A DNA stretch of 64,000 nucleotides. Source: Hufsiella ginkgonis. GTDB taxonomy: Bacteria > Bacteroidota > Bacteroidia > Sphingobacteriales > Sphingobacteriaceae. Both the position numbers and the translations under genes were made by a program. Below are positions 1 through 64,000 of the stretch, piece after piece. Each line of letters starts with the position of its first letter. Position 1 is the stretch's first letter. Below the pieces are notes generated by a model. The model did not search any database and was not told the DNA's origin. It saw only the letters and a program-made list of their open reading frames with translations. The stretch lies in the NCBI RefSeq assembly GCF_009834915.1, contig NZ_WVHS01000004.1:248001-312000 (forward strand), read 5' to 3'.

Positions 1-284
1 CGGTCGCCTTCCGGTCTTTTCGGGTTGGCCGGGTTTTGTACCGGTCGATAGTTAATGGCCTCGCATACCCAAACGCGTCCTTTCTCGTCGATATCGATAT
101 TGGTGGGGTTCAGCAATAATGGTTCGGCGGCGAACACTTTTACTTCGAGACCGGGCGCCGCTTCGAGCCCCGAGGCGGCATCGTCAGGGTAATAAAACCG
201 ATACGCGCTGAACGCCAGTACGGCGCCTGTAAAAACGGTTAACATCGGGAACCTGCCTCGCAGGAGCTTTTTAATAGTAGGCAT
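1..284 (-). CDS. PVC-type heme-binding/dehydrogenase-like protein, N-terminal part (cut by window edge)
   Basis: Open reading frame on the minus strand from an ATG at 284-282 that runs off the window at base 1, so only about 94 residues are visible. The protein begins MPTIKKLLRGRFP, has one hydrophobic stretch (about residues 14-27, signal anchor or signal peptide), and then a segment with 'KVFAAEPLLLNPTNIDID', 'GRVWVCEAINYRP'. That pattern (A-E-P-L-L-x-N-P-T-x-I-D-x-D, then GR-x-W-V-x-E-x-x-x-Y) is the start of the TIGR02604 membrane-bound dehydrogenase domain of PVC-type proteins, which usually carry a C-terminal cytochrome c motif; that part is outside the window. It lies 57 bases after the FAD oxidoreductase on the same strand, so the two may be co-transcribed. 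The family call rests on the N-terminal motif only. Confidence 0.7.
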   Translation of the reverse strand, partial: MPTIKKLLRGRFPMLTVFTGAVLAFSAYRFYYPDDAASGLEAAPGLEVKVFAAEPLLLNPTNIDIDEKGRVWVCEAINYRPVQNPANPKRPEGD

Positions 285-341
285 AAGGATTGGTTAGTTG
301 ATCAAATGTATAACAGATGGCTGGTATATACTATAAGCATG

Positions 342-1991
342 CTATTTTAGTTCGAGTACCATCTTATCCTGCAGCAATCGCTTTTTCAGCGCCTCGTAAT
401 CGATGTCCTGTACCGCTTTGCGGGAATCGATGGCTTGTGCTGCGGCGGTGGCTGCGCTTTGTCCAAGGATCATAAACACCGGTTCCATGCGCATAGAGCC
501 ATAGGCGATGTGGGAGCTGGACATACAAACGGGCACGAGCAGGTTCTGGCACTCTTCCTTTTTTGGCACCAGGGAACCGTAAGCGACCTGGTAAGGGTTA
601 TGGGGATCCACCCCGATATCGCCTTCGTTCTGCACAAAGCCGTCCGGTTTTATGTAGCGCTGGGCGTTGTGCGAGTCGAGGGTGTAGGATCCCATGCCGA
701 TGGATTGCGGAACGGGACGTTTGCCCAGCACCTCGTTCTCGGTCATCACGTACGAGCCGATCATCCTGCGCGCTTCCCGCACGTAGATCTGGTGAGGCCA
801 GTTGCCGTTATCGGTAAATTCGTCTTTGGCAAGGCCCCATGTCTTCATTTCGCCTTGTACGTCGGCGGGTACGCGCGGGTCATTGGCGATAAAGTACATC
901 AACCCTTTCTGGTAGGTTTCGTGCGCTTTCAGGATCGCTTTGCGGCGGGCGTAAGACGCTTCCGGGTAATCATAGTTTGCCCCGATAAAGTCGGTACTGA
1001 AGGGCCCGTGGTTGTTGGTATCCGTCTTTTTATTGGGGATCGGGTCAAATTTTTTAAAGGTTTCGCGCCAGCCGCTGTTAAACACACGCAGCAAGAGCTC
1101 GTATTGTTTAGGGTCATATCCCGCGGGTTTGGGGAACGGCACGCGGTTACCCGCGTTGTTGGTGAGGCATAGCCGATAGCAATAAGCCTGGATGCGGTGG
1201 TCGCCTTCGCCTCTTTTACCCGGGTCTTTGGCAGAAACGTTGGGCAATAACCCGCTTGCCGGCTTACCGGGTACCAGGTAAGGACTTATGTCCATTTTAA
1301 AATGGTGGCCGTGATGCAGGATGCCTGCCTGGACGCCGTTCCATTCCTCGCCATACACGCTGTTGGCCTCGCGGCCCACATGGTATTTTACGCCCGCAGC
1401 CGCCATCAGGTCGCCCTCGTAGGTAGCGTCGACGAACATTTTGCCGGTATAAGTTTTCCCGCTAAGGGTGGTAATGGAAATGATGCGGCCAGCCGCCTTC
1501 TTAACCCCGGAAACACGGTTCAGCCATTCGTTGCGGGCCACCCGGATATGATATTTGTTTACAAAATCTTCGAAGATCTTTTCCGCTGCATGAGGCTCAA
1601 AGATCCACATGGTACGCTGGCTGCCATCTATGGCCGGGGTGCCCTGCCCTTTGTTGCCATACTCCGCCTTTGGCTGCCATTTCCATGCGCTATTTTCTTC
1701 ATAGTGAGCATATACCTGCTGGTAAAATTCCCGTGAAAGGCCGCCGATCACCTGTTTGTTGCCGGTGTCGGTAAACCCTAACCCGCCGGCAGAGAGCCCG
1801 CCAAGGTGTTTGTCTGGCGATACCACGATCACGCTCTTTCCCATTCTTACCAGCTGCACCGCGGCGGTGATCGCCGCTGAAGTACCGCCATAAATGACCA
1901 CGTCAGCGGTTAGCGGTTGTTTTACCTGTTTTCCGCTTACCTGGAGAAACAACATCGCCGTAAGGCTGCACAATAAGAGTAATCGTTTCAT
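342..1991 (-). CDS. Secreted FAD-dependent oxidoreductase
   Basis: 549 residues with a signal peptide (MKRLLLLCSLTAMLFLQVSG). A Rossmann dinucleotide-binding motif sits at residues 31-44 (VVIYGGTSAAITAA), followed by LGGLSAGGLGFTDTG (63-77), which is typical of the FAD_oxidored family (PF12831) found in many Bacteroidota and Planctomycetota and often annotated simply as FAD-dependent oxidoreductase. A second FAD-contact segment (FVDATYEGDLMAAAG) is near residue 190, and the C-terminal part carries the G-Q-S-A-A-T-A-A-A helix. The substrate is unknown. The next gene downstream on the same strand is a PVC-type dehydrogenase-like protein, which suggests an exported sugar or polyol oxidation function, but that is inference. 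The start is the only Met in front of the hydrophobic leader. Confidence 0.88.
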   Translation of the reverse strand: MKRLLLLCSLTAMLFLQVSGKQVKQPLTADVVIYGGTSAAITAAVQLVRMGKSVIVVSPDKHLGGLSAGGLGFTDTGNKQVIGGLSREFYQQVYAHYEENSAWKWQPKAEYGNKGQGTPAIDGSQRTMWIFEPHAAEKIFEDFVNKYHIRVARNEWLNRVSGVKKAAGRIISITTLSGKTYTGKMFVDATYEGDLMAAAGVKYHVGREANSVYGEEWNGVQAGILHHGHHFKMDISPYLVPGKPASGLLPNVSAKDPGKRGEGDHRIQAYCYRLCLTNNAGNRVPFPKPAGYDPKQYELLLRVFNSGWRETFKKFDPIPNKKTDTNNHGPFSTDFIGANYDYPEASYARRKAILKAHETYQKGLMYFIANDPRVPADVQGEMKTWGLAKDEFTDNGNWPHQIYVREARRMIGSYVMTENEVLGKRPVPQSIGMGSYTLDSHNAQRYIKPDGFVQNEGDIGVDPHNPYQVAYGSLVPKKEECQNLLVPVCMSSSHIAYGSMRMEPVFMILGQSAATAAAQAIDSRKAVQDIDYEALKKRLLQDKMVLELK

Positions 1992-2121
1992 TGACAGTAT
2001 TTTGGTTAGTAGCTGGCGCCTTGCTAATATGGGTAAATTTGAAGATTTATACAGGTAAAATTGAATTTCTGTATTGTAGGGTCACGATACCCGCTATCGG
2101 CACCGCCAGTTGATGCCATCC

Positions 2122-2301
2122 TTAGTCATATTTATTTTCGCAAGGCTCACCTGCCTGCCCGTACATCTGCGGAACCGTAAACAGGATATTTAACAGCTGC
2201 AGGGCGGCAATCTCCGGCTTTTCGCTGAGGTGCCACATCAGCATTTCCGGAGGTACGGCTGTTCCGGCACTCAGCGGCGCACATGGATGGTCCTTACCAG
2301 G
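2122..2301 (-). pseudogene. C-terminal remnant of an unidentified protein (minus strand)
   Basis: Minus-strand reading frame with protein-like composition, ending in TAA at 2124-2122 and containing 'PPEMLMWHLSEKPEIAALQ' followed by LLNILFTVPQMYGQ. There is no plausible start: the frame is closed upstream at 2304-2302. A neighbouring frame continues with AISNLVRTIHVRR over about 2268-2312, which suggests one frameshift in a decayed gene. I do not recognise the family with confidence. The amphipathic helix-like ending would fit an enzyme C-terminus, but no function is assigned. Confidence 0.4.
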
Positions 2302-2305
2302 TTAG

Positions 2306-2419
2306 AGATCGCATCAGGAGGCCGACGTCAATGGGCCGCATACGCTGGAAATTATCCCGCAGGGGGGCGGGCCTATACCTATCGAATACTTCGAGGTGTT
2401 CGAACCGGGATTGAAATAA
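2306..2419 (+). pseudogene. C-terminal remnant of an unidentified secreted-type protein (plus strand)
   Basis: Plus-strand frame opened by a stop at 2303-2305 and closed by TAA at 2417-2419. It reads EADVNGPHTLEIIPQ, then a glycine run, then PIPIEYFEVFEPGLK and stop. The G-P-H-T-L-E-I and I-E-x-F-E-V-F-E-P pattern resembles the last beta-strands of carbohydrate-binding or jelly-roll domains. No start codon or upstream domain remains. It overlaps the minus-strand remnant end by a few bases, so at least one of the two has been truncated or rearranged. Confidence 0.35.
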
Positions 2420-2448
2420 CCGGGGTTAGCCGGCTAAAAACTTCCCGC

Positions 2449-2682
2449 TCATGGGAAAATATTCTCCGTATTCCGGTAACCCTGGACGGTATTGCTGTAC
2501 CAGTCGCTGTAAGCGGTACCCCCGGAATTTACCCAGGCACCAAACTTCAGGTAAGCGTTATTGATATTTACCGACTCACAGGGGTAGTTAAATCCGGCAG
2601 CAGGAATATCCAGCGCCCAGGGGAAACGGTCTGACGAAAGATAATATACGTCCACCTTATCCCCCCGTATGGGCGGCGTCAT
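2449..2682 (-). pseudogene. C-terminal fragment of a LruC-domain (DUF4842) protein
   Basis: Minus-strand frame of 77 residues ending at TGA 2451-2449. It contains FPWALDIPAAGFNYP, INNAYLKFGAWVNSGG, and the ending DWYSNTVQGYRNTENIFP. The K/N-x-A-Y-L-x-F-x-x-W-x-x-S-G-G-x-x-x-x-D-W-Y and G-Y-R-N end is the hallmark of the C-terminus of LruC-domain/DUF4842 surface proteins of Bacteroidota, which are normally several hundred residues long. The upstream part is missing: the frame stays open a little further but does not look like the family, and it runs into the SRPBCC gene. I therefore treat it as a truncated remnant rather than a small gene. Confidence 0.55.
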
Positions 2683-2752
2683 CCTTCGCCTTAACCAGCA
2701 GGTAGCGATAGCAGCAGCACAAAAACAGGGAATAAGGGAAACGGTATCCTTC

Positions 2753-3181
2753 TTACGCCTGCGCTTCCGTATATCTCTTAAAGTTATCCAGGATAGATTG
2801 CCAGCCGGCCTTTTGCATCTCTACGGAGTGCTGAGTTTCCGCGTCGAAGATTTCGGTTACTTTGGTGCCATCGCCCTCCGGGGTAAAGGTTACGCTAACT
2901 TTCCGGCCATCGGCCATGCTGTAGGCAATGCTTTTATGTTCTACCACCTCGTCATATACCCCGGAAAAATCAAAGCTGAAGCTGCCGTCTTTTGCCGCCA
3001 TTGTCGATAGGAATTTTCCGCCGGTGCGCAGGTCGTTTTCCGCGTGCGGGGTATGCCAGTCGTCGGAAGCGCTGTTCCATTTCTTAATGTGTTCGGGTTC
3101 TCCCCAGATCTCCCAAACTTTTTCTACCGGTGCGTTAACGGTTGACTCTACGGTGATAGCGGTTTTTCCTGTTGTTTCCAT
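2753..3181 (-). CDS. SRPBCC (AHSA1-like, START/Bet v 1 fold) family protein
   Basis: 142 residues from METTGKTAITVESTVNAP. The N-terminal strand pattern V-x-S-T-V-N-A-P-V-E-K-V-W-E-I-W, followed by H-I-K-K-W-N and the final helix AGWQSILDNFKRYTEA, is typical of the AHSA1-like polyketide-cyclase/START fold, a ligand-binding cavity protein. The substrate is unknown. An in-frame TTG ten codons upstream is unlikely to be the start because it lies inside an exact TAnnTTTG -7 element (3209-3216 on this strand). The gene sits in the degraded region and its 3' end abuts the LruC remnant, but it is itself intact. Confidence 0.85.
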   Translation of the reverse strand: METTGKTAITVESTVNAPVEKVWEIWGEPEHIKKWNSASDDWHTPHAENDLRTGGKFLSTMAAKDGSFSFDFSGVYDEVVEHKSIAYSMADGRKVSVTFTPEGDGTKVTEIFDAETQHSVEMQKAGWQSILDNFKRYTEAQA

Positions 3182-3208
3182 GTTGATCAATTGTTGCTTT
3201 AGTTTATA

Positions 3209-3216
3209 CAAACATA
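3209..3216 (-). promoter_or_regulatory. Bacteroidota -7 promoter element TATGTTTG for the SRPBCC gene
   Basis: Read on the minus strand the bases are TATGTTTG, an exact match to TAnnTTTG. It lies 27 bases upstream of the chosen ATG. No clear TTG -33 element at 19-21 bases was found. Confidence 0.5.
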
Positions 3217-3427
3217 CTCGTATCCGCAGAATCGCAGCATATCCCGGAACGACAAAATGCGGGATGATTGCGACAAATGATGTGAACGGGCTTCCCTGAA
3301 CCCCGTAGGATGAAATATTTGCAGGATCGTGTTGATTAGATGGACCGAACCCGGCAGGGTGGCCGGGATTATCTCATTTAATGCTGGTTCTTTCCGTCCT
3401 GTTATCCTAACGGTGTCTGCCAGCCGG

Positions 3428-3547
3428 CTAACTCATGTGTGCAAACTCCCCGAAGGAGATCACGGGGTAGCCTAACATCACGCGGTCGGGACGCGCGGAG
3501 ATCTTACCGCGGCAGAAAGAAGGATCAAGCGTAAAAACGAAGATCGG
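3428..3547 (-). pseudogene. Fragment of an alpha/beta-hydrolase (acetyl-xylan-esterase/BD-FAE-like)
   Basis: Minus-strand frame between the stop codon of the luciferase-like oxidoreductase (3550-3548, same frame) and TAG 3430-3428. It reads PIFVFTLDPSFCRGK and ARPDRVMLGYPVISFGEFAH. The R-P-D-x-x-x-L-x-Y-P-V-I-S-F segment matches the region preceding the acid loop of BD-FAE/acetyl-esterase type alpha/beta hydrolases. Neither the serine nucleophile motif nor the catalytic His region is present, so this is a short internal fragment of a lost gene. The rest of the 3182-3547 interval (3217-3427) shows nothing I can identify. Confidence 0.4.
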
Positions 3548-4579
3548 CTACGCACCTAATTCCTTCCTCACTATCGGCGCTACTTCCGTTCCAAACAGCT
3601 CGATCGACCGCATTACCTTGCTATGCGGAATGCTGCCGTTCATCACCTGCGCCAGGAACCGCGTATTTTTAAACAGTCCATGCATGTAAATGATCTTTTC
3701 GGCCACCTGCTCTGCGGTGCCAACCATTAATGGGCCGCTGGTACGCAGGTACTCGAACTGCTGCCTGGTAAGCGGCGACCAGCCTCTTTCCCTGCCTACG
3801 CGGTTCATCACGGTTTCGTACGACGGGTAGAACTCCGTTACCGCCTGCTGCGGGTCGGCTGCGAGGTAACAATGCACGTTGATGGCCAGCTGCAGTTTTC
3901 CCGGGTCGTGTCCTGCGTCGGCCGCCGACTGCCGGTAAAGGTTCACGAATGGGATGAATTGGTCCGGCTGGCCGCCAAGGATGGCCAGTGTCATAGGCAG
4001 GTTCATTTTCCCTGCCCTCACGGCCGAGCCCGGCGTTCCTCCTACCGCAAGCCAAATGGGAATTTCCGGCTGTAACGGCCGCGGGTATACGCCCAGGTTA
4101 CGAATGGGAGCACGGTGTTTCCCTTGCCAGTTTACGATCTCGTTCCTGTTGATATTTAACAGGAGGTCCAGCTTTTCGGTAAACAGGTCGTTGTAATCGT
4201 CGAGGTTATACCCGAACAGCGGAAACGACTCGATAAACGATCCGCGGCCGGCCATGATCTCCGCCCTTCCGTTGGAAGCAAGGTCTAAAGAAGCGAAATT
4301 CTGGAACGTACGCACCGGGTCGGCGGAGCTTAACACGGTGACGGAGCTCGACAAACGGATACGACGTGTAGCGCCAGCCGCCGCAGCCAGCACCACCTCG
4401 GGCGCCGAGATCACGTAATCAGGCCGGTGATGTTCTCCCAGGGCGTACACATCGAGACCGATCTCGTCGGCCAGTTTAATTTCCTCCAACAGGTCTTGTA
4501 TGCGCCGGTGCGCATTTACCGCCTTCCCTGCTACGTGGTCGGGGACTATTTCACCAAAGCTGCTGATACCTAATTCCAT
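3548..4579 (-). CDS. LLM-class flavin-dependent oxidoreductase (luciferase-like)
   Basis: 343 residues covering the whole bacterial-luciferase-like TIM barrel (PF00296): start MELGISSFGEIVPD, ALGEHHRPDYVISAPEVVLA near residue 46, TVLSSADPVRTFQNFASLDLASNGR near 80-105, and AGRGSF just after. The H-H in GEHHRPDY and the D-L-x-S-x-G-R segment are common in the family. The likely cofactor is FMN with reduced flavin supplied by a reductase; the substrate is unknown. It is a single gene, separated from the divergent VOC gene by about 160 bases, and its 3' end is directly followed in the same frame by an esterase remnant. Confidence 0.88.
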   Translation of the reverse strand: MELGISSFGEIVPDHVAGKAVNAHRRIQDLLEEIKLADEIGLDVYALGEHHRPDYVISAPEVVLAAAAGATRRIRLSSSVTVLSSADPVRTFQNFASLDLASNGRAEIMAGRGSFIESFPLFGYNLDDYNDLFTEKLDLLLNINRNEIVNWQGKHRAPIRNLGVYPRPLQPEIPIWLAVGGTPGSAVRAGKMNLPMTLAILGGQPDQFIPFVNLYRQSAADAGHDPGKLQLAINVHCYLAADPQQAVTEFYPSYETVMNRVGRERGWSPLTRQQFEYLRTSGPLMVGTAEQVAEKIIYMHGLFKNTRFLAQVMNGSIPHSKVMRSIELFGTEVAPIVRKELGA

Positions 4580-4740
4580 AAGTTATTAACAATTATATGC
4601 CTGATTGCTGCCACCGGAACGTGGAAAAACAACCAGGGTGAAAAGGACGCAATTTATCAACAATCGCATCCTTAATTGTGTCTTTATGGTAAATTTCTAA
4701 GGCGAGTTATCCTATCTTTACCTCACTAACAACAAATAAC

Positions 4741-5121
4741 ATGGAAATTCCAAAAGGACACCAGTCGGTAATGCCCTACCTGATGCTAAACAATGCCACC
4801 GGTTTTATCGATTTTACAGGGAAAGTGTTCGGCGCAATAGTCATTAACGAGGTTAAACGCGACGATCAAACCACGTACATGCATGCGGAGGTCGAGATCA
4901 GCGGCTCGACCATCATGTTTTGCGATGCGTCCGACGACTGGCCGCCCGTACCGGCCAGCTTGTTCGTATACGTAGAAAACGCGGATCACAGCTATGAAAG
5001 CGCACTCGCAAACGGCGCCGTTTCAATAATGGGTCTGAGCGATCAAAACTACGGAAGGACGTGCGGGGTAACCGATCCCTTCGGCAATACCTGGTGGATC
5101 ACATCGGTGGCCGCTGGCTAG
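4741..5121 (+). CDS. VOC family protein (PhnB-like glyoxalase/bleomycin-resistance fold)
   Basis: 126 residues. The start HQSVMPYLMLNNATGFIDFTGKVFGA is the usual PhnB-type beginning, followed by HAEVEISGSTIMFCDASDDW and the C-terminal D-P-F-G-N-T-W-W-I strand. The fold is two beta-alpha-beta-beta-beta modules, often metal-binding. Members range from dioxygenases to resistance proteins, so no reaction is assigned. The usual family phrase is D-P-F-G-H-x-W, and here N replaces H. A promoter-like TATCTTTA lies at 4713-4720, 20 bases before the ATG. Confidence 0.82.
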   Translation: MEIPKGHQSVMPYLMLNNATGFIDFTGKVFGAIVINEVKRDDQTTYMHAEVEISGSTIMFCDASDDWPPVPASLFVYVENADHSYESALANGAVSIMGLSDQNYGRTCGVTDPFGNTWWITSVAAG

Positions 5122-5186
5122 GTAAGAGGTGTACCAGAAGGAAGATCACTTAACAGGGCGCCAAATTTAGCCGCAGGCCGTTATTG

Positions 5187-5885
5187 CTACCCCTCATCAT
5201 CATACCTGTCATTCCGCCAGGGGTACGCGGTATTCGAATAGCCGCGTTCTTCCCAGAATCCCTTTTCGTCGGCATTCATAAACCTGATGCGTTTGATCCA
5301 TTTTGAGCCTTTCCAGGCGTAAAGCTGGGGCGTGATCATCCGCACAGGGCCGCCGTGTTCGCGTTCCAGGGGCTTTCCTTCGAAGGTGTGGACCAGCAAT
5401 ACATCAGGTTTAAGGGCCTCTTCCAACGAAATATTGGTGGTATAGGTATCGTACCCATAGCATAAGAGGTGGGTGGCGGTATCTTTGGGCTGCACCAATG
5501 CGGCGATATCCAGCAGCCGCACCCCCCGCCAGCGCATATTAAGCTTTGACCAGGTGGTAACGCAATGAAAGTCAGAAACATCGTCAGTTTGCGGCATCTC
5601 CATAAACTCGTTCCAGGTGAGGCGGACGGGGTTCTCTACTTCGCCATCTACCATGAGCCGCCAGCGGCCCAAACCAATTTCCGGCTGGTAGCCGAGATCG
5701 AGCACCGGCCATTTGCTGGTGGCGGTTTGCCCGATGGGCAGCTGCGGCATTCCATGCCTGTTTTCCGGTCCCGAACCCCTGGGCTTGTCGTCCGCAACAG
5801 ACGGGGTTAACCGCATTTTTTCTTCGAACCTGGCACGCAGTTTCATCCGCGATTCAATGATCTTCTCTTGGCTGACCTTGCTCAT
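5187..5885 (-). CDS. Sulfite-oxidase-like molybdopterin oxidoreductase
   Basis: 232 residues forming one oxidoreductase molybdopterin-binding domain (PF00174). The motif DFHCVTTWS carries the Mo-ligating Cys108. WRGVRLLDIA (119-128), HTFEGKPLEREHGGPVRMITPQLYAWKGSKWIKRI and the C-terminal GFWEERGYSNTAYPW are characteristic of the sulfite oxidase/YedY group. There is no signal peptide or Tat motif at the N-terminus, so the protein appears cytoplasmic, unlike YedY (MsrP). The substrate is unknown. It lies 89 bases downstream of the aldo/keto reductase on the same strand, with a hairpin between them. Confidence 0.9.
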   Translation of the reverse strand: MSKVSQEKIIESRMKLRARFEEKMRLTPSVADDKPRGSGPENRHGMPQLPIGQTATSKWPVLDLGYQPEIGLGRWRLMVDGEVENPVRLTWNEFMEMPQTDDVSDFHCVTTWSKLNMRWRGVRLLDIAALVQPKDTATHLLCYGYDTYTTNISLEEALKPDVLLVHTFEGKPLEREHGGPVRMITPQLYAWKGSKWIKRIRFMNADEKGFWEERGYSNTAYPWRNDRYDDEG

Positions 5886-5902
5886 ACGCGCTTGGGTTAG
5901 AC

Positions 5903-5965
5903 GTACGTTTGACGTTACCGATCCTGTTTTAAGTATTTTGCAGGAACGTACAACGTCAAACGCAC
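5903..5965 (-). terminator. Inverted repeat of the ACGTCAAACGT type, putative terminator after the aldo/keto reductase
   Basis: Arms GTACGTTTGACGTT (5903-5916) and AACGTCAAACGCAC (5952-5965) match at 13 of 14 positions. The one mismatch becomes a G.U pair only in minus-strand RNA, the strand on which the flanking genes are read. There is no clear U-tract. Similar ACGTT/AACGTC words recur at 63870-64000. Confidence 0.5.
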
Positions 5966-5974
5966 AACGCCATC

Positions 5975-7000
5975 TTAGTTATTTTTCCGGTCTGCGCCCT
6001 GTCGCTCAATCATCCAGGCGGGATATTCCGCCGGGAGCTTACTCACCTCATCCAGCTGCTGAAGCTCTTCGGGGGTAAAGGTCACACTTACCGCTCCGAG
6101 GTTATCCTCCAGCTGTTCCGGTTTTTTCGCGCCGATGATCACCGTGGTTACCACTTCCTGGTGCAACAACCAGGCCAGGGCGAGTTGGGGCACGGTAGCA
6201 CCCTTTTCGTTCGCCATGGTTTGCAGCACATCCACTGCATTAAATGCACGGTCTTTATTCACCGGGGGGAAGTCGAACGTAGCCCGCCGCGAGCCGGCTT
6301 CCGCTTCGCCCGACCGGTTGAATTTGCCGCTGAGCAGGCCGCCGGCAAGCGGGCTCCAGACCATCAAACCCACCTGCTGATCGGTAAGCATGGGTACGAT
6401 ATCGCGTTCCAGGTCGCGGCCAGCAAGCGTGTAATAGGATTGCAGCGATACGAATTTCGCCTTACGGTTATACGTAGAATAGCTGAGTGCCTTCATCATC
6501 TGCCAGGCGCTCAGGTTGCTGGCGCCGATGTAGCGCACCTTGCCGGCCTGCACCAGGGCATCGAGCGCATCCACGGTATCTTCTATAGGCGTGAGCGCGT
6601 CATATCCGTGGATCTGGTAAAGATCGATATAGTCGGTACCCAGACGTTTCAGGCTGGCATCTACCTGCGTAAAGATGTGCTTGCGCGAGAGACCGACCTG
6701 GTTCGGGCCATCACCCATCTTGCCGCGTACCTTGGTGGCGATCACGAGGTCGTCGCGATCGAGGCCCAGGTTGCGGATGGCTTTCCCGGTAAGCTCTTCT
6801 GATAATCCCTCGGAGTATACATTAGCCGTATCAATAAAATTGATGCCGGCATCGACCGCCTTTTTCATTAGCTGATCCACGGGTTCCTGCTGCAGGTCGC
6901 CGATTTGGGTCCAGATCCCGCCCTTGCCGCCAAAGGTCATGGTACCAAGACAAAGCTCAGATACCTTGAGGCCCGTATTGCCTAATAGGTTGTATTTCAT
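5975..7000 (-). CDS. Aldo/keto reductase
   Basis: 341 residues, full-length AKR (beta/alpha)8 barrel. The catalytic tetrad is visible as Asp57 (NFIDTANVY), Tyr62, Lys90 (VIATKVRG) and His131 (LYQIHGYD). The NADPH-binding end has WSPLAGGLLSGKF and the later IIGAKKPEQLEDNLGAV. It most resembles the tas/YajO-type group that reduces aldehydes and ketones; the substrate is not predictable. A hairpin follows the gene. It starts about 50 bases from the divergent signal-peptide remnant at 7049. Confidence 0.9.
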   Translation of the reverse strand: MKYNLLGNTGLKVSELCLGTMTFGGKGGIWTQIGDLQQEPVDQLMKKAVDAGINFIDTANVYSEGLSEELTGKAIRNLGLDRDDLVIATKVRGKMGDGPNQVGLSRKHIFTQVDASLKRLGTDYIDLYQIHGYDALTPIEDTVDALDALVQAGKVRYIGASNLSAWQMMKALSYSTYNRKAKFVSLQSYYTLAGRDLERDIVPMLTDQQVGLMVWSPLAGGLLSGKFNRSGEAEAGSRRATFDFPPVNKDRAFNAVDVLQTMANEKGATVPQLALAWLLHQEVVTTVIIGAKKPEQLEDNLGAVSVTFTPEELQQLDEVSKLPAEYPAWMIERQGADRKNN

Positions 7001-7036
7001 GATGATCGTGATTTAGTGCAATTTTAGGAAATATCC

Positions 7037-7263
7037 CTATCTTTCAGCATGAAGCTACCCGTCGGGGTGTCTGTTTGCCGTCATTTTTCTCATCTTCCCG
7101 TACGCAGGCGCCAAAGCGCAGTATCCTGCCGGCGAAAGTGCGCACATGGTGTTCCGGGGCCATGGCCGGTTGCCGAGCTTTCCATTAAAAAAAACACTTG
7201 ACCGTGGTGTTCGAAGGCGGCTATATGCCGGTGCGACCGGAACACGGCGTTTGGCGGCGCTAA
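7037..7263 (+). pseudogene. Decayed 5' end of a secreted-protein gene with its promoter
   Basis: The stretch CTATCTTTCAGCATGAA (7037-7053) nearly duplicates the promoter/start of the intact gene at 7312 (16 of 17 bases). From ATG 7049 the frame reads MKLPVGV and then, after a one-base shift, LFAVIFLIFPYAGAKAQYP, a good signal peptide with an A-K-A/Q cleavage site. Beyond it the frames are broken; a third frame gives LTVVFEGGYMPVRPEHGVW and stop at about 7261. I read this as the 5' remnant of a gene, possibly a duplicated neighbour. It accounts for most of the 310-base gap between 7000 and 7312. Confidence 0.45.
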
Positions 7264-7299
7264 CTATCCGTGAAAAACGATCAATAAGGCCATTAATTA

Positions 7300-7311
7300 C
7301 TATCTTTCGGC
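7300..7311 (+). promoter_or_regulatory. Promoter -7 element abutting the start codon (probable leaderless mRNA)
   Basis: TATCTTTC at 7301-7308 matches TAnnTTTG at seven of eight positions and ends three bases before the ATG at 7312. If it is used, transcription would begin at or next to the start codon. The same arrangement is present at 7038-7048 in front of the remnant. Confidence 0.45.
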
Positions 7312-10080
7312 ATGAAATCCCTTCGCTTATACTGCCTGTTATCGTTCGCGTTTTACGGAACGGGGACTGCGTATGCACAAATTCCGACCAGGGAAAGCGT
7401 GCGGGTGGTCCTTGGCGCGATGACCAGTTTCGCCGAGAGCCATCCCATCGAAAAAGCGTATGTACAGCTTGATAAACCGTGGTATGTGCAGGGTGATACG
7501 CTCTGGTTTAAAACGTACCTGTTCAACGCAAAGGACCTCACGGGCGCGACAAGGAGCGGCCTGCTTTATACGGAAGTTGCCAACGACAGCAATAAAGTGA
7601 TAAAACGCGAAATGATCCCGCTACTTTATGGGCTCGGGCGTGCGAACATCGCGATCGACAAAACGTTTCCCGCCGGGAGCTATACCCTGCGCGTATACAC
7701 CAACTGGATGCGAAACTTCGGCGAAGATTTTATCCCGGTTGCGCGTTTCGAAGTTTCGGAGCTTAACGAAAAAGACTGGATGGTGAACGCCCGCATACGG
7801 GTGGAGAAAAAAAGCAGCGGCGACAGTGCCAGGCTCGCCTTGCGTTTTGCCGACCTTAACAAAGAACCGGTAGCGCTTCGCGAAATGCGGCTGAGCGTAC
7901 TGGCCGGGAAGAAAACCCTCTATAAAGAGGACCTGGAAACAAAATTAGATGGCTCGCTGGAGGTGACTCTCCCGCTGGGGCAGCGTTCTATAGCGGATAA
8001 CCTTTCGGTACTGGTAGAGGATCGCCGGAACGGACAGGGCAAGCGTAAGCTTTCATTCCCGGTAACGCCGGAAAACCTGGAAAATATCGATCTCCAGTTC
8101 CTGCCTGAAGGGGGAAACCTCGTGGGTCACCTTGAAACTACGGTCGGTTTTAAAGCCATCGGCGAGGATGGGAAAGGCAGGAACATTTCGGGTACCGTGC
8201 TCAACAGCAAGCTCCAGGAAGTTGGCGCCTTTAAGTCCGGGCATCTCGGCATGGGTGCATTTCCCCTGGATCCTTTCCCCGGCGAAACGTACACCGCAAA
8301 GGTCGTGCTCCCGGGAGGAGCCGTAAAAACATATCCGCTGCCGGCGGTAAAAAACACCGGTACCGTGCTCCGCGTTGCCGACATCGCCGGAAGCGACTCG
8401 CTGGAGGTTACCGTAGCATTCTCTGAAGACCTGGTGCAAGCCGCCGCTATGTACTACCTGGTGGCGCAAACCCGGGGCGTGCCCTGCTATGGCGCCTCTT
8501 TTAACGCCAGCAAGGGAACCGCCACGATGAAGCTCAGCAAGAAATTGTTTGCCACGGGGATCGTACGGTTTACGCTGCTTAACGAAACCAAAACGCCGCT
8601 AAATGAACGGATCGTATTTGTTAACCACCATGACCAGTTAAGGCTGGCTATTTACGCAAAACCCCAATACCAGGTGCGCGACAGCATCGCATTGCGGGTA
8701 CAGGTAACCGGCGAAACGGGTGAACCGGTACGCGGAACTTTCTCGCTGGCAGTAACCGATGATTCGCAGGTTAAACGCGACAGCACGAAGGAGACCAGCC
8801 TGCTTGCTTCCATGCTGCTCACCTCCGACCTGAAGGGCGCCGTAGAAGATCCCGGTTATTATTTTACTGCCGGCGCGGGTGTTTCGCGTGACATCGACCA
8901 CCTGATGCTCACCCAGGGCTGGGTTGGCTATAGCTGGCTGCAGGTTTTCGGCAAACCGTCGGCCCCGCCGTTCGAAGCAGAAAAATCTTTTACCGTAAGG
9001 GGACGCGTAACCAACATCATGAACAAGCCCGTCGCCAACAGCGGTCTTGTACTGCTATCCAAAAAACCGACCGCCATATTAGATACCGTAACCAATGAAC
9101 AAGGCATTTTTACGTTCAGGAACCTCCCGGTAAGTGATAGTACGGCGTTTTTCCTGCAGGCCCGGAACAAGAAAGGCAAAAGTTTTAACGTAGGCATCGA
9201 AGTGAACGAGTTTGTTCCGCCTATGTTTACGCAACCCCAGGAACGTATTGCGCCCTGGTACCTGAACACCGACCCGCTGCGGCTGAACTTTATTACCCAC
9301 AAGGTGCAGGAGAAAAAGGAGGACGCTAAAAAATACGGCGGGATCTTAATGAACGAGGTAGCCATCCGCACGAAAAGGGTGATCACCGGCTCGAAAAACC
9401 TGAACGGGCCCGGCGAGGCCGACCTGATATTGGATGAGGAGTTTATGGTTAAATCCGGCCGGAAAACTCTCGGCGACCTGCTGAAGGAGAACGTTAAAGG
9501 CTTCGCGTTAAAAGGTTTTAAGGGCGGCCGCTGGTTCTACATGGTAAACGACATGCTGGTACACCTGATCATTGACGGTACCAACGTGGATTTTACCCGC
9601 ATGGAGGGCACCTCCTACCGCGAACACCTCGAGACCTTTTTTTCCTACTATAGCGCAGACGACATTAAAGGCATCGAAGTAATGCGCACCGGCAAGTACC
9701 AGATGAGCTACAATACCCGCTTTCTGCCCCCGCTATCTATCCCATGGGAACATTGTTTTATCGAGGTGACCACACGTACCGGTCATGGCCCGTTTATGAA
9801 AAAAACAACGGGGACGTACGTATTCCGCCCGTTGCCGTTAAGCGTCCCCGCCACTTTTTACAGTCCGCGGTACGATGTAAAAACCACGCTTGCCGCGGGA
9901 TCCGACCGCCGTTCTACCATTTTCTGGGCGCCGGATATCGTCACGGATAAAGACGGCATGGCTACGGTTTCGTTCTTTGCCGCCGATCTCCCGGGTACTT
10001 ACACCGTGATTGTAGAAGGCAGCGATATGCAAGGTGCGCTTGGCTCGGCACGGAAAGTGCTTGCTGTAGAAAAAAAATAA
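7312..10080 (+). CDS. Large secreted protein with MG2-like and degenerate TonB-plug-like domains
   Basis: 922 residues with a signal peptide (cleavage near AYAQ, residue 23). Residues about 46-150 (KAYVQLDKPWYVQGDTLWFKTYLF) form an MG2/alpha-2-macroglobulin-like bait-domain start seen in many Bacteroidota proteins. Several beta-sandwich repeats follow, and near residues 565-640 (FTVRGRVTNIMNKPVANSGLVL) there is a carboxypeptidase-regulatory-like domain. Around 700-810 a plug-like segment follows (LGDLLKENVKGF, ADDIKGIEVMRTGKY, FIEVTTRTGHG), and the end is FWAPDIVTDKDGMATVSFFAADLPGTYTV, a macroglobulin MG-type beta segment. It lacks a thioester motif and a beta-barrel. Proteins of this type probably sit at the outer membrane or in the periplasm, but their role is unknown. 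Confidence 0.8.
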   Translation: MKSLRLYCLLSFAFYGTGTAYAQIPTRESVRVVLGAMTSFAESHPIEKAYVQLDKPWYVQGDTLWFKTYLFNAKDLTGATRSGLLYTEVANDSNKVIKREMIPLLYGLGRANIAIDKTFPAGSYTLRVYTNWMRNFGEDFIPVARFEVSELNEKDWMVNARIRVEKKSSGDSARLALRFADLNKEPVALREMRLSVLAGKKTLYKEDLETKLDGSLEVTLPLGQRSIADNLSVLVEDRRNGQGKRKLSFPVTPENLENIDLQFLPEGGNLVGHLETTVGFKAIGEDGKGRNISGTVLNSKLQEVGAFKSGHLGMGAFPLDPFPGETYTAKVVLPGGAVKTYPLPAVKNTGTVLRVADIAGSDSLEVTVAFSEDLVQAAAMYYLVAQTRGVPCYGASFNASKGTATMKLSKKLFATGIVRFTLLNETKTPLNERIVFVNHHDQLRLAIYAKPQYQVRDSIALRVQVTGETGEPVRGTFSLAVTDDSQVKRDSTKETSLLASMLLTSDLKGAVEDPGYYFTAGAGVSRDIDHLMLTQGWVGYSWLQVFGKPSAPPFEAEKSFTVRGRVTNIMNKPVANSGLVLLSKKPTAILDTVTNEQGIFTFRNLPVSDSTAFFLQARNKKGKSFNVGIEVNEFVPPMFTQPQERIAPWYLNTDPLRLNFITHKVQEKKEDAKKYGGILMNEVAIRTKRVITGSKNLNGPGEADLILDEEFMVKSGRKTLGDLLKENVKGFALKGFKGGRWFYMVNDMLVHLIIDGTNVDFTRMEGTSYREHLETFFSYYSADDIKGIEVMRTGKYQMSYNTRFLPPLSIPWEHCFIEVTTRTGHGPFMKKTTGTYVFRPLPLSVPATFYSPRYDVKTTLAAGSDRRSTIFWAPDIVTDKDGMATVSFFAADLPGTYTVIVEGSDMQGALGSARKVLAVEKK

Positions 10081-10180
10081 ACGCCGGAACGAGGGCGAAG
10101 GAGGTTATGCTGATCATGCCCGCACCCGCAACCGGAAAATCGTGGTGAAACGGTTGCAGCACCTATCGGTTTACCGGGCT

Positions 10181-12229
10181 TTATACCGGCAGCTCGATAA
10201 AGAACTCGGTCCCGCCATCCGGGTTATCCTTAAACCAGATCCTGCCGTTGTGCAGTTCGACGATGCGTTTGGAGATCGATAAGCCCAGGCCGAACGGCTG
10301 CTCCCCATTGGTGCCCATCCGCTTGGCCGGCGTGAACATTTCAAACACCAGTTCTTTATTTTCGTCGGGGATACCTATTCCCCTATCAGAAACCACGATC
10401 ACTACCTTCCGCTTAAATTGCCTGATCTCCACCTTGATCCTGCTGTTATTAGGGCTGAACTTTATGGCGTTAATGATCAGGTTATTAAATACGCGCCAGA
10501 TCTTTTCCCGGTTCACTTCCGCCCAGACAGGCTCTGTGTGCTCATAAACGATCTCCTGGTGTTTTTCACCGGCGCGGAACCGGAGCAGTTCTACCGAGTC
10601 GTTTAACAGCGTTTGCAGGTTAACGGGCGTTTTAACCATGTGCTCGCGCTCATCGGCCAGGCCCGATTTTAACAGCTCGTTAATCATCCCGATAGAATGC
10701 GAGCCGGTACTTTCGATCAGTTTGAGCATCGAAATCTGGTCCTCCGTAAAGCCATCCTCTTCCAGCAGCACCGAAACGAGGCCGATAATGCCCGATAGCG
10801 GGTTCTTGAGGTCGTGCGCCATTACCCGCATAATGCGGATGTAGTTCTTGTTGGCCAGCTCGAGCTCCGAAAGCGTTCGCTGCAGCCGCAGGTTGTTGAG
10901 GTTCGCTACCCGGCTGTTCTTTTTTACCTGCCCGAGGTTTTTGCTGACCAGTATCACGATGATCACCAGCATGAGCAGGAAAATAGCCGCACCGATCAGG
11001 TAGTAGCGGTTATATTCTTCGCGTTTCTCGAGGTTATTAAGGCTGCTTTCCTGTTGGAGCGATTTGAACTCCTTGTTCACATCCATTTTGTTCAGCTCGG
11101 CATCGATGCGTTCTACCGAATCTTTTATGCGGATGTATGCCTCCAGGGTACGGTAAGCTTCCGCAAGCTTGTGCTGTTTAAAATAATATTCCGACCGGAA
11201 CTTGTACCATTTGATCTCCGAGCTTAGGTTTGCATCTTTAAACTTATTTAGCAGCAGGCGGCTTCGCTGAAAGGCGGAATCGGCGGCCTTGTAGTCGCCG
11301 TCCATTAAATGGATCCTGGCTAGTTTAACCAACGGCGGGATCACGGCGCCATCCAGGCGGAGGTCCAGGGCTACACTTTTTAGCAGGAAACTTTTCGCCA
11401 GTTTGCGTTTATTCAGCCTGGTATAAACGCTGCCTATGTTATCGTACACCGCCAGTCGGGCCGAGTTGAGGGCGCGCCGCGAAATAATTTTACTGCCTTC
11501 CGCCCCGTTGATCAGGTCTACATCTTTCTGGTAATAGTACAGTGCGCTATCGATCATGCCTGCGTTTTCGAAAGCATATCCTGCGTTGTTGAGCGTTCCC
11601 TGCTGGATATGAAAGTAGCGCTGGGCAGTACCTTCGGTTTTGCATTTTTCCATCCAGCGGTAACTTTCGACCCAATAAGCCGCCGCCTGGGCGAATTTTT
11701 TCTGTCCATACAGCAATCCGGCCATGGCCGAAGTAAAATCGCTGATGCCGCAGGCTCCTTTGTTACGCTCAAGCAATACCTTTCCGCGATAGAAGTAGGT
11801 GAGGGCATCGTTATATTTTCGCTCACGCATACATACGTCGCCTTTCATGAGCAGCACCTGCACGTATTGCTCTTTATATTTCTCGGTCAATTCGGGGGTA
11901 GAAAAGAACGAAAGCGCGCTGTCTGCATAGGCTCTCATCATGGCGGCGTTCCCTTCATAATGCACTACCTTAAGCCGGTAGTAGTTTACCGACTGGGGAC
12001 TGTTGCGCTTGATCCGCAGCCCCAGGGAGTTAAGTAATGCGGTACCTTCCCCGAATTTCCGGTTAATATAAAGACTATCGACACGCAGCAGGTCATGCTC
12101 GATCTGCAGGTCGGAAATACGGTTTTCTTTCCTGGAACAGGAAAGCAGGAACAGGAGTAAAAGACAGCCAAACAGGCCGCACCTGGGGTTCGGCAGGCAA
12201 TTCACAGTGGAGAGCAGGTGTAAATACAA
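10181..12229 (-). CDS. TPR-containing membrane sensor histidine kinase
   Basis: 682 residues. The N-terminus has a hydrophobic leader with a lipobox-like LLLFLLSC (Cys31). Residues about 45-370 are helical TPR-type repeats, probably periplasmic. There is one membrane helix at 410-429 (LIGAAIFLLMLVIIVILVSK) and a coiled linker. The HisKA H-box VMAHDLKNPLSG has phospho-acceptor His472, and the HATPase domain shows N-box FNNLIINAIKFSPN, G1 DRGIGIPDEN and G2 GLGLSISKRIVE. No response regulator is adjacent. It is 182 bases downstream of the GH2 gene that ends the glycan locus and is read in the same direction, so it could sense products of that locus, but nothing in the sequence proves it. Confidence 0.9.
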   Translation of the reverse strand: MYLHLLSTVNCLPNPRCGLFGCLLLLFLLSCSRKENRISDLQIEHDLLRVDSLYINRKFGEGTALLNSLGLRIKRNSPQSVNYYRLKVVHYEGNAAMMRAYADSALSFFSTPELTEKYKEQYVQVLLMKGDVCMRERKYNDALTYFYRGKVLLERNKGACGISDFTSAMAGLLYGQKKFAQAAAYWVESYRWMEKCKTEGTAQRYFHIQQGTLNNAGYAFENAGMIDSALYYYQKDVDLINGAEGSKIISRRALNSARLAVYDNIGSVYTRLNKRKLAKSFLLKSVALDLRLDGAVIPPLVKLARIHLMDGDYKAADSAFQRSRLLLNKFKDANLSSEIKWYKFRSEYYFKQHKLAEAYRTLEAYIRIKDSVERIDAELNKMDVNKEFKSLQQESSLNNLEKREEYNRYYLIGAAIFLLMLVIIVILVSKNLGQVKKNSRVANLNNLRLQRTLSELELANKNYIRIMRVMAHDLKNPLSGIIGLVSVLLEEDGFTEDQISMLKLIESTGSHSIGMINELLKSGLADEREHMVKTPVNLQTLLNDSVELLRFRAGEKHQEIVYEHTEPVWAEVNREKIWRVFNNLIINAIKFSPNNSRIKVEIRQFKRKVVIVVSDRGIGIPDENKELVFEMFTPAKRMGTNGEQPFGLGLSISKRIVELHNGRIWFKDNPDGGTEFFIELPV

Positions 12230-12411
12230 GCAGTGCAGTTGATCTTATCAAACCGCCTAAAGATCAGCATTTTCTAACAATTTCCTGCCGGGGAAGTGTA
12301 AAATCGTTATGATGGTCCTGAATTTAACGGAGGGCGCGGAGATGTTCATAAAGGGCGCGACGATTAATTCTCCGTGTTTTTTGCGTAACATTCACACCTT
12401 TTCGTGAACCC

Positions 12412-15105
12412 CTAAAGCACCCTCCTCACCTGCACCCCGTTCAGGACCGCCTCCCCTTTTCTCGCTGTAAAGTCGATCACAATCCCCGCTGTTCCCTTTA
12501 CGCTCACGGTTGTTTTGGTAGCGTATGCCCGCTCGGGCTCCAGGTAAGTAGCGGTACCGAGATTTTCCAGCCAGGGTACATTATTTAGCTTTACATCAAA
12601 AATTCGGGTCGCCGCTTCCTCGTTTTGCGTGGTGTTCGAAAGGTTGTACACCAGGGCCTCCCGTTTAATTCCTGATACCAGCTCGGCAAACAGCAAGGTC
12701 ACCTCGTACTCCCCTGCCGGTACATCGAGCTTAAACTGGCTTAGCCCGGTGCGCTGGGTTTCGTAGATCGGGTCATCTTCGGTACCAAGGATGTCTTTAT
12801 TCGAGCCGTAGCTCTGGCTTCCGCCCTTCATGGCGAACGCCTGTCCGCCAACATACCCCCAGCTCCCGGGTGTATAGGCCTGTTCCGGGAGCCAAACCTG
12901 CCGCAGCTTTTCGTCGGCGTAGTAACGCTTCGAGCCAAGGCTCACGTTAATCTCCCGGAAAGGCAGCGCGGCGCTCCGCAGGTCTTTGGGGATCATTTTA
13001 AACTGTATCCTGAGTTGGTCGGCCAGGTCTGTGCCCGCCGAAGCATCCAGCAAATTCACGCCATCTGCGAACGGGACGTTAAACCGGGCGATACCCTGCC
13101 GGGCGGCGGCGGTACCGATCAGTTTGCCGTTCAACCGCAGAGAAACCGACGGCTGGTTGGTAAATACTTCCACGGGCTGCACACATACCAGCGACGTTTC
13201 GGAGGCGGCGATCCCGCTGCGTAGCGTCCAGGCGGCCGCGCCGATGCGGATAAACGGCTGCTTTAACAGGTTCGCCTGGTAAAACAGGTACGGATCTTTA
13301 GGCTGCCTGTCGATGGTGGTAATGCCTTTATTATTGATGTGGGGCATTGCTTCCGCCCGCTGTTCAGAGTTAAAATCCGCCAGGTTCCAGATCATCGCAC
13401 CGGCAACAAAAGGCCGCTCCATAATGGCTTCCAGGTAAGCCTGGTGATACAGCAAGGTGTATTCCAGCGACTTATCAAATTTAACCGGTTCGAAGCTATG
13501 GATGCGCGGATCTCCATCCGCTCCGTACTCCGTAACCAGCAGGGGCTTATCGGGAAGCTCTTTATGGTGCATGTCCAGGTATTTCGCAAACCCGCCCAGT
13601 TCGCCGCCATACCAGCCCTGGTAGAGGTTCCAACCTACCAGTTTCGGGATCCTTGTCAAGCCCGCTTTATGATAGAGCTCGAAAGCCCCATGGTTGGGGA
13701 TCATGGTATACCTCGACGGGTCTTCAGCCCGGGTGAGGTCTTCCAGTTCCTGCGCAAGCTTCGCCACGGCACGGATGTAAGCTTCGCGTTTTTCGGAGCC
13801 ATTGTCATAACGCGGGCGCAGCAATACTTCGTTCATGTAGGTCCACATGATCACCGACGGATGGTTGTAGTTTTGCCGGATCATCTCGCGCTGCATTACC
13901 TTGCAGTTCTCTGCAAACGCCTCGCTTTCTGTAATTTGGTTCACTACCGGGATTTCCACCGAAGTAAGGATCCCCAGCCTGTCGCAAGCCTGTAATACGG
14001 CCGGGTCCTGCGGGTAATGCGCCACACGCAGGAAATTGCCTCCCATGGCCTTCAGCAGTTCCACGTCGCGGATCGCCATGGCATCGGGCAGTGCATTGGC
14101 CATGTCTTTAAAATCCTGGTGACGGCTGGTTCCTACCAGCTTTACCGGCTGGCCGTTCAGGAAAAAACCTTTTCCCGGGTCGAACACGTACCAACGGAAG
14201 CCTAAGGGGTTCGATATTTCGTCGAGCTTAACTTTGGTATCGGCGTCCTCAAGCCTGGAGATCACCTGGTAGAGGTACGGCGTTTCCGGCGACCAAAGAT
14301 GCGGGCTTAGCAGGTTGGAAAGGTTATGCGAAAAACTTAGCTGAGCCCCGGGCACCGTTTTCACCATGGATTGCTGCTCGGCCACCGTTTTTCCGTCGCC
14401 GTCTACGATCGTAGTACGAACCCGTACCCTGCCCGCTTTAGGCAAATTGCTAACGAAGCTGCCTTTTACCATTACATCGGCGCTGCCCGCGGTCACTTTT
14501 GGCGTGCTTACAAAAACGCCGTTGGTGGCATTGTTGTCCATATCAAAATGTACCGGGCTTACAGCAACCAGGTGTACGTCGCGGTACAATCCGCCGAAAA
14601 ATGTAAAGTCCGCCGATAATGGCGGAACATCCTCGTTATGGCTGTTGTTTACTTTAACCTGGATCTCGTTCACCGCGCTGCCCGATGCTGCGAACTGCAG
14701 CAGTTCCTTTACGGGAACGCTAAAAAACGTATAGCTCCCGGTATGCCCGCCGGCTTTCTTTCCGTTCACATACACCTCGGCTGCCTGCGCGGCTCCTTCA
14801 AAATACAGGTAAATATCCTTGCCTTTCCAGGAGGAAGGAACAAAGATGCGGCGTTGGTACCAGCCTGTGCCGCGGTAGTAGCCGGGCTCATCGTCCAGTA
14901 CATCGGTCGTGTTCCAGCTATGCGGTACGGAAACGGTCTCCCATTTTACCGTCGCCGGTGAGGCAGGGAACCCCGGGAGATCGCCTTTGTAAAATTGCCA
15001 GTTGGAGTTGATGGTTTGGGAGATGCGGTCTTGTGCTTCGACAGTTGAAAGTACGGCCAGCAAACATACCAGGCTCAGTAGAAATCGGATCGGTCTTTTA
15101 ATCAT
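12412..15105 (-). CDS. Glycoside hydrolase family 2 enzyme with C-terminal malectin domain
   Basis: 897 residues from MIKRPIRFLLSLVCLL, a signal peptide ending near VEAQ (25). A GH2 jelly-roll domain (30-180), immunoglobulin-like domain (185-305) and TIM barrel follow. The acid/base is Glu426 in WTYMNEVLL and the nucleophile is Glu526 in LLVTEYGAD. After an additional beta domain, residues about 735-897 form a malectin-like di-glucose-binding domain (INVSLGSKRYYADEKL, YEVTLLFAE, VPWLENLG, GEAVLNGVQVRRV). GH2 covers beta-galactosidase, glucuronidase and mannosidase; specificity cannot be read here. A further Met 19 codons upstream is not preceded by a leader and was not used. It is the last enzyme of the glycan locus, 82 bases after the receptor gene. 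Confidence 0.92.
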   Translation of the reverse strand: MIKRPIRFLLSLVCLLAVLSTVEAQDRISQTINSNWQFYKGDLPGFPASPATVKWETVSVPHSWNTTDVLDDEPGYYRGTGWYQRRIFVPSSWKGKDIYLYFEGAAQAAEVYVNGKKAGGHTGSYTFFSVPVKELLQFAASGSAVNEIQVKVNNSHNEDVPPLSADFTFFGGLYRDVHLVAVSPVHFDMDNNATNGVFVSTPKVTAGSADVMVKGSFVSNLPKAGRVRVRTTIVDGDGKTVAEQQSMVKTVPGAQLSFSHNLSNLLSPHLWSPETPYLYQVISRLEDADTKVKLDEISNPLGFRWYVFDPGKGFFLNGQPVKLVGTSRHQDFKDMANALPDAMAIRDVELLKAMGGNFLRVAHYPQDPAVLQACDRLGILTSVEIPVVNQITESEAFAENCKVMQREMIRQNYNHPSVIMWTYMNEVLLRPRYDNGSEKREAYIRAVAKLAQELEDLTRAEDPSRYTMIPNHGAFELYHKAGLTRIPKLVGWNLYQGWYGGELGGFAKYLDMHHKELPDKPLLVTEYGADGDPRIHSFEPVKFDKSLEYTLLYHQAYLEAIMERPFVAGAMIWNLADFNSEQRAEAMPHINNKGITTIDRQPKDPYLFYQANLLKQPFIRIGAAAWTLRSGIAASETSLVCVQPVEVFTNQPSVSLRLNGKLIGTAAARQGIARFNVPFADGVNLLDASAGTDLADQLRIQFKMIPKDLRSAALPFREINVSLGSKRYYADEKLRQVWLPEQAYTPGSWGYVGGQAFAMKGGSQSYGSNKDILGTEDDPIYETQRTGLSQFKLDVPAGEYEVTLLFAELVSGIKREALVYNLSNTTQNEEAATRIFDVKLNNVPWLENLGTATYLEPERAYATKTTVSVKGTAGIVIDFTARKGEAVLNGVQVRRVL

Positions 15106-15187
15106 GGCTATTGTCTTTCGCCGGATAAGTTTTTCGTTGTTCTGAATCAATTTAAGGTTCATTCGTACGATAAATCATCTTGCATTA

Positions 15188-17092
15188 CTAATTTTCCAGT
15201 ACAAGCTTGCTCCATCCTGCCTCCCCGGCATTTTTGAGCTCTTTTTTCCGGTCTTCCATCACTTTCTTGATCCTGATACCGTATGCCCAACAAGTGCTTT
15301 GGCGGATAGAAAGGATCTCGGAAAGCTTATGCGAGGAGATCTTCCCCTTAGAGGAATAAATCAGGAAGATCATATAAAACGCCTTGTTGATGGGGATGCG
15401 GCAATTTTGCAGGATGGTGTTGGTGGTCACCGACTCTTCGTAGCCGCATTTGGCGCACCGGTGACTAAACTGCAGGTGCCCGTGGATAGAATGCATTCCG
15501 CCGCATTTCCGGCAAGCATATCCCTTACCCCATTTAAGATCCGCCAGGAACCGGGAACAGGTTTCGTTGTCCGGGTAGATCTTGCTGAACTCGGTAAAAT
15601 CCACCTCGAGCGACATTACCCGGGCGCGCGTTACCTTATCGATATTTTCGTGCAGCTCCTGGTTATCCTGCTCCAGCAGCGTGTTCATCCGCGTAATTTC
15701 TTCTGCTTGTTGTTTCAGCAGGTCGTTCACGGCGAGCAGCTCGTGGTTCTGCGCCTCGATGATAGTCGACTTTTCGATCACCTCCCGTGTGCGCTCAAGC
15801 ACTTCCGATTCGAGCTTTTTGTTCAGGGCATCTTTCAGGTCCTCGTTGATCTTCATCTGCTGGAAGATCCTCCGCTGCACCTTTTCTTTCTTCTTTCTTA
15901 ACAACCTCACCCTGTCGCCGATGGCGAACGATACAAAAACCATTTCTGTAACAAAGCAAAAGCTAAGGCTATAATGGGTTACCGGTCCAAATGGGATCCA
16001 GTCGAGATCGAACGCGATGAGCGTCTTAATCACAAAGCCAATGAGCAGGAAGCTATACCCGAGCACGAAAAACCGCGCCGGACGGTACCCTGCGTTAAAC
16101 ACGTACCAACCTGAAAAATAGGCCACCAGCAACGGAAGGGCTTCGATGATCTTATAGTTGAACCAGTTGCGATTTACCAGCAGGCAAGCCAGCAAAAAGA
16201 GCGTGCGCAGTGCGATGGTGCCAATTAGCAGTTTATCGAGCTGTGGCGCTTTTGAACGGAGGTACAATAGTTTCCTGGTAAATAACAGGGCGAAAGTACT
16301 GGCCAGGTATAGGGCTATGCCATACGCATACTGGTTCCAGCCCGGGGAATTGGGCCATAAATATTGGTACGCCACACCATCGGCGCTCATTTCATACAAG
16401 CCGATGCTCAGGTTATACAAGATATAGTATACGTACTGGCTCTGCCGCATGGCAAAAAACATCATGAGGTTGTAGAAGCTGAATACCAGGATCATCCCGT
16501 AAAACACGCCGAAGAAAAAATACTCGTCAAGCGCATATTGGATAAACCAGTTCACAGAACGGAGCACCACGATCACGTTGGCCTGCTGGTGCGATTTGAT
16601 GCGGATATAATAAACCTGCTCGCCTGTAAGCGAATTATCCAGGATCAGCGTAAAGTTCTTGTGGTGATATTGCCTGATGTTAAACGGCCGCTTGTTCCCG
16701 AAGCTGGTCTTTCGGAAAATATGGTCCTTACCCGGCGAAAACACGGCGATATCGTCTATCGTCTGATCGAAAAACTCGAGGATCCACTGCCGTTCGGTAT
16801 GTTTGGCGCGCCTGATCTTGACCCTGAACCAATAGGCAGAACGGATATTAAAGTTTTTCGGCGTCGAGAGCTCGCTTCCTTTAAACGAATGTGCCAGCGG
16901 ACCGGTTACCTGTCCGAGCGTGAATTTGCTTTGCGGGTCTTCCAGGTACTCGATCTCTTTGTACGAGAAAATATGCTCATCCAGGCTGTCGCTATAGTTT
17001 ACCACCTGCTGCGCCCGCAACTGCCGGGGAACGGCCATTATCCCCAAAAATATCCACAAACAAAACAAGCCCGTCCTGTACATCATCCTCAT
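15188..17092 (-). CDS. 7TM receptor (7TMR-DISM) fused to an IS1595-type transposase zinc ribbon
   Basis: 634 residues from MRMMYRTGLFCLWIF with a signal peptide. Residues about 40-180 are a 7TMR-DISMED2 extracellular beta domain (YWFRVKIRR, WILEFFDQTIDDIAVF). Seven membrane helices span about 190-395, and a long coiled coil runs from 400-490. Residues 500-634 match the N-terminal DNA-binding part of IS1595 transposases: FSKIYPDNETCSRFLADLKW, then Cys527/Cys530 (CRKC) and Cys546/Cys549 (CAKC), then TNTILQNCRIPINKAFYMIFLIYSS and the helix-turn-helix KISSHKLSEILSI. The DDE catalytic (ISXO2-like) domain is absent. The architecture suggests a membrane receptor with a domesticated transposase module as DNA- or protein-binding output. 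It follows the multiheme cytochrome by 10 bases, inside the glycan operon. Upstream in-frame Mets overlap the cytochrome gene and precede no leader. Confidence 0.88.
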   Translation of the reverse strand: MRMMYRTGLFCLWIFLGIMAVPRQLRAQQVVNYSDSLDEHIFSYKEIEYLEDPQSKFTLGQVTGPLAHSFKGSELSTPKNFNIRSAYWFRVKIRRAKHTERQWILEFFDQTIDDIAVFSPGKDHIFRKTSFGNKRPFNIRQYHHKNFTLILDNSLTGEQVYYIRIKSHQQANVIVVLRSVNWFIQYALDEYFFFGVFYGMILVFSFYNLMMFFAMRQSQYVYYILYNLSIGLYEMSADGVAYQYLWPNSPGWNQYAYGIALYLASTFALLFTRKLLYLRSKAPQLDKLLIGTIALRTLFLLACLLVNRNWFNYKIIEALPLLVAYFSGWYVFNAGYRPARFFVLGYSFLLIGFVIKTLIAFDLDWIPFGPVTHYSLSFCFVTEMVFVSFAIGDRVRLLRKKKEKVQRRIFQQMKINEDLKDALNKKLESEVLERTREVIEKSTIIEAQNHELLAVNDLLKQQAEEITRMNTLLEQDNQELHENIDKVTRARVMSLEVDFTEFSKIYPDNETCSRFLADLKWGKGYACRKCGGMHSIHGHLQFSHRCAKCGYEESVTTNTILQNCRIPINKAFYMIFLIYSSKGKISSHKLSEILSIRQSTCWAYGIRIKKVMEDRKKELKNAGEAGWSKLVLEN

Positions 17093-17102
17093 TTTAAAAA
17101 AC

Positions 17103-18335
17103 TTAACGCACATCGCCGGAACTGGCTGCGGGCGGGCGGCCGTTAACACCGTCTTTCCCGTACACCGCAATGCGATGCGTTCTCAATAAATAGGGTGTAA
17201 CCCCTTCTTTCCCGGCCACTTTAAAAGTGATCACTTTCGACGGTTGCTGCGGCATATGGCAATCGATACAATTCGCCTTCATCACAGCGGGAGTTAATCC
17301 CACCGCCGCATGCGAAGCCGCATTGTGGCAGCTCATACATTTCTGCGAATATAGTGCAAGACTGGCATTCGCACCATCGTGTGCGTCGTGACAAGAAAGG
17401 CAGTCCATGGTTTTCGCTTCGCGGAAGCACTTACTGGCCGCCAGCATCTGCACCTGTTTGCCATGTACATCCGCTTCGCGGGACGTTGCGGCGCCGAACT
17501 GCAGGATGTAGAATTGCGATAACGTGTCGCCCGGGCGGAAGCCAAAAGTGGAGCGCTGCGATTCGAGGTCGTTGCCCGAATGACAAACCCCGCAGGTCTC
17601 CAGCCGCCGCTGCCGGCTCAACGAACGATAGGCTACCATAAACTTCGCCTTCTTTTCTTCGGGATGGGCGAGATGAAACTCCACATGTGTTTTCGCCGGA
17701 CCGTGACAGCGCTCACAATCGATCCCCGCGATAAATGAGCCTTTTTCCATCTCTTCGGCCACTTTCAGGGCGCCATCCTGTACAAAATTCTGCCCGATAA
17801 ACGAGCTATGGCACTCGAGGCATTTGCTTTGAACCACCCGGTCGTAGTACATCAGGTTGGGTACGTAACCCGGGCTGTTCGCCCAGCCGTTCACCTGTTT
17901 GAAATACGAAAGCGGCAGCTGGAACAGCCGTTTTCCCTTCCAATAGGCGTATGTTTGCGCATGTGCGCCCGAGCCGATCTTCAGGTCGAAACGTTCTTTG
18001 CGCACTTCCCTGCCATCATAGTATCCTACCTGGTAAATACCGCTATCGCGTTTTTCCACGCGGATCTTTGTCAGGTCGTTAAAAGCGAACAGGGGATCGG
18101 CGCCCATCACATGTTCGAGGCCTTTGGCGCTGTCGATCATCATCGACGTCTGGTTATGTGCGGTATGAAAGTAAGAAGCCGCAACTCCTGCGTGGCATTT
18201 TTTACAGCTTTGGGCGCCGGCATATTCGGCTCCCCGCGGGTCCTCCCGGGCAAACCCGTCCATGCACTGTGAAAATGCCACTACCAGCAGCATGATCGGG
18301 CCCAGCACCAGGAACAAACGGGTAGCTCCTTTCAT
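17103..18335 (-). CDS. Exported seven-heme c-type cytochrome
   Basis: 410 residues with an N-terminal hydrophobic leader (MKGATRLFLVLGPIMLLVVAFSQC; Cys24 might be lipid-anchored although the lipobox is imperfect). Seven CxxCH heme-attachment motifs are present in order: CKKCH, CLECH, CERCH, CGVCH, CLSCH, CMSCH, CIDCH; the first Cys is residue 44. The middle part (GAHAQTYAYWKGKRLFQLPLSYF, GWANSPGY) resembles the 'cytochrome c family protein' group of periplasmic or surface multiheme proteins used for electron transfer. It lies 11 bases after the GH5 gene and 10 before the 7TM receptor on one transcript, a striking place for a redox protein. The electron donor and acceptor are unknown. Confidence 0.9.
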   Translation of the reverse strand: MKGATRLFLVLGPIMLLVVAFSQCMDGFAREDPRGAEYAGAQSCKKCHAGVAASYFHTAHNQTSMMIDSAKGLEHVMGADPLFAFNDLTKIRVEKRDSGIYQVGYYDGREVRKERFDLKIGSGAHAQTYAYWKGKRLFQLPLSYFKQVNGWANSPGYVPNLMYYDRVVQSKCLECHSSFIGQNFVQDGALKVAEEMEKGSFIAGIDCERCHGPAKTHVEFHLAHPEEKKAKFMVAYRSLSRQRRLETCGVCHSGNDLESQRSTFGFRPGDTLSQFYILQFGAATSREADVHGKQVQMLAASKCFREAKTMDCLSCHDAHDGANASLALYSQKCMSCHNAASHAAVGLTPAVMKANCIDCHMPQQPSKVITFKVAGKEGVTPYLLRTHRIAVYGKDGVNGRPPAASSGDVR

Positions 18336-18346
18336 GTTATGTAACG

Positions 18347-20101
18347 TTAGTTGGTAAACCGGATCTCGCTAAACCCGAATCCGCCGCTGTCGGCATAGAT
18401 CCTGATCACTTGTTTGCCCGCTTTAAGCGCCACGTTCTTTATTTCCACGAATGTAAAGTTCTTCTCGTTGCCGGTATTTGGAACGGCCACTTCTTTTGCA
18501 AACGTCACCTTCCCGCTGGAAACAGACAATTTCCCGTTCGCGTTATCGGCACAAACCCGCAGCCTGAGGTTGTATTTTCCCTTTTTGATTACATTAACGG
18601 TATACTGAAGCCATTCGCCTGCCTCGATACCGTTCACGAAATACTGTTCATAAAGGGTAGAATCTTTGCGGATGTCGACCCCATCGTTGCGGTACACCCG
18701 GCCCCGGTTACCCGGCGTGTTTTTACCGGTGGAAACATGGTAATCTGCCGTATCCTTGTCGAAATAAGCCACTCCATTCCTGCCCAGGTCAAAGTCGACC
18801 GCTTTAACCACGGCGCCTGGCATGATCTTGTTCGCTTTAAACGGTTTCGCGTCAGCAGAGAAAGGCTGCCGGAACATGGCGTCGAGCACATCACGGTGGA
18901 TGGTGGTATTTTCCAGCCGGGTATAGGTGGCCAGTTCCATCAAGCCGCTATAAGCATTACTTTCTTTCGGTTTCCCGGCGCCCGGACGACCGTTAAAGTA
19001 GTTTACCACCGCATCATAGTTCAGGTTCGAGCGGATCTCCATGGGGTTATTGAACCCGAGCTTTTTTAAAGGCCACCAGGCCCAGCCGATGTTGTTGGTC
19101 TCGAACAGGCGGATCGCCTCGGTAAACCAAACGTTCGAGTTCTCGCCGGTTTCGCCAAGCCACACCGGGATGTTGTATTCGTCGCGCATCTTTAGCATGT
19201 GGTTTACCGAGCCCGGATCATTATAGCTCCAGTACTTGTGAAAGCTCAGGGCCATGTTGTTATCCCAGGCGGGCAGGATCCCGTTATAGTTATTTCCCCA
19301 GCCGTTCCCTTCAATTACCACCAGGTGATTTTTATCTACCTCGCGTATCGCTTTGGTAATATCGACCATCAGCTTGCGCAGCGGCACATTCTTTTTCTCT
19401 TTGATGCCGTTCTTATCATTGGCCAGGTCTTCAAATCCCCAATTCGGCTCGTTAATAATATCATAAGCGCCTATCCAGGGCTCATTTACGTAGCGTTCCG
19501 CCAGCTTTCTCCACAAAGCGATCATTTTTTGCTGGTTGGCTTCACTTTCCCAAAGGGAGGGCTTGGAAGGGTCGCGGTCAGAAATATTGAGGTCGTTGCC
19601 TTGTCCGCCGGGCGCCGCATGTAAATCGAGGATGAGGTACATCCGGTTCGCTTTACACCAGGAAAGCAGGCTATCTGTAATAGCGAAGCCTTTTTCCAGC
19701 CAGGTATTTTTTCCGGCGACGGGTTCCTTGTCTGCGGGCAGCGTATACAGGTTAAAATGCATGGGCAACCTGATGGAATTAAATCCCCAGGCTTTCATCG
19801 AATCAACATCGGTCTTCCGGGTATGGTTAGCAAGCCAGAGGTTGTAAAACTCCTCCGTTTGTTTAGCCCCCATCAGTTCTTCGATCCTTTCGCGGATGCG
19901 GTATTGCTGCCCTTCGCGGTTAATCCGAAGCATATACCCTTCCTGTAACATCCAGCCGCCAAGCCCCATTCCGCGGAGCAACACATTCTCACCTTTACCG
20001 TTCACGATACGTTTACCATCGGCGTGCAAAAAGCCCTGGGCAGCCACCTGGATGGAGGTGATGCCGGCCAGGAAAAATAAAATGGTCAGTTTCTTTAACA
20101 T
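18347..20101 (-). CDS. Glycoside hydrolase family 5 with C-terminal CBM6/35-like domain
   Basis: 584 residues with a signal peptide (cleavage near VAAQG, 22). The GH5 cellulase-type TIM barrel starts with LLRGMGLGGWMLQEGYMLR and shows Glu218 (IINEPNW, acid/base) and Glu317 (WLGETGENS, nucleophile). Other barrel signatures are FNSIRLPMHF and LILDLHAAPGGQG. Residues about 440-584 form a jelly-roll carbohydrate-binding module of CBM6/35 type (GVAYFDKDTADYHVS, NGIEAGEWLQYTVNV, LRLRVCADNANGKLSV, FGFSEIRF). The likely substrate within this locus is a beta-glucan, but the GH5 subfamily cannot be settled by eye. The gene follows the GH55-like gene by 77 bases. Confidence 0.92.
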   Translation of the reverse strand: MLKKLTILFFLAGITSIQVAAQGFLHADGKRIVNGKGENVLLRGMGLGGWMLQEGYMLRINREGQQYRIRERIEELMGAKQTEEFYNLWLANHTRKTDVDSMKAWGFNSIRLPMHFNLYTLPADKEPVAGKNTWLEKGFAITDSLLSWCKANRMYLILDLHAAPGGQGNDLNISDRDPSKPSLWESEANQQKMIALWRKLAERYVNEPWIGAYDIINEPNWGFEDLANDKNGIKEKKNVPLRKLMVDITKAIREVDKNHLVVIEGNGWGNNYNGILPAWDNNMALSFHKYWSYNDPGSVNHMLKMRDEYNIPVWLGETGENSNVWFTEAIRLFETNNIGWAWWPLKKLGFNNPMEIRSNLNYDAVVNYFNGRPGAGKPKESNAYSGLMELATYTRLENTTIHRDVLDAMFRQPFSADAKPFKANKIMPGAVVKAVDFDLGRNGVAYFDKDTADYHVSTGKNTPGNRGRVYRNDGVDIRKDSTLYEQYFVNGIEAGEWLQYTVNVIKKGKYNLRLRVCADNANGKLSVSSGKVTFAKEVAVPNTGNEKNFTFVEIKNVALKAGKQVIRIYADSGGFGFSEIRFTN

Positions 20102-20178
20102 GTGCTAATAATTGGTCGTTGCGAACGCTAATAAATTGGTGTTCCAAAGGAACTAAATATGTACGTTAATCTGTTTAA

Positions 20179-23163
20179 CTACCGGATCTTTGTTTGGTAG
20201 AAGCCTGATCTTCCCGTAAAAAAGAGGTATTCCCTTTCTTTTCCGCCAAAGGCGATGGTTACCGGCCGTTCCGGTGTTTTTATCACGCCCGTTTGCTTCC
20301 CGGTTCTATCGAATACGTAGATCTCGCCATCGGCCACGTAGAGGTTGCCCTGCGCGTCCGTTGCAGAACTATACTCCCCATTTTCTACAAAGTAGGTTAG
20401 ATCTGACAAGTACCCTGCGGCGTCTACGCTGCATTTTACGGTGCGCTTGTCATATTCGTCCGCCAGGTATACCGGTTTCCCGGGGAATGCTTCCGCCAGC
20501 GAATTTGACCTGGCAAGATCGTACACTACCGGGATGATGGTTACACCGTCCGGCGCGACAAACGCTTCTTTTGGACGGGCTACGGTCACCGTGTTAAAAT
20601 CATGGTAATCGCGCCACCGGTTAGCCGGATACAGCGCTTTGTACACATCAGCGATCGAGCCCATTGGCACTTTCTTTAAAGCTGTCATAGTCTCCTCGGG
20701 ATGCTCCGGGTCTACCGAATATACCAGGGTACCGAAGCCTGAATTTCCCCAGCCGCTGAACGATGTCCCGCCGGCATCTTCCGGCAGCGGGAACACCTCC
20801 GGCTTGCCATTTACCAGGTAACCGGGTCGCGGAGTATACTTGAACACCACCAGCAACTGGTCATTTTTATCGCAGGCAAGGGAAAGCGGTTCCCACGGAA
20901 AGTCGGCCAGCAAACTCAGCGACCGGGACGCTGCCGACCATCTATAGATCCTTTTTAAGCGTGTTTCGCTAAAGTAAACGTTGCCCTTACTGTCGCTGCA
21001 CATCCCGTCGGCAAACTCAAAGCCTTTGGCCAGCAGCCGTACCTGCGCGGGGGAAGCCGGTACCGTGCTCTTATCCAGCTTCAGTCGAACAAACTCCCAG
21101 GGCCTGATCTCTTTATCAGAATTGATGTCGTAGATGGGCAGGGTGGTGGTATATTTTGTCTGGCTGTAGTTGTGCACGTTCAGGAACTCGATATTCTGCG
21201 GGTCCCAGGTCCTCACCCCGGCCGAAAACGGGGTGTTCACCCTGATCACCCGGAACATATACAGGTTGGCAAAAACCATATTGCTGCAATTGTCGAGCTC
21301 CACCGGCTGTGCATTGCTGCTTTCGCGGCTCTCCTCTTCGAGCTGGAGGGCGTAGATCTTCCAGTTCGATACATTTTTAAATCGTACTTCGTTGCGCACA
21401 TGGTGCTCCACAGACATGGCATAAATCCTTCCGGGTGTAGCTGTATTCGAAATATACATGCCAGATGTTGCGAAAGTATTGGCCGTCCAGATGTCTTTAA
21501 AAGTACCTCCGCCGCCGTTGGTGATCCATAAGCTCCAATATTGCGTATCCCAGGCTACGTCCATCCCCTGCAGTACCCGGGATGGCTGCTGGTTAAACCC
21601 GCTACCGCGGTTTTGGCTTCCTCCCTGCGGACCGGGACGGTTCATAGTGCCATGCCCGCCGATAAACTTTACATCGTTCATGTACGATTTTTCGCCTGCC
21701 ATCCACTTACAGGCTACCGCCCGATTATTCCAGGCGCCGGTAGAAAGCCCGATGCCGGTTAGAATATTGGTCCCGTTTACAGGCGCTTCCACCATGGCCT
21801 TCGGCTGACCGAAACTTCCAAAAGCTTCGGTATTATCCGCAAGGATAAATTGGGTAGCCACCGGGTTGAGCCCGATCAATACCGTATTGGGCTTTAACCT
21901 GATCGTTTCCGTTATCCGGTACCATCCCTGCGGCACATATACGGCCGGGTATTTATCTACGGCTTCCTGTATCGCCCTGGTGTCGTCCGTTTCGCCGTCG
22001 CCTTTTGCGCCCAGCGTTTTCAGGTTGGCCCAGGTTTGTATGGCAGGCAGTTCGGGAATATCTTTTACCGCTTCCGCGGGAAGTGCGTTCAGCTGGGTAA
22101 GATCTTCGGTGGTCTTAAATACCGGTGCCGCGTCGATCCCGTCGATATGAAGGCCGTAAATAAAGTTGCTGATGCGATAGATTGCGCCTTTTCCTGGCGT
22201 TTGCTTTCCGCTCCTGCGGTAGCTGGCCAGCACAGGCACGTTCCGGCACACCACATTACGCAGGCTCACCTGGTTAAACGCATTCCCTTCGTTGCTGATC
22301 ACGATCGCCGGGCCCGTCACTTTGTCGAACAGGCAGTCTTCCATGAACAGCTTCTCGTGGTAGTTTGGATCGATCTCGATCACCGTGGGTACATTCTTCG
22401 CCTGCAGGCGCACAATGGTCAAACCTGCTTCCTGGGTTTTTATGGCGGCCTTTCGTTGTCCTTCAAAATATGTATCCACCATCATATATTGCCATCCCGG
22501 CGACGGCTTGGTGGTATAGATCCCGTAGTCGCCGCCAAAGAAACGCACGTCTTCCATCTCGTTCCCCACATCGAACAGTCCCGCCTTGCCGTTGCCGATA
22601 TTCACATCCACATGGGCGATGAAGCTATGCTGCGCGAAATGTGCCCGGAGCGCCACCGCCGCCGGGTTGCCGTCTTCGATGCGGATATCCACGTTGGAAA
22701 GTGCGCTGTAGAATGTTCCTGCTCCCGCATCACGTGGCGATTGCCCTGGTTGAACTATCCCGCCGGTAAACCAGAAGAGGTATTTCGCCTGCCCTTTCAT
22801 GCCGGGGTCGGCTTCCCGGAAACCGGGAGAACTCTTTCCCAACACAAAAACCGGGCGATTTTTCCCGTATCCGATCACCCTCACGGCCTGCGGAATGCAG
22901 ATCGTTTTACTTAACAGGTAAGTGCCTTCGGGAATGAACAATACCCCGAAATTGTATTTGATCTTCACCTGGTTGATGGCCTCCTGCAATGCATCAGACA
23001 CATCGGCTTTGCCATCTGCGGAGATCTTAAAATTCCCGGGAGTGAAGTAAACGGCATCCGGGTCCCAGAGGCGTTGCTGGTAGAACGAACGGCTTTTCGG
23101 CGTGGCGGCTGCGGCCACAATCACGACCAGTAAACAGCAGCAGGTAACTAAAACTCTTTTCAT
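20179..23163 (-). CDS. GH55-like double beta-helix protein with C-terminal beta-propeller
   Basis: 994 residues with a signal peptide (LLVVIVAAAATPKS). Two right-handed beta-helix halves of the Pectate_lyase_3/GH55 type are seen. The first begins near residue 50 (ADVSDALQEAINQV, GVLFIPEGTYLLSKTICIP) and the second near 385 (LKTLGAKGDGETDDTRAIQEAV, AVYVPQGWYRITETI). Such a tandem is the GH55 exo-beta-1,3-glucanase layout. From about residue 720 an SMP-30/NHL-like propeller is added (GFEFADGMCSDSKGNVYFSE, YSSATDAQGNLYVADGEIYVFDRTGKQTGVI), which is not part of canonical GH55. The protein is probably exported and acts on or binds beta-1,3-glucan; activity is inferred from fold and context. Confidence 0.85.
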   Translation of the reverse strand: MKRVLVTCCCLLVVIVAAAATPKSRSFYQQRLWDPDAVYFTPGNFKISADGKADVSDALQEAINQVKIKYNFGVLFIPEGTYLLSKTICIPQAVRVIGYGKNRPVFVLGKSSPGFREADPGMKGQAKYLFWFTGGIVQPGQSPRDAGAGTFYSALSNVDIRIEDGNPAAVALRAHFAQHSFIAHVDVNIGNGKAGLFDVGNEMEDVRFFGGDYGIYTTKPSPGWQYMMVDTYFEGQRKAAIKTQEAGLTIVRLQAKNVPTVIEIDPNYHEKLFMEDCLFDKVTGPAIVISNEGNAFNQVSLRNVVCRNVPVLASYRRSGKQTPGKGAIYRISNFIYGLHIDGIDAAPVFKTTEDLTQLNALPAEAVKDIPELPAIQTWANLKTLGAKGDGETDDTRAIQEAVDKYPAVYVPQGWYRITETIRLKPNTVLIGLNPVATQFILADNTEAFGSFGQPKAMVEAPVNGTNILTGIGLSTGAWNNRAVACKWMAGEKSYMNDVKFIGGHGTMNRPGPQGGSQNRGSGFNQQPSRVLQGMDVAWDTQYWSLWITNGGGGTFKDIWTANTFATSGMYISNTATPGRIYAMSVEHHVRNEVRFKNVSNWKIYALQLEEESRESSNAQPVELDNCSNMVFANLYMFRVIRVNTPFSAGVRTWDPQNIEFLNVHNYSQTKYTTTLPIYDINSDKEIRPWEFVRLKLDKSTVPASPAQVRLLAKGFEFADGMCSDSKGNVYFSETRLKRIYRWSAASRSLSLLADFPWEPLSLACDKNDQLLVVFKYTPRPGYLVNGKPEVFPLPEDAGGTSFSGWGNSGFGTLVYSVDPEHPEETMTALKKVPMGSIADVYKALYPANRWRDYHDFNTVTVARPKEAFVAPDGVTIIPVVYDLARSNSLAEAFPGKPVYLADEYDKRTVKCSVDAAGYLSDLTYFVENGEYSSATDAQGNLYVADGEIYVFDRTGKQTGVIKTPERPVTIAFGGKEREYLFFTGRSGFYQTKIR

Positions 23164-23170
23164 TGCCCGG

Positions 23171-24583
23171 TTATTTCCAAACGTAAGTAGCTACCGCACC
23201 CCGCTCCAGCGTGGCTGCAGCCGTTTTTCCCTGGTACCGTATAGCGAAAACCTGTGCGGCCTGCCCGGCGTTGCATACGATCAGCACCTTTTTACCGTCG
23301 GGCGTTTTAAAGGCTACGTTGGGAAGGTTTTCCGGTTCCGGCGAGGCGATCCTGACGGAACCCGGCCGTACAAATTTCGATGCATGCGCCACCGAGTAAT
23401 AGGCCACGTTTCGTGTCACCAGGTCTTTATCGATCGTTACCGCGCCCTGGCACGATGGGCAGCCGCCCCTGTCTGTAAAGGGCCTGTTTTGCGGATCGGC
23501 GGCCAGGTTCCATTCCAGCACGTTGCGGCTCCAGTTGCGGGTAGCGCCAATGATCAGGCGCCGCACGGGTGAGCCGATGTTCAGCTGCTGGCTGTTGGGG
23601 CGCTCGGTCACCATCTGCTCGGTGAAATATATATTCTTATCGGGATGTGCGTTGTGTACATCGCTCAGCGCATCGATCGTACCGCCGTATAAGTGAAATC
23701 CCGACCCGTCAACATATTTGCGCGCCTCCGGATCGTCGAGGATAGAGATCGGGTAATCGGGCCGGTCGGCATTGTGGTCATAGATAATGATCTTAGTCTT
23801 GATCTCTTCAGCCCGGAACAGCGGGCCGAGGTACTGTTTAATAAAGATCGCCTGGTCCGGCGCCGGCATCAGCAAACTGGGATTGTTGCCCGGATGCAGC
23901 GGCTCGTTCTGGACCGTGATCGCATCGATGGTGATCCCCTCCGCTTTCATATCTTTAATGTATCGTGCCAGGTACTTCGCGTAGGCGCCGAAATACTCGG
24001 GGCGCAACATGCCGCCGCGGGCGTCGAAGCTGGTTTTCATCCATTCCGGCGGCGACCATGGTGAGCCCAGCACCTTGATCTTCGGGTTAATGGCCAGGAT
24101 CTCCTTCATCACGGGGATCACGTCGGCGCGGTCTAACCCAAGATCGAACTTCTTCATCTCCGGGTCTGTTTGCCCCTGCGGAAGATCGTTATAAGTAAAC
24201 ACCTTCTCATTCAGGTCTGACGCGCCGATGCTTAACCGCAGGTAACTGATGCCGATATTCTTCTCATCATAAGCGAACAACTCTTTTAACAAGGCGGCCC
24301 TCTTATCGGCGCTCATCCGCACAAGGTGCATGGCGCTTCCGCCCGTGAGGGCAAATCCGAACCCATCGATGGGCTGATATACCTGTTTTTCGTTCACCTC
24401 GATCACCGGTCCGGCTGCAGCAGTTTCTGTAAAGCTAAGTGCGGGCTGTTGCGCGAAAAGTGCGGAACGGTCCGGTTTGGTTAACCACAGATCAACCGTG
24501 CCTTTTTCCTGCGCCAGCACAGGGTTTACCGGCGACCCGAATATTGCTGCCGCGAAAAAGAAGATGCTGCCAAGACGTTTCAT
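23171..24583 (-). CDS. Glycoside hydrolase family 30 enzyme (copy A)
   Basis: 470 residues, signal peptide (NPVLAQ, 25). GH30 barrel plus C-terminal beta domain: QPIDGFGFALTGGSA (70-84), SIGASDLN, VLGSPWSPPEWMKTS (171-185), acid/base Glu227 in TVQNEPLHPG, nucleophile Glu322 in YFTEQMVTE, and the C-terminal HASKFVRPGSVRIAS. It is a close paralogue of copy C (26078-27550): both share IDGFG, NDxPxGQTD, IIIYDHNADRPDYP, and a Cys-x-x-Cys in the GGCxxC segment near residue 380. GH30 includes beta-1,6-glucanases, beta-glucosidases and glucosylceramidases; with GH16, GH3 and GH55-like neighbours, beta-1,6-glucanase is the best guess. Confidence 0.92.
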   Translation of the reverse strand: MKRLGSIFFFAAAIFGSPVNPVLAQEKGTVDLWLTKPDRSALFAQQPALSFTETAAAGPVIEVNEKQVYQPIDGFGFALTGGSAMHLVRMSADKRAALLKELFAYDEKNIGISYLRLSIGASDLNEKVFTYNDLPQGQTDPEMKKFDLGLDRADVIPVMKEILAINPKIKVLGSPWSPPEWMKTSFDARGGMLRPEYFGAYAKYLARYIKDMKAEGITIDAITVQNEPLHPGNNPSLLMPAPDQAIFIKQYLGPLFRAEEIKTKIIIYDHNADRPDYPISILDDPEARKYVDGSGFHLYGGTIDALSDVHNAHPDKNIYFTEQMVTERPNSQQLNIGSPVRRLIIGATRNWSRNVLEWNLAADPQNRPFTDRGGCPSCQGAVTIDKDLVTRNVAYYSVAHASKFVRPGSVRIASPEPENLPNVAFKTPDGKKVLIVCNAGQAAQVFAIRYQGKTAAATLERGAVATYVWK

Positions 24584-24588
24584 ACGTA

Positions 24589-26052
24589 TTATTGGATAAT
24601 GAACGTGGAAATAGAATGTGGTAAACTGGTGGCGTCAGCTGCCTTTCCGCCGATCCATAATTTATACGGGAGCTTTTCCGCGGTGCGGTTCATCACCACC
24701 ACGGCCAGCTTGCCGTCGGTGTTGATAAATGCGGTTGATATTAACTTATCGCGGTTTACCGAAGTGGCCACGCGTTTCGCGCCAGGGCGGATAAATTTGG
24801 AGAAATGGCCCATGTAATAATAAGCGTTGGTGTAGATCAGCTTGCCGGTTTTGGTATCTGCATGCAGCGGCGCAAAGCAGAAGTTACCTACGTGGTTCGG
24901 CCCGCCGGTCTCATCGAGCAACATGTTCCAATCGGTCCAACCCGCCGTACCGCTGTTAAAGTCGTTGATCATGGAGTAACCGTAACGTTCGCCCAGGCGC
25001 CATTGCATCATGCTGTCTACGTTAAATTTCTCGTTACAACCTTCGGTGAAGAACAGCTGCTTACCGGGATATGATTCGTGTACGCTTTTTACGTTGTTAA
25101 ACAGCATATCGCTGCCGGTCCAGAACTCGTACCAATGGTAGCCGATTCCCCATATATATTTTGCCGCCTGCGGATCACCCAGCAGCACGCTGGCCCGTTG
25201 CTGGATCAGGTCGCGGTTATGGTCCCAGGCGATCAGCTTCCTGGAGGCCATTCCTTGTTTCTGCAGTGTTGGCCCGAGAAAATTCTTGATAAAGTCGCGC
25301 TCTGCTTCGGCGGTAAAAACGCACGATTCCCACCGTTGGGTGGCCATAGGCTCGTTTTGCACGGAAAGGCCCCAAACCGGCATACCGCGTGATTCAACCG
25401 CTTTAATATATTTCACATAGTGATTAGCCCAGCTCTGCATAAATTCAGGCTTCAGCGTGCCGCCCTGCAGGCGGTTGTTGTTGGATTTCATCCAGGCGGG
25501 CGGGCTCCACGGACTAACAAACAGGGTCAGCTTACCTCCTGCCGCCTCGATGGCGCGTTTCATCAGCGGAAATTTGAACTTCTCGTCGTGTGCCACGCTG
25601 AACGTTTTCAATGCCGCATCGTTAACTTCTACGTAATCATACATATCGCTCGAAAAATCGCAGCTGGCGATATTGGTCCGCCCCAGCGTGAACCCGATAC
25701 CATTGGTACGGTCATAATAGGCTTTCAGGAATTCCGCCTGTGCCTCTTTCGGGAGCTTGGCAAAAGTTTCCGCGGTGGCGTCCGTCAGGCTTCCGCCGAT
25801 GCCCACCAGTGTTTGAAACGTGGTAACCGGGTCCACAAATACGGCCACCTGTGTTTCGAGCGGTTGCTTCAGGTCTTTGAACGTCAAAGTACCGGTATTC
25901 GAAATACGGAGGTCCGAATGATCGGCTGTGGTATACACCGTGGCCGTTTTATTTGCGATGGCGAAAGGCGGTTTTTTAACGGCAGTTTTCTGCTGCGCCT
26001 GTGCCAGGGAAGATGCGGCTAAAACCAAAAGAATAAAAGAGAACTGTTTCAT
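24589..26052 (-). CDS. Glycoside hydrolase family 30 enzyme (copy B, divergent)
   Basis: 487 residues with a signal peptide ending near SLAQAQ (20). GH30 motifs are VGIGGSLTDATAETFAKL (83-100), TLFVSPWSPPAWMKSNN, acid/base Glu234 in SVQNEPMAT, nucleophile Glu337 in FFTEGCNE, and the C-terminal HFSKFIRPGAKRVATS. It lacks the GGCxxC segment of copies A and C and has the G-x-G-G-S-x-T-D-A start of the GH30 glucosylceramidase-like group, so it probably has a different linkage or chain-length preference from its neighbours. It begins 25 bases after copy C and ends 5 bases before copy A, in one transcription unit. Confidence 0.92.
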   Translation of the reverse strand: MKQFSFILLVLAASSLAQAQQKTAVKKPPFAIANKTATVYTTADHSDLRISNTGTLTFKDLKQPLETQVAVFVDPVTTFQTLVGIGGSLTDATAETFAKLPKEAQAEFLKAYYDRTNGIGFTLGRTNIASCDFSSDMYDYVEVNDAALKTFSVAHDEKFKFPLMKRAIEAAGGKLTLFVSPWSPPAWMKSNNNRLQGGTLKPEFMQSWANHYVKYIKAVESRGMPVWGLSVQNEPMATQRWESCVFTAEAERDFIKNFLGPTLQKQGMASRKLIAWDHNRDLIQQRASVLLGDPQAAKYIWGIGYHWYEFWTGSDMLFNNVKSVHESYPGKQLFFTEGCNEKFNVDSMMQWRLGERYGYSMINDFNSGTAGWTDWNMLLDETGGPNHVGNFCFAPLHADTKTGKLIYTNAYYYMGHFSKFIRPGAKRVATSVNRDKLISTAFINTDGKLAVVVMNRTAEKLPYKLWIGGKAADATSLPHSISTFIIQ

Positions 26053-26077
26053 GTATATGTATGTGTGTGTTGCATGT

Positions 26078-27550
26078 TTACCAGGTGTAAGTTCCTACGG
26101 CGCCGCCTGCGAGGCTGCTCGTCACCAGTTTGCCATTAAATTTGATGTTAAAATTTTGCACGGTTGCCGACGTATTCAGCACGATGAGCACTTTTTTGCC
26201 TTCGGGCGTTTTAAACGCCACATTCGGGAGGCCGGCAGGCAGGTTACTGGCGATCCTTACCGATCCCGGGCGAACAAATTTCGACGCATGGGCGATCACG
26301 TAGTACGATACATTTTTCAAGACCGATGCACCCACCGTAAGCGCTCCCAGGCAGGTACTGCACCCGCCGGCTGTGTAGGGACGGTATAACGGATCGGCCG
26401 CCAGGTTCCACTCCAGTACATTGCGGCTCCAGTTGCGGGTAGCACCAATGACCAGGTTCTCTACGTGCCACTTCAGGTCGCCCGCAAAATTCCCCGGTCC
26501 GCCTACCCATTGCTCCGTAAAGTAAATGTTCTTGTCGGGATACGCATCGCGCACCTGCGATAATGCGCTGATGTTGCCGGCATACAGGTGGAAGGCCGAG
26601 CCGTCTACAAACGGCCTGGCTGCGGCATCGTTCAGGACGGTGAGGGGATAATCCGGGCGATCGGCATTATGGTCGTAAATAATGATCTTGGTTTGCAGGC
26701 CTGCGGCACGGAGCGCCGGGCCGAGGTGGTTTTTGATAAACGTAGCCTGTTCAGTGGCGGTCATCACCATACTTGGATTATTCCCGCCATGTAGCGGCTC
26801 ATTCTGCGGGGTAATGGCATCGATGGTGATGCCTTCGGCTTGCATTGCCTGGAGGTATTTTACGAAATACCGGGCATAGGTGGGATAATATTCCGGCTTA
26901 AGACTTCCCCCTACGAAAGCAGCGGAGGTTTTCATCCATAAGGGCGCCGACCATGGCGATCCCAGGATCTTCATGCCCGGGTAAATGGCAAGGATCTTTT
27001 TAAGCACGGGAACCAGGTCCGTTCTCTCCTTATCGATACTGAACTGCAGCAGGTCAGGATCGGTTTGCCCCACCGGGATGTCGTTGTATGTAAACGCCGA
27101 AGCGCTCAGGTCTGACGCACCGATGCTGATCCGGAGGTAACTTACCCCGATATAAGTACTATCTACGGCGAAGAGATCCCTCAAAACCGCGTCTTTCGCC
27201 GAAGCGGGCAAGGCATTGATCAGCGAAGCGCTGCCACCGGTAAGCGTATAGCCAAAACCGTCGATGGTTTGAAACGTTTGTGCCGTGTCTACTTCAACAG
27301 ACGGGAACTGGTTGGTTGTAGCGGTAAAAACAAGGCTCTCGTTCTGCTTCTGGAAGAGCGAAAACTGGTCGGGCGTGGTGAGCCAAAACGCGACATCGGT
27401 TTTCAGCGGCTTCACGGGTACGACAACCACGGGCGCTACCGGCGCGGGCTGATCGCCGTTACCGCTTTTTTTCTTGCAGCCCACAACAATAAACGGCACC
27501 AGGAGCAGGCACAGGAACAACGGCGCCAGGCTGATAATAGATCGTCTCAT
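26078..27550 (-). CDS. Glycoside hydrolase family 30 lipoprotein (copy C)
   Basis: 490 residues. N-terminal leader with a lipobox-like FIVVGC (Cys25), followed by a Lys/Ser/Gly and Pro/Val-rich linker, so the enzyme is likely tethered to the membrane, possibly at the cell surface. GH30 motifs: QTIDGFGYTLTGGSASL (94-110), ILGSPWSAPLWMKTS, acid/base Glu251 in TPQNEPLHGG, nucleophile Glu346 in YFTEQWVGG, C-terminal HASKFVRPGSVRIAS. Closely related to copy A, including the Cys-x-x-Cys (GGCSTC) segment. The lipid anchor suggests it attacks the polymer outside while copies A and B may work inside the periplasm; that division is inference. Confidence 0.92.
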   Translation of the reverse strand: MRRSIISLAPLFLCLLLVPFIVVGCKKKSGNGDQPAPVAPVVVVPVKPLKTDVAFWLTTPDQFSLFQKQNESLVFTATTNQFPSVEVDTAQTFQTIDGFGYTLTGGSASLINALPASAKDAVLRDLFAVDSTYIGVSYLRISIGASDLSASAFTYNDIPVGQTDPDLLQFSIDKERTDLVPVLKKILAIYPGMKILGSPWSAPLWMKTSAAFVGGSLKPEYYPTYARYFVKYLQAMQAEGITIDAITPQNEPLHGGNNPSMVMTATEQATFIKNHLGPALRAAGLQTKIIIYDHNADRPDYPLTVLNDAAARPFVDGSAFHLYAGNISALSQVRDAYPDKNIYFTEQWVGGPGNFAGDLKWHVENLVIGATRNWSRNVLEWNLAADPLYRPYTAGGCSTCLGALTVGASVLKNVSYYVIAHASKFVRPGSVRIASNLPAGLPNVAFKTPEGKKVLIVLNTSATVQNFNIKFNGKLVTSSLAGGAVGTYTW

Positions 27551-27559
27551 AGCGTTGCC

Positions 27560-29794
27560 TTATAGCAGTTCAAATTTGCTTTCGAGCAAAATCTTGTCCG
27601 AAGCCGTCCCGATCATCAGTTTAAACTCGCCCGGCTCGGTATCCCATTTCATTTGCGCGTTATAAAACGAAAGCTTCTCTTTATCGATGGTAAAGGTGAC
27701 CGTTTTACTTTCGCCCGCTTTCAGCATAACCTTTTCAAAGGCTTTCAGCTCTTTTACCGGCCGTGTTACGCTTGCAAATCGGTCCTGGAGATAAAGCTGC
27801 GCGACTTCCTCACCGGCGTATTTACCGGTATTGGTGAGGGTAAAGCTGGCCGTAAATGTTTCGTTATTCTTTACCTGGGTTTTACTGAGCTTCAGGTCGG
27901 TATAAGAGAAGGTGGTATAGCTGAGACCGAACCCAAACGCGAACCTTGGGCTGTTCGGCGAGTCGATATACGCGGAGCGATAAACGATGTCTTTGTCGCT
28001 GGTTGACGGGCGCCCGGTACTTTTCGAAGCGTAATAGATAGGAATTTGTCCCTCCGACCTCGGGAAAGTAATAGGGAGCTTGCCTGCAGGATTATAATCT
28101 CCGAAAAGGACATCCGCCATGGCATTCCCGGCCTCGCTGCCCAGCCACCAGGTGTATAAAATAGACGAAGCATTGTCTGCGGTCCAGTTAAAGATCAGCG
28201 GCCTGCCGGCCATTACCAGCACCACTACTGGCTTACCGGTGGCTACCAGGGCTTTAACGAGGTCCTCCTGTATTCCCGGCAGGTGAATATCGGCACGGCT
28301 TTTTGCTTCGCCGCTCATGTCGAACGCCTCACCTACGGCTACTATCGTTACATCCGCTTTTTTTGCGGCGGCCACCGCTTCGGCGAAACCGCTGCGGGTA
28401 GTGTCTTTAATGCCGCAGCCTTTGGAGTAGATCAGTTTAGATTCGCCGCCAAGCTTGTTCACCAGCCCGTCGTATAGGGAAACCAACTGGTCGTTATCCC
28501 ATTGTACGGACCAGAAGCCTTTCATATCGGTATTAGATTTTGCCAGCGGACCGATCACTGCAATAGCACCGACGTTTTTTGACAGCGGCAGCAGCTGGTT
28601 CGTATTTTTTAGCAATACGATACTTTTTGCGGCCACATCACGGGCCGCTTTGCGGTTTTTGGGCGAATTCAGCTCTTTTTCTTCCCGCTCCGCATTGCTG
28701 AAACGGTAGGGATCATCAAAGAGCCCCAGTTCAAATTTCTTGCGAAGCACGCGTTTCACGGCATCGTCTACCAGGGCGAGAGGCACTTTCTTATCGGCAA
28801 CCAGTTTAGCCAGGCTGCTTATGTAAGCGCGGCCTTCCATGTCCATGTCGCTTCCTGCCGTTAACGCCTGCCGGGCCGCTTCTGCGTTGTCTTTCGAATA
28901 ACCATGAGCGATCATTTCGCGGATAGAGCCCCAATCGCTTACCACGAACCCTTTAAAGCCCCATTTCCCTTTTAAGATATCGCGCTGCAGGTAGCTGTTC
29001 GCGGTAGCGGGAATGCCGTTCAGCTCGTTAAATGAATTCATGAAGGTGGCCGCACCGGCATCTAAGGCCGCTTTAAATGGCGGCAGGTATACTTCCCAAA
29101 GCATGCGGTCGCTCATATCTACGGTATTGTAATCACGGCCTGCCACTGCGGCGCCATATGCGGCGAAATGCTTGGCACAGGCCATAATGGCGTCCAGGTT
29201 TCCCAGGCCATTGCCCTGGAATCCTTTTACGCGGGCGGCAGCGATCAGCGATCCGAGGTACGGGTCTTCGCCGGCGCCTTCCATTACGCGTCCCCACCGG
29301 GGATCACGGGCAATATCCACCATGGGTGCAAAGGTCCAGTGCACACCGGCGGCCGCAGCTTCGCGTCCGGCAATGCGCGAGCCCAGCTCAATTGCTTCCA
29401 GGTCCCAGCTTGCCGCTTCAGCCAGCGGGATCGGGAATGTTACCCGGTAGCCATGGATCACGTCGAGCCCGAACAGCATCGGGATCTTCAGTCGTGACTG
29501 CATGGCGGCATCCTGAATAAAGCGCGTGTCTTTTGCGCCCCTCACATTGAGCATCGAGCCCAGTTTGCCTTGCTTAATTTCTTCGAGTTTGTTGCTGCCT
29601 TTACTGATCGGGCCGGTGGCGTCGCGGTCGCTGGTGTACTGGTTTAATTGCCCGATCTTTTCGTCAAGGGTCATCTTCGCCAGTAAGGCTTCTACCTTAA
29701 CGTCGATGGCATCTTTAACCGTTTTTTTTTGCGCGAAAAGAGGGATAGTAAAGCTAAGTAAAAGGAGGGAAACGGCTATTGCTCTATTGTTCAT
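27560..29794 (-). CDS. bglX: Glycoside hydrolase family 3 beta-glucosidase (BglX-like)
   Basis: 744 residues from MNNRAIAVSLLLLSF with a signal peptide ending near FAQ (22). GH3 N-terminal barrel with GLDVIHGYRVTFPIPLAEAASWD (109-131), KHFAAYG, and nucleophile Asp287 in KGFVVSDWGS. GH3 C-terminal alpha/beta sandwich with AARDVAAKSIVLLKN, then a fibronectin-III-like domain (GEEVAQLYLQDR, KELKAFEKVML). The domain order and D-V-I-H-G-Y match periplasmic BglX. It should release glucose from beta-gluco-oligosaccharides made by GH16/GH30. Earlier in-frame Mets lie inside the GH16 gene; the chosen ATG is one base past the GH16 stop, indicating coupling. Confidence 0.93.
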   Translation of the reverse strand: MNNRAIAVSLLLLSFTIPLFAQKKTVKDAIDVKVEALLAKMTLDEKIGQLNQYTSDRDATGPISKGSNKLEEIKQGKLGSMLNVRGAKDTRFIQDAAMQSRLKIPMLFGLDVIHGYRVTFPIPLAEAASWDLEAIELGSRIAGREAAAAGVHWTFAPMVDIARDPRWGRVMEGAGEDPYLGSLIAAARVKGFQGNGLGNLDAIMACAKHFAAYGAAVAGRDYNTVDMSDRMLWEVYLPPFKAALDAGAATFMNSFNELNGIPATANSYLQRDILKGKWGFKGFVVSDWGSIREMIAHGYSKDNAEAARQALTAGSDMDMEGRAYISSLAKLVADKKVPLALVDDAVKRVLRKKFELGLFDDPYRFSNAEREEKELNSPKNRKAARDVAAKSIVLLKNTNQLLPLSKNVGAIAVIGPLAKSNTDMKGFWSVQWDNDQLVSLYDGLVNKLGGESKLIYSKGCGIKDTTRSGFAEAVAAAKKADVTIVAVGEAFDMSGEAKSRADIHLPGIQEDLVKALVATGKPVVVLVMAGRPLIFNWTADNASSILYTWWLGSEAGNAMADVLFGDYNPAGKLPITFPRSEGQIPIYYASKSTGRPSTSDKDIVYRSAYIDSPNSPRFAFGFGLSYTTFSYTDLKLSKTQVKNNETFTASFTLTNTGKYAGEEVAQLYLQDRFASVTRPVKELKAFEKVMLKAGESKTVTFTIDKEKLSFYNAQMKWDTEPGEFKLMIGTASDKILLESKFELL

Positions 29795-29795
29795 T

Positions 29796-30665
29796 TTATT
29801 GTTCGATAAGTTTGTACACGCGCACATAGTCCACTTCCATGGATGCGGGGAAAATATTGTCATCCACACCTTTGGCGCCTCCCCAATCGCCACCGATGGC
29901 AAGGTTCAGCAGGATATGGAACCGTTTGTCGAAAGGCCAGTATTTCGGGCCTTTGTTCTCATTGAAGGTTTCGAAGATCATTTGGTCATCGATAAAACCA
30001 CGGATCGCGTCCGGTGTCCAGTCCACGCGATACTTGTGAAAGGCGGTGGAAACCCCGTCAATTTTCTTCGTACTTGTTTTCTGTGTGTTGATCTTAAAAT
30101 AGTAAGCTTCGCAATGGGTGGTAATGTGCACCACATCCTGCTCGTAGCCTACATGTTCCATGATGTCGATCTCGCCCGACTGCGGCCATCCGCCGTACAC
30201 CCAATCGGTGGGCAACATCCAGATTGCCGGCCAGGTGCCCTTTCCTGAAGGTAATTTGGCACTGATCTCGAAGCGGCCGTATAAAAAGTCCGCCTTGTTT
30301 TTGGTGACCAGGCGGGCGGAAGTAATGTTCCTGTTTCCGATCTCCTCTTTGCGGGCGGTAATGGTGAGCTTACCATTGGCAACACCGGCGTTGCTGAGAT
30401 TATCCGTATAATATTCCAGTTCGTTATTACCCCAGCCTGAGCCGCCAACGTCGTACCCCCACTTCGCCGGATCGGGCTTACCCGTATAATCAAACTCCTC
30501 CGCAAAGGAAGGTTTGGTTTCAAACTTCCAATCTTTAAGCACAATGGGTTGTGTGGGCAGGTACATGGGGCCAACCGGGTCTTTTTTCCCGGAGCAGGCG
30601 ATCATCAGTACGGCAACACAAGCAAACGTGGTATTGCGAGGGGTTAGTTTTTTCACGCTCTTCAC
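29796..30665 (-). CDS. Glycoside hydrolase family 16 lipoprotein (laminarinase-type)
   Basis: 289 residues. Lipobox LMIAC (Cys24) marks an outer-membrane or surface lipoprotein. The GH16 jelly roll begins near FAEEFDYTGKPDPAKW and carries the catalytic signature GEIDIMEHVG with Glu165 as nucleophile, Asp167, and Glu170 as acid/base. The extra Met in E-I-D-I-M-E places it with the beta-bulge group of laminarinases (endo-1,3- or 1,3-1,4-beta-glucanases). GKGTWPAIWMLP, WPQSGEID and FHILLNLAIGGDWGG are further family blocks. It is the first enzyme after SusC/SusD, the usual place for the surface endo-enzyme. A strong hairpin lies just upstream of it. Confidence 0.94.
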   Translation of the reverse strand: MKSVKKLTPRNTTFACVAVLMIACSGKKDPVGPMYLPTQPIVLKDWKFETKPSFAEEFDYTGKPDPAKWGYDVGGSGWGNNELEYYTDNLSNAGVANGKLTITARKEEIGNRNITSARLVTKNKADFLYGRFEISAKLPSGKGTWPAIWMLPTDWVYGGWPQSGEIDIMEHVGYEQDVVHITTHCEAYYFKINTQKTSTKKIDGVSTAFHKYRVDWTPDAIRGFIDDQMIFETFNENKGPKYWPFDKRFHILLNLAIGGDWGGAKGVDDNIFPASMEVDYVRVYKLIEQ

Positions 30666-30674
30666 TTCATAAAA

Positions 30675-30706
30675 GTACCAGGAAGCAGGATCCCGCCTCC
30701 TGGTAC
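30675..30706 (-). terminator. RNA hairpin between SusD and the enzyme genes (attenuator or 3' stabiliser)
   Basis: A 32-base inverted repeat (arms 30675-30690 and 30691-30706, starting GTACCAGGA and ending TCCTGGTAC). On the plus strand two positions mismatch; in minus-strand RNA both become G.U pairs, so the transcribed strand folds into a nearly continuous 14-16 bp stem. Only a short TTTTAT follows, so full termination is doubtful; partial termination or protection of the SusCD message is more likely. Confidence 0.65.
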
Positions 30707-30734
30707 CAGGTGATTTCTTACGGATGTAGTGTTT

Positions 30735-32282
30735 TTATAGGGTTCCGCCCCATTCTTTACTTTGTTGTAACTTGGTGTTATTCATCTCGTTCTGCGGAAC
30801 GGGGAATATCTCGTTTTTCCCGGCTACAAAGCCTTTAAACGCAAGTACGGAGGCCGCTTTGCCCCAGCGCACCAGGTCCAGCCAGCGATGGCCTTCGGCA
30901 GCGAGCTCGATGCGGCGCTCTTTCATGATGTTATCAAGGGTAACCGCAACCGGTCCGAGGCCTACTCTCGCCCTTACTGCATTCAGCAACTGGTAGGCAC
31001 GGCTGCCTGCTGCTACCGACGCTCCGCTTTGCATTAACGCTTCCGCTTCGAGCATGTACGTATCTGCCAGGCGGATCTCGTAGATATCTTGCTGGAAGTT
31101 CAGCTCAAGCTGTCCCGAAGCGGCCTTGGTAGACACGCGTCCCGCAAACTTCTCGATGAAGTAACCGGTATTCTGGTAAGCATGTTTATAAGATACGATA
31201 CCTGCTTTTTCAAGGCTGTCGAGGTTAGCCACGGTAGGCTTATTGCGGGGGTCGTAGTGGATCAGGTCGAAGAACTCCTGGGTGAAGGGTTGTGTGCTCC
31301 AGCCGGAAACATAGTCGGGCGCTTGTGCCGGTTTCAGGGCGATGTAGTTACGCGGACCAACAATGATACCGATCACGTTGCCTTCTCCCGACCCGGAAGA
31401 ATAGTTGCCCCAGCCTGCGTTAGAAGTAGAGTTATACACGATCTCGAGTACCGACTCGGTATTAAACTTATTCTTCACGTTCCAGAGATCAGCGAAGTTA
31501 GCGAGCAGTTTATAACCGTAAGTGGGGTTGACAGCACCAGGAGTAGGTCCGTTCACCAGGGCCAGCTCGGCAGCAGCCGGTCCGTATTTGTTTTGCCAGA
31601 GGTAAACTTTACCTAACACGGCGTGGGCGGCACCCTGGGTAATGCGACCGCCTTCTGTAGCAGCGGGCACGGTTGCAGGAAGATCAGCCATGGCCTCGCT
31701 GAGATCTTTCTCGATCTGTTTGTAAACTTCCGCCGGCGCCACCTGGGTAACGTCGTACATTTTCTCGGTCTCTATGGGCTCGAGGATGAGCGGAATGTTC
31801 TTAAAGAAGCGTACCAGGTCAAAATAGAAGATGGCCCGCAGGGTTTTCGCCTCCGCTACATAACGTTTCTTCAGGTTAGCGTCCATATTAATGCCGCCGA
31901 TCTTCTGCAGGAAGGTATTGGCCCTGAAAGCGCCGGTAAATCCTTTGCTCCAGAGATACGCGCTGCAGCCATTGCCGGAGCTCGGCGTAAACGTGTAAGT
32001 GTTCACTGTCTGGAAGTCGCCAAAATCTGACGGGGAGTCGCCGCCCGCCAGGTTATCGTCTGCAGCCACGTTCATGATACTGAACTTAGCGTAGTAGCCG
32101 CCCGCCTGGCTGCCGAATATGTCATACACTGAAACCAGCGATGCGTACGCCTGCTCCGGCGTTGAATAGTAATTCGACACCAATACACGTTCTCTCGGGT
32201 TTACCTCGAGATAATCCTTACAACCTGCCAGTACCTGGATACCCAGGGTAAAGGCTGCGATATATGCTAATTTATTTTTCAT
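30735..32282 (-). CDS. SusD/RagB-family glycan-binding outer-membrane lipoprotein
   Basis: 515 residues. Lipobox VLAGC (Cys21) followed by KDYLEVNPRERV. SusD blocks: TPEQAYASLVSVYDIFG, then FRANTFLQKIGGINMD, VAEAKTLRAIFYFDLVRFF (the helix with the F-x-x-D-L-V-R-x-F signature), GAAHAVLGKVYLWQNKY, IRLADTYMLEAEALM and the C-terminal MKERRIELAAEGHRWLDLVRWGKA. SusD proteins cap the SusC barrel and bind the oligosaccharide on the cell surface. It lies 18 bases after SusC and defines the locus as a polysaccharide utilisation locus. Ligand identity is inferred from the beta-glucanase neighbours. Confidence 0.96.
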   Translation of the reverse strand: MKNKLAYIAAFTLGIQVLAGCKDYLEVNPRERVLVSNYYSTPEQAYASLVSVYDIFGSQAGGYYAKFSIMNVAADDNLAGGDSPSDFGDFQTVNTYTFTPSSGNGCSAYLWSKGFTGAFRANTFLQKIGGINMDANLKKRYVAEAKTLRAIFYFDLVRFFKNIPLILEPIETEKMYDVTQVAPAEVYKQIEKDLSEAMADLPATVPAATEGGRITQGAAHAVLGKVYLWQNKYGPAAAELALVNGPTPGAVNPTYGYKLLANFADLWNVKNKFNTESVLEIVYNSTSNAGWGNYSSGSGEGNVIGIIVGPRNYIALKPAQAPDYVSGWSTQPFTQEFFDLIHYDPRNKPTVANLDSLEKAGIVSYKHAYQNTGYFIEKFAGRVSTKAASGQLELNFQQDIYEIRLADTYMLEAEALMQSGASVAAGSRAYQLLNAVRARVGLGPVAVTLDNIMKERRIELAAEGHRWLDLVRWGKAASVLAFKGFVAGKNEIFPVPQNEMNNTKLQQSKEWGGTL

Positions 32283-32300
32283 TTCTGCTTTATTCTTTAA

Positions 32301-35300
32301 TTAAAATCCAACATTTAAACCTAACATGAATGATCTTGCCTGCGGATAAACACCCCTGTCTACGCTGAATACGGTACCGCCGATCTCAGGATCATAGCCG
32401 GTATATTTAGTGGCAGTGAACAGGTTTTCGCTCATGGCATATACCCTCACCCGGTTCATTCCGGCTTTTATCGTGAGCGTCTTCGGCAGGGTGTAGCCCA
32501 GCTGGAATGTTTTGAGGCGGAAGTAAGAGCCATCTTCCAGGTAACGTTTAGAGAACTTGGTATTATTACCGTTTGGATCGGTCTCTACTACGCGGGGCAT
32601 GGTGTTTGAAGGATTGGTAGGGGTCCAGCGCTCCAGGATCTCTTTCTGGTAGTTGGCATAAGTTACATCTAACCTGCGCAATCCCTGGAAGATCTTATTG
32701 CCGGTAACACCGTTTCCGAAAGCCACCATATCGAATGCCTTATAACCAAGGTTCAGCGTTAAACCATAAGTCATTTTAGGGATCGGGCTGCCGAGGTAAG
32801 TACGGTCATTCGCGTCGATGGCGTTGTCGCCGTTCAGGTTAGCGAACTTGATATCGCCAGGCTTAGCGCTAGGCTGGAGTTTCGAAGTCCCGTTAGGTCC
32901 AACATAGGTATCTACTTCTGTCTGTGTCTGGAAGATGCCCAGCATCTCGTAACCAAAGTATTCGTTGAACGAGCGGCCCAGTCCGGTCCGAGTGAAGTTA
33001 CCCATGGTCTGGAAGCTTGCCGCGTTGTCCTGGATGAACAGGATACCTGGCAGTAGCTTGGTCACCTTATTTTTCAGGAAGGAGCTGTTTCCGTTTAAGC
33101 CCAGGTTAAAATCGCCGATCTTCTTGCGGTAACCCAGCTCGAACTCAACACCGGTATTTTGCATGGCACCTACGTTTTGTGCGCTGCCGCCTACGCCGAG
33201 GTAAGCAGGGACAGGAGGGGTTTGCAGGATGCCTACGGTCTCTTTTTTGTAAAAGTCGACGGTGAAAGTCATGTTGGTAAACAGCGTAGCATCAAAGCCG
33301 ATGTTGGTCTGGCGCGTTTCTTCCCATTTCAGATCCGGGTTGGATGCTGCTGCGGGGCTCCAGCCGATGGTGCTGGCGTCTGTGGTGCCAAAAGTATAAT
33401 TGCGACCGCTGCCCACCAGCGAAACGTAAGCGAAATCGCCGATCACGTCGTTACCGGTAACGCCGTAACCACCGCGGATCTTCAGGGTGTTGACCACCTT
33501 ATTTTCCGGCCAGAAGGTTTCACGGGTAGGTACCCATCCGAGGGAGAACGAAGGGAACACCCCGTACTTGTTATTTGCGCCGAAACGGGAAGATCCGTCC
33601 CTGCGGATGAGCGCAGTTACCAGGTACTTTTCGTCGTAGTTATAGGTTAAACGCGAGAAAAGCGAGTTCACTTTGTGGAAAGTACCGTCGCCGCCATCCG
33701 CAGTACGGTCACCTGCAACCGGTTTATAGTTCAGGTTCGCCTGGTCGAAATTCGTAGCGATCACATTGGCAAAGTTCACGTTCAGGCTTTTGGTATCGTT
33801 ATCCATATAAACGCCCTGGCCGACCAGCAGCATGCCGTTATGTTTCCCAAAACTGCGGGTATAACTCAGCGTATTTTCAAAATTGTAGGCAAACACACTG
33901 TTTATCGAACGGTTGAACTGTGTTTTGGTATTGGTGCTCGAAGAGTTTAGGTAATAAAGCGGGGTATAACCTTCGCCACCGTAAAAGGCGATCTTGGAGC
34001 CCAGGCTGGAGCGGAACTTTACATTCTTGTAAGGCTCGATATCAGCGAAGACGTTTCCAACCACGTTATGGTCCCAGCTGTAGTTACCCAGGCGGGTGCG
34101 GATATAAGCAAGCGGGTTGCTCATTTCCTGGCCTACGGCCGAAGAGATCCCGTAAGGGTTTCCGTTCGCGTCTCTCAGCACGTTTGGCAAGATATACGGG
34201 GATGCGGCGATAAGGGCCGGGTTTGTTTCCACGGCTGGCGTAATAGGATCAAGGTTGATGGCAGAGCTTAACGGCCCGCCAAACTCGCTGTTGGTATTTC
34301 CGAGGCTGCTGTTCTTGGCATGGCTATAGCCCATGTTTTCGCCGAAGGAGATCCATTTAGCCGGCTTAAAGGTCGAGTTGATGCGCACGTTCGACCTTTT
34401 CCATTTGGAGATCTCGGTGGCTACGATCCCATCCTGGTCGATCAGGCCGAAAGAAGAATAGAAATTGAGTTTTTCATTTCCGCCGGCTACGCTGAATTCG
34501 TGCGATTGACGGGCGGTATTGTCATTAAAAATAAGCGATTGCCAATCTGTGCCCACGCCATAGGTTGATGGCGTAGCGTAAGGTGCCGCTTTGCCTGCGG
34601 CCAATGCGGATTCGTTCCGGATGGTGGCATACTCGGTCGCGTTCAGCAGGTCCAGTTTTTTTGCCGGGGAGGACGTTCCGTAGAAAGTGTTGTAGTTGAT
34701 CTGGAGCTTCCCGGATTTACCTTTTTTGGTGGAAATAATGATTACCCCGTTTGCGGCACGGGCGCCGTAGATCGCCTGCGAGGCAGCATCTTTAAGTACC
34801 TCGATGGATTCGATGTCGTTCTGGTTGAGGTAACCGATCCCTCCGTTGTCTACGATCACACCGTCTATCACCCACAGCGGATCGTTGTTCCCGCTGCCCG
34901 AGTAGGTGGTATACCCTCTCAAACGAACGGTCGAGCTGGTTCCGGGCTGACCGTTACCTGCGGCGATGGTAAGTCCCGAAGTACGGCCCTGTAACGCCTG
35001 CTCAACACGGTTGATCGGCATCGTCTCGAGGTCTGCAGCTTTAACGCTGGAGATCGCACCGGTAACCACGCTCTTTTTCTGCGTGCCGTAACCGACTACA
35101 ACCACTTCGCTCAGGTTGGTCACGTCGTCGCTCAGTCGCACGTTAACGGAAGACTGGTTATTTACGGGAATTTCCTGGCTGGCATAACCCACGAACGAGA
35201 ATACCAGGGTACCATTGGCCGGTACGCTGATGGAATAACCTCCCGAGATACCGGTAGAAGTAGCTACCTTTTTATCGCTTTTAAGCACTACTGACACACC

Positions 35301-35417
35301 GGGCAGCGGTTGGCCCTGCGAGTCGTTTACCACACCTTTAACGGTTACATTTTGCGCCCTCGCAAATGTGAAACCGAAACATAGGAGCATGATCAATAAC
35401 GTAATTTTTTTTGTCAT
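32301..35417 (-). CDS. SusC/RagA-family TonB-dependent outer-membrane transporter
   Basis: 1038 residues. Signal peptide to about residue 22 (FTFARAQ). A carboxypeptidase-regulatory-like domain follows (VKGVVNDSQGQPLPGVSVVLKSD to about 100), then the SusC signature NLSEVVVVGYGTQKK, the plug (VEQALQGRTSGLTI, GARAANGVIIISTKKG) and a 22-strand barrel ending MLGLNVGF. It imports oligosaccharides captured by SusD using TonB energy. There is no N-terminal FecA/STN signalling extension, so control by a FecI/FecR-type sigma pair is unlikely. First gene of the glycan locus; promoter and an inverted repeat lie upstream. Confidence 0.96.
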   Translation of the reverse strand: MTKKITLLIMLLCFGFTFARAQNVTVKGVVNDSQGQPLPGVSVVLKSDKKVATSTGISGGYSISVPANGTLVFSFVGYASQEIPVNNQSSVNVRLSDDVTNLSEVVVVGYGTQKKSVVTGAISSVKAADLETMPINRVEQALQGRTSGLTIAAGNGQPGTSSTVRLRGYTTYSGSGNNDPLWVIDGVIVDNGGIGYLNQNDIESIEVLKDAASQAIYGARAANGVIIISTKKGKSGKLQINYNTFYGTSSPAKKLDLLNATEYATIRNESALAAGKAAPYATPSTYGVGTDWQSLIFNDNTARQSHEFSVAGGNEKLNFYSSFGLIDQDGIVATEISKWKRSNVRINSTFKPAKWISFGENMGYSHAKNSSLGNTNSEFGGPLSSAINLDPITPAVETNPALIAASPYILPNVLRDANGNPYGISSAVGQEMSNPLAYIRTRLGNYSWDHNVVGNVFADIEPYKNVKFRSSLGSKIAFYGGEGYTPLYYLNSSSTNTKTQFNRSINSVFAYNFENTLSYTRSFGKHNGMLLVGQGVYMDNDTKSLNVNFANVIATNFDQANLNYKPVAGDRTADGGDGTFHKVNSLFSRLTYNYDEKYLVTALIRRDGSSRFGANNKYGVFPSFSLGWVPTRETFWPENKVVNTLKIRGGYGVTGNDVIGDFAYVSLVGSGRNYTFGTTDASTIGWSPAAASNPDLKWEETRQTNIGFDATLFTNMTFTVDFYKKETVGILQTPPVPAYLGVGGSAQNVGAMQNTGVEFELGYRKKIGDFNLGLNGNSSFLKNKVTKLLPGILFIQDNAASFQTMGNFTRTGLGRSFNEYFGYEMLGIFQTQTEVDTYVGPNGTSKLQPSAKPGDIKFANLNGDNAIDANDRTYLGSPIPKMTYGLTLNLGYKAFDMVAFGNGVTGNKIFQGLRRLDVTYANYQKEILERWTPTNPSNTMPRVVETDPNGNNTKFSKRYLEDGSYFRLKTFQLGYTLPKTLTIKAGMNRVRVYAMSENLFTATKYTGYDPEIGGTVFSVDRGVYPQARSFMLGLNVGF

Positions 35418-35480
35418 AGAAATAAGATTTATAAAAGTTAGTTAGTTCCGGACTGCAGTACAGCCGTTTCATTGGTGCCG

Positions 35481-35511
35481 TAAAACTAGGGTAGTTTAAA
35501 ACAAAAAACAA
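35481..35511 (-). promoter_or_regulatory. Predicted promoter of the SusC-led operon
   Basis: On the minus strand TTG (35511-35509), 20 bases, then TAGTTTTA (35488-35481), seven of eight matches to TAnnTTTG at the proper spacing. The expected start would be near 35475, leaving a leader of about 55-60 bases before the ATG at 35417. Confidence 0.55.
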
Positions 35512-35540
35512 GAAAATATTTTCATAAAATGCTGACTAAT

Positions 35541-35567
35541 AGCGTATTATAAAAATTTTGATACGCT
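35541..35567 (-). promoter_or_regulatory. Inverted repeat AGCGTAT-N13-ATACGCT upstream of the SusC promoter
   Basis: Perfect 7-base arms (35541-35547 and 35561-35567) about 65-90 bases upstream of the expected start, a position typical of activators. A second copy of the right half in extended form, AATTWTGATACGCTT, occurs at 35554-35568 and 35642-35656 (14 of 15 identical). The remainder of the 354-base gap between SusC and the M28 peptidase is AT-rich with no other feature seen. Confidence 0.5.
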
Positions 35568-35641
35568 TTAGAACCGTAAGCTAATCGGGCTAAATATGTG
35601 ATAATCACTATAATTCGAATTAACCGGAGCCGACGTGTAAT

Positions 35642-35656
35642 AATTATGATACGCTT
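35642..35656. repeat. Second copy of the ATACGCTT half-site
   Basis: AATTATGATACGCTT, a direct repeat of 35554-35568 (AATTTTGATACGCTT) at a spacing of 88 bases. Lies between the SusC operon and the divergent M28 peptidase gene and could serve either. Confidence 0.4.
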
Positions 35657-35771
35657 CCATACCATTGATTTTTTTTACTCACAATACAGCATAGAGCAGG
35701 ACAGTTACCGCATTGTTGATAAAAAATGATGTCGTTCATCCTTTTTTACACAGGATTTTATAGCTTAGGGA

Positions 35772-37355
35772 ATGAAAATCTCTAAGCTATTCTTAACACT
35801 ATTGTTTATCCAGGGAAGCGTTGCATTTGCACAGCGCCCTGGTTTCGGTCCGCCTCCACCCCCGGACCCGTTTGTACAAATGATCATGAAGGAAGCGACA
35901 GACAATTCGCAGCTCGAAAAGCTGGCGCATGAGCTCTTCGACGTGATCGGCCCACGCCTGGTGGGTACTCCACAAATGAAACAGGCCAATGATTGGGCCG
36001 TGGCAAAATATACTTCCTGGGGAATTGAGGCACGGAACGAGCAATGGGGGGAATGGCGCGGCTGGGAAAGAGGCATCTCACATATCGATCTTATATCTCC
36101 GCGGGTACGCTCGCTCGAGGGGATGCAGCTGGCATGGAGCCCCGGTACGAACGGAAAGACCATTACCGGTGAGGTGGTGATCCTGCCCGACCTGGCGGAT
36201 TCCATGGCGTATGTAAGCTGGATGCCTTCTGTAAAGGGGAAATTCGTGCTGGTATCGATGAATCAGCCCACCGGGCGGCCGGATTACAACTGGGAGGAAT
36301 TTGCCACCAAAGAATCTTTCGATAAAATGAAAGCAGCCCGAACCGCACAAACGACTGCATGGGCAGGCAGGACCCGAAAAACCGGCATGACGGTGAAAAA
36401 CCTTCATCTCGCACTCGAAAAAGCGGGTGCAGCAGGTATCGTAACCTGCAACTGGTCGGCAGGATTTGGTGCAAACAAGATCTTTGGCGCAAACACGACT
36501 AAAATCCCGACAATAGACATCTCGTTGGAGGATTATGGCCTCGTGTACCGTCTCGCGGAATTCGGCGACAATCCAAAGATCAGCGTACGCACCGAATCCA
36601 AAGAAAAAGGAGCAGTACCCGCTTTTAATACCGTAGCAGAAATTAAGAGCACGGTAAAGCCAGATGAATACGTGATGCTGTCCGCTCACTTCGACTCGTG
36701 GGATGGCGCCAGCGGCGCTACCGATAACGGCACCGGTACCCTCACGATGATGGAAGCGATGCGTATTTTAAAGAAACTCTACCCGAATCCCAAACGCACG
36801 ATCCTGGTAGGTCACTGGGGAAGCGAAGAACAGGGATTAAACGGTTCCCGCGCATTCGTACAGGACCATCCCGAAATAGTAAAGAACCTGCAGGCCTTAT
36901 TTAACCAGGATAATGGTACGGGCCGTGTTGTGAATATCTCCGGGCAGGGCTTCCTCAATTCGTATGAATATATCGGTCGGTGGCTGTCTAAAGTCCCTGC
37001 CCCGATGCGGCAGCAGATCGAAACCAACTTCCCCGGCTCACCAGGCGGGGGTGGCTCAGACTTTGCTTCGTTCGTGGCAGCAGGGGCGCCGGCCTTCTCC
37101 CTCAGCTCCAATAGCTGGCTGTACGGAAGCTACACCTGGCATACCAACCGCGATACGTACGATAAAGTGGTATTCGATGATGTACGAAGCAATGCCATCG
37201 TTACCGCGGTCCTGGTCTGGATGGCCTGCGAAGATCCGGCCAAAACTTCACGTGAGAAAAGCGTACTTCCGCTCAACCCGAGAACCGGTCAGCCCGGAGC
37301 ATGGCCTGCAATTACCCAGCCCGAGCGCCGTGGCGGACTTCCTCCAAAACAATAA
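35772..37355 (+). CDS. Secreted M28-family zinc aminopeptidase/carboxypeptidase
   Basis: 527 residues with a signal peptide (FIQGSVAFAQ, 21) and a proline-rich start. A PA-like insert (near AAGIVTCNW) precedes the M28 domain. Zinc ligands appear in AHFDSWDGASGATDNGTG (His and bridging Asp), WGSEEQGLNGS (catalytic Glu-Glu), NQDNGTG (Asp) and YTWHTNRDTYD (His). This matches the Bacteroidota M28/PA peptidases often annotated as M20/M25/M40-like. It is read divergently from SusC, ends in a strong terminator, and is probably unrelated to glycan use, though shared control through the intergenic repeats cannot be excluded. Confidence 0.9.
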   Translation: MKISKLFLTLLFIQGSVAFAQRPGFGPPPPPDPFVQMIMKEATDNSQLEKLAHELFDVIGPRLVGTPQMKQANDWAVAKYTSWGIEARNEQWGEWRGWERGISHIDLISPRVRSLEGMQLAWSPGTNGKTITGEVVILPDLADSMAYVSWMPSVKGKFVLVSMNQPTGRPDYNWEEFATKESFDKMKAARTAQTTAWAGRTRKTGMTVKNLHLALEKAGAAGIVTCNWSAGFGANKIFGANTTKIPTIDISLEDYGLVYRLAEFGDNPKISVRTESKEKGAVPAFNTVAEIKSTVKPDEYVMLSAHFDSWDGASGATDNGTGTLTMMEAMRILKKLYPNPKRTILVGHWGSEEQGLNGSRAFVQDHPEIVKNLQALFNQDNGTGRVVNISGQGFLNSYEYIGRWLSKVPAPMRQQIETNFPGSPGGGGSDFASFVAAGAPAFSLSSNSWLYGSYTWHTNRDTYDKVVFDDVRSNAIVTAVLVWMACEDPAKTSREKSVLPLNPRTGQPGAWPAITQPERRGGLPPKQ

Positions 37356-37361
37356 ATGGAT

Positions 37362-37413
37362 AAAGTTATAACCTAAAAACGCTCCGAATGGAGCGTTTTT
37401 AGGTTATAACTTT
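37362..37413. terminator. Bidirectional terminator, 24-bp perfect stem
   Basis: Arms 37362-37385 and 37390-37413, perfectly complementary, with loop GAAT and A/T-rich outer ends, so that a U-rich 3' side is present on both strands. It sits between the convergent M28 and Dabb genes; the last base overlaps the Dabb stop codon. Confidence 0.85.
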
Positions 37414-37715
37414 TAGCCGATATGATCGTCGAACACGATCACTTTCTCCCATAAATGAGCACACTTACTGATAAACGCCAGGTGAACCGGGTCGACCTGG
37501 TAACTATCGTGCGCTGCAGCATCTGCGAAAAACAACAGCCATGAAGCTGAGTAAGAAGCATCGACCACATCACGACTGGTGCCGGCGGGTACCCCGATAT
37601 AGCTCTTTTCGATGGACGATATATTCACCAGCCCCTGTAAGCCGGCTTTAAGCTCGGCAAGGTGAGCGGCGTTATCTTTTTCTTTCAGGTAAAATAGAAC
37701 GTGGTGTGAAAACAT
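37413..37715 (-). CDS. Dabb-domain (stress-responsive A/B barrel) protein
   Basis: 100 residues, start MFSHHVLFYLKEKDN. The H-H-V-L-F-x-L-K start, AELKAGLQGLVNI, then SWLLFFADAAAHDSYQVDPVHLAFI and ending VIVFDDHI are the Dabb dimeric alpha/beta-barrel pattern (PF07876). The Y-Q-x-D/H-P-x-H segment is conserved. Function is unknown for most bacterial members, some linked to stress. Single gene, convergent with the M28 peptidase and about 97 bases downstream of the DsbA-like gene. Confidence 0.85.
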   Translation of the reverse strand: MFSHHVLFYLKEKDNAAHLAELKAGLQGLVNISSIEKSYIGVPAGTSRDVVDASYSASWLLFFADAAAHDSYQVDPVHLAFISKCAHLWEKVIVFDDHIG

Positions 37716-37811
37716 ATGTATGTGATTGGTTTAGCTCAAATAACGGCAAAAGAAAGGGAAAGCCAAAGGCTATGCCCACAGACTACCGGCGATCCCCGTA
37801 AACGGTACTGT

Positions 37812-38447
37812 TTAGCGGTCGGCTTTAAGCTTCTCTAATGCTCCCAGGAATACCTCCGGCGGCTGTGCGCCTGAAACCGCATATTTCCTGTTAAACACGA
37901 AAAATGGCACGCCCCGGATACCGATCGCCGACGCTTCACCGATATCGTTCATTACTTCATCAGCCATGCGGTTTGTAGCGAGCAGATCTCCCAGTTCCTC
38001 TTTATCGAGCCCGATCGCTTCTCCGATTTCGGAGAGGGTAGGATGATCGCTGATATCCCGTCCTTCCGTAAAATATGCTTTAAACAACGCTTCCTCCGCT
38101 TCGTCGCCCAAACCGTGCTTCTTTGCCAGCTGTACTAGCCGGTGCGCATCGAACGAGTTTGCTACTTTTGCCAGGTCGAACCGATAGTCAAGGCCGGCAG
38201 CTTTTGCGGCGTCAACTACCTGCGCGTGCATGGCAACAGATTGCCCGTACGTCATCCCTTTCCGTTCCGCAAGATATTCATACACGCTCTTGCCGGTACC
38301 GGATTTCATCTCCGGATCAAGCTGGAAACTATGCCACTCTATCTTAACTTCTCCCGCTTCCCGAAACCGGGTCAACGCCTTTTCAAAGTTCCGCTTACCG
38401 ATATAACAGAACGGACACATCACATCCGACCAGATCTCTACTTTCAT
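37812..38447 (-). CDS. DsbA-family oxidoreductase (FrnE-like)
   Basis: 211 residues without a signal peptide, therefore cytoplasmic. The thioredoxin-fold active site CPFC is at Cys11/Cys14 (WSDVMCPFCYIGKR), a helical insert spans about 65-165, and the cis-proline loop is GIRGVPFFVFNRKYAVSGAQ. This is the FrnE/2-hydroxychromene-2-carboxylate-isomerase-like DsbA group, implicated in cytoplasmic disulfide isomerisation or oxidative stress. An exact TATTTTTG element (38465-38458) lies ten bases before the ATG. It diverges from the GbsR regulator gene, and its own promoter is about 100 bases from the palindromic operator. Confidence 0.92.
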   Translation of the reverse strand: MKVEIWSDVMCPFCYIGKRNFEKALTRFREAGEVKIEWHSFQLDPEMKSGTGKSVYEYLAERKGMTYGQSVAMHAQVVDAAKAAGLDYRFDLAKVANSFDAHRLVQLAKKHGLGDEAEEALFKAYFTEGRDISDHPTLSEIGEAIGLDKEELGDLLATNRMADEVMNDIGEASAIGIRGVPFFVFNRKYAVSGAQPPEVFLGALEKLKADR

Positions 38448-38457
38448 CGCTTTTTTT

Positions 38458-38465
38458 CAAAAATA
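38458..38465 (-). promoter_or_regulatory. -7 element TATTTTTG of the DsbA-like gene
   Basis: Exact TAnnTTTG match on the minus strand, ten bases before the start codon. A CAA (TTG on this strand) lies 16 bases further upstream, slightly shorter than the usual spacing. Confidence 0.5.
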
Positions 38466-38560
38466 GCGATAACCCCTCTCTCAACCGCCCCCGGCAGGCC
38501 ACGGGATTACACTTCCCTAAATTATGACAATCCCCTAGCAAATCGGGAAAATAGACAAAA

Positions 38561-38588
38561 TAAACTTTCAATAATATTTGAAAGTTTA
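38561..38588. promoter_or_regulatory. Perfect palindromic operator overlapping the GbsR promoter
   Basis: TAAACTTTCAA - TAATAT - TTGAAAGTTTA: 11-base perfect arms with a 6-base spacer. The right arm covers the -33 TTTG (38577-38580) of the regulator gene promoter, so binding would block RNA polymerase. This is the arrangement expected for autorepression by a dimeric winged-helix regulator. Confidence 0.75.
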
Positions 38589-38606
38589 AAAACTTCCTTA
38601 TATTTG
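38577..38606 (+). promoter_or_regulatory. Promoter of the GbsR-family regulator, probably leaderless
   Basis: TTTG (38577-38580), 18 bases, then TATATTTG (38599-38606, exact TAnnTTTG), followed after four bases by the ATG at 38611. The closeness to the ATG implies a leaderless or near-leaderless message. Confidence 0.7.
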
Positions 38607-38610
38607 CTTC

Positions 38611-39117
38611 ATGGAATTGCAAGAAGCAAAGCAAAAGTTTATCGAGGCCTGGGGGAAGTTAGGTTCGGAGTGGGGAATTAATCGTACCATGGCACAGGTA
38701 CATGCTTTGCTGCTCATTTCGCCCGAAGCATTAACTACCGAAGAGATCATGGAAGCGCTGAGCATCTCGAGGGGCAATGCGAACATGACTTTGAGAGACC
38801 TGATCGGCTGGGGACTGGTGGAGAAGCAGCACAAACCCGGTGAACGTAAAGAATATTTCTATGCAGAGAAAGATACCTGGGCCATTGCCCGCCAGGTAGC
38901 ACAGGAACGCAAAAAGAGGGAGCTCGACCCGGTGCTCAAACTGCTTAATGAGCTTACCACCGTGACCGGCGACGAAAAAGACCCGGCGTATAAAACGTTC
39001 AAAACTTCTGTGGCAGATATCAATAAGCTCGCCGGAAATGTAAATAAAACACTTGAGACCATGCTGAAGGCAGAGGAAAGCTGGTTTTGGGGAAGCTTAT
39101 TCAAACTATTTAAATAA
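38611..39117 (+). CDS. GbsR/MarR-family transcriptional regulator
   Basis: 168 residues. MELQEAKQKFIEAWGKLGSEWGINRTMAQVHALLLISPEALTTEEI is typical of COG1510 GbsR-type regulators. The winged helix-turn-helix follows (TTEEIMEALSISRGNANMTLRDLIGWGLVEKQ, wing GERKEYFYAEKD), and a long C-terminal dimerisation helix pair ends in a short aromatic tail (WFWGSLFKLF). A perfect palindrome overlaps its own promoter, and a degenerate copy with the same arm-spacer geometry precedes the next operon. It is therefore likely an autorepressor that also controls the six downstream genes. The inducer is unknown. Confidence 0.92.
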   Translation: MELQEAKQKFIEAWGKLGSEWGINRTMAQVHALLLISPEALTTEEIMEALSISRGNANMTLRDLIGWGLVEKQHKPGERKEYFYAEKDTWAIARQVAQERKKRELDPVLKLLNELTTVTGDEKDPAYKTFKTSVADINKLAGNVNKTLETMLKAEESWFWGSLFKLFK

Positions 39118-39129
39118 TTTTTTTGACAT

Positions 39130-39155
39130 AAACTTTCAATTTTTTCTGAAATTAC
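39130..39155 (+). promoter_or_regulatory. Second, imperfect GbsR-type operator before the lipid/envelope operon
   Basis: AAACTTTCAA (39130-39139) is identical to the left arm at 38562-38571. After the same 6-base spacer comes CTGAAATTAC, which matches the right arm TTGAAAGTTT at six of ten positions including TGAAA. A TTTG lies just upstream (39122-39125). The site is 20 bases before the first start codon. Confidence 0.6.
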
Positions 39156-39174
39156 AATAATTAAAAACCCCATC

Positions 39175-39987
39175 GTGAAAACGCTTAAAAACCATACGAT
39201 CCTCTATGATGCCGAGTGCCCGATGTGCAGTCTTTATACCAGGGGACTCGCTCAAGCGGGGTTATTGGACAAAAACGGACGTGCCTCCTACCAGGAGATT
39301 TCGGCCGGGATATATGCAACGGTGGATATGCAGCGCGCGGTAAACGAAATTGCGCTGGTAAACACCGAAACGGGCGAAGTAACCTATGGCATCAGGAGCT
39401 TGTTTAAGGTATTGGCCAATGCCATGCCTGTGCTCGGCGCTCTATTTCACTTCGGACCGTTCGTTTGGGTAATGAGCAAGATATATGCTTTTATCTCCTT
39501 CAACAGGCGGGTGATCGTTCCGCCCACGGGCGAAGCGAAATACATGGTACAACCATCATTCAAATTACATTATCGGCTGTTCTACCTGTTCGTTACCTGG
39601 CTGGTAACGGCGTATATTCTTTCCCGTTATACCCTGCATTTGAAGGGAATTTTAGTTCCCGGCCCCTGGTATCGCGAGTACTTTGTATGTGGCGGGCAGA
39701 TCCTGTTCCAGGGAATCGTCGCCGGTTTTTATGCAAACGAAAAGCGATGGACTTATCTAGGCAACATGATGACGATCTCACTTGCCGGCGCTTTGCTCCT
39801 GCTGCCGGTGATGTGGTGCGGCAAATTGGCAGGCGCCTCCCCTCTTTATTTCGCCGTCGGTTTTATGGGGGTGGCATTCCTGATGTTTCTCGAGCATATC
39901 CGGCGAATGAAGATCCTTGAGCTCGGATGGCTGATGACGGTCAGCTGGATCGTGTACCGGCTCGCCTTACTTTTCATCATCACTTAA
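39175..39987 (+). CDS. DCC-family thiol-disulfide oxidoreductase with C-terminal membrane domain
   Basis: 270 residues with a GTG start. The N-terminal DCC1-like (DUF393) domain opens HTILYDAECPMCSLYTRGL, with the Cys15-x-x-Cys18 redox pair. GIRSLFKVLANAMPVLGALF is the typical end of that domain. From about residue 135 four or five hydrophobic helices follow (LFYLFVTWLVTAYIL, MTISLAGALLLLPVMW, LYFAVGFMGVAFLMFLEHI, LGWLMTVSWIVYRLALLFII). DCC proteins are thioredoxin-like with unknown substrates. It is the first gene of a tightly packed operon, preceded by an imperfect copy of the GbsR operator. Confidence 0.88.
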   Translation: MKTLKNHTILYDAECPMCSLYTRGLAQAGLLDKNGRASYQEISAGIYATVDMQRAVNEIALVNTETGEVTYGIRSLFKVLANAMPVLGALFHFGPFVWVMSKIYAFISFNRRVIVPPTGEAKYMVQPSFKLHYRLFYLFVTWLVTAYILSRYTLHLKGILVPGPWYREYFVCGGQILFQGIVAGFYANEKRWTYLGNMMTISLAGALLLLPVMWCGKLAGASPLYFAVGFMGVAFLMFLEHIRRMKILELGWLMTVSWIVYRLALLFIIT

Positions 39988-39997
39988 TTCAATTATC

Positions 39998-40927
39998 ATG
40001 AAACCTTACCAGAAAATAGTGCTTGCCGGCGGGAACGGATACCTCGGTGGCATACTTGCCGGGTACTACTGCAGCCTGGCGGAAGAAGTGATCGTCCTGA
40101 GCCGCAAGCCTGCTTCAGACCAACTGAACGTAAAAACGCTGCTTTGGGACGGAAAATCCACCGGGACCTGGGCTGCATGCCTGGAGAACGCCGACTTGCT
40201 CGTTAACCTATGCGGGAAAAATGTGAACTGCCGGTACACCGGGAAAAACAAGGAAGAGATCTTCGCCTCCCGGCTTTTACCTACCAGGTTATTGGGTGAA
40301 GAGATAGGTAAAATGACAAATCCGCCGAAACTCTGGATCAATATCACTTCTGCCACGATCTACCGGCATGCCGAAGACCGTCCCCAGGATGAGTATACCG
40401 GCGAGATTGGTCACGGCTTTTCAGTTGAAGTGTGTAAACGGTGGGAACAAACGTTTTTTGATACAAAAACCCCCGGAACGAGAAAGGTCGCGCTCCGCAT
40501 GGGGATCGTGCTCGGCCGCCGTCATGGTGCCTTTCCCTACTGGCTAAACCTTGCGAAGTTCGGTCTCGGCGGCCGGCAGGGCAACGGAAAGCAATATATA
40601 TCCTGGATCCACGAACGCGATGCTGCGAGAGTCACCGAGTGGGTATTGCAACACAAGGAGCTTGACGGTGCGATTAACTGCACGGCTCCACGGGCCATCC
40701 GTAATGCGGAAATGATGAAAGTGATCCGCGATATCTACGGTGCAAGCTTCGGGCTCCCTGCTCCCGGGTGGCTGCTGGAGATCGGCGCGTTGTTTCTCGG
40801 CACCGAGACCGAACTTATCTTAAAAAGCCGCCTGGTTGAACCGCGAAGACTGCTAGATTCCGGCTACAAGTTCAGTTATACGGAAGCTGATGAGGCCGTG
40901 CTGAATATTTTAACCCATGCCCTGTAA
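39998..40927 (+). CDS. TIGR01777-family NAD(P)-dependent epimerase/oxidoreductase (YfcH-like)
   Basis: 309 residues. Rossmann motif AGGNGYLGG (11-19), VIVLSRKP, LLVNLCGKNVNCRYT (the N-L-x-G-x-x-V-x-x-R-W/Y-T block of TIGR01777), SRLLPTRLL, SATIYRH, VCKRWEQ, LRMGIVLG, YISWIHERDAARV and the C-terminal DUF1731-like part (YGASFGLPAPGWLLEIGALFLGTETELILKSRLVEPRRLLDSGYKF is spread over the end). The reaction is unknown. In other bacteria members are found fused to SRPBCC domains, and an SRPBCC gene is present later in this same operon, which supports a functional partnership. Confidence 0.92.
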   Translation: MKPYQKIVLAGGNGYLGGILAGYYCSLAEEVIVLSRKPASDQLNVKTLLWDGKSTGTWAACLENADLLVNLCGKNVNCRYTGKNKEEIFASRLLPTRLLGEEIGKMTNPPKLWINITSATIYRHAEDRPQDEYTGEIGHGFSVEVCKRWEQTFFDTKTPGTRKVALRMGIVLGRRHGAFPYWLNLAKFGLGGRQGNGKQYISWIHERDAARVTEWVLQHKELDGAINCTAPRAIRNAEMMKVIRDIYGASFGLPAPGWLLEIGALFLGTETELILKSRLVEPRRLLDSGYKFSYTEADEAVLNILTHAL

Positions 40928-40956
40928 AAAAGAACACCTGCTCAACCAGAACAAAC

Positions 40957-41388
40957 ATGATAAGCATCCCGCAAGATAACGTCCTGCTAACGCTCGCCGG
41001 CTATTTACAACTCGCCATTGCAGCGGGAAGCCTGTTAATCCCGCGCGTATTGCGGTGGAACACAGAGCTCGCCAGGATCTCGATTCTGACCAGGCGACTT
41101 TTCTGGACTTATGCGGGGTACATCCTTTGCATTAACGCCGGGTTCGGGGCCGTGTCGGTCGTGGCAACAGGTGAACTGCTGAACGGCTCATTGCTGGCTA
41201 CTTCGCTGACCGGGTTTATCACAGCGTATTGGTTGTCGAGGGTATTGATCCAGTTCCTGTATTTCAGCAGAGATAGCTTTCCCAAGGGGAATTTGTACGT
41301 GGCCGGGGAAGCATTACTGGTAGCCGCCTTTGTATTACTTACGCTGGTTTACGGCAGGATCACCTATTTCAACTTTAAACAGGTATAA
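40957..41388 (+). CDS. Small multi-pass membrane protein
   Basis: 143 residues with four predicted membrane helices: VLLTLAGYLQLAIAAGSLLIP, FWTYAGYILCINAGFGAVSVV, SLLATSLTGFITAYWLSRVL and LYVAGEALLVAAFVLLTLVYG. No known motif is recognised. It lies 29 bases after the epimerase and 13 before the acyltransferase, so it is probably a partner of that membrane enzyme. The R-V-L-I-Q-F segment after helix three and the cytoplasmic R-x-L-R-W-N loop are the only polar parts. Confidence 0.75.
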   Translation: MISIPQDNVLLTLAGYLQLAIAAGSLLIPRVLRWNTELARISILTRRLFWTYAGYILCINAGFGAVSVVATGELLNGSLLATSLTGFITAYWLSRVLIQFLYFSRDSFPKGNLYVAGEALLVAAFVLLTLVYGRITYFNFKQV

Positions 41389-41401
41389 GGCTTTGCTTAA
41401 C

Positions 41402-42328
41402 ATGACGTTATTGGTGCTTTTAGCCTCCGCCATGGTGGTGACTGGGTACTGGCTTCAGCGTGAAAGACTTATATGGCTTGCCTGGTTTCTCACCATTGCG
41501 GCCTGCGGTACATGCTGGTATATCACTATCGCGGAAGCGCCGCTTTCCCGGATGTTTAGCGGCATTATCGTCCTGCTTTGTGGTATGAAAATAGTAGTTG
41601 CCTCCGCCGACCGGCCGGGCAGCAAACGTCTCAATTGGAAACAATGGCTGTCATTTTCAATAGGGTGGGTTGGTATGCGGACGGAGATCTTTAAAGTCAC
41701 ACCGGATGGACCGCTGCGTGGTGCGAGAACGATGCTCCAAAAAGGGTTCGGTCGCCTGTTCGCCGGAGCGGCATTGTTATTGGCTATTCGTGTGTTGGTT
41801 GCCTGTATGCCCATCGTGCTGCGATTCCCGGTAATCGTTACCGCGTTACTGATGATCAGCTATAGCCTGGTTCTTCATTTCGGGATCTTAAGTATCAGCG
41901 CCGGCGTATGGAGATTAAGGGGCGTAAACACCTGGTACCTGTTCAATTCACCGGCCAGGTCGTTAACGGTAGGCGAATTCTGGAGCAAACGCTGGAATGT
42001 GGCGTTTAGCGAAATGATCACGATCGGTGTTTACCGCCCGGTAAAGAAGCGGGCAGGCACGCGCATCGCCGTTATTGCAGGTTTCTTATTCTCAGGGATC
42101 CTCCATGAACTAGCCATCACGCTCCCGGTACGGTCAGGGTATGGGTTGCCGCTTGTCTATTTCTTTATCCAGGGTCTTATCGTCACCGGCGAAAAAGCAG
42201 GCATAAAAATAACCGGCAGCATATGGACTGCCTGCTGCGTAGTCCTCCCGCTTCCCTTGCTTTTTCCTCCTTTATTTACCAGGGAAATCATCTGGCCGCT
42301 TGCAGGCTTAACCTTTCCGGCAACTTAA
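41402..42328 (+). CDS. Membrane-bound O-acyltransferase, wax-synthase-like
   Basis: 308 residues, about eight membrane helices. FWSKRWNVAFSEMITIGVYRP and FLFSGILHELAITLPV, followed by YGLPLVYFFIQGLIV, match the MBOAT/wax-synthase domain (PF13813): the invariant His is in G-I-L-H-E and the Asn-containing block is F-W-x-x-R-W-N. Plant and bacterial relatives esterify long-chain alcohols or other hydroxyl acceptors with acyl groups. This points to ester-lipid formation in the membrane; acceptor and donor are unknown. The start ATG at 41402 follows the previous stop by 13 bases; an earlier in-frame Met lies within the upstream gene. Confidence 0.82.
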   Translation: MTLLVLLASAMVVTGYWLQRERLIWLAWFLTIAACGTCWYITIAEAPLSRMFSGIIVLLCGMKIVVASADRPGSKRLNWKQWLSFSIGWVGMRTEIFKVTPDGPLRGARTMLQKGFGRLFAGAALLLAIRVLVACMPIVLRFPVIVTALLMISYSLVLHFGILSISAGVWRLRGVNTWYLFNSPARSLTVGEFWSKRWNVAFSEMITIGVYRPVKKRAGTRIAVIAGFLFSGILHELAITLPVRSGYGLPLVYFFIQGLIVTGEKAGIKITGSIWTACCVVLPLPLLFPPLFTREIIWPLAGLTFPAT

Positions 42329-42338
42329 TCAATCAATC

Positions 42339-42797
42339 ATGCCCATCATCCATTTAGAAACAAAGATCCATGCTCCCGTTTCAGCATGTTTCGACCTTTC
42401 CCGTGATATCGGCCTGCACCAGGCATCCATGGCGCATACAGCAGAAAAAGCTACAGCCGGCGTTACAAGCGGGTTGATCGAGCTGGGCGAAACCGTAAGC
42501 TGGAAGGCCCGCCACTTCGGAATGATCTTAAAAATGACGGTACACATCACTGAAATGCGTCCGCCGGTATTCTTCGCTGACGAAATGCTTCGCGGCCCGT
42601 TCAAAGCGTTCAGGCATACCCATACTTTTACCAGGAAAGAGGGCTTTACCCTTATGAGGGATGAACTGGTGTACCGGTCGCCCGGGGGGATGCTCGGCCG
42701 TCTTGCCGATAAACTCTTCCTCGAAAACTATATCATGCGCCTGCTTGAAATAAGAAACACTGTAATTAAACAAAAGGCCGAAACCACCCACACGTGA
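42339..42797 (+). CDS. SRPBCC-family ligand-binding protein
   Basis: 152 residues. IIHLETKIHAPVSACFDLSRDIGLHQASM is the opening of the COG4276-type SRPBCC group, found next to or fused with TIGR01777 epimerases. ETVSWKARHFGMILKMTVHITEM, FFADEMLRGPFKAFRHTHTF and the final DKLFLENYIMRLLEIRN complete the helix-grip fold, which has a hydrophobic cavity able to hold lipid-like ligands. It overlaps the next gene by four bases (GTGA), indicating translational coupling. Confidence 0.88.
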   Translation: MPIIHLETKIHAPVSACFDLSRDIGLHQASMAHTAEKATAGVTSGLIELGETVSWKARHFGMILKMTVHITEMRPPVFFADEMLRGPFKAFRHTHTFTRKEGFTLMRDELVYRSPGGMLGRLADKLFLENYIMRLLEIRNTVIKQKAETTHT

Positions 42798-43279
42798 ACA
42801 CCTTAACAAATAAACTGGAGAAAAGCACCAGGAACTGGCTGCTTCTATTTATCACGGGACTTACCTTTAGCGGCATTACCGCATTCCCGATTGAAACAGA
42901 GCTGAAATTCCTTACCGAAAACGCGGGCTGGTTACCAAAAACCGCGCAGGACTGGGTAAATGCCGCATATACTGCGGTAAAAGCTACCAATAACCAGTAT
43001 CCTTATCTTAGTTACGGCACCGACTGGCTCGCTTTTGCGCACCTGGTGCTCGCAGTTTCCTTCATCGGCCCGTTAAAAGACCCGGTTCGGAATATCTGGG
43101 TAGTACAATTCGGGATGATTGCCTGCGTGTTGGTGTTGCCGCTGGCGTTTATCGCAGGGCCCGTGCGCCATATTCCATTTTTCTGGCGGCTGGTAGATTG
43201 CTCTTTTGGAGTTTTTGGAATTATTCCGTTGTATATCACGTACAGGAAAATCAAAAGGCTGGAAACGTTAAGAGGCTAA
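42794..43279 (+). CDS. Membrane protein, last gene of the GbsR-controlled operon
   Basis: 161 residues with a GTG start overlapping the upstream stop by four bases. Four membrane segments: NWLLLFITGLTFSGITAFPIE, WLAFAHLVLAVSFIGPL, VVQFGMIACVLVLPLAFIAGP and FGVFGIIPLYITYRKI. The Y-G-T-D-W-L-A-F-A-H-L and G-P-x-R-x-I-P-F-F-W-R-L-V-D-C-S-F-G motifs are well conserved looking, with His and Asp in membrane positions, but I do not recognise a named family. The stop codon lies within a short palindrome shared with the convergent receiver gene. Confidence 0.78.
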   Translation: MNTLTNKLEKSTRNWLLLFITGLTFSGITAFPIETELKFLTENAGWLPKTAQDWVNAAYTAVKATNNQYPYLSYGTDWLAFAHLVLAVSFIGPLKDPVRNIWVVQFGMIACVLVLPLAFIAGPVRHIPFFWRLVDCSFGVFGIIPLYITYRKIKRLETLRG

Positions 43280-43288
43280 AATTAGCCT
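43273..43288. terminator. Short palindrome covering both convergent stop codons
   Basis: AGGCTA-AAAT-TAGCCT. The TAA of the plus-strand gene (43277-43279) and the TAA of the minus-strand receiver gene (43284-43282) both lie in it. A six-base stem without a U-tract is a weak terminator at best. Confidence 0.3.
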
Positions 43289-43662
43289 GCTGTCATTTTA
43301 CCGTTAAGGAGACGATCGATTTTCCCCAGCAGATCATTCATTTCGAATGGTTTCTCCAGGAAATCATTTGCACCCGCTTCTTCGGCAGATTTCCGGAGGT
43401 CCGTACTTGCAGAGACGAGGATCACCGGGATCCCGCGGGTAACCCGGTTATCCTTTAACTGTTTGCAGATGTCTCTTCCGTCCTCGCCCGACATCCAGAT
43501 ATCGAGCAATAAGAGGTCTGGGAGGTCACTTGTCATTCCCAGCAGCAATGATCCGTTCATGGTTGAGGCAACATCGTACCCTTCAAATTCCAGCATCATG
43601 CTCACTGCATCTACAATGCCCGGGTCATCATCGGCAATCATAATTTTTTTGATTTTTTCCAT
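43282..43662 (-). CDS. Stand-alone response-regulator receiver protein
   Basis: 126 residues from MEKIKKIMIADDDPG. A single CheY-like receiver: acidic pocket Asp11-Asp13, phospho-acceptor Asp54 in LLLLDIWMSGEDG, the VSAS switch Ser/Thr, and Lys in FLEKPF. There is no output domain, so it acts through protein contacts. No kinase is adjacent; the TPR-histidine kinase at 10-12 kb is an orphan but distant. An in-frame Met 13 codons upstream is possible, but MEKIKK is the family-typical start. Confidence 0.9.
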   Translation of the reverse strand: MEKIKKIMIADDDPGIVDAVSMMLEFEGYDVASTMNGSLLLGMTSDLPDLLLLDIWMSGEDGRDICKQLKDNRVTRGIPVILVSASTDLRKSAEEAGANDFLEKPFEMNDLLGKIDRLLNGKMTAG

Positions 43663-44007
43663 GTTAATTGCGGAAGGTAACTGCAAGTTATCTAAAATCA
43701 CTTTTATTTCAGTCTTAGCTAAATTTTAATATTTTTAGATATACGCTCTCCGTTGCACAAGCGGGAATAACAAATTAACTGATGCTTTCCTCGTTGCGGC
43801 GAAAGCTGAAGGATATTTGGTGAAATAAAGTTTCCTAAGATCGCGCTCGAACAATAGCCGTTTAACCTGCGCGGCATCCTGCATTCCGTGACCATGATCA
43901 TGGAAAATAAGTTAGAATCGTCGGATGCGGTAACATCGGCATGAACGAGTTTATCTCTAAACCTTACACAGCGACGGAATTGTTGGAAAGATAGACAAGC
44001 TATTGGG
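43663..44007. other. Intergenic stretch without a recognisable gene
   Basis: Upstream region of the receiver gene. It is AT-rich near 43700-43745. Open frames here are short, lack family resemblance and were not called. No clear promoter element was found. Confidence 0.5.
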
Positions 44008-44075
44008 AAGCCGGAAGTATAAAGCCGAAAGCATAAAGCATCTTTGCGAAACTAAGGTTTATGCTTCCGGCTTTA
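44008..44075 (-). repeat. Tandem/inverted AAGCCGGAAGYATA repeat, hairpin after the OsmC gene
   Basis: Two 14-base tandem units (44008-44021 and 44022-44035, differing at two positions) face an inverted copy at 44058-44075. Arms TAAAGCCGAAAGCATAAA and TTTATGCTTCCGGCTTTA pair at 17 of 18 positions, and the odd position is a G.U pair only in minus-strand RNA. It begins a few bases past the OsmC stop. It looks like a dispersed intergenic repeat used as a 3' end. Confidence 0.6.
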
Positions 44076-44080
44076 ATCTA

Positions 44081-44491
44081 TTAAACCAGTTTCGCCTCAG
44101 ACGAGATGGCGGTGTTCAACAATTTCGAGATCGGGCAATTAGCTTCCGCATCTTTTACTGCTTCCTGGAACTGTTCATCGCTGATGCCAGGTACAGAACC
44201 TTCAACCACCAGGTAAGATTTGGTGATCGAGCCGTTTTCAAAAGTGATCAGGCACCTAGTGGTCAGGCTGTCGGCGGTGAAGCCTTTCTCGTTCAGTACA
44301 AAGCTTAGTTTCATAGTAAAGCACCCGGAGTGAGCGGCGGCGACCAACTCCTCGGGATTTGTTCCTACGCCCTCAGCAAACCTCGTATTAAATGAATATT
44401 GAGTTTCGTTGAGCACGGTGCTCTGTGTAGTTAACGTTCCGTTTCCTTCTTTACCGGAACCATGCCATACGGCTGTCGCATTTCTGATCAT
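44081..44491 (-). CDS. OsmC-family peroxiredoxin
   Basis: 136 residues. ATAVWHGSGKEGNGTLTTQSTVL is the OsmC start, with the two catalytic cysteines in AAHSGCFTMKLSF (first, about residue 57) and AEANCPISKLLN (second, about 121). GTNPEELVAAAHSGC is the family signature. OsmC reduces organic hydroperoxides with lipoyl or thiol donors in the cytoplasm. It follows the GT2 gene by 27 bases on the same strand, yet is functionally unrelated; a separate promoter could not be identified. Confidence 0.94.
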   Translation of the reverse strand: MIRNATAVWHGSGKEGNGTLTTQSTVLNETQYSFNTRFAEGVGTNPEELVAAAHSGCFTMKLSFVLNEKGFTADSLTTRCLITFENGSITKSYLVVEGSVPGISDEQFQEAVKDAEANCPISKLLNTAISSEAKLV

Positions 44492-44518
44492 ATTGATGAG
44501 TTTAAATGAGGTGGCAAT

Positions 44519-45379
44519 TTACAAATGTTTTTGCTCCCGGTCCATCTCCCCGATCTTAATATCCACCAACAGGCGAAACCAGAACGCCTGTAAAAAATGA
44601 TAGAGAATCCCCGTCCGCCCGTCGAGAATTCCCAGCTGGAAAATCAGCCTGAAAATGAAGTAAAGACCGGGCCTGATATACCGCGGAAGCTTCCACCACA
44701 ACAGTTTAAGCAGCGCCCGCCGCTGATCGGGCGTTCCATACAAACCTGGCTTGATCACCTGTACACGGATAAGCTCCCTGCGTTCGATCTCTTCCTGCGC
44801 AAAAAGATCGCTATACCGATTGTGCTTCTGAATCCAGAAAGAGATCACCCGGTCTTTCTGGTTATCTTCTACGAGGAAGCCATTTTTCCAATTAACCGAT
44901 CTTCCGTGCACAACAAATCGGTGATCGGTATTTTCATTCAGATCTGAATAGCCGGCACCACGCCGGAACATTTTTAACTGGTACATCGGGTAGCAACCGC
45001 CGAACCTGATCCATTTCCCCTTAAAAAAGTATCTTCTGCGAAAATAGATGCCGTTTATGGCCGGATAGTCCTCATCCCGAAAGGCTCTGAGCGAGTCGAA
45101 GAGCTCCTTATCGGGTCGTTGATCAGCGTCCAGGCCTATGATCCACGGGGTATTTACCGGGAAAAGATCCAGCGCGACCTGCCATTGTACCGGATGATTA
45201 TAGAAAGGATGTACTGCGGTGATCGCCCCGAATTGTTCACAAAGATCGAGCGTTCGGTCTGTACTGCCGGTATCCAATACATATACGGGTGCATTTAATC
45301 CGGAGATAGCGTTGAACAAACCAGGTAAATGACATTCTTCGTTATAAGTAAGAATAATGAATGAGAAGTGCGCCTCCAT
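44519..45379 (-). CDS. Family 2 glycosyltransferase
   Basis: 286 residues. GT-A fold: FSFIILTYNEECHLPGLF, VYVLDTGSTDRTLDLCEQFGA, WIIGLDADQRPDKEL with the metal-binding D-A-D, and a Trp/Arg-rich acceptor part (RFGGCYPMYQLKMFRRGAGY, VHGRSVNWKNGFLVEDN). The C-terminal end has a hydrophobic region (YIRPGLYFIFRLIFQLG) that may sit against the membrane. It resembles LPS-core or exopolysaccharide WaaE/KdtX-type transferases. It pairs with the GT4 gene 17 bases upstream on the same strand. Confidence 0.9.
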   Translation of the reverse strand: MEAHFSFIILTYNEECHLPGLFNAISGLNAPVYVLDTGSTDRTLDLCEQFGAITAVHPFYNHPVQWQVALDLFPVNTPWIIGLDADQRPDKELFDSLRAFRDEDYPAINGIYFRRRYFFKGKWIRFGGCYPMYQLKMFRRGAGYSDLNENTDHRFVVHGRSVNWKNGFLVEDNQKDRVISFWIQKHNRYSDLFAQEEIERRELIRVQVIKPGLYGTPDQRRALLKLLWWKLPRYIRPGLYFIFRLIFQLGILDGRTGILYHFLQAFWFRLLVDIKIGEMDREQKHL

Positions 45380-45396
45380 CAGCCTGTCTTAAATTT

Positions 45397-46521
45397 TCAA
45401 ACACCCAGCAGCAACTGTACCTGCTTACGGTAACCCTCGAAGCCGAAGCTTTGGAGGCACAGCGACTGCACCTGCCTGCGGAGTGCCGGGTCAGGGCTCA
45501 TTAACATGGTTTCGATCGCCGTGGTCATTCCCCCAATATCGTCCGGGTCGACCATTTTCCCGAGTTTTCCGTTTAATAACGCATCGGCGCTCCCGTCCTG
45601 GTTACCCCCGATGATGCAGGCGCCACAGGCTGCCGCCTCGATAAATACGATACCGAAACCTTCCCGGCGACTGGGCATCACAAATATGTCGGCCAGTTGA
45701 TAAATATCCGGCAACAGGTTGTCCGGAATGAAGCCCGTAAAGCGCACGTCACCGGCAAGTCCGCGGTTGTTGATCAGCGTTTCAAGCCGCAGGCGCTCCG
45801 ACCCGGCGGTTTGTCCGGCCAGGAGATAACAAATACCCGGAAACTTCGCCTTAAGCGACGGCAGGCACTCCAGTACCTGGTCATAACCTTTCTGCTCGTC
45901 GGGCGATACCAGGCGGGCGAGCGTCATCAGCACCGGCTGACCGGGGGTTAACCCATACTTCCTTAACAAGGCAGGCGGTTTTTTGAAATCGTCAGGCGGG
46001 ACGAAAAAAGGATCGAGGCAATTGTTAAGCACGAAAATATCGCGTTCATCTGCCTGCTGCCGGGCACGTACCTCCTGCGCGGTAAAGTGGCTGACCGACC
46101 AGATCTTGAGCCGCCTGCTTCTTAACATCGCTTTCTCCCATGCTTTACCCGCCCTCCAGACCTCGGTGCCATGCGCGAAAACAGCGACCCTCTTTTGTGA
46201 AGAAAAAATATGTACCAGGCGAATCACCGGCAGCAGGTGGATATGACTCAGGATGATCATATCGCTGTCCAGTCCGGCAAGAAAGGATCGCCAGGCGAAT
46301 AAGCCCCTCCGCCCCGCAAATGCCGTAAAATGCGAAGGTGGTAAGTATCGCAGATCCAGTTGTGAAGACCTGTCGTACGCAGAATACATCCGCATCCTGA
46401 TCTTACCATCAACTTCAAGGTCGTATAACGCTTTCGCCATCGAACGGCACATTTTCTCAATTCCGCCGGTCACACTAAAAGTTCTCAGGGTGAGGAACAA
46501 TATCTTTTGAACACCAGACAT
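45397..46521 (-). CDS. Family 4 glycosyltransferase
   Basis: 374 residues, GT-B fold. N-terminal domain: ILFLTLRTFSVTGGIEKMCRSMAKAL with the G-G-I-E acceptor-site block, and VAVFAHGTEVWR. C-terminal GT1/GT4 domain: VLMTLARLVSPDEQKGYDQVLE, VRFTGFIPDNLLPDIYQLADIFVMPSRREGFGIVFIEAAACG with the E-G-F-G-I-V-F-I-E nucleotide-sugar signature. Probably works on a cell-surface glycan with the GT2 gene that follows. Very AT-rich DNA (about 46525-46600) lies upstream and may hold the promoter. Confidence 0.92.
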   Translation of the reverse strand: MSGVQKILFLTLRTFSVTGGIEKMCRSMAKALYDLEVDGKIRMRMYSAYDRSSQLDLRYLPPSHFTAFAGRRGLFAWRSFLAGLDSDMIILSHIHLLPVIRLVHIFSSQKRVAVFAHGTEVWRAGKAWEKAMLRSRRLKIWSVSHFTAQEVRARQQADERDIFVLNNCLDPFFVPPDDFKKPPALLRKYGLTPGQPVLMTLARLVSPDEQKGYDQVLECLPSLKAKFPGICYLLAGQTAGSERLRLETLINNRGLAGDVRFTGFIPDNLLPDIYQLADIFVMPSRREGFGIVFIEAAACGACIIGGNQDGSADALLNGKLGKMVDPDDIGGMTTAIETMLMSPDPALRRQVQSLCLQSFGFEGYRKQVQLLLGV

Positions 46522-46695
46522 ATGTTATAATTATATTTCTTTTTAATACAATTATATTAATTATAAAAATATTATTAAAGATTATTTTAACTTAAGCACT
46601 TAAAAGATCGTCATAAAAGAAAGGCGGCTCATTCCTGTAGCCGGGTTCAAATATTAAATCAAAAAAACCGACTTTTGCCCGTAATAGCCACACCC

Positions 46696-48066
46696 ATGGA
46701 AGACTTACTCGAGCAAACCCGTTTATTACTTGAAGAGGGTAATGAGCGTAAACTTAAAAAGTTCCTCGACGAACAGAACATTTCCGGGGTAGCGCAGGTG
46801 GTAGACGAGATGCCTGAGCACGGCCCGAGGATCATCGAAACGCTTTCCGTCAACCGCGCCACCAATGTATTCAGGATCCTTGATTTCTCCGCGCAGCAGC
46901 GGATCCTGAAAAAGTTATCCGGTGAGCGGATCGCAGCAGTGATCAACCACCTTCCCCCGGATGACCGCACCGCCCTTTTCAGCCAGCTGCATGGGGATGT
47001 GGTTAAAAAACTCATTATCCTGCTTTCCCCGGAAGACCGGAAAGAAACACTTTCCCTGCTCGGGTATAAAGAAGACAGCGTAGGCAGGCTGATGACCCCC
47101 GATTATATTGCAGTAAACAAGAACTGGGATGTGACGCGGGTACTGAGCCATATCCGCCGCCACGGCAAAAATTCTGAAACGATCGACGTAATTTACATCA
47201 TCGACGAAAATGGTGTTTTGCTTGACGATATCAGGATCCGCGAAATCCTGTTGGTAAAACCCGAAACTAAAATAAGCGAGCTGATGGACCAGCGCCTCAT
47301 CGCGCTGCATGCGAACGACCCGCAGGAGGAAGCAATCGCCGTGTTCAGGATGAATAACCGCGTAGCTTTGCCGGTGGTCGATGAGGAGAACATTTTGCTG
47401 GGCATTGTTACGGTAGACGACATTCTCTGGATCGCTCACGAAGAATTCTCCGAAGACATCCAGAAGATCGGTGGTACGTCCGCCTTAAATGAACCTTACC
47501 TGGACATTTCGATCCCGAAACTCGTAAAGAAAAGGGTGGGCTGGCTCATCGTACTGTTCCTGGGCGAGATGTTAACGGCTACTGCGATGGGATTTTTCGA
47601 GGGCCAGATCGCGAAAGCCGTTGTATTAGCCTTATTTGTTCCCCTGATCATTTCCAGTGGCGGGAACAGCGGTTCGCAGGCGTCTACGCTGATCATCCAG
47701 GCCATGGCGCTGGGCGAGGTAACGCTGGCCGACTGGTGGAAGGTGATGCGGCGGGAGCTGATTTCGGGCACGTTACTGGGTATCACACTAGGCGTCATCG
47801 GGTTTTTCAGGATCTATTTATGGACTTTTTTCACCCCGATCTATGGCCCGCACTGGCACCTGGTGGGCTTAACCGTTTCCATTGCACTAACCGGTGTGGT
47901 GCTTTGGGGCTCGTTAACCGGGTCGATGCTTCCGCTGCTCCTTAAAAAACTGGGCGCAGATCCCGCCACTTCTTCCGCACCTTTTGTAGCGACGTTGGTG
48001 GATGTAACGGGCCTGATCATCTATTTCTCTATCGCGGTAATGCTGATGAAAGGGATCTTATTGTAA
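46696..48066 (+). CDS. mgtE: MgtE-family magnesium transporter
   Basis: 456 residues from MEDLLEQTRLLLEEG. Cytoplasmic MgtE N domain of helical repeats (about 1-125: DEMPEHGPRIIETL, LPPDDRTALFSQL, LLSPEDRKETLSLLGY), then two CBS domains (130-255: VGRLMTPDYIAVNKNW, ALPVVDEENILLGIVTVDDILW), then five membrane helices (280-456) with FVPLIISSGGNSGSQASTLIIQA, the ion-pore signature. A TTG seven codons upstream is in frame, but it lies inside GACTTTTG (46670-46677), a near match to the -7 box, so the ATG is preferred. Ends 7 bases from the convergent cysteine-synthase-like gene. Confidence 0.94.
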   Translation: MEDLLEQTRLLLEEGNERKLKKFLDEQNISGVAQVVDEMPEHGPRIIETLSVNRATNVFRILDFSAQQRILKKLSGERIAAVINHLPPDDRTALFSQLHGDVVKKLIILLSPEDRKETLSLLGYKEDSVGRLMTPDYIAVNKNWDVTRVLSHIRRHGKNSETIDVIYIIDENGVLLDDIRIREILLVKPETKISELMDQRLIALHANDPQEEAIAVFRMNNRVALPVVDEENILLGIVTVDDILWIAHEEFSEDIQKIGGTSALNEPYLDISIPKLVKKRVGWLIVLFLGEMLTATAMGFFEGQIAKAVVLALFVPLIISSGGNSGSQASTLIIQAMALGEVTLADWWKVMRRELISGTLLGITLGVIGFFRIYLWTFFTPIYGPHWHLVGLTVSIALTGVVLWGSLTGSMLPLLLKKLGADPATSSAPFVATLVDVTGLIIYFSIAVMLMKGILL

Positions 48067-48073
48067 TTAGCTG

Positions 48074-49009
48074 CTACGAAATGTCGAACAACCCGCTTGC
48101 CAGGTATTTCATCCCCGAATCGCAGGCTACGGTAACCACGTTATGACCCGGCCCGAGCTCCATCCCGATCTTGATGGCGGCCGCTACGTTAAGCCCGGTA
48201 GAAGTACCGCCGAAGATCCCTTCTTTGGCCGCCAGCAGGCGCGCCATGTTACGTGCTTCCGCTTCTTCGATCGTGCGGACGTCATCCAGATCGGCGGGTT
48301 TAAGTATGGGCGGCATAAACCCAACACTGATCCCATCCACCGTGTGCGACCCTTTGATGCCCGAGGAAACCAGCGGCGCCGATGCGGGCTCGAGCAGGAT
48401 GATGCGCGTGTCTCCGTTCATTTCCCGCAGTACCTGCGACACGCCGGTAAGCATACCTGACGTTCCGGCGGCGGCGCAGAATACGGAGATCGGCTTTCCT
48501 ACCTGGAGCAGGATTTCGTGCCCCATTTTACGATAACCCTTGAGCATATCCTTGTTTTCAAACTGGGCGGTCCAATAAATTTCGGGGCTGGAGCTCATTT
48601 TCTTTACACGCCTGATCATGGCCGGGACCAGGTCGGGAGTGATCTTACCGTTTTCCGCAGGAATGAGCTCGAGTTCGGCGCCAAACAGCTTCATGGACTG
48701 AAGTTTCTCTTTCGAAAACGCATCGGACGACACCACGCGGAAAGCATATCCTTTTACGGAACAAACAAAGGCGAGCGAGGTACCCGTATTACCCGCCGTA
48801 GCTTCCACCACCGTCATCCCCGGCTTTAGTTTACCCGATGCTTCCGCGCCGTCTATCATCGCCACCGCCATGCGGTCTTTGTAAGAGCCTGTCGGATTGA
48901 AGTACTCGAGCTTTACGTAAATATCGGCGCAATGCCCCGGAACGATACGCTGCAGTTTCACCATGGGCGTATTACCGATAGCATCGAGGATGGGGTGGCG
49001 GCTGGTCAT
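48074..49009 (-). CDS. PLP-dependent cysteine synthase family protein
   Basis: 311 residues from MTSRHPILDAIGNTPMVKL. Type II PLP fold: Lys44 in NPTGSYKDRMAVAM forms the Schiff base, TAGNTGTSLAFVCSVKGY binds the substrate carboxylate, and GTSGMLTGVSQVL binds the phosphate. GIFGGTSTGLNVAAAI and the late CDSGMKYLASGLF are family blocks. The motif is S-Y-K-D-R rather than the S-V-K-D-R of classical CysK, so it could be an O-acetylserine sulfhydrylase or a related beta-substitution enzyme such as a cystathionine beta-synthase-type. Upstream in-frame Mets run into the divergent promoter and were rejected; TATTTTCG, a near-consensus -7, lies upstream of this ATG at about 49033-49040. Confidence 0.9.
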   Translation of the reverse strand: MTSRHPILDAIGNTPMVKLQRIVPGHCADIYVKLEYFNPTGSYKDRMAVAMIDGAEASGKLKPGMTVVEATAGNTGTSLAFVCSVKGYAFRVVSSDAFSKEKLQSMKLFGAELELIPAENGKITPDLVPAMIRRVKKMSSSPEIYWTAQFENKDMLKGYRKMGHEILLQVGKPISVFCAAAGTSGMLTGVSQVLREMNGDTRIILLEPASAPLVSSGIKGSHTVDGISVGFMPPILKPADLDDVRTIEEAEARNMARLLAAKEGIFGGTSTGLNVAAAIKIGMELGPGHNVVTVACDSGMKYLASGLFDIS

Positions 49010-49058
49010 ATGTATGCGCGATTGACGTGCGAAAATAGTAATAACTTCCATTAAATGC

Positions 49059-49089
49059 TTGCTAAAATTGTTAGTCTTCAGTATGTTTG
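49059..49089 (+). promoter_or_regulatory. Promoter of the exonuclease-GIY-YIG gene, probably leaderless
   Basis: TTG (49059-49061), 20 bases, TATGTTTG (49082-49089), exact to TTG-N19/21-TAnnTTTG. The ATG at 49096 is six bases beyond, so the message would have almost no leader. A TTG start at 49087 lies inside this element and is not the true start. Confidence 0.65.
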
Positions 49090-49095
49090 TTCCTG

Positions 49096-50469
49096 ATGTA
49101 CGCCATTGTAGATATTGAGACCACGGGAGGCCATGCCAGCGCAAACGGCATTACTGAAGTTGCGGTGGTGATACATGACGGCATACAGGTGGTACACCGA
49201 TACCAGACATTGGTAAACCCGCATATGGACATCCCGGTGTACATTCGTGCGCTCACCGGCATTACCAACGAGATGGTACGCTCCGCGCCGTCGTTCCCGG
49301 GGATTGCGCGGGAATTATTTGAGCTGCTGCGCGATAAGATCTTTGTGGCGCACAACGTAAATTTCGACTACTCATTCATTAAACACCACCTGGCCGCCGC
49401 CGGGTACCAGCTGAACTGCAGGAAGCTTTGTACGGTCCGCCTGGGCCGGAAGATCTGGCCCGGTCTTCCTTCCTACAGCCTGGGGAAATTCACCAGGCAA
49501 ATGGGGATCGCGATCACCGATCGTCACCGCGCCGCCGGCGATGCCGAAGCGACAGCCGTCCTGTTTGCGATGATGCTGAACAATGACCGCGATGGACATA
49601 TCCGTTCCTTTCTCAGCCAGGGGTCCAAAGAACAGTCGCTCCCGCCCCATTTACCAAAAGAACAAGTGGCTGGATTGCCGCTCACCCCGGGCGTATACTA
49701 TTTTCACGACAGTAAAGGGAAAGTGATCTATGTAGGCAAAGCCAAGAGCCTGAAGAAACGGGTGTGCAGCCATTTTGCCAACAACAGCGCGGGCAGGCAA
49801 AAGCAGGATTTCCTGCGAAACATCCATTCCGTTACCTACCAGGATTGCGGTACCGAGCTAATGGCCTTTATCCTGGAAGCCGTGGAGATCAAACGGCTTT
49901 GGCCGAAGTTTAACCGGGCCCAGAAAACGCTTGAGCATACCTGGGGGTTCTTCGTATTCGAGGACCAACGGGGTTACTTCCGCATCGCCATCGGGAAACG
50001 GCAAAAGTATACTAAACCCGTTTATACCTTCCGCAACCTGCCCGACGGCCATAACCTGTTACGAAGCCTGGTAGCGGACTTTAATCTTTGCCCCAAACTG
50101 TGCTTTATCCAGAAAAACAACCAGGTTTGCACAGGGATAGATTCAGGATCCTGTAAAGGCGCCTGCCAGCTGGAGGAACTACCGGGCGATTATAATCTTC
50201 GGGTAAAGACAGCCATGGAATGGTTAAAATCAGCCAGTCCAACATTCGCCATCGTAGACCAGGGACGCTCCATGGCCGAGCAAAGCTGCATTTTGGTGGA
50301 AGAAGGCAAATTTTACGGGATGGGCTACGTTCCTGCGGACGAATATCCCCGCGAGATCTCCGCCCTAAAAAACGTGCTTACCCCCTATCCGGGGAACGAC
50401 TATATCCGCAACCTGGTACAGCATTATGCCAGCCGCTTCCCTGAGCGAAAAGTTTCTTTCGCGTTATAG
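49096..50469 (+). CDS. DnaQ-like exonuclease fused to a UvrC-type GIY-YIG nuclease
   Basis: 457 residues from MYAIVDIETTGGHASANGITEVAVV. The N-terminal DEDDh exonuclease domain (1-165) has D-I-E-T at the start, FVAHNVNFDYSFI, and the H-R-A-x-G-D-A-E end motif (DRHRAAGDAEATAVLF). The middle domain is GIY-YIG (about 195-280: LTPGVYYFHDSKGKVIYVGKAKSLKKRVCSHF), as in the UvrC N-terminus and Cho. A Cys-rich segment (LCPKLCFIQ, CTGIDSGSCKGACQLEE) follows, as in UvrC-like proteins. The exonuclease-GIY-YIG fusion is known in Bacteroidota and Actinobacteria; a role in DNA repair is inferred. Its stop overlaps that of the convergent deacetylase. Confidence 0.93.
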   Translation: MYAIVDIETTGGHASANGITEVAVVIHDGIQVVHRYQTLVNPHMDIPVYIRALTGITNEMVRSAPSFPGIARELFELLRDKIFVAHNVNFDYSFIKHHLAAAGYQLNCRKLCTVRLGRKIWPGLPSYSLGKFTRQMGIAITDRHRAAGDAEATAVLFAMMLNNDRDGHIRSFLSQGSKEQSLPPHLPKEQVAGLPLTPGVYYFHDSKGKVIYVGKAKSLKKRVCSHFANNSAGRQKQDFLRNIHSVTYQDCGTELMAFILEAVEIKRLWPKFNRAQKTLEHTWGFFVFEDQRGYFRIAIGKRQKYTKPVYTFRNLPDGHNLLRSLVADFNLCPKLCFIQKNNQVCTGIDSGSCKGACQLEELPGDYNLRVKTAMEWLKSASPTFAIVDQGRSMAEQSCILVEEGKFYGMGYVPADEYPREISALKNVLTPYPGNDYIRNLVQHYASRFPERKVSFAL

Positions 50470-51099
50470 CACGCCAAAAGTATATCCTTTTTCCGACCAT
50501 ACCTCGAGCGCCCGGGGAAGCGTATATTCCAGGCGGTCGAACGCTTTTAAACTATCGTGAAAAACAACAATCGACCCGTTTTCGGTATGCTTAAGAACAT
50601 TTTGAAGGCACGCAGACGGGAGCAGGTTTACGTCGAAATCGCCGCTCAAAACATCCCACATTACGATCTCCAGCTTTCGCCCTGCGTGACGGTCGCTGTA
50701 ACTGGCTGCCAGTTTCCTGCTTTGTGATTTGCGGATCCGGCCATACGGCGGCCTGAACAGGCTGGAAGAAACCAGTGTATCGCATCGCATCGCATTGTTT
50801 ACATAAACCGTGTCTTCGGTATCCCATCCTTTCAGGTGATTATACGTATGGTTGCCTACGTGATGCCCGTCTCGTTTTAATGCTGCAAAAACCTCCGGAT
50901 GTTTTTGGATATTGTCGCCTATGCAGAAAAAAGTGGCTTTCGCGTTAAATAGCCGCAAAGTTTTTAGTACAAAAGGTGTAACAACTGGTATAGGGCCATC
51001 GTCAAAGGTGAGATAAATGACTTTTTCCTTTCTGCTCCGGCGCCATAAAAAGGCAGGATACCACCAGCGCAAAAGAAACGGGGTTTTTACCAGGTACAT
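50464..51099 (-). CDS. Polysaccharide deacetylase (NodB homology)
   Basis: 211 residues. The N-terminus is hydrophobic/basic (LLRWWYPAFLWRRSRK) and may anchor it to the membrane. NodB motifs: TFDDGP with catalytic Asp33 and metal Asp34; GHHVGNHTYNHLKG (motif 2, the two metal His); LFRPPYGR (motif 3); VMWDVLSGDFDV (motif 4); IVVFHDSLKAFDRL (motif 5). It removes N- or O-acetyl groups from a surface polysaccharide or peptidoglycan. The six-base overlap of its end with the nuclease gene makes the two transcripts convergent; it starts 67 bases from the divergent TolC gene. Confidence 0.92.
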   Translation of the reverse strand: MYLVKTPFLLRWWYPAFLWRRSRKEKVIYLTFDDGPIPVVTPFVLKTLRLFNAKATFFCIGDNIQKHPEVFAALKRDGHHVGNHTYNHLKGWDTEDTVYVNNAMRCDTLVSSSLFRPPYGRIRKSQSRKLAASYSDRHAGRKLEIVMWDVLSGDFDVNLLPSACLQNVLKHTENGSIVVFHDSLKAFDRLEYTLPRALEVWSEKGYTFGVL

Positions 51100-51166
51100 G
51101 GGGTAAATATAAATTTATTACGAAGATAGCCCGTATAGGCTTATTTTAGAGGAGTTAAATAAAACT

Positions 51167-52555
51167 ATGGATTCTATTTTTACCCTGGTCAAGGCCGGTA
51201 GTTTCGCAAAGCGATTGACAGCAGTTACCGCAGTTTGCGCCTTATTGAGCCAAACCGAAATAAAGGCGCAGGAAAAGATCACACTGCAGCAGGCCGTGGA
51301 ATACACCCTGAAGAACAACCTGCAGATCAAACAGGCCGCACTGGGCGAAGCGCTGACCGAAGAATCGCTTAAGCTCTCTAAGCTGGCACTTTACCCCACG
51401 CTGAACGCCTCCAACAACCTCAACTTCAGCTTCGGACGCAGCGAAGACCCTACTACCCGGCAATTCGCCAATACGCAGATCACCAACTTAAACAGCTCGG
51501 TTTCGTCGAACGTTACATTGTTCCAGGGGTTCCAGAAATTAAACCAGATCGCCCAGAATAAGTACCAGCTGGAGGCCGACAAGAGCTATACCAATAAGAT
51601 CAAGAACGACCTGCTGCTGCTGGTGGTGAGTACTTATCTCCAGGTACTGGTCAACACCGACTTATTAACGGCCGCACAACAACAGCTTGGTTACTCTAAC
51701 CAGCAGATGGACCGGGTACAGAAATTATTCGATGTAGGTAACAATACGACCGCCGACCTCTCGCAGGCAAAATCACAGGTGGCCACCGCCGACCTGAATG
51801 TGATCAACGCACAAAACCAGCTGGATATTTCTTACCTCAACCTGGCACAGCTGATGGAGCGCGACCCGGCTCAACGCTTCCAGGTAGTATTACCGGCGGT
51901 AGAGGTAGGCGCCATAAACACGAATCTGGACCCCGTGCAATTGTTCATCCGCTCTGCGGAAATTTATCCCGACATTAAGTTAGCCGGCTACAACAGGCTG
52001 GTTGCCGAAAAATCGGTGGAAATAGCCCGCGGAAGCTACCTGCCGCGTTTAACCCTTGGCGGCAATTTAAGCTCCGGCTATTCCGACAGCCGGCGCCGCC
52101 TCAACCCAGTTACCAATACATTAGAGGATTATCCTTTCATCAATCAGTACCAGGATAACTTCAGCCAGTCAATCGGCCTGTCGTTAGCCATCCCGATTTT
52201 TAACGGATCCAGCGCACGGATCGGTGTTCGCAGGGCGAAGATCAATCTTCAAAACGCGGTGATCGCCGAACAGTTACAGAAAAACAACCTGAATAAAACC
52301 ATTAACCAGGCCGTGCTCGATCTCCGCGCGGCGGAAAAAAGCTATTATTCGTCGCAGAGCGCCTTCAGCTCTTCGCAAGACGCGTTCAATGCAACCCAGC
52401 AGCGGTACACGGTAGGACTGGTAAATTCCCTGGACTTTAACCAGGCACAGATCAATTTAAATACCGCGCAGTTTAACCTGATCCAGGCGAAGTATAACCT
52501 GATATTCCGTAACAAAGTGATCGATTACTACCTGGGAAATCCTCTAACCTTTTAA
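51167..52555 (+). CDS. TolC-family outer-membrane efflux protein
   Basis: 462 residues, signal peptide to about residue 35 (LSQTEIKAQ). Typical OEP start ITLQQAVEYTLKNNLQIKQAALGEAL, two similar coiled-coil/barrel halves (LKLSKLALYPTLNASNNLNFSFGR and RGSYLPRLTLGGNLSSGYSD), and the ending FNQAQINLNTAQFNLIQAKYNLIFRNKVIDYYLG. It forms the outer-membrane channel of a tripartite pump. TATTTTAG (51142-51149) and an AGGAG near 51149-51153 precede the ATG. It is followed 23 bases later by the periplasmic adaptor; no inner-membrane permease follows in this window. Confidence 0.94.
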   Translation: MDSIFTLVKAGSFAKRLTAVTAVCALLSQTEIKAQEKITLQQAVEYTLKNNLQIKQAALGEALTEESLKLSKLALYPTLNASNNLNFSFGRSEDPTTRQFANTQITNLNSSVSSNVTLFQGFQKLNQIAQNKYQLEADKSYTNKIKNDLLLLVVSTYLQVLVNTDLLTAAQQQLGYSNQQMDRVQKLFDVGNNTTADLSQAKSQVATADLNVINAQNQLDISYLNLAQLMERDPAQRFQVVLPAVEVGAINTNLDPVQLFIRSAEIYPDIKLAGYNRLVAEKSVEIARGSYLPRLTLGGNLSSGYSDSRRRLNPVTNTLEDYPFINQYQDNFSQSIGLSLAIPIFNGSSARIGVRRAKINLQNAVIAEQLQKNNLNKTINQAVLDLRAAEKSYYSSQSAFSSSQDAFNATQQRYTVGLVNSLDFNQAQINLNTAQFNLIQAKYNLIFRNKVIDYYLGNPLTF

Positions 52556-52578
52556 TCAATTAAAGTTTCAATAGCACA

Positions 52579-53946
52579 ATGAAGAAGAAAAACAATACGC
52601 TGAAATACGTCCTGATCGGGCTTGGGGTCGTTTTGATCCTGGTAATTGCAGGAAGTAAGCTCGGCTGGTTTGGCAAGGGCGACGTCACCCAGGTTGCGAC
52701 CGATAAGTCAGAAAAACGCTCCATTAAAGAAACCGTATCTGCCAGCGGAAAGATCCAGCCGGAAGTTGAGGTAAAACTCAGCTCGGAGGTTTCCGGTGAA
52801 ATCGTAGAGCTATCGGTAAAAGAAGGCGACGTGGTTAAAAAAGGCCAGCTGCTTTGTAAGGTCCGCCCGGACATTCTGCAATCGGGCTACAACCGCGCAG
52901 TGGCCTCGTTAAACAGCCAGAAAGCTTCGCTTGCCGGTACCGAGCAGCAGTTAAAACAGGCACAGGCTAATTTCAAGAATACGGAGGCTGTTTTTAAAAG
53001 AAGTTCGGAACTTTATAAACAAAAAGTACTTTCGGCTTCTGAGTATGATGCCGCCGAGGCACAATATACTTCCGCAAAAGCGAATCTTGAAGCGTTGCGC
53101 CAGAACGTGATCGGTTCCCGCTACGGTATCGACCAATCATCGGCGATGGTGAAAGAAGCCGGCGACAACCTGGCAAAGGCCACTATTTTCGCGCCGGTTG
53201 ACGGTGTGATCTCTAAGCTTTCGGTAGAGCTTGGCGAGCGTGTGGTAGGAACGGCTCAAATGGCAGGTACCGAGATCATGCGCATTTCGAACCTGAACAC
53301 CATGGAAGCGAGTGTTGACGTGAACGAAAGCGACATCAACCGTGTGTCGCTAAATAACGAGGCGGAGATCGAGATCGACGCTTTCCAGGGAAAGAAATTC
53401 AAAGGCGTGGTAACAGAGATCGGAAGCTCTGCAAACGTGGCAGGTACCAGCGCAGACCAGGTGACCAACTTTACCGTAAAGGTGCGGATGCTCCCTGAAT
53501 CCTATGCGGCGCTGATAAAAAGCGGCAACGCCAACACCTCTCCCTTCCGCCCGGGATTGTCGGCGACCGTGGATATCCAGACCAATAAAGTAACCGGGAT
53601 TGCCATTCCTATCCAGGCGGTAACCACACGCGAAGAAGATAAACCGAAAGGCGATGCCGGGAAAGGCCCGCAAAGCGGAAATAACAACAATTCTTCGCAG
53701 CAAAATGAGAAGAAATCTGATGAGCCGGTGAAAGAGTACGTATTCGTTTACAGCGCCGGAAAAGTAAAACAGGTATTGGTTACCACCGGGATCCAGGACG
53801 ATACTTATATCCAGGTGCTGAGCGGATTAAAAGGTGGCGAAGAAGTAGTCTCCCGCCCGTTTAATGCCATTTCCCGGACACTGAAGGACGGCATGGCAGT
53901 AGAGAAGGTGAGCAAAGAGAAACTCTTCACTCCTGAGAAAAAATAG
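52579..53946 (+). CDS. Periplasmic adaptor (membrane-fusion) protein, HlyD/MacA type
   Basis: 455 residues with one N-terminal membrane helix (YVLIGLGVVLILVIAGSKLGW). A lipoyl-like hairpin (VSASGKIQPEVEVKLSSEVSGEIVELSVKEGDVVKKGQLL), a long coiled coil (about 95-195: YNRAVASLNSQKASLAGTEQQLKQ), the second half of the lipoyl domain (IFAPVDGVISKLSVELGERVVG) and beta-barrel domains follow. The region near 360-385 is low-complexity (NNNNSSQQNEKKSDEP), which splits the membrane-proximal domain. It bridges an inner-membrane transporter to TolC. MacA/RND-like partners are expected, but none is adjacent; a terminator follows. Confidence 0.93.
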   Translation: MKKKNNTLKYVLIGLGVVLILVIAGSKLGWFGKGDVTQVATDKSEKRSIKETVSASGKIQPEVEVKLSSEVSGEIVELSVKEGDVVKKGQLLCKVRPDILQSGYNRAVASLNSQKASLAGTEQQLKQAQANFKNTEAVFKRSSELYKQKVLSASEYDAAEAQYTSAKANLEALRQNVIGSRYGIDQSSAMVKEAGDNLAKATIFAPVDGVISKLSVELGERVVGTAQMAGTEIMRISNLNTMEASVDVNESDINRVSLNNEAEIEIDAFQGKKFKGVVTEIGSSANVAGTSADQVTNFTVKVRMLPESYAALIKSGNANTSPFRPGLSATVDIQTNKVTGIAIPIQAVTTREEDKPKGDAGKGPQSGNNNNSSQQNEKKSDEPVKEYVFVYSAGKVKQVLVTTGIQDDTYIQVLSGLKGGEEVVSRPFNAISRTLKDGMAVEKVSKEKLFTPEKK

Positions 53947-53970
53947 TTTTTAGTTAAAAACGATTAACTT

Positions 53971-54011
53971 GTCCCCGTGAATGGCACTGCCGTTCGGGGA
54001 CATTTTATTTT
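53971..54011 (+). terminator. Rho-independent terminator immediately before gpsA
   Basis: GTCCCCG (53971-53977) pairs with CGGGGAC (53995-54001), with an inner TGGCA/TGCC pairing. The stem is followed by ATTTTATTTT (54002-54011), which touches the gpsA ATG at 54012. It would end the TolC/adaptor transcript or control read-through into gpsA. Confidence 0.75.
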
Positions 54012-55019
54012 ATGGAAACATTAACACCCAGGATCGGTATCATTGGCGGGGGAAGCTGGGCCACAGCCATCGTCAAGATGCTGTGCGACAATGACCAGGA
54101 CAAAGAAATTTACTGGTGGATGCGAAGCGCACAAACGGCCGATCACATCCGGAAGTACCGCCACAACCCGAGTTACCTGAGCTCGGTGGAGATCCGCGTG
54201 CCGGCAACGAACATCAGCAACCACATTCGCGAAACCATTGCGCGGGTAGATATCCTGCTTCTTAACGTACCGGCCGCTTTTTTGAAAGAGGCGCTTACCG
54301 GCATCGAACCTTCCGACCTCCGCGGCAAGAAGATCGTATCAGCCATTAAAGGCATCGTGCCGGATGAGAACATGATCATCGGTGAGTTTATGCACGTGCG
54401 CTATGGCATTCCCTTTACCGATATCGTGGTGATCAGCGGCCCCTGTCACGCCGAAGAAGTGGCGCTGGAGAAACTCTCCTACCTGACAATCGCCTCGAGC
54501 GACACCAAATTCGCCGCCGTATTTGCCGCGCTGGTTAATACAAGGTATATCAAAACTAACGTGTCCGACGATATTTACGGCACTGAGTACGCTGCTGTGC
54601 TGAAGAATATTTATGCCATCGCCAGCGGGATCTGTCACGGTGTAGGCTATGGCGACAACTTCCAGGCAGTACTGATCTCCAATGCCATCCGCGAGATAAA
54701 ACGGTTCGTGGACGCCGTGCACCCCATTAACCGCGATATCAAAGAATCGGCCTACCTGGGCGATCTGCTGGTTACCGCTTATTCGCAGTTTAGCAGGAAC
54801 CGTACCTTCGGGAACATGATCGGTAAAGGATATACGGTCCGCTCTGCGCAATTAGAAATGAACATGATCGCTGAGGGATATTACGCCGTGAAATGCCTTT
54901 ACGAGATCAACCGTAACTACGAGGTGAACATGCCTATTTGTAAAGCGGTGTACGCGATCTTATATGAGCGGCAATCTCCCGGCGTAACCATGAGGGCCTT
55001 ATCCGAAGTACTCTCTTAG
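54012..55019 (+). CDS. gpsA: Glycerol-3-phosphate dehydrogenase [NAD(P)+]
   Basis: 335 residues. N-terminal Rossmann motif IGIIGGGSWATAIVKML (8-24), then ISNHIRETIARVDILLLNVPAAFL, VSAIKGIVP, VVISGPCHAEEVALEKLSYLTIAS (GpsA signature) and the catalytic Lys in AAVLKNIYAIASGICHGVGYGDN (Lys near 197). The C-terminal helical domain has LGDLLVTAYSQFSRNRTFG. It makes glycerol-3-phosphate for phospholipid synthesis. The start codon directly abuts the U-tract of the preceding terminator, so either the mRNA starts downstream of the hairpin and is nearly leaderless, or the hairpin is part of the leader. Confidence 0.94.
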   Translation: METLTPRIGIIGGGSWATAIVKMLCDNDQDKEIYWWMRSAQTADHIRKYRHNPSYLSSVEIRVPATNISNHIRETIARVDILLLNVPAAFLKEALTGIEPSDLRGKKIVSAIKGIVPDENMIIGEFMHVRYGIPFTDIVVISGPCHAEEVALEKLSYLTIASSDTKFAAVFAALVNTRYIKTNVSDDIYGTEYAAVLKNIYAIASGICHGVGYGDNFQAVLISNAIREIKRFVDAVHPINRDIKESAYLGDLLVTAYSQFSRNRTFGNMIGKGYTVRSAQLEMNMIAEGYYAVKCLYEINRNYEVNMPICKAVYAILYERQSPGVTMRALSEVLS

Positions 55020-55098
55020 CCGTGACCGGGTAATTTCCACTACTCTTTTCCAAAACTTAGTGCCGAAGGGGTTGTTATCTTTTCAAATACCTACTCAT

Positions 55099-55377
55099 AT
55101 GAAAAAGACAACAAGTTTACTGATGGTGCTTGCCGGAGTAGCAGCCGTTAGCGCCGTGGTGATATACCGCAAAAAATTCGGCACCGACTTTACCGGGCGA
55201 ATTGCCGATACCCTCAACGAAGCCGGCAACAAGATACGCCGCTATGGCCGGCAGTTAAAAGACCGGTTGATGCATGATGTACACGGACCCAACGGCGAGC
55301 ACGTTTATGCGGATATGTACGACAGGCACTTTTACGAAGATCCGCAAGGAAAAAGGATCTACCTGGAAACGACCTAG
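55099..55377 (+). CDS. Small single-pass membrane protein (YtxH-like)
   Basis: 92 residues from MKKTTSLLMVLAGVAAVSAVVIYRKKFG. One membrane helix (5-23) is followed by an amphipathic segment (GRIADTLNEAGNKIRRYGRQLKDRLMHD) and a charged tail ending GKRIYLETT. This is the layout of YtxH-type gas-vesicle-like proteins, although sequence identity is not evident. An upstream in-frame Met (55060) would prepend a non-leader stretch and is disfavoured. TATCTTTT, a near match to the -7 box, lies about 20 bases before the ATG. Confidence 0.7.
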   Translation: MKKTTSLLMVLAGVAAVSAVVIYRKKFGTDFTGRIADTLNEAGNKIRRYGRQLKDRLMHDVHGPNGEHVYADMYDRHFYEDPQGKRIYLETT

Positions 55378-55393
55378 GGCTATCGTACCGGAA

Positions 55394-55438
55394 CGGCCTG
55401 TATCCATCGGCCTTAATAATTTCCGTGGATACAGGCCG
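55394..55438. terminator. Bidirectional hairpin between convergent genes
   Basis: Perfect 13-bp arms CGGCCTGTATCCA (55394-55406) and TGGATACAGGCCG (55426-55438), followed by CTTTCTCTCC. It lies between the small membrane protein gene and the DUF4097-type gene, both ending here. Confidence 0.65.
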
Positions 55439-55453
55439 CTTTCTCTCCTCTTA

Positions 55454-56452
55454 TTATTGCCTCAGGTAAACACTTTTATCGGTGGATTTAAAGATCAGGT
55501 TGATACCGCCGCCGTTAAGCTTACCTTTGATCCGCTCTGCTTGGCGGCCGCCAATCGCATAGGAGTACGTTGAAGCCGGGTATTCCATTATATATCGCTT
55601 GCCATCAGTTAATTTCCCCGTTGATTGACCCGTTATCCCCGCAACTTCAACCACCTGCGTGCCTGGTTGAGCCACGATAGTAGCGGACTGTCCGTTAGTT
55701 GTCGCAATTGCCGGATTCTTACCGGATATGCCGCTGCCGGTTATGGCTGTTATCTCTTTATCGCTCTCGGCTTTTTCTATGCTGATGTCGAATTCCTTTG
55801 CCGCGTAAAGCTTCCCGGCCTGGCTGCTGAGCTCGATGTTTGCTTTTGTCGTAGCAGGAAGGGTAACATCAACATAATCGTGTACGGAAATGATAGATAC
55901 GGGCCCTTTTATGTCACCTTTAAAAACCGCTTCCACCGACCCATATAATGTTGTTACGTTCATGGGCCCCGTGTTATACTCGAGCCTCACTTTATTGTTA
56001 TTTGCAAACACCTCTATTTCGCCTTTAAGGTTTTTAAGGAGCAGAGTTTCCGCTGGTCCGCTCCTGTAGGCCCAATCGAAGTCATTGCGATTGGAAAATG
56101 ACACTTTCATATTTTCAGGCACCTTGATCGTGAGCGTACCGATCGATTTTTTGGCCACCAGTTTTACGCTTACGTCGGTACCGTTTTCTGTTACACTGAT
56201 GCCCAGACCGGTGTTATCTGTATACCCGGTACTGTTGATGTTCACCAGCCCTTTTGCCCGCTCGTCCGGCTCCGGAGCCTCTATCGCCTGCCCCGAAAAA
56301 ATGATCTCCTTCCCGTTATAACCTTCAATGATGGCGTTGGTAAGATTAATCTTGAGATTTCCTGTTGATTTGGTTAAACGATATTCTTTTTGCGCCCGGG
56401 CCAGTATGCCGGCGCTTAAAAGGATGAGTAATAATGTTAGCGTCTTTTTCAT
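55454..56452 (-). CDS. Exported DUF4097-type beta-strand-repeat protein
   Basis: 332 residues with a signal peptide (GILARAQ, 21). The body is rich in beta strands with the repeated pattern of the DUF4097 fold: VSVKLVAKKSIGTLTIKVPENMKVSF, LKNLKGEIEVFANNNKVRLEYNTGPMNVTTLYGSVEAVF, HDYVDVTLPATTKANIELSSQAGKLYA. It is an extracytoplasmic protein of unknown role, commonly the third gene of sigma/anti-sigma operons in Bacteroidota. It is the last gene of the ECF operon, 33 bases after the HEAT-repeat gene. Confidence 0.85.
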   Translation of the reverse strand: MKKTLTLLLILLSAGILARAQKEYRLTKSTGNLKINLTNAIIEGYNGKEIIFSGQAIEAPEPDERAKGLVNINSTGYTDNTGLGISVTENGTDVSVKLVAKKSIGTLTIKVPENMKVSFSNRNDFDWAYRSGPAETLLLKNLKGEIEVFANNNKVRLEYNTGPMNVTTLYGSVEAVFKGDIKGPVSIISVHDYVDVTLPATTKANIELSSQAGKLYAAKEFDISIEKAESDKEITAITGSGISGKNPAIATTNGQSATIVAQPGTQVVEVAGITGQSTGKLTDGKRYIMEYPASTYSYAIGGRQAERIKGKLNGGGINLIFKSTDKSVYLRQ

Positions 56453-56485
56453 TTTATGGATATTTAAGCGTGTTAAGATTTATTG

Positions 56486-57277
56486 TTAAAGTTTGTTCTG
56501 GTTGAGCAGCACCAGGTAAGCACGGTCCCTTACCGCATCCGTGGTTTCCGGATTGCCAGCCAATGCATAGAGCCGTTCGTCGAGCCGCCTGTCATTAACC
56601 CGCGACAGGAGATCGATCAGTCCAAGCTGTACCAGCGGATCTTGCTGACTCGTAAGCGATTGCAGGAATACCCCCGCTACATAACTGTTATTGGCATATT
56701 TCCCGGCAAGGTCCAGTACGGCCAGCCGCACATTGCTATTGGGATCGTGATTAAGCGTTTTGGCGAGGTTGTCGACGATCTCTGCGTTCATCACTTCCGA
56801 TTCACGGATCTTAAGCACCGCCGTTAAACGGGTGCTTGCAGAACTACTGTCGGCCAGGTCGTTGTATATGGCGCTGATGTTTACGCCAGCCTGGTCCCGC
56901 TTGCCTTTTTTTAACACGGATGGACCGGACCTTGAATACGTCGCCCTGGCAATATGATCCGTTTGGGTTCCTGCTACGCTCTTGCCCGTGTCAGCCATAG
57001 CGGTCTGCGGGACTTTAGGTGCCGCTCCCATGGCACGAGGCGCTACGATCGCATGGCGGTTTCGTTGGTTCAACACCAGGTAGGTCAAAGAAAGCATCAG
57101 CATTACCGATGCTGCCGCCATCCATTTATGACCGGCGAAGAGGCGGAACACGTTCTTCTCTTTCTTCGGAAGTGTTTGTAATCCTTCCCTGATCCTGAGG
57201 TAAACTGACTCCGAAGGTTCGAGATGATCGAAGTCATCCCGGTTCTCCTGTACATATTTTTTTAATTGATCATCCAT
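56486..57277 (-). CDS. Single-pass membrane protein with HEAT repeats, putative anti-sigma factor
   Basis: 263 residues. The N-terminal 50 residues (MDDQLKKYVQENRDDFDHLEPSESVYLRIREGL) would be cytoplasmic and could hold the sigma factor, one membrane helix follows (KWMAAASVMLMLSLTYLVL), and the outside part has a low-complexity linker and HEAT-like repeats (LAKTLNHDPNSNVRLAVLDLAGKYA, LQSLTSQQDPLVQLGLIDLLSRV). It overlaps the sigma gene by eight bases. The overlap and topology match anti-sigma factors; no zinc-binding ZAS motif is present. Confidence 0.85.
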   Translation of the reverse strand: MDDQLKKYVQENRDDFDHLEPSESVYLRIREGLQTLPKKEKNVFRLFAGHKWMAAASVMLMLSLTYLVLNQRNRHAIVAPRAMGAAPKVPQTAMADTGKSVAGTQTDHIARATYSRSGPSVLKKGKRDQAGVNISAIYNDLADSSSASTRLTAVLKIRESEVMNAEIVDNLAKTLNHDPNSNVRLAVLDLAGKYANNSYVAGVFLQSLTSQQDPLVQLGLIDLLSRVNDRRLDERLYALAGNPETTDAVRDRAYLVLLNQNKL

Positions 57278-57899
57278 GATACGCTTTGTCTTTTAGAGAT
57301 GATAAGATCTTCTTCCTGGCACGATGGTACTGCGTCCGGACGGTAGCGTGCGAGATACCAAGCATCATTGCAATCTCTTCCTGGGATATATTCTCGAAAA
57401 GGTAAAGACACACCACCGTTTTGTAACCCTGGGGCAGGTTATCGATACTGTTCCTGATATCCTCCAGCTTATTTTCCATGAGCTCGTTGTCTTCCGCATC
57501 GTCGAATACTTCATCACTCATTTCCATATAATCTATTTCTGAAAACTCGATCTTCTTTTTTCGTAAATGAGAAATAGCCTTGTTGATAGCGACTCTCTTT
57601 GCCCATGCTTCAAAATTCTGTATCCTGCTCGATTGGGCGACCTCTCTAAAAACGGTTATGAACGTTTCCTGGAGAATATCTTCTGCTTCGGCGGTATGCG
57701 ACACGAACCGGTGTATCGAGTTGTAAACACGCCGTGCATATCGCTGGTACAACCCGCTATAACCAAGATCGCGGTTTGCCTGGCATAAGGCAATTAGTTC
57801 GCTATCGCTTTTGTTTGCTGTTTGGCCCAATGTGTAAGCTTGTATGGGATATAAAGTAGTTTCTAAAGGGAAGTCGTGCACAACCGGCGATTGTTGCAT
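57270..57899 (-). CDS. ECF-type RNA polymerase sigma factor
   Basis: 209 residues from MQQSPVVHDF. Sigma-2 domain: YSGLYQRYARRVYNSIHRFVSHTAEAEDILQETFITVF, with FEAWAKRVAINKAISHLRKKK. Sigma-4 domain: LPQGYKTVVCLYLFENISQEEIAMMLGISHATVRTQYHRARKKIL, a helix-turn-helix that binds the -35 element. Operon with a HEAT/anti-sigma-like membrane protein and an exported DUF4097 protein. It probably directs its own operon. The start was chosen because upstream codons overlap a terminator and do not look coding. Confidence 0.93.
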   Translation of the reverse strand: MQQSPVVHDFPLETTLYPIQAYTLGQTANKSDSELIALCQANRDLGYSGLYQRYARRVYNSIHRFVSHTAEAEDILQETFITVFREVAQSSRIQNFEAWAKRVAINKAISHLRKKKIEFSEIDYMEMSDEVFDDAEDNELMENKLEDIRNSIDNLPQGYKTVVCLYLFENISQEEIAMMLGISHATVRTQYHRARKKILSSLKDKAYHG

Positions 57900-57923
57900 G
57901 TACCGGATAGAAAAGCATAAAAA

Positions 57924-57956
57924 AAACCGCCTCATAATTAACTTACGAGACGGTTT
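57924..57956 (-). terminator. Rho-independent terminator of the DEAD-box helicase gene
   Basis: Arms AAACCGCCTC (57924-57933) and GAGACGGTTT (57947-57956), with a further TAA/TTA inside. The two mismatches on the plus strand become G.U pairs in minus-strand RNA, and a run of T follows on that strand. It separates the helicase from the sigma operon. Confidence 0.85.
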
Positions 57957-57979
57957 CTTTATCATCTATGGGTTTGCGA

Positions 57980-59773
57980 CTACCATTTCTTCTTCCTGTC
58001 GCCTCCGCTCCTGTCCTCCCGGCGTTTGCCGGAAAAATCGCGGAAGCCGCCCCCGCTATCACGACGGTCACCGCCGGAACGGCGATCTCCGCGGAACGAA
58101 CCACCGCCGCCGAAGCTGCGTTCGCCACGGTTACCGCCTGAGCTTTCCATTCCGCGATCGCCTGCAAGTTCGATCCTCACTTTACGACCCTGGTAATCTA
58201 CCGACTTGAACGCTTGCTGCACCTGGTCGGCCACTGCGTTCTCCACCTCGAAAAAGGTGTAAACACCTTTCAGGTCGATCTTACCCACCGCTTTTCCGCT
58301 GATCTTGCCCTGGCTGCAAATGAATCCCAGCATATCGCCACGAGTGAAATCGTCTACAGAACCGAGATTCATGAACAAACGGGTGTACTCGCTCTTTCCG
58401 CCGTTGCGCGGGAACCGATCGCCGGTACGCTCGAAACCGCGCTCGTCACCGGCATTCAGGTCCGGTGCATTCTGGTAATATTCCAGGAAGCGGTTAAACT
58501 CGAGGGAAGCGAAACGTTTAATAATGTCTTCCTTCGAGAGGTCTTTAAACTCGTCCATGATCCTTGGAATATACTGCTCGATCTGCTCCTCGTTCACTTC
58601 CACATTATGTACTTTATGCACCAACGCGAAGAGTTGCTTTTCACAAACATCGAACCCGTTCGGGATCTCCGCTTTGGTGAACTGCTTGCCGATCACACGC
58701 TCGATCTGGCGGATCTTGCCCAGCTCTTTAGAATTGATGATGGCGATCGATACACCGGTTTTACCGGCACGTGCGGTACGGCCGCTCCTGTGCGTGTAGT
58801 TTTCGATCTCATCCGGCAATGAATAGTTAATTACGTGGGTAACGTCGTTCACGTCGATCCCGCGTGCGGCTACGTCGGTAGCGATAAGCAACTGGAGGCT
58901 GCGTTCACGGTAACGTTTCATTACCTTATCACGCTGCTGCTGCGAAAGGTCGCCGTGAAGCGAATCGGCGTTGTAGCCGTCCTTGATCAAGGCTTCAGCG
59001 ATCTCCTGGGTTTCGATCTTGGTACGGCAAAACACGATACCGAAGATCTCCGGGTTAAAGTCGACGATACGCTTAAATGCCGCATACTTATCGCGCGCAC
59101 GCACCACGTAATATTCGTGGTCGATGTTCACGTTGCCGGTATTTTTGGTACCCATGGTTAACTCATGGGGATCGGTCATGTATTTTTTTGCGATCCTGCG
59201 CACTTCCATCGGCATAGTAGCCGAGAAAAGCCAGGTTTTCTTGTCTTCAGGTGTGGTCGAAAGGATGCTGTCGATATCTTCCTGGAAACCCATGTTGAGC
59301 ATTTCGTCGGCCTCATCAAGTACGACAAAACGTACTTCGGAGAAATCGATTGCTTTACGGTTCAGGATGTCGAGCATACGTCCCGGGGTAGCCACCACGA
59401 TCTGTACGCCTTTGCGGATCGCGCGAAGCTGGTCCATGATACTGGCACCGCCGTATACGGCCACTACGTTTGCATTTTTAATGTTTTTCGCGTAGTTGTT
59501 TATGTCTTTGGTGATCTGTAAACAAAGTTCGCGGGTTGGGCATAGAACTAATGCCTGGGGATGATTTTGGTTAAAGTCCAGTAGTTCTAACAAAGGCAGG
59601 CCAAATGCTGCCGTCTTACCGGTTCCTGTTTGAGCTAATCCGACAAAATCGTTGCTGCCTGAAAGTAATACCGGGATGGCTTGTTCCTGGATCGGTGTGG
59701 GAGTTTCAAATCCCAAATCAGTGATGGCATTAACAATATCATGACGGATACCCAACGTACTAAATGGGTTCAT
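57980..59773 (-). CDS. deaD: DEAD-box RNA helicase with DbpA-type RNA-binding domain
   Basis: 597 residues. Q motif FETPTPIQEQAIPVLL, motif I AQTGTGKTA, Ia PTRELCLQI, GG, II VLDEADEML, III SAT, IV-VI (IVFCRTK, ATDVAARGIDV, HRSGRTARAG). Residues about 460-540 form a DbpA-like RNA-binding domain (RLFMNLGSVDDFTRGDMLGFICSQGKISGKAVGKIDLKGVYTFFEVEN), and the last 55 residues are an RG/GG-rich, arginine-glycine tail (RGERSFGGGGSFRGDRRSGG). It remodels RNA secondary structure, as in ribosome assembly and cold adaptation. A -7 element (59824-59817) leaves a leader of roughly 40 bases. Confidence 0.95.
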   Translation of the reverse strand: MNPFSTLGIRHDIVNAITDLGFETPTPIQEQAIPVLLSGSNDFVGLAQTGTGKTAAFGLPLLELLDFNQNHPQALVLCPTRELCLQITKDINNYAKNIKNANVVAVYGGASIMDQLRAIRKGVQIVVATPGRMLDILNRKAIDFSEVRFVVLDEADEMLNMGFQEDIDSILSTTPEDKKTWLFSATMPMEVRRIAKKYMTDPHELTMGTKNTGNVNIDHEYYVVRARDKYAAFKRIVDFNPEIFGIVFCRTKIETQEIAEALIKDGYNADSLHGDLSQQQRDKVMKRYRERSLQLLIATDVAARGIDVNDVTHVINYSLPDEIENYTHRSGRTARAGKTGVSIAIINSKELGKIRQIERVIGKQFTKAEIPNGFDVCEKQLFALVHKVHNVEVNEEQIEQYIPRIMDEFKDLSKEDIIKRFASLEFNRFLEYYQNAPDLNAGDERGFERTGDRFPRNGGKSEYTRLFMNLGSVDDFTRGDMLGFICSQGKISGKAVGKIDLKGVYTFFEVENAVADQVQQAFKSVDYQGRKVRIELAGDRGMESSGGNRGERSFGGGGSFRGDRRSGGDRRDSGGGFRDFSGKRREDRSGGDRKKKW

Positions 59774-59816
59774 GATAAATTATAAAGCTTCCTGGCGTCA
59801 TTGCCTAAAAGCGGTG

Positions 59817-59824
59817 CAAAGGTA
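59817..59824 (-). promoter_or_regulatory. -7 element TACCTTTG of the DEAD-box gene
   Basis: Exact TAnnTTTG match on the minus strand, 43 bases before the ATG. The nearest TTG is 14 bases upstream, short for a -33 element. Confidence 0.5.
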
Positions 59825-59907
59825 CGGTTTATTATTGGCAATAAAAAGCTACCCGGAGCCTATAGGTGCTTTAACAAAAAGAATAAGATAATGAATACAA
59901 AAGTGCG

Positions 59908-60726
59908 TTACCGGAAAAGAGCGCTGAATGCCTGGCTGATCCTGCCTCTTATTGATAGCGGGCGCCCGGCTTCTCTGGCCGGGTTGTCATTAAACCATCC
60001 GAAGATCTCATTATCGAATCTTGATACGATGAGGATTTCACTTATCGGTAAAATGATACCCAGTTTTTCATCCAGCTCATTTACCCTGTCCTTAAGGATA
60101 TAGGCTTTACGTATGTCGGTATACCTGGTTGTAAGCTCCAACCTGAGGGTTTCTTTATTTCGATACCCGCTAAAACTAGGCATGATACTTATATAAGGCT
60201 CCCCGATAGGTTGTGATATTTTATTCACGATCCCAATATAAATCTTGTTGCTTTTAGTGGTCAGCATCAGCATTTTGTCTTCTTCCTGTACTTCGCTAAC
60301 CGACCGCCAGAATAATTTTTCCAGTTGCGTTCCCCACCGTTCGATAGTGTAATCGAAAGAAAATTTCCTTGTGAAAAATATATTAAAAAATAATGCGAGC
60401 GGATAGGAAATTAAAAAAAACAGGATCGCATGCTTAAGGCCGGGAACATCTTTTCCGACTACTTTGGATACGAACGCACTTATTTCTCCGCGATAAAAAA
60501 CCATTTTCCCGGTTTTGATGACATACAAGTCCAGGTATCTTTCGGAGCGGAGTATAAAATAATCAAAAAGATAACCGACTACAGCAATTAAACAGGAGGT
60601 GATCAATGCGTTAAAAATCAGCCGTTGCTTTTCGACGCGTTGGTGATAAAATTTCGTCAGGTTAAAAGTGGAAAGAAAAAGATAACCACCAAGGAGTGGC
60701 AGAAGGATCAAATCCAGCCTCGGCAT
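59908..60726 (-). CDS. Unrecognised membrane protein with cytoplasmic beta-rich domain
   Basis: 272 residues. Three likely membrane helices: LDLILLPLLGGYLFLSTF (4-21), IFNALITSCLIAVVGYLFDYFI (37-58) and LKHAILFFLISYPLALFFNIFF (97-118). The remaining part contains EEDKMLMLTTKSNKIYIGIVNKI, PYISIMPSFSGYRNKETLRLELTTRY and KLGIILPISEILIVSRFD. The K-I-Y-I-G-x-V motif resembles domains that bind or transport small solutes, or the DUF6338 group, but I cannot name a family. The next gene upstream is a 59-residue protein 32 bases away. Confidence 0.7.
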   Translation of the reverse strand: MPRLDLILLPLLGGYLFLSTFNLTKFYHQRVEKQRLIFNALITSCLIAVVGYLFDYFILRSERYLDLYVIKTGKMVFYRGEISAFVSKVVGKDVPGLKHAILFFLISYPLALFFNIFFTRKFSFDYTIERWGTQLEKLFWRSVSEVQEEDKMLMLTTKSNKIYIGIVNKISQPIGEPYISIMPSFSGYRNKETLRLELTTRYTDIRKAYILKDRVNELDEKLGIILPISEILIVSRFDNEIFGWFNDNPAREAGRPLSIRGRISQAFSALFR

Positions 60727-60758
60727 AACAAAAAACCGATTAAAGTAGGTTCAGGAAA

Positions 60759-60938
60759 TCAGGAACGTTTATTCGCCGCCTCGTTAAGTTTATCTATCAG
60801 CGCCAGCGATTTAGCCTTGTCATGAAAAATGTCTTCACTTTTCATGTAAAAATCACCGTTGGAAGTTACTACTATTCGCTTTAGATCAGACGTATCCTTC
60901 CTGTTTTTCCAATTCAAAAAAGCTTTAATCAGTCCCAT
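60759..60938 (-). CDS. Small hypothetical protein (59 residues)
   Basis: Starts ATG 60938-60936, stop 60761-60759. The protein begins MGLIKAFLNWKNRKDTSDLK, then RIVVTSNGDFYMKSEDIFHD, then KAKSLALIDKLNEAANKRS. It has one beta-type segment (IVVTSNGDFYM) and an amphipathic helix near the end. The upstream sequence is AT-rich. It lies 32 bases before the membrane protein on the same strand, a likely operon partner. No family recognised; confidence rests on codon-like composition and position. Confidence 0.6.
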   Translation of the reverse strand: MGLIKAFLNWKNRKDTSDLKRIVVTSNGDFYMKSEDIFHDKAKSLALIDKLNEAANKRS

Positions 60939-61060
60939 ACAGATGTCTATTATGTAAAACTAAATATATTTAACTAAAGAATCAATAGGCTAACTAATTT
61001 ACCCCGTTATATTACTGTATACAAACCCCAGGCCATTTTATAGGGGCTGCAAAAAAAAAA

Positions 61061-61084
61061 ACGCGACTGGAATACCAGTCACGT
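61061..61084 (-). terminator. Rho-independent terminator of ahcY
   Basis: ACGCGACTGG (61061-61070), loop AATA, CCAGTCACGT (61075-61084). The single mismatch becomes a G.U pair on the minus strand; a T-run on both sides (the A-run 61051-61060 gives the U-tract on the minus strand). It is 23 bases past the ahcY stop. Confidence 0.85.
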
Positions 61085-61106
61085 TTTTTTATAGGTAACC
61101 GGCCGT

Positions 61107-62423
61107 TTAATACCGGTACGCATCCGATTTAAACGGACCTTCCACCTGCACGCCGATATAATCGGCCTGGTGCTGATCGAGGGTTTCGAGCTCTACACCG
61201 ATTTTTGCCAGGTGCAGGCGCGCTACTTTTTCATCAAGCGCCTTAGGAAGCACATACACTTTGTTCTCGTATTTATCCGAGTTGGTCCACAGCTCCAGCT
61301 GCGCCAGGGTCTGGTTGGTAAACGAGTTAGACATTACGAAAGAAGGGTGACCGGTTGCACAGCCAAGGTTCACCAAACGGCCTTCAGCCAGGATGATAAT
61401 GTCTTTACCATCGATGGTGTATTTATCGACCTGCGGCTTGATCTCTACCTTGGTATCGCCATAATTGGCATTGAGCCAGGCCATATCGATCTCGTTGTCG
61501 AAGTGACCGATGTTACAAACGATCGCTTTATCTTTTAAGCCCCTGAAGTGCTCGGCACGAACGATGTCGCAGTTACCGGTAGTAGTTACCACGATGTCGA
61601 CTTCGCCTATAACCGAAGATAACTTTTTCACCTGGTAACCTTCCATTGCGGCCTGCAGAGCGCAGATCGGGTCGATTTCGGTAACGATCACGCGTACGCC
61701 TTGTGAGCTCAATGATTCGGCAGAACCTTTACCTACATCACCATAACCGCAAACTACGGCTACTTTACCGGCAAGCATGATATCGGTTGCACGGCGGATG
61801 GCGTCGACCAGCGATTCGCGGCAACCGTACTTATTATCGAATTTAGATTTGGTAACGGAGTCGTTCACGTTGATGGCCGGCAGGTGCAAGGTACCGTTCT
61901 TCATGCGCTCGTATAAGCGGTGAACGCCGGTAGTAGTTTCTTCAGACAGGCCTTTTATCGCCGCGATAAGCTCAGGGTACTTATCGAATACCATGTTTGT
62001 CAGATCGCCGCCGTCGTCGAGGATCATGTTCAGCGGTTTGCGGTCTTCGCCGAAATGAAGGGTTTGCTCGATGCACCAGTCGAACGACTCGGCATCCATG
62101 CCTTTCCATGCGTAAACCTGGATCCCGGCGGCAGCGATGGCGGCGGCGGCATGGTCCTGGGTTGAAAAGATGTTACAGGACGACCAGGTAACTTCGGCGC
62201 CAAGCTCGATCAAAGTTTCGATAAGTACCGCCGTTTGGATGGTCATATGCAGGCATCCTGCAATGCGGGCGCCGGCAAGGGGTTTACTCGCACCGAATTC
62301 TTCGCGAAGCGCCATTAAGCCCGGCATTTCTGCTTCTGCTAACCCGATCTCTTTGCGGCCCCATTCCGCCAGTGAAATGTCCTTAACTTTGTAAGGTACG
62401 TAAGTTGTCTCTACTGATGACAT
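61107..62423 (-). CDS. ahcY: Adenosylhomocysteinase (SAH hydrolase)
   Basis: 438 residues with the complete family layout. Start [50 protein letters not shown] (substrate domain), [32 protein letters not shown] with the NAD-contacting Lys/Asp, the Rossmann [52 protein letters not shown] and the C-terminal DAYRY needed for NAD binding. Reaction: S-adenosylhomocysteine to adenosine and homocysteine in the activated-methyl cycle. Promoter and terminator are both visible, so it is monocistronic. No SAH riboswitch is evident in its short leader. Confidence 0.97.
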
Positions 62424-62445
62424 AATTTTGATTTTAAATGAAGCG

Positions 62446-62477
62446 CAAAGGTAACGGATCGGATCGTGAATAACAAA
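62446..62477 (-). promoter_or_regulatory. Promoter of ahcY (TTTG-N20-TACCTTTG)
   Basis: On the minus strand TTTG (62477-62474), 20 bases, then TACCTTTG (62453-62446): both elements exact and properly spaced. The transcript would start near 62440, giving a leader of about 17 bases. Confidence 0.8.
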
Positions 62478-62548
62478 GCGGGAAGTTTACCCTTCGTAAT
62501 CCCAAAGTAAAACTCTCCTCCTGCAATCGCTGCTAATCAAACATTTCC

Positions 62549-62556
62549 TATTTTTG
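62549..62556 (+). promoter_or_regulatory. -7 element TATTTTTG of the bacilliredoxin gene
   Basis: Exact TAnnTTTG match, 19 bases before the ATG at 62576. No convincing -33 TTG. Confidence 0.5.
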
Positions 62557-62575
62557 TAATCCAAAAACAAAAGAG

Positions 62576-62986
62576 ATGTATCCAGAATATTTAGTAGCCC
62601 CTATGCGCCAGGACCTTACGGGCGCCGGCTTTGAGGAGTTAAAAACGCCTGAAGAGGTTGACGCCGCCGTGAAATCGGAAGGCACCGTACTGGTGGTGGT
62701 TAATTCAGTTTGTGGTTGTGCCGCTGCGAATGCACGTCCTGCCGCCAAAATTGCCTCGAAAAATGAAAAACATCCCGACAAACTCGTAACCGTTTTCGCC
62801 GGAATGGAGAAGGATGCGGTAGACCAGGCACGCGGATACATGCTGCCTTACCCACCTTCATCGCCTTCGATGGCATTGTTTAAAGACGGAAAGCTTGTGC
62901 ATATCATCGAGCGTCACCAGATCGAGGGAAGACCTGCGCAGATGATCGCTGATAATTTGATCGGTGCGTTCGAGGCGTACTGCTAA
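62576..62986 (+). CDS. Bacilliredoxin (BrxA/BrxB family)
   Basis: 136 residues, thioredoxin fold. The C-x-C active site is Cys46-Gly-Cys48 in VVNSVCGCAAANARPA, exactly the BrxA/BrxB (YphP/YqiW) CGC motif. MYPEYLVAPMRQDLTGAGFEELKTPEEVD and SPSMALFKDGKLVHIIERHQIEGR are conserved blocks. In Firmicutes these enzymes remove bacillithiol from proteins; Bacteroidota homologues are widespread, but whether bacillithiol is made here is not shown. It is divergent from ahcY. Confidence 0.95.
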   Translation: MYPEYLVAPMRQDLTGAGFEELKTPEEVDAAVKSEGTVLVVVNSVCGCAAANARPAAKIASKNEKHPDKLVTVFAGMEKDAVDQARGYMLPYPPSSPSMALFKDGKLVHIIERHQIEGRPAQMIADNLIGAFEAYC

Positions 62987-62994
62987 GGTTTTTT

Positions 62995-63066
62995 TCAGTT
63001 GTCGGTGATCAGTTATATCAGCGCCGGCATGCGCCACACGCCCTGAAACTGATCACTGATCACTGA
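62995..63066. terminator. Imperfect inverted repeat between bacilliredoxin and cdaA
   Basis: Arms TCAGTTGTCGGTGATCAGTT (62995-63014) and AACTGATCACTGATCACTGA (63047-63066) pair at 17 of 20 positions, and two of the three exceptions are G.U pairs in plus-strand RNA. The loop contains GCGC...GCGC. The right arm has overlapping direct copies of GATCACT. Convergent position suggests a terminator formed from a dispersed repeat. Confidence 0.55.
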
Positions 63067-63077
63067 AACCTGATCAA

Positions 63078-63866
63078 TTACGCATCCTTATTCAGTAACC
63101 TTTCCAATTCCGCGTACCCCACGTTCATTTTAACGCGGCCCTGTTTGGCATAGGCTATCTCACCTGTTTCTTCAGACACGATCACGGCTACGGCATCGCT
63201 TACTTCCGAAATACCAATACCGGCACGATGCCGGAGGCCGAAATGAAGCGGGAGATTTTCATTATCCGTTAAGGGAAGGATGCAGCTGGCGCATTTTAAC
63301 TTCCCGTCGGTGATTACCACGGCGCCGTCATGCAGCGGGCTGTATTTCTGGAAAATACTCTCCAGCAGCCGTTTAGAGATGTGCGCATCCATGGATTCGC
63401 CGCTGTTCTGGTAATACTGCTCGTCGAAGTATTTCGCAAAAATGATCAGTGCGCCGGTCCGGCTGGCCTTCATGCTTTTGCAGGCATCAAGCGTAGCTTT
63501 GATATAAGCGAGGTTGGTTTTTTTCAGCGTTTTATCTCCGAAGAAATAAGTCCACCAGGTATTTTTCTTGAGGTTCGCATTTTTGCCAATGAGCAACAGG
63601 AACCTGCGTATCTCCTGCTGGAAAACGATGATGAGCGCCAGGAACCCTACCTGCACAAATCCACCCAGGATCCGGCTCAATAGGCGCATGCTCAGCTGAT
63701 CTACCAGGATATAGGCCAGGTAAATGATCACCAGTCCAAAGAGTATGTTTACCGCAATAGTGCCCCGGATGAGGTTATACACATAGTACATGATCACCGC
63801 CACCAGGATAATGTCGACCACGTCGAGCAGCCGGATATGGAGGAAACTTAGATCGAGGCCTTGCAT
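63078..63866 (-). CDS. cdaA: Diadenylate cyclase CdaA
   Basis: 262 residues. Three N-terminal membrane helices (VDIILVAVIMYYVYNLI, AVNILFGLVIIYLAYILVDQL, ILGGFVQVGFLALIIVFQQEIRRF), then the DisA_N/DAC domain with GALIIFAK, DGAVVI (the D-G-A motif near 184) and GLRHRAGIGISE (the R-H-R motif near 217). It makes the second messenger cyclic di-AMP from two ATP, which controls potassium transport and osmolyte balance. The start MQGLDLSFLHIRLLD is the family-typical one. An exact -7 element lies upstream at 63941-63934. Confidence 0.95.
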   Translation of the reverse strand: MQGLDLSFLHIRLLDVVDIILVAVIMYYVYNLIRGTIAVNILFGLVIIYLAYILVDQLSMRLLSRILGGFVQVGFLALIIVFQQEIRRFLLLIGKNANLKKNTWWTYFFGDKTLKKTNLAYIKATLDACKSMKASRTGALIIFAKYFDEQYYQNSGESMDAHISKRLLESIFQKYSPLHDGAVVITDGKLKCASCILPLTDNENLPLHFGLRHRAGIGISEVSDAVAVIVSEETGEIAYAKQGRVKMNVGYAELERLLNKDA

Positions 63867-63933
63867 ATACGTTGGACGTTAGGAAAGTAGTAAGCTGAAG
63901 GTCGGGGTTGTATCATGATTACTTTACTGCTTG

Positions 63934-63941
63934 CAAATATA
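63934..63941 (-). promoter_or_regulatory. -7 element TATATTTG of cdaA
   Basis: Exact TAnnTTTG on the minus strand, 67 bases before the ATG. Around it are ACGTTGGACGTTAGG (63868-63885) and ACGTTAAACGTC (63975-63990), copies of the repeat type seen at 5903-5965. Confidence 0.45.
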
Positions 63942-64000
63942 TGGGTTATCGCGGGCGTTTTGCAGGAGCGTTAAACGTTAAACGTCAGACTTACCAGTTT

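Follow-up and report, generated by a model that had tools for sequence, protein, structure and literature searches.

A seven-helix membrane receptor ending in an IS1595-type zinc ribbon as a putative regulator of glycan operons in Bacteroidota

What does the DNA-recognition part of a transposase do at the end of a membrane receptor that is encoded within a glycan operon? The question is raised by a gene of Hufsiella ginkgonis located in the stretch of 64,000 nucleotides analyzed here (the window, to which all positions refer unless another genome is named). A preliminary description of this DNA had read the gene as a complete 7TMR-DISM receptor with a coiled coil, followed by the zinc ribbon and helix-turn-helix (HTH) of IS1595 transposases without the DDE nuclease, and had proposed it as an unusual one-component regulator of the operon. 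In our reading, to which we give a probability of roughly 0.8, the receptor is a membrane-anchored, one-component activator of glycan operons, comparable to SusR with an unrelated DNA-binding domain; its DNA binding, zinc, ligand and dimerisation are inferred, and so is the sign of regulation.

Architecture and conservation of the receptor

The receptor gene lies on the minus strand, with its ATG at 17092, its stop at 15188 and an open frame in between. Its features are the following:

15188..17092, minus strand: receptor gene, 634 aa, with 7TMR-DISM sensor, 7TM domain, long helix and IS1595-type zinc ribbon/HTH
16562..16960, minus strand: 7TMR-DISMED2 periplasmic sensor domain, aa 45-177 (Pfam PF07696, E 3e-27; beta-rich in the AlphaFold model)
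15911..16525, minus strand: 7TMR-DISM_7TM domain, aa 190-394 (Pfam PF07695, E 1e-44; seven helices in the AlphaFold model)
15620..15910, minus strand: cytoplasmic prolongation of the TM7 helix, aa 395-491, presumed to be a coiled coil (AlphaFold model)
15440..15574, minus strand: IS1595-type zinc ribbon, aa 507-551, with C527, C530, C546 and C549 (Pfam PF12760, Zn_ribbon_IS1595)
15251..15391, minus strand: HTH, aa 568-614, with the near-invariant SSHKLSE..IRQSTCW (conservation, profile matches, tail model)

The order of domains given in the preliminary description was thus recovered with Pfam and with a profile of the tail. The zinc ribbon is barely over the curated Pfam cut-off (26.7 bits versus 25.4). 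The protein ends about 20 aa past the HTH and, as had been stated, has no Pfam match to the catalytic domain of these transposases (DDE_Tnp_IS1595, PF12762, ISXO2-like). Histidine kinase, receiver and AraC domains were not found in the Pfam search of the receptor, nor was a SusR-type DNA-binding domain, and the IS1595 zinc ribbon is the sole domain of DNA-binding type in it. The usual outputs of 7TMR-DISM receptors are kinases, GGDEF domains and the like.

The full-length AlphaFold model, built with 30 relatives as input (mean pLDDT 80.6, pTM 0.58), presents a beta-rich periplasmic domain, seven transmembrane helices, a single helix from 375 to 491 and then the tail. The long helix prolongs TM7 into the cytoplasm, with low confidence at 476-496, and one heptad register is favoured along its cytoplasmic part; the continuous helix is modelled, and the coiled coil of the earlier proposal remains presumed. 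The tail modelled alone (pLDDT 86.8) forms short ribbon strands and then an HTH-like set of helices. A Foldseek search of the PDB with this model gave no significant solved match (best E 0.69), and no solved sequence relative of the tail was found, so the zinc site could not be compared with any structure.

Receptor matches at E 1e-60 or better are present in 111 of the 301 genomes of the window genome's own family, and nearly all those listed reach the C-terminal end (one of them covers only 4-457). Genome contigs place the receptor in Mucilaginibacter, Pedobacter, Pararcticibacter, Desertivirga and Arcticibacter, and also in Chitinophaga and Dyadobacter. H. ginkgonis itself encodes a single paralogue, with 51% identity over the whole length. 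A search of a second family (f8), started from a distant member, found matches in 54/118 genomes and 44/84 genera, with the CxxC..CxxC tail in 30/30 matches examined; a third family (f9) also carries the fusion. Fusions of full length are present in about 110 genomes of the first family and about 50 of the second. Among 92 distinct sequences the best conserved part is the tail (mean consensus 0.83, and 0.89 for the HTH), compared with 0.58 for the sensor and 0.74 for the 7TM domain, and the four cysteines of the zinc ribbon are 100% conserved. Judged from these sequences, the design is common across Bacteroidota and not an oddity of one strain.

Operon, DNA boxes and promoter

The receptor gene is the last but one of a closely packed beta-glucan operon, in which the intergenic gaps range from overlap to at most 77 bp. 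The order is susC, susD, GH16, GH3, three GH30, lyase-like, GH5-CBM6, CXXCH cytochrome-like, receptor and GH2:

32301..35417, minus strand: susC-like TonB-dependent transporter, with which the operon begins
30735..32282, minus strand: susD-like protein
18347..30665, minus strand: GH16, GH3, three GH30, pectate-lyase-like/SGL and GH5-CBM6 genes
17103..18335, minus strand: CXXCH multihaem cytochrome-like gene, preceding the receptor gene by 10 bp
12412..15162, minus strand: GH2 with malectin domain, which follows the receptor gene after 25 bp and closes the operon

For one of the GH30 proteins the closest PDB entry is 5ngk (E 1e-85), which we take to be a Bacteroides beta-1,6-glucanase, though the record is titled glucosylceramidase. 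Over 119 distinct receptors, the next same-strand gene downstream is susC in 60, GH30 in 20, GH2 in 4 and GH3 in 2. As SusD matches number 38 in the 5.2 Mb of the window genome, we estimate the chance adjacency of the receptor to a susC/susD pair at about one percent. Distances to the nearest SusD, taken for the genome's remaining 7TMR-DISM receptors, were considered as a control and dropped as too coarse. The link to a glycan operon suggested earlier holds (SusCD, GH30), and control of the genes is inferred. Homologues of the cytochrome-like gene lie beside GH30 genes in nine other receptor loci. A TPR histidine kinase without receiver or DNA-binding domain follows the GH2 gene after 182 bp (10181-12229, minus strand).

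In a discovery set of 60 receptor-susC intergenic regions, the strongest common word was AAGCGTATCA. Allowing slight degeneracy, it occurs 94 times on the susC strand and twice on the other, while shuffled sequences average 0.68 sites; two or more boxes are present in 40 of the 60 regions, usually 86-94 bp apart. Regions preceding the first PUL gene behind the receptor have 4.47 sites/kb (75/86 regions; 133 sites on the coding strand versus 2 on the other), compared with 0.03 sites/kb on the coding strand in 290 further intergenic regions from these loci and 0.11 in the receptor's own upstream region. The susC promoter of the window was outside the discovery set because the receptor gene is there about 15 kb from susC. 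It contains the following predicted elements:

35647..35656, minus strand: predicted binding box 1, AAGCGTATCA, upstream of susC (motif match; no binding data)
35559..35568, minus strand: predicted binding box 2, AAGCGTATCA, repeating box 1 in the same orientation at a distance of 88 bp (motif match; no binding data)
35481..35511, minus strand: predicted Bacteroidetes-type promoter, -33 (TTG) and -7 (TAGTTTTA), 47 bp after box 2

Both boxes fall within 35541-35656, the region that had been put forward as the target of the tail, and copy a motif that emerged, independently of them, from the receptor-linked promoters in other genomes; binding is inferred. In the 5.2-Mb window genome the strict double box has one match only, namely this promoter. 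It was found in 67/111 receptor-positive and 14/190 receptor-negative genomes (odds ratio 19, Fisher p 1.5e-23). This p-value is uncorrected for relatedness, and as both genomes and promoters are related, such values are overstated. The pattern read backwards, as a control, gave 4 matches in all in the 301 whole genomes; the 14 receptor-negative genomes with a double box are more than this control would suggest, and 44 of the 111 receptor-positive genomes are without a strict one. In receptor-positive genomes, 48 of 81 double boxes lie within 500 bp of the receptor gene. Several of those far from any receptor gene are upstream of GH30, susC or GH5, and one precedes an apparent chitinase, with the box conserved in two related genomes (L260, G269:C8:1000867; G293:C7:148714); the secreted protein that follows has a GH18 signature, read from the sequence of one genome.

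Other copies and neighbouring elements should be mentioned. The susC promoter of the paralogue (L162, G000:C12) has two boxes 232 bp apart, not about 90. A third AAGCGTATCA of the window (57277-57286, minus strand), at the overlap of two genes, is likely due to chance (0.72 expected per window). In the window susC promoter and its homologues there is a second conserved element, approximately CTATTAATCAGTTATTTA, 26-45 bp past the start of box 2 (35512-35558, minus strand), and a TGyGA-like stretch ahead of each box. In family f9, three loci were inspected, and two of them have AAGCGTAT on the expected strand. No exact AAGCGTATCA motif is present in family f8, where a family-specific search gave only a weak AAGCGN[AT]A trend; the recognition helix differs there (e.g. 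LRRNTIW versus IRQSTCW). The absence of the motif is consistent with a changed recognition code, which has not been shown, and it also limits generality.

It is possible, though unlikely, that the receptor is real and PUL-linked and the boxes are bound by another factor, PUL-specific or global, the tail serving for instance in protein contact or zinc sensing. There are no binding data for the tail on the boxes, a few receptor-less genomes have double boxes, f8 receptors go without the exact motif, and the TPR histidine kinase adjoins the window operon. However, the boxes track the receptor gene from genome to genome and adjoin it, no other regulator recurs at these loci among the genes labelled, and conservation within the protein peaks at the HTH, which would be natural for a domain that reads a conserved site. 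Recognition of the boxes by the tail is for us the better reading.

Regarding the promoter, the Bacteroidetes-type pattern (TTG, 18-22 nt, TAnnTTTG) was found after box 2 in 34 of 71 dereplicated cases, compared with 0.84 in shuffles and 1/71 upstream of box 1. The distance from box 2 to TTG is 35-37, 46-49 or 58-59 bp, mostly 46-48, so that the classes differ by roughly one turn of the helix. As the boxes are wholly upstream of -33, this layout suits an activator that touches the polymerase from upstream. There are no data on the sign of regulation, which leaves room for the receptor binding as proposed and acting as a repressor released by its ligand. We regard this as improbable, given that boxes about 47 bp off in helical-turn steps are a usual arrangement for activators and that the analogous PUL regulators SusR and HTCS are, as generally known, activators.

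Transposase origin of the tail

The profile of the tail aligned with IS1595-type transposases over about 120 aa, covering both the zinc ribbon and the HTH, with E down to 5e-22 and 1e-38. A better alignment to an unrelated zinc ribbon, or a fusion confined to one strain, would have refuted the reading of the preliminary description; neither was encountered. A maximum-likelihood tree was calculated from 135 alignment columns of 75 sequences, tails and transposase N-termini together, and rooted at the midpoint. In it, all receptor tails group with two short stand-alone ORFs in one clade (support 99/99), outside which IS1595 groups branch off one after another (99/83, 99/87). As the tails are nested in this way among the transposases, the simplest reading of the sequences is a single old capture, its direction being only inferred, since the root is a midpoint. 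The stand-alone ORFs, of 137 and 162 aa (L142:1194-1607, minus strand; L299), have the same zinc ribbon/HTH and could be relics or soluble regulators.

The absence of terminal repeats noted earlier was confirmed, in that no inverted-repeat pair of at least 14 nt brackets the gene, and the frame is open in many genomes, as for a stable fusion rather than an insertion. The only trace of an IS1595 DDE domain in the window genome is a 101-aa fragment (L131, G000:C19:534754-534897). This relic is all that speaks for a functionless transposase fragment fused by recent insertion or misassembly, an explanation that we reject as practically excluded, since the full length is conserved across genera in several families and the tail is its most conserved part. 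The terminal repeats of the closest IS1595 elements (G457, G118) were also compared with the boxes; candidates were few and nothing consistent appeared, and we do not claim that the motif derives from a transposon end.

In one genome (G030), a 1090-aa ORF (L200:15109-18381, minus strand) joins a Reg_prop/Y_Y_Y sensor to the same zinc-ribbon/HTH tail, with kinase, receiver and AraC domain absent. The same tail behind another sensor indicates, from this one sequence, a portable output whose sensor has been swapped. Nothing relevant to a receptor-transposase fusion or to IS1595 domestication was found in the open-access literature. This comparison covers that literature and the domain databases consulted, and the architecture could be listed elsewhere without study.

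Proposed mechanism and comparison with known systems

The observations can be joined in the following model. The periplasmic 7TMR-DISM domain would sense a ligand, inferred to be a glycan fragment and most likely one of beta-1,6/1,3-glucan. The signal would pass through the seven-helix domain to the modelled helix running on from TM7, which, as an inferred dimeric coiled coil, would reposition two C-terminal zinc-ribbon/HTH domains, captured, according to the tree probably once, from an IS1595-family transposase minus its nuclease. These two domains would then bind the two direct AAGCGTATCA boxes, which are observed in front of susC or GH genes with a spacing of about 90 bp, and the bound receptor would help RNA polymerase at the -33/-7 promoter, whose fixed distance is observed and whose activation is inferred. 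In the window, where gene spacing suggests that the receptor gene is inside the operon it would control, positive feedback may result.

It also seems probable to us, with somewhat less confidence, that these receptors are a further general class of PUL regulators in Bacteroidota beside SusR, HTCS and ECF sigma/anti-sigma systems: membrane one-component activators with a DNA-binding domain captured once from an IS1595 transposase, occasionally placed on another sensor, which would read paired AAGCGTATCA boxes at helical-turn distances from the promoter and coordinate the degradation of fungal cell-wall glucan (in some genomes chitin). If true, this would offer an explanation of how beta-glucan operons may be regulated in many soil Bacteroidota in the absence of the textbook regulators, and would be a clear bacterial example of a signalling receptor whose output is a domesticated DNA-recognition domain of a transposase. 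Because the predictions for boxes, promoter and regulon are exact to the base, the system is a ready experimental target.

With the SusR-like PUL regulators of Bacteroides the receptor shares two direct-repeat sites with a long spacer upstream of susC; for those regulators the predicted repeats are spaced by 67 or 77 bp and face the same side of the DNA (PMC3878776). It differs from them in its 7TMR-DISM sensor with seven transmembrane helices, in a DNA-binding domain of IS1595 origin and in its motif, and by analogy looks like an independent invention of the same site layout. With the HTCS it has in common that a PUL-linked membrane regulator is contained in one polypeptide and has direct-repeat sites, although predicted HTCS sites average 21 bp apart (PMC3878776) and the boxes about 90 bp; the L200 relative even has an HTCS-like sensor, whereas histidine kinase, receiver and AraC domain are lacking in the receptor. 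The sensor and 7TM domain, strong matches to their Pfam families, are those of 7TMR-DISM receptors, and unlike in the usual ones the output derives from a transposase; for an output that binds DNA on a 7TMR-DISM receptor, the ChiS-family domain (PMC8092284) is a precedent. Finally, with the IS1595-family transposases the receptor shares a zinc ribbon and HTH alignable over about 120 aa, and it is distinguished from them by the lack of nuclease and element ends and by a recurrent operon context.
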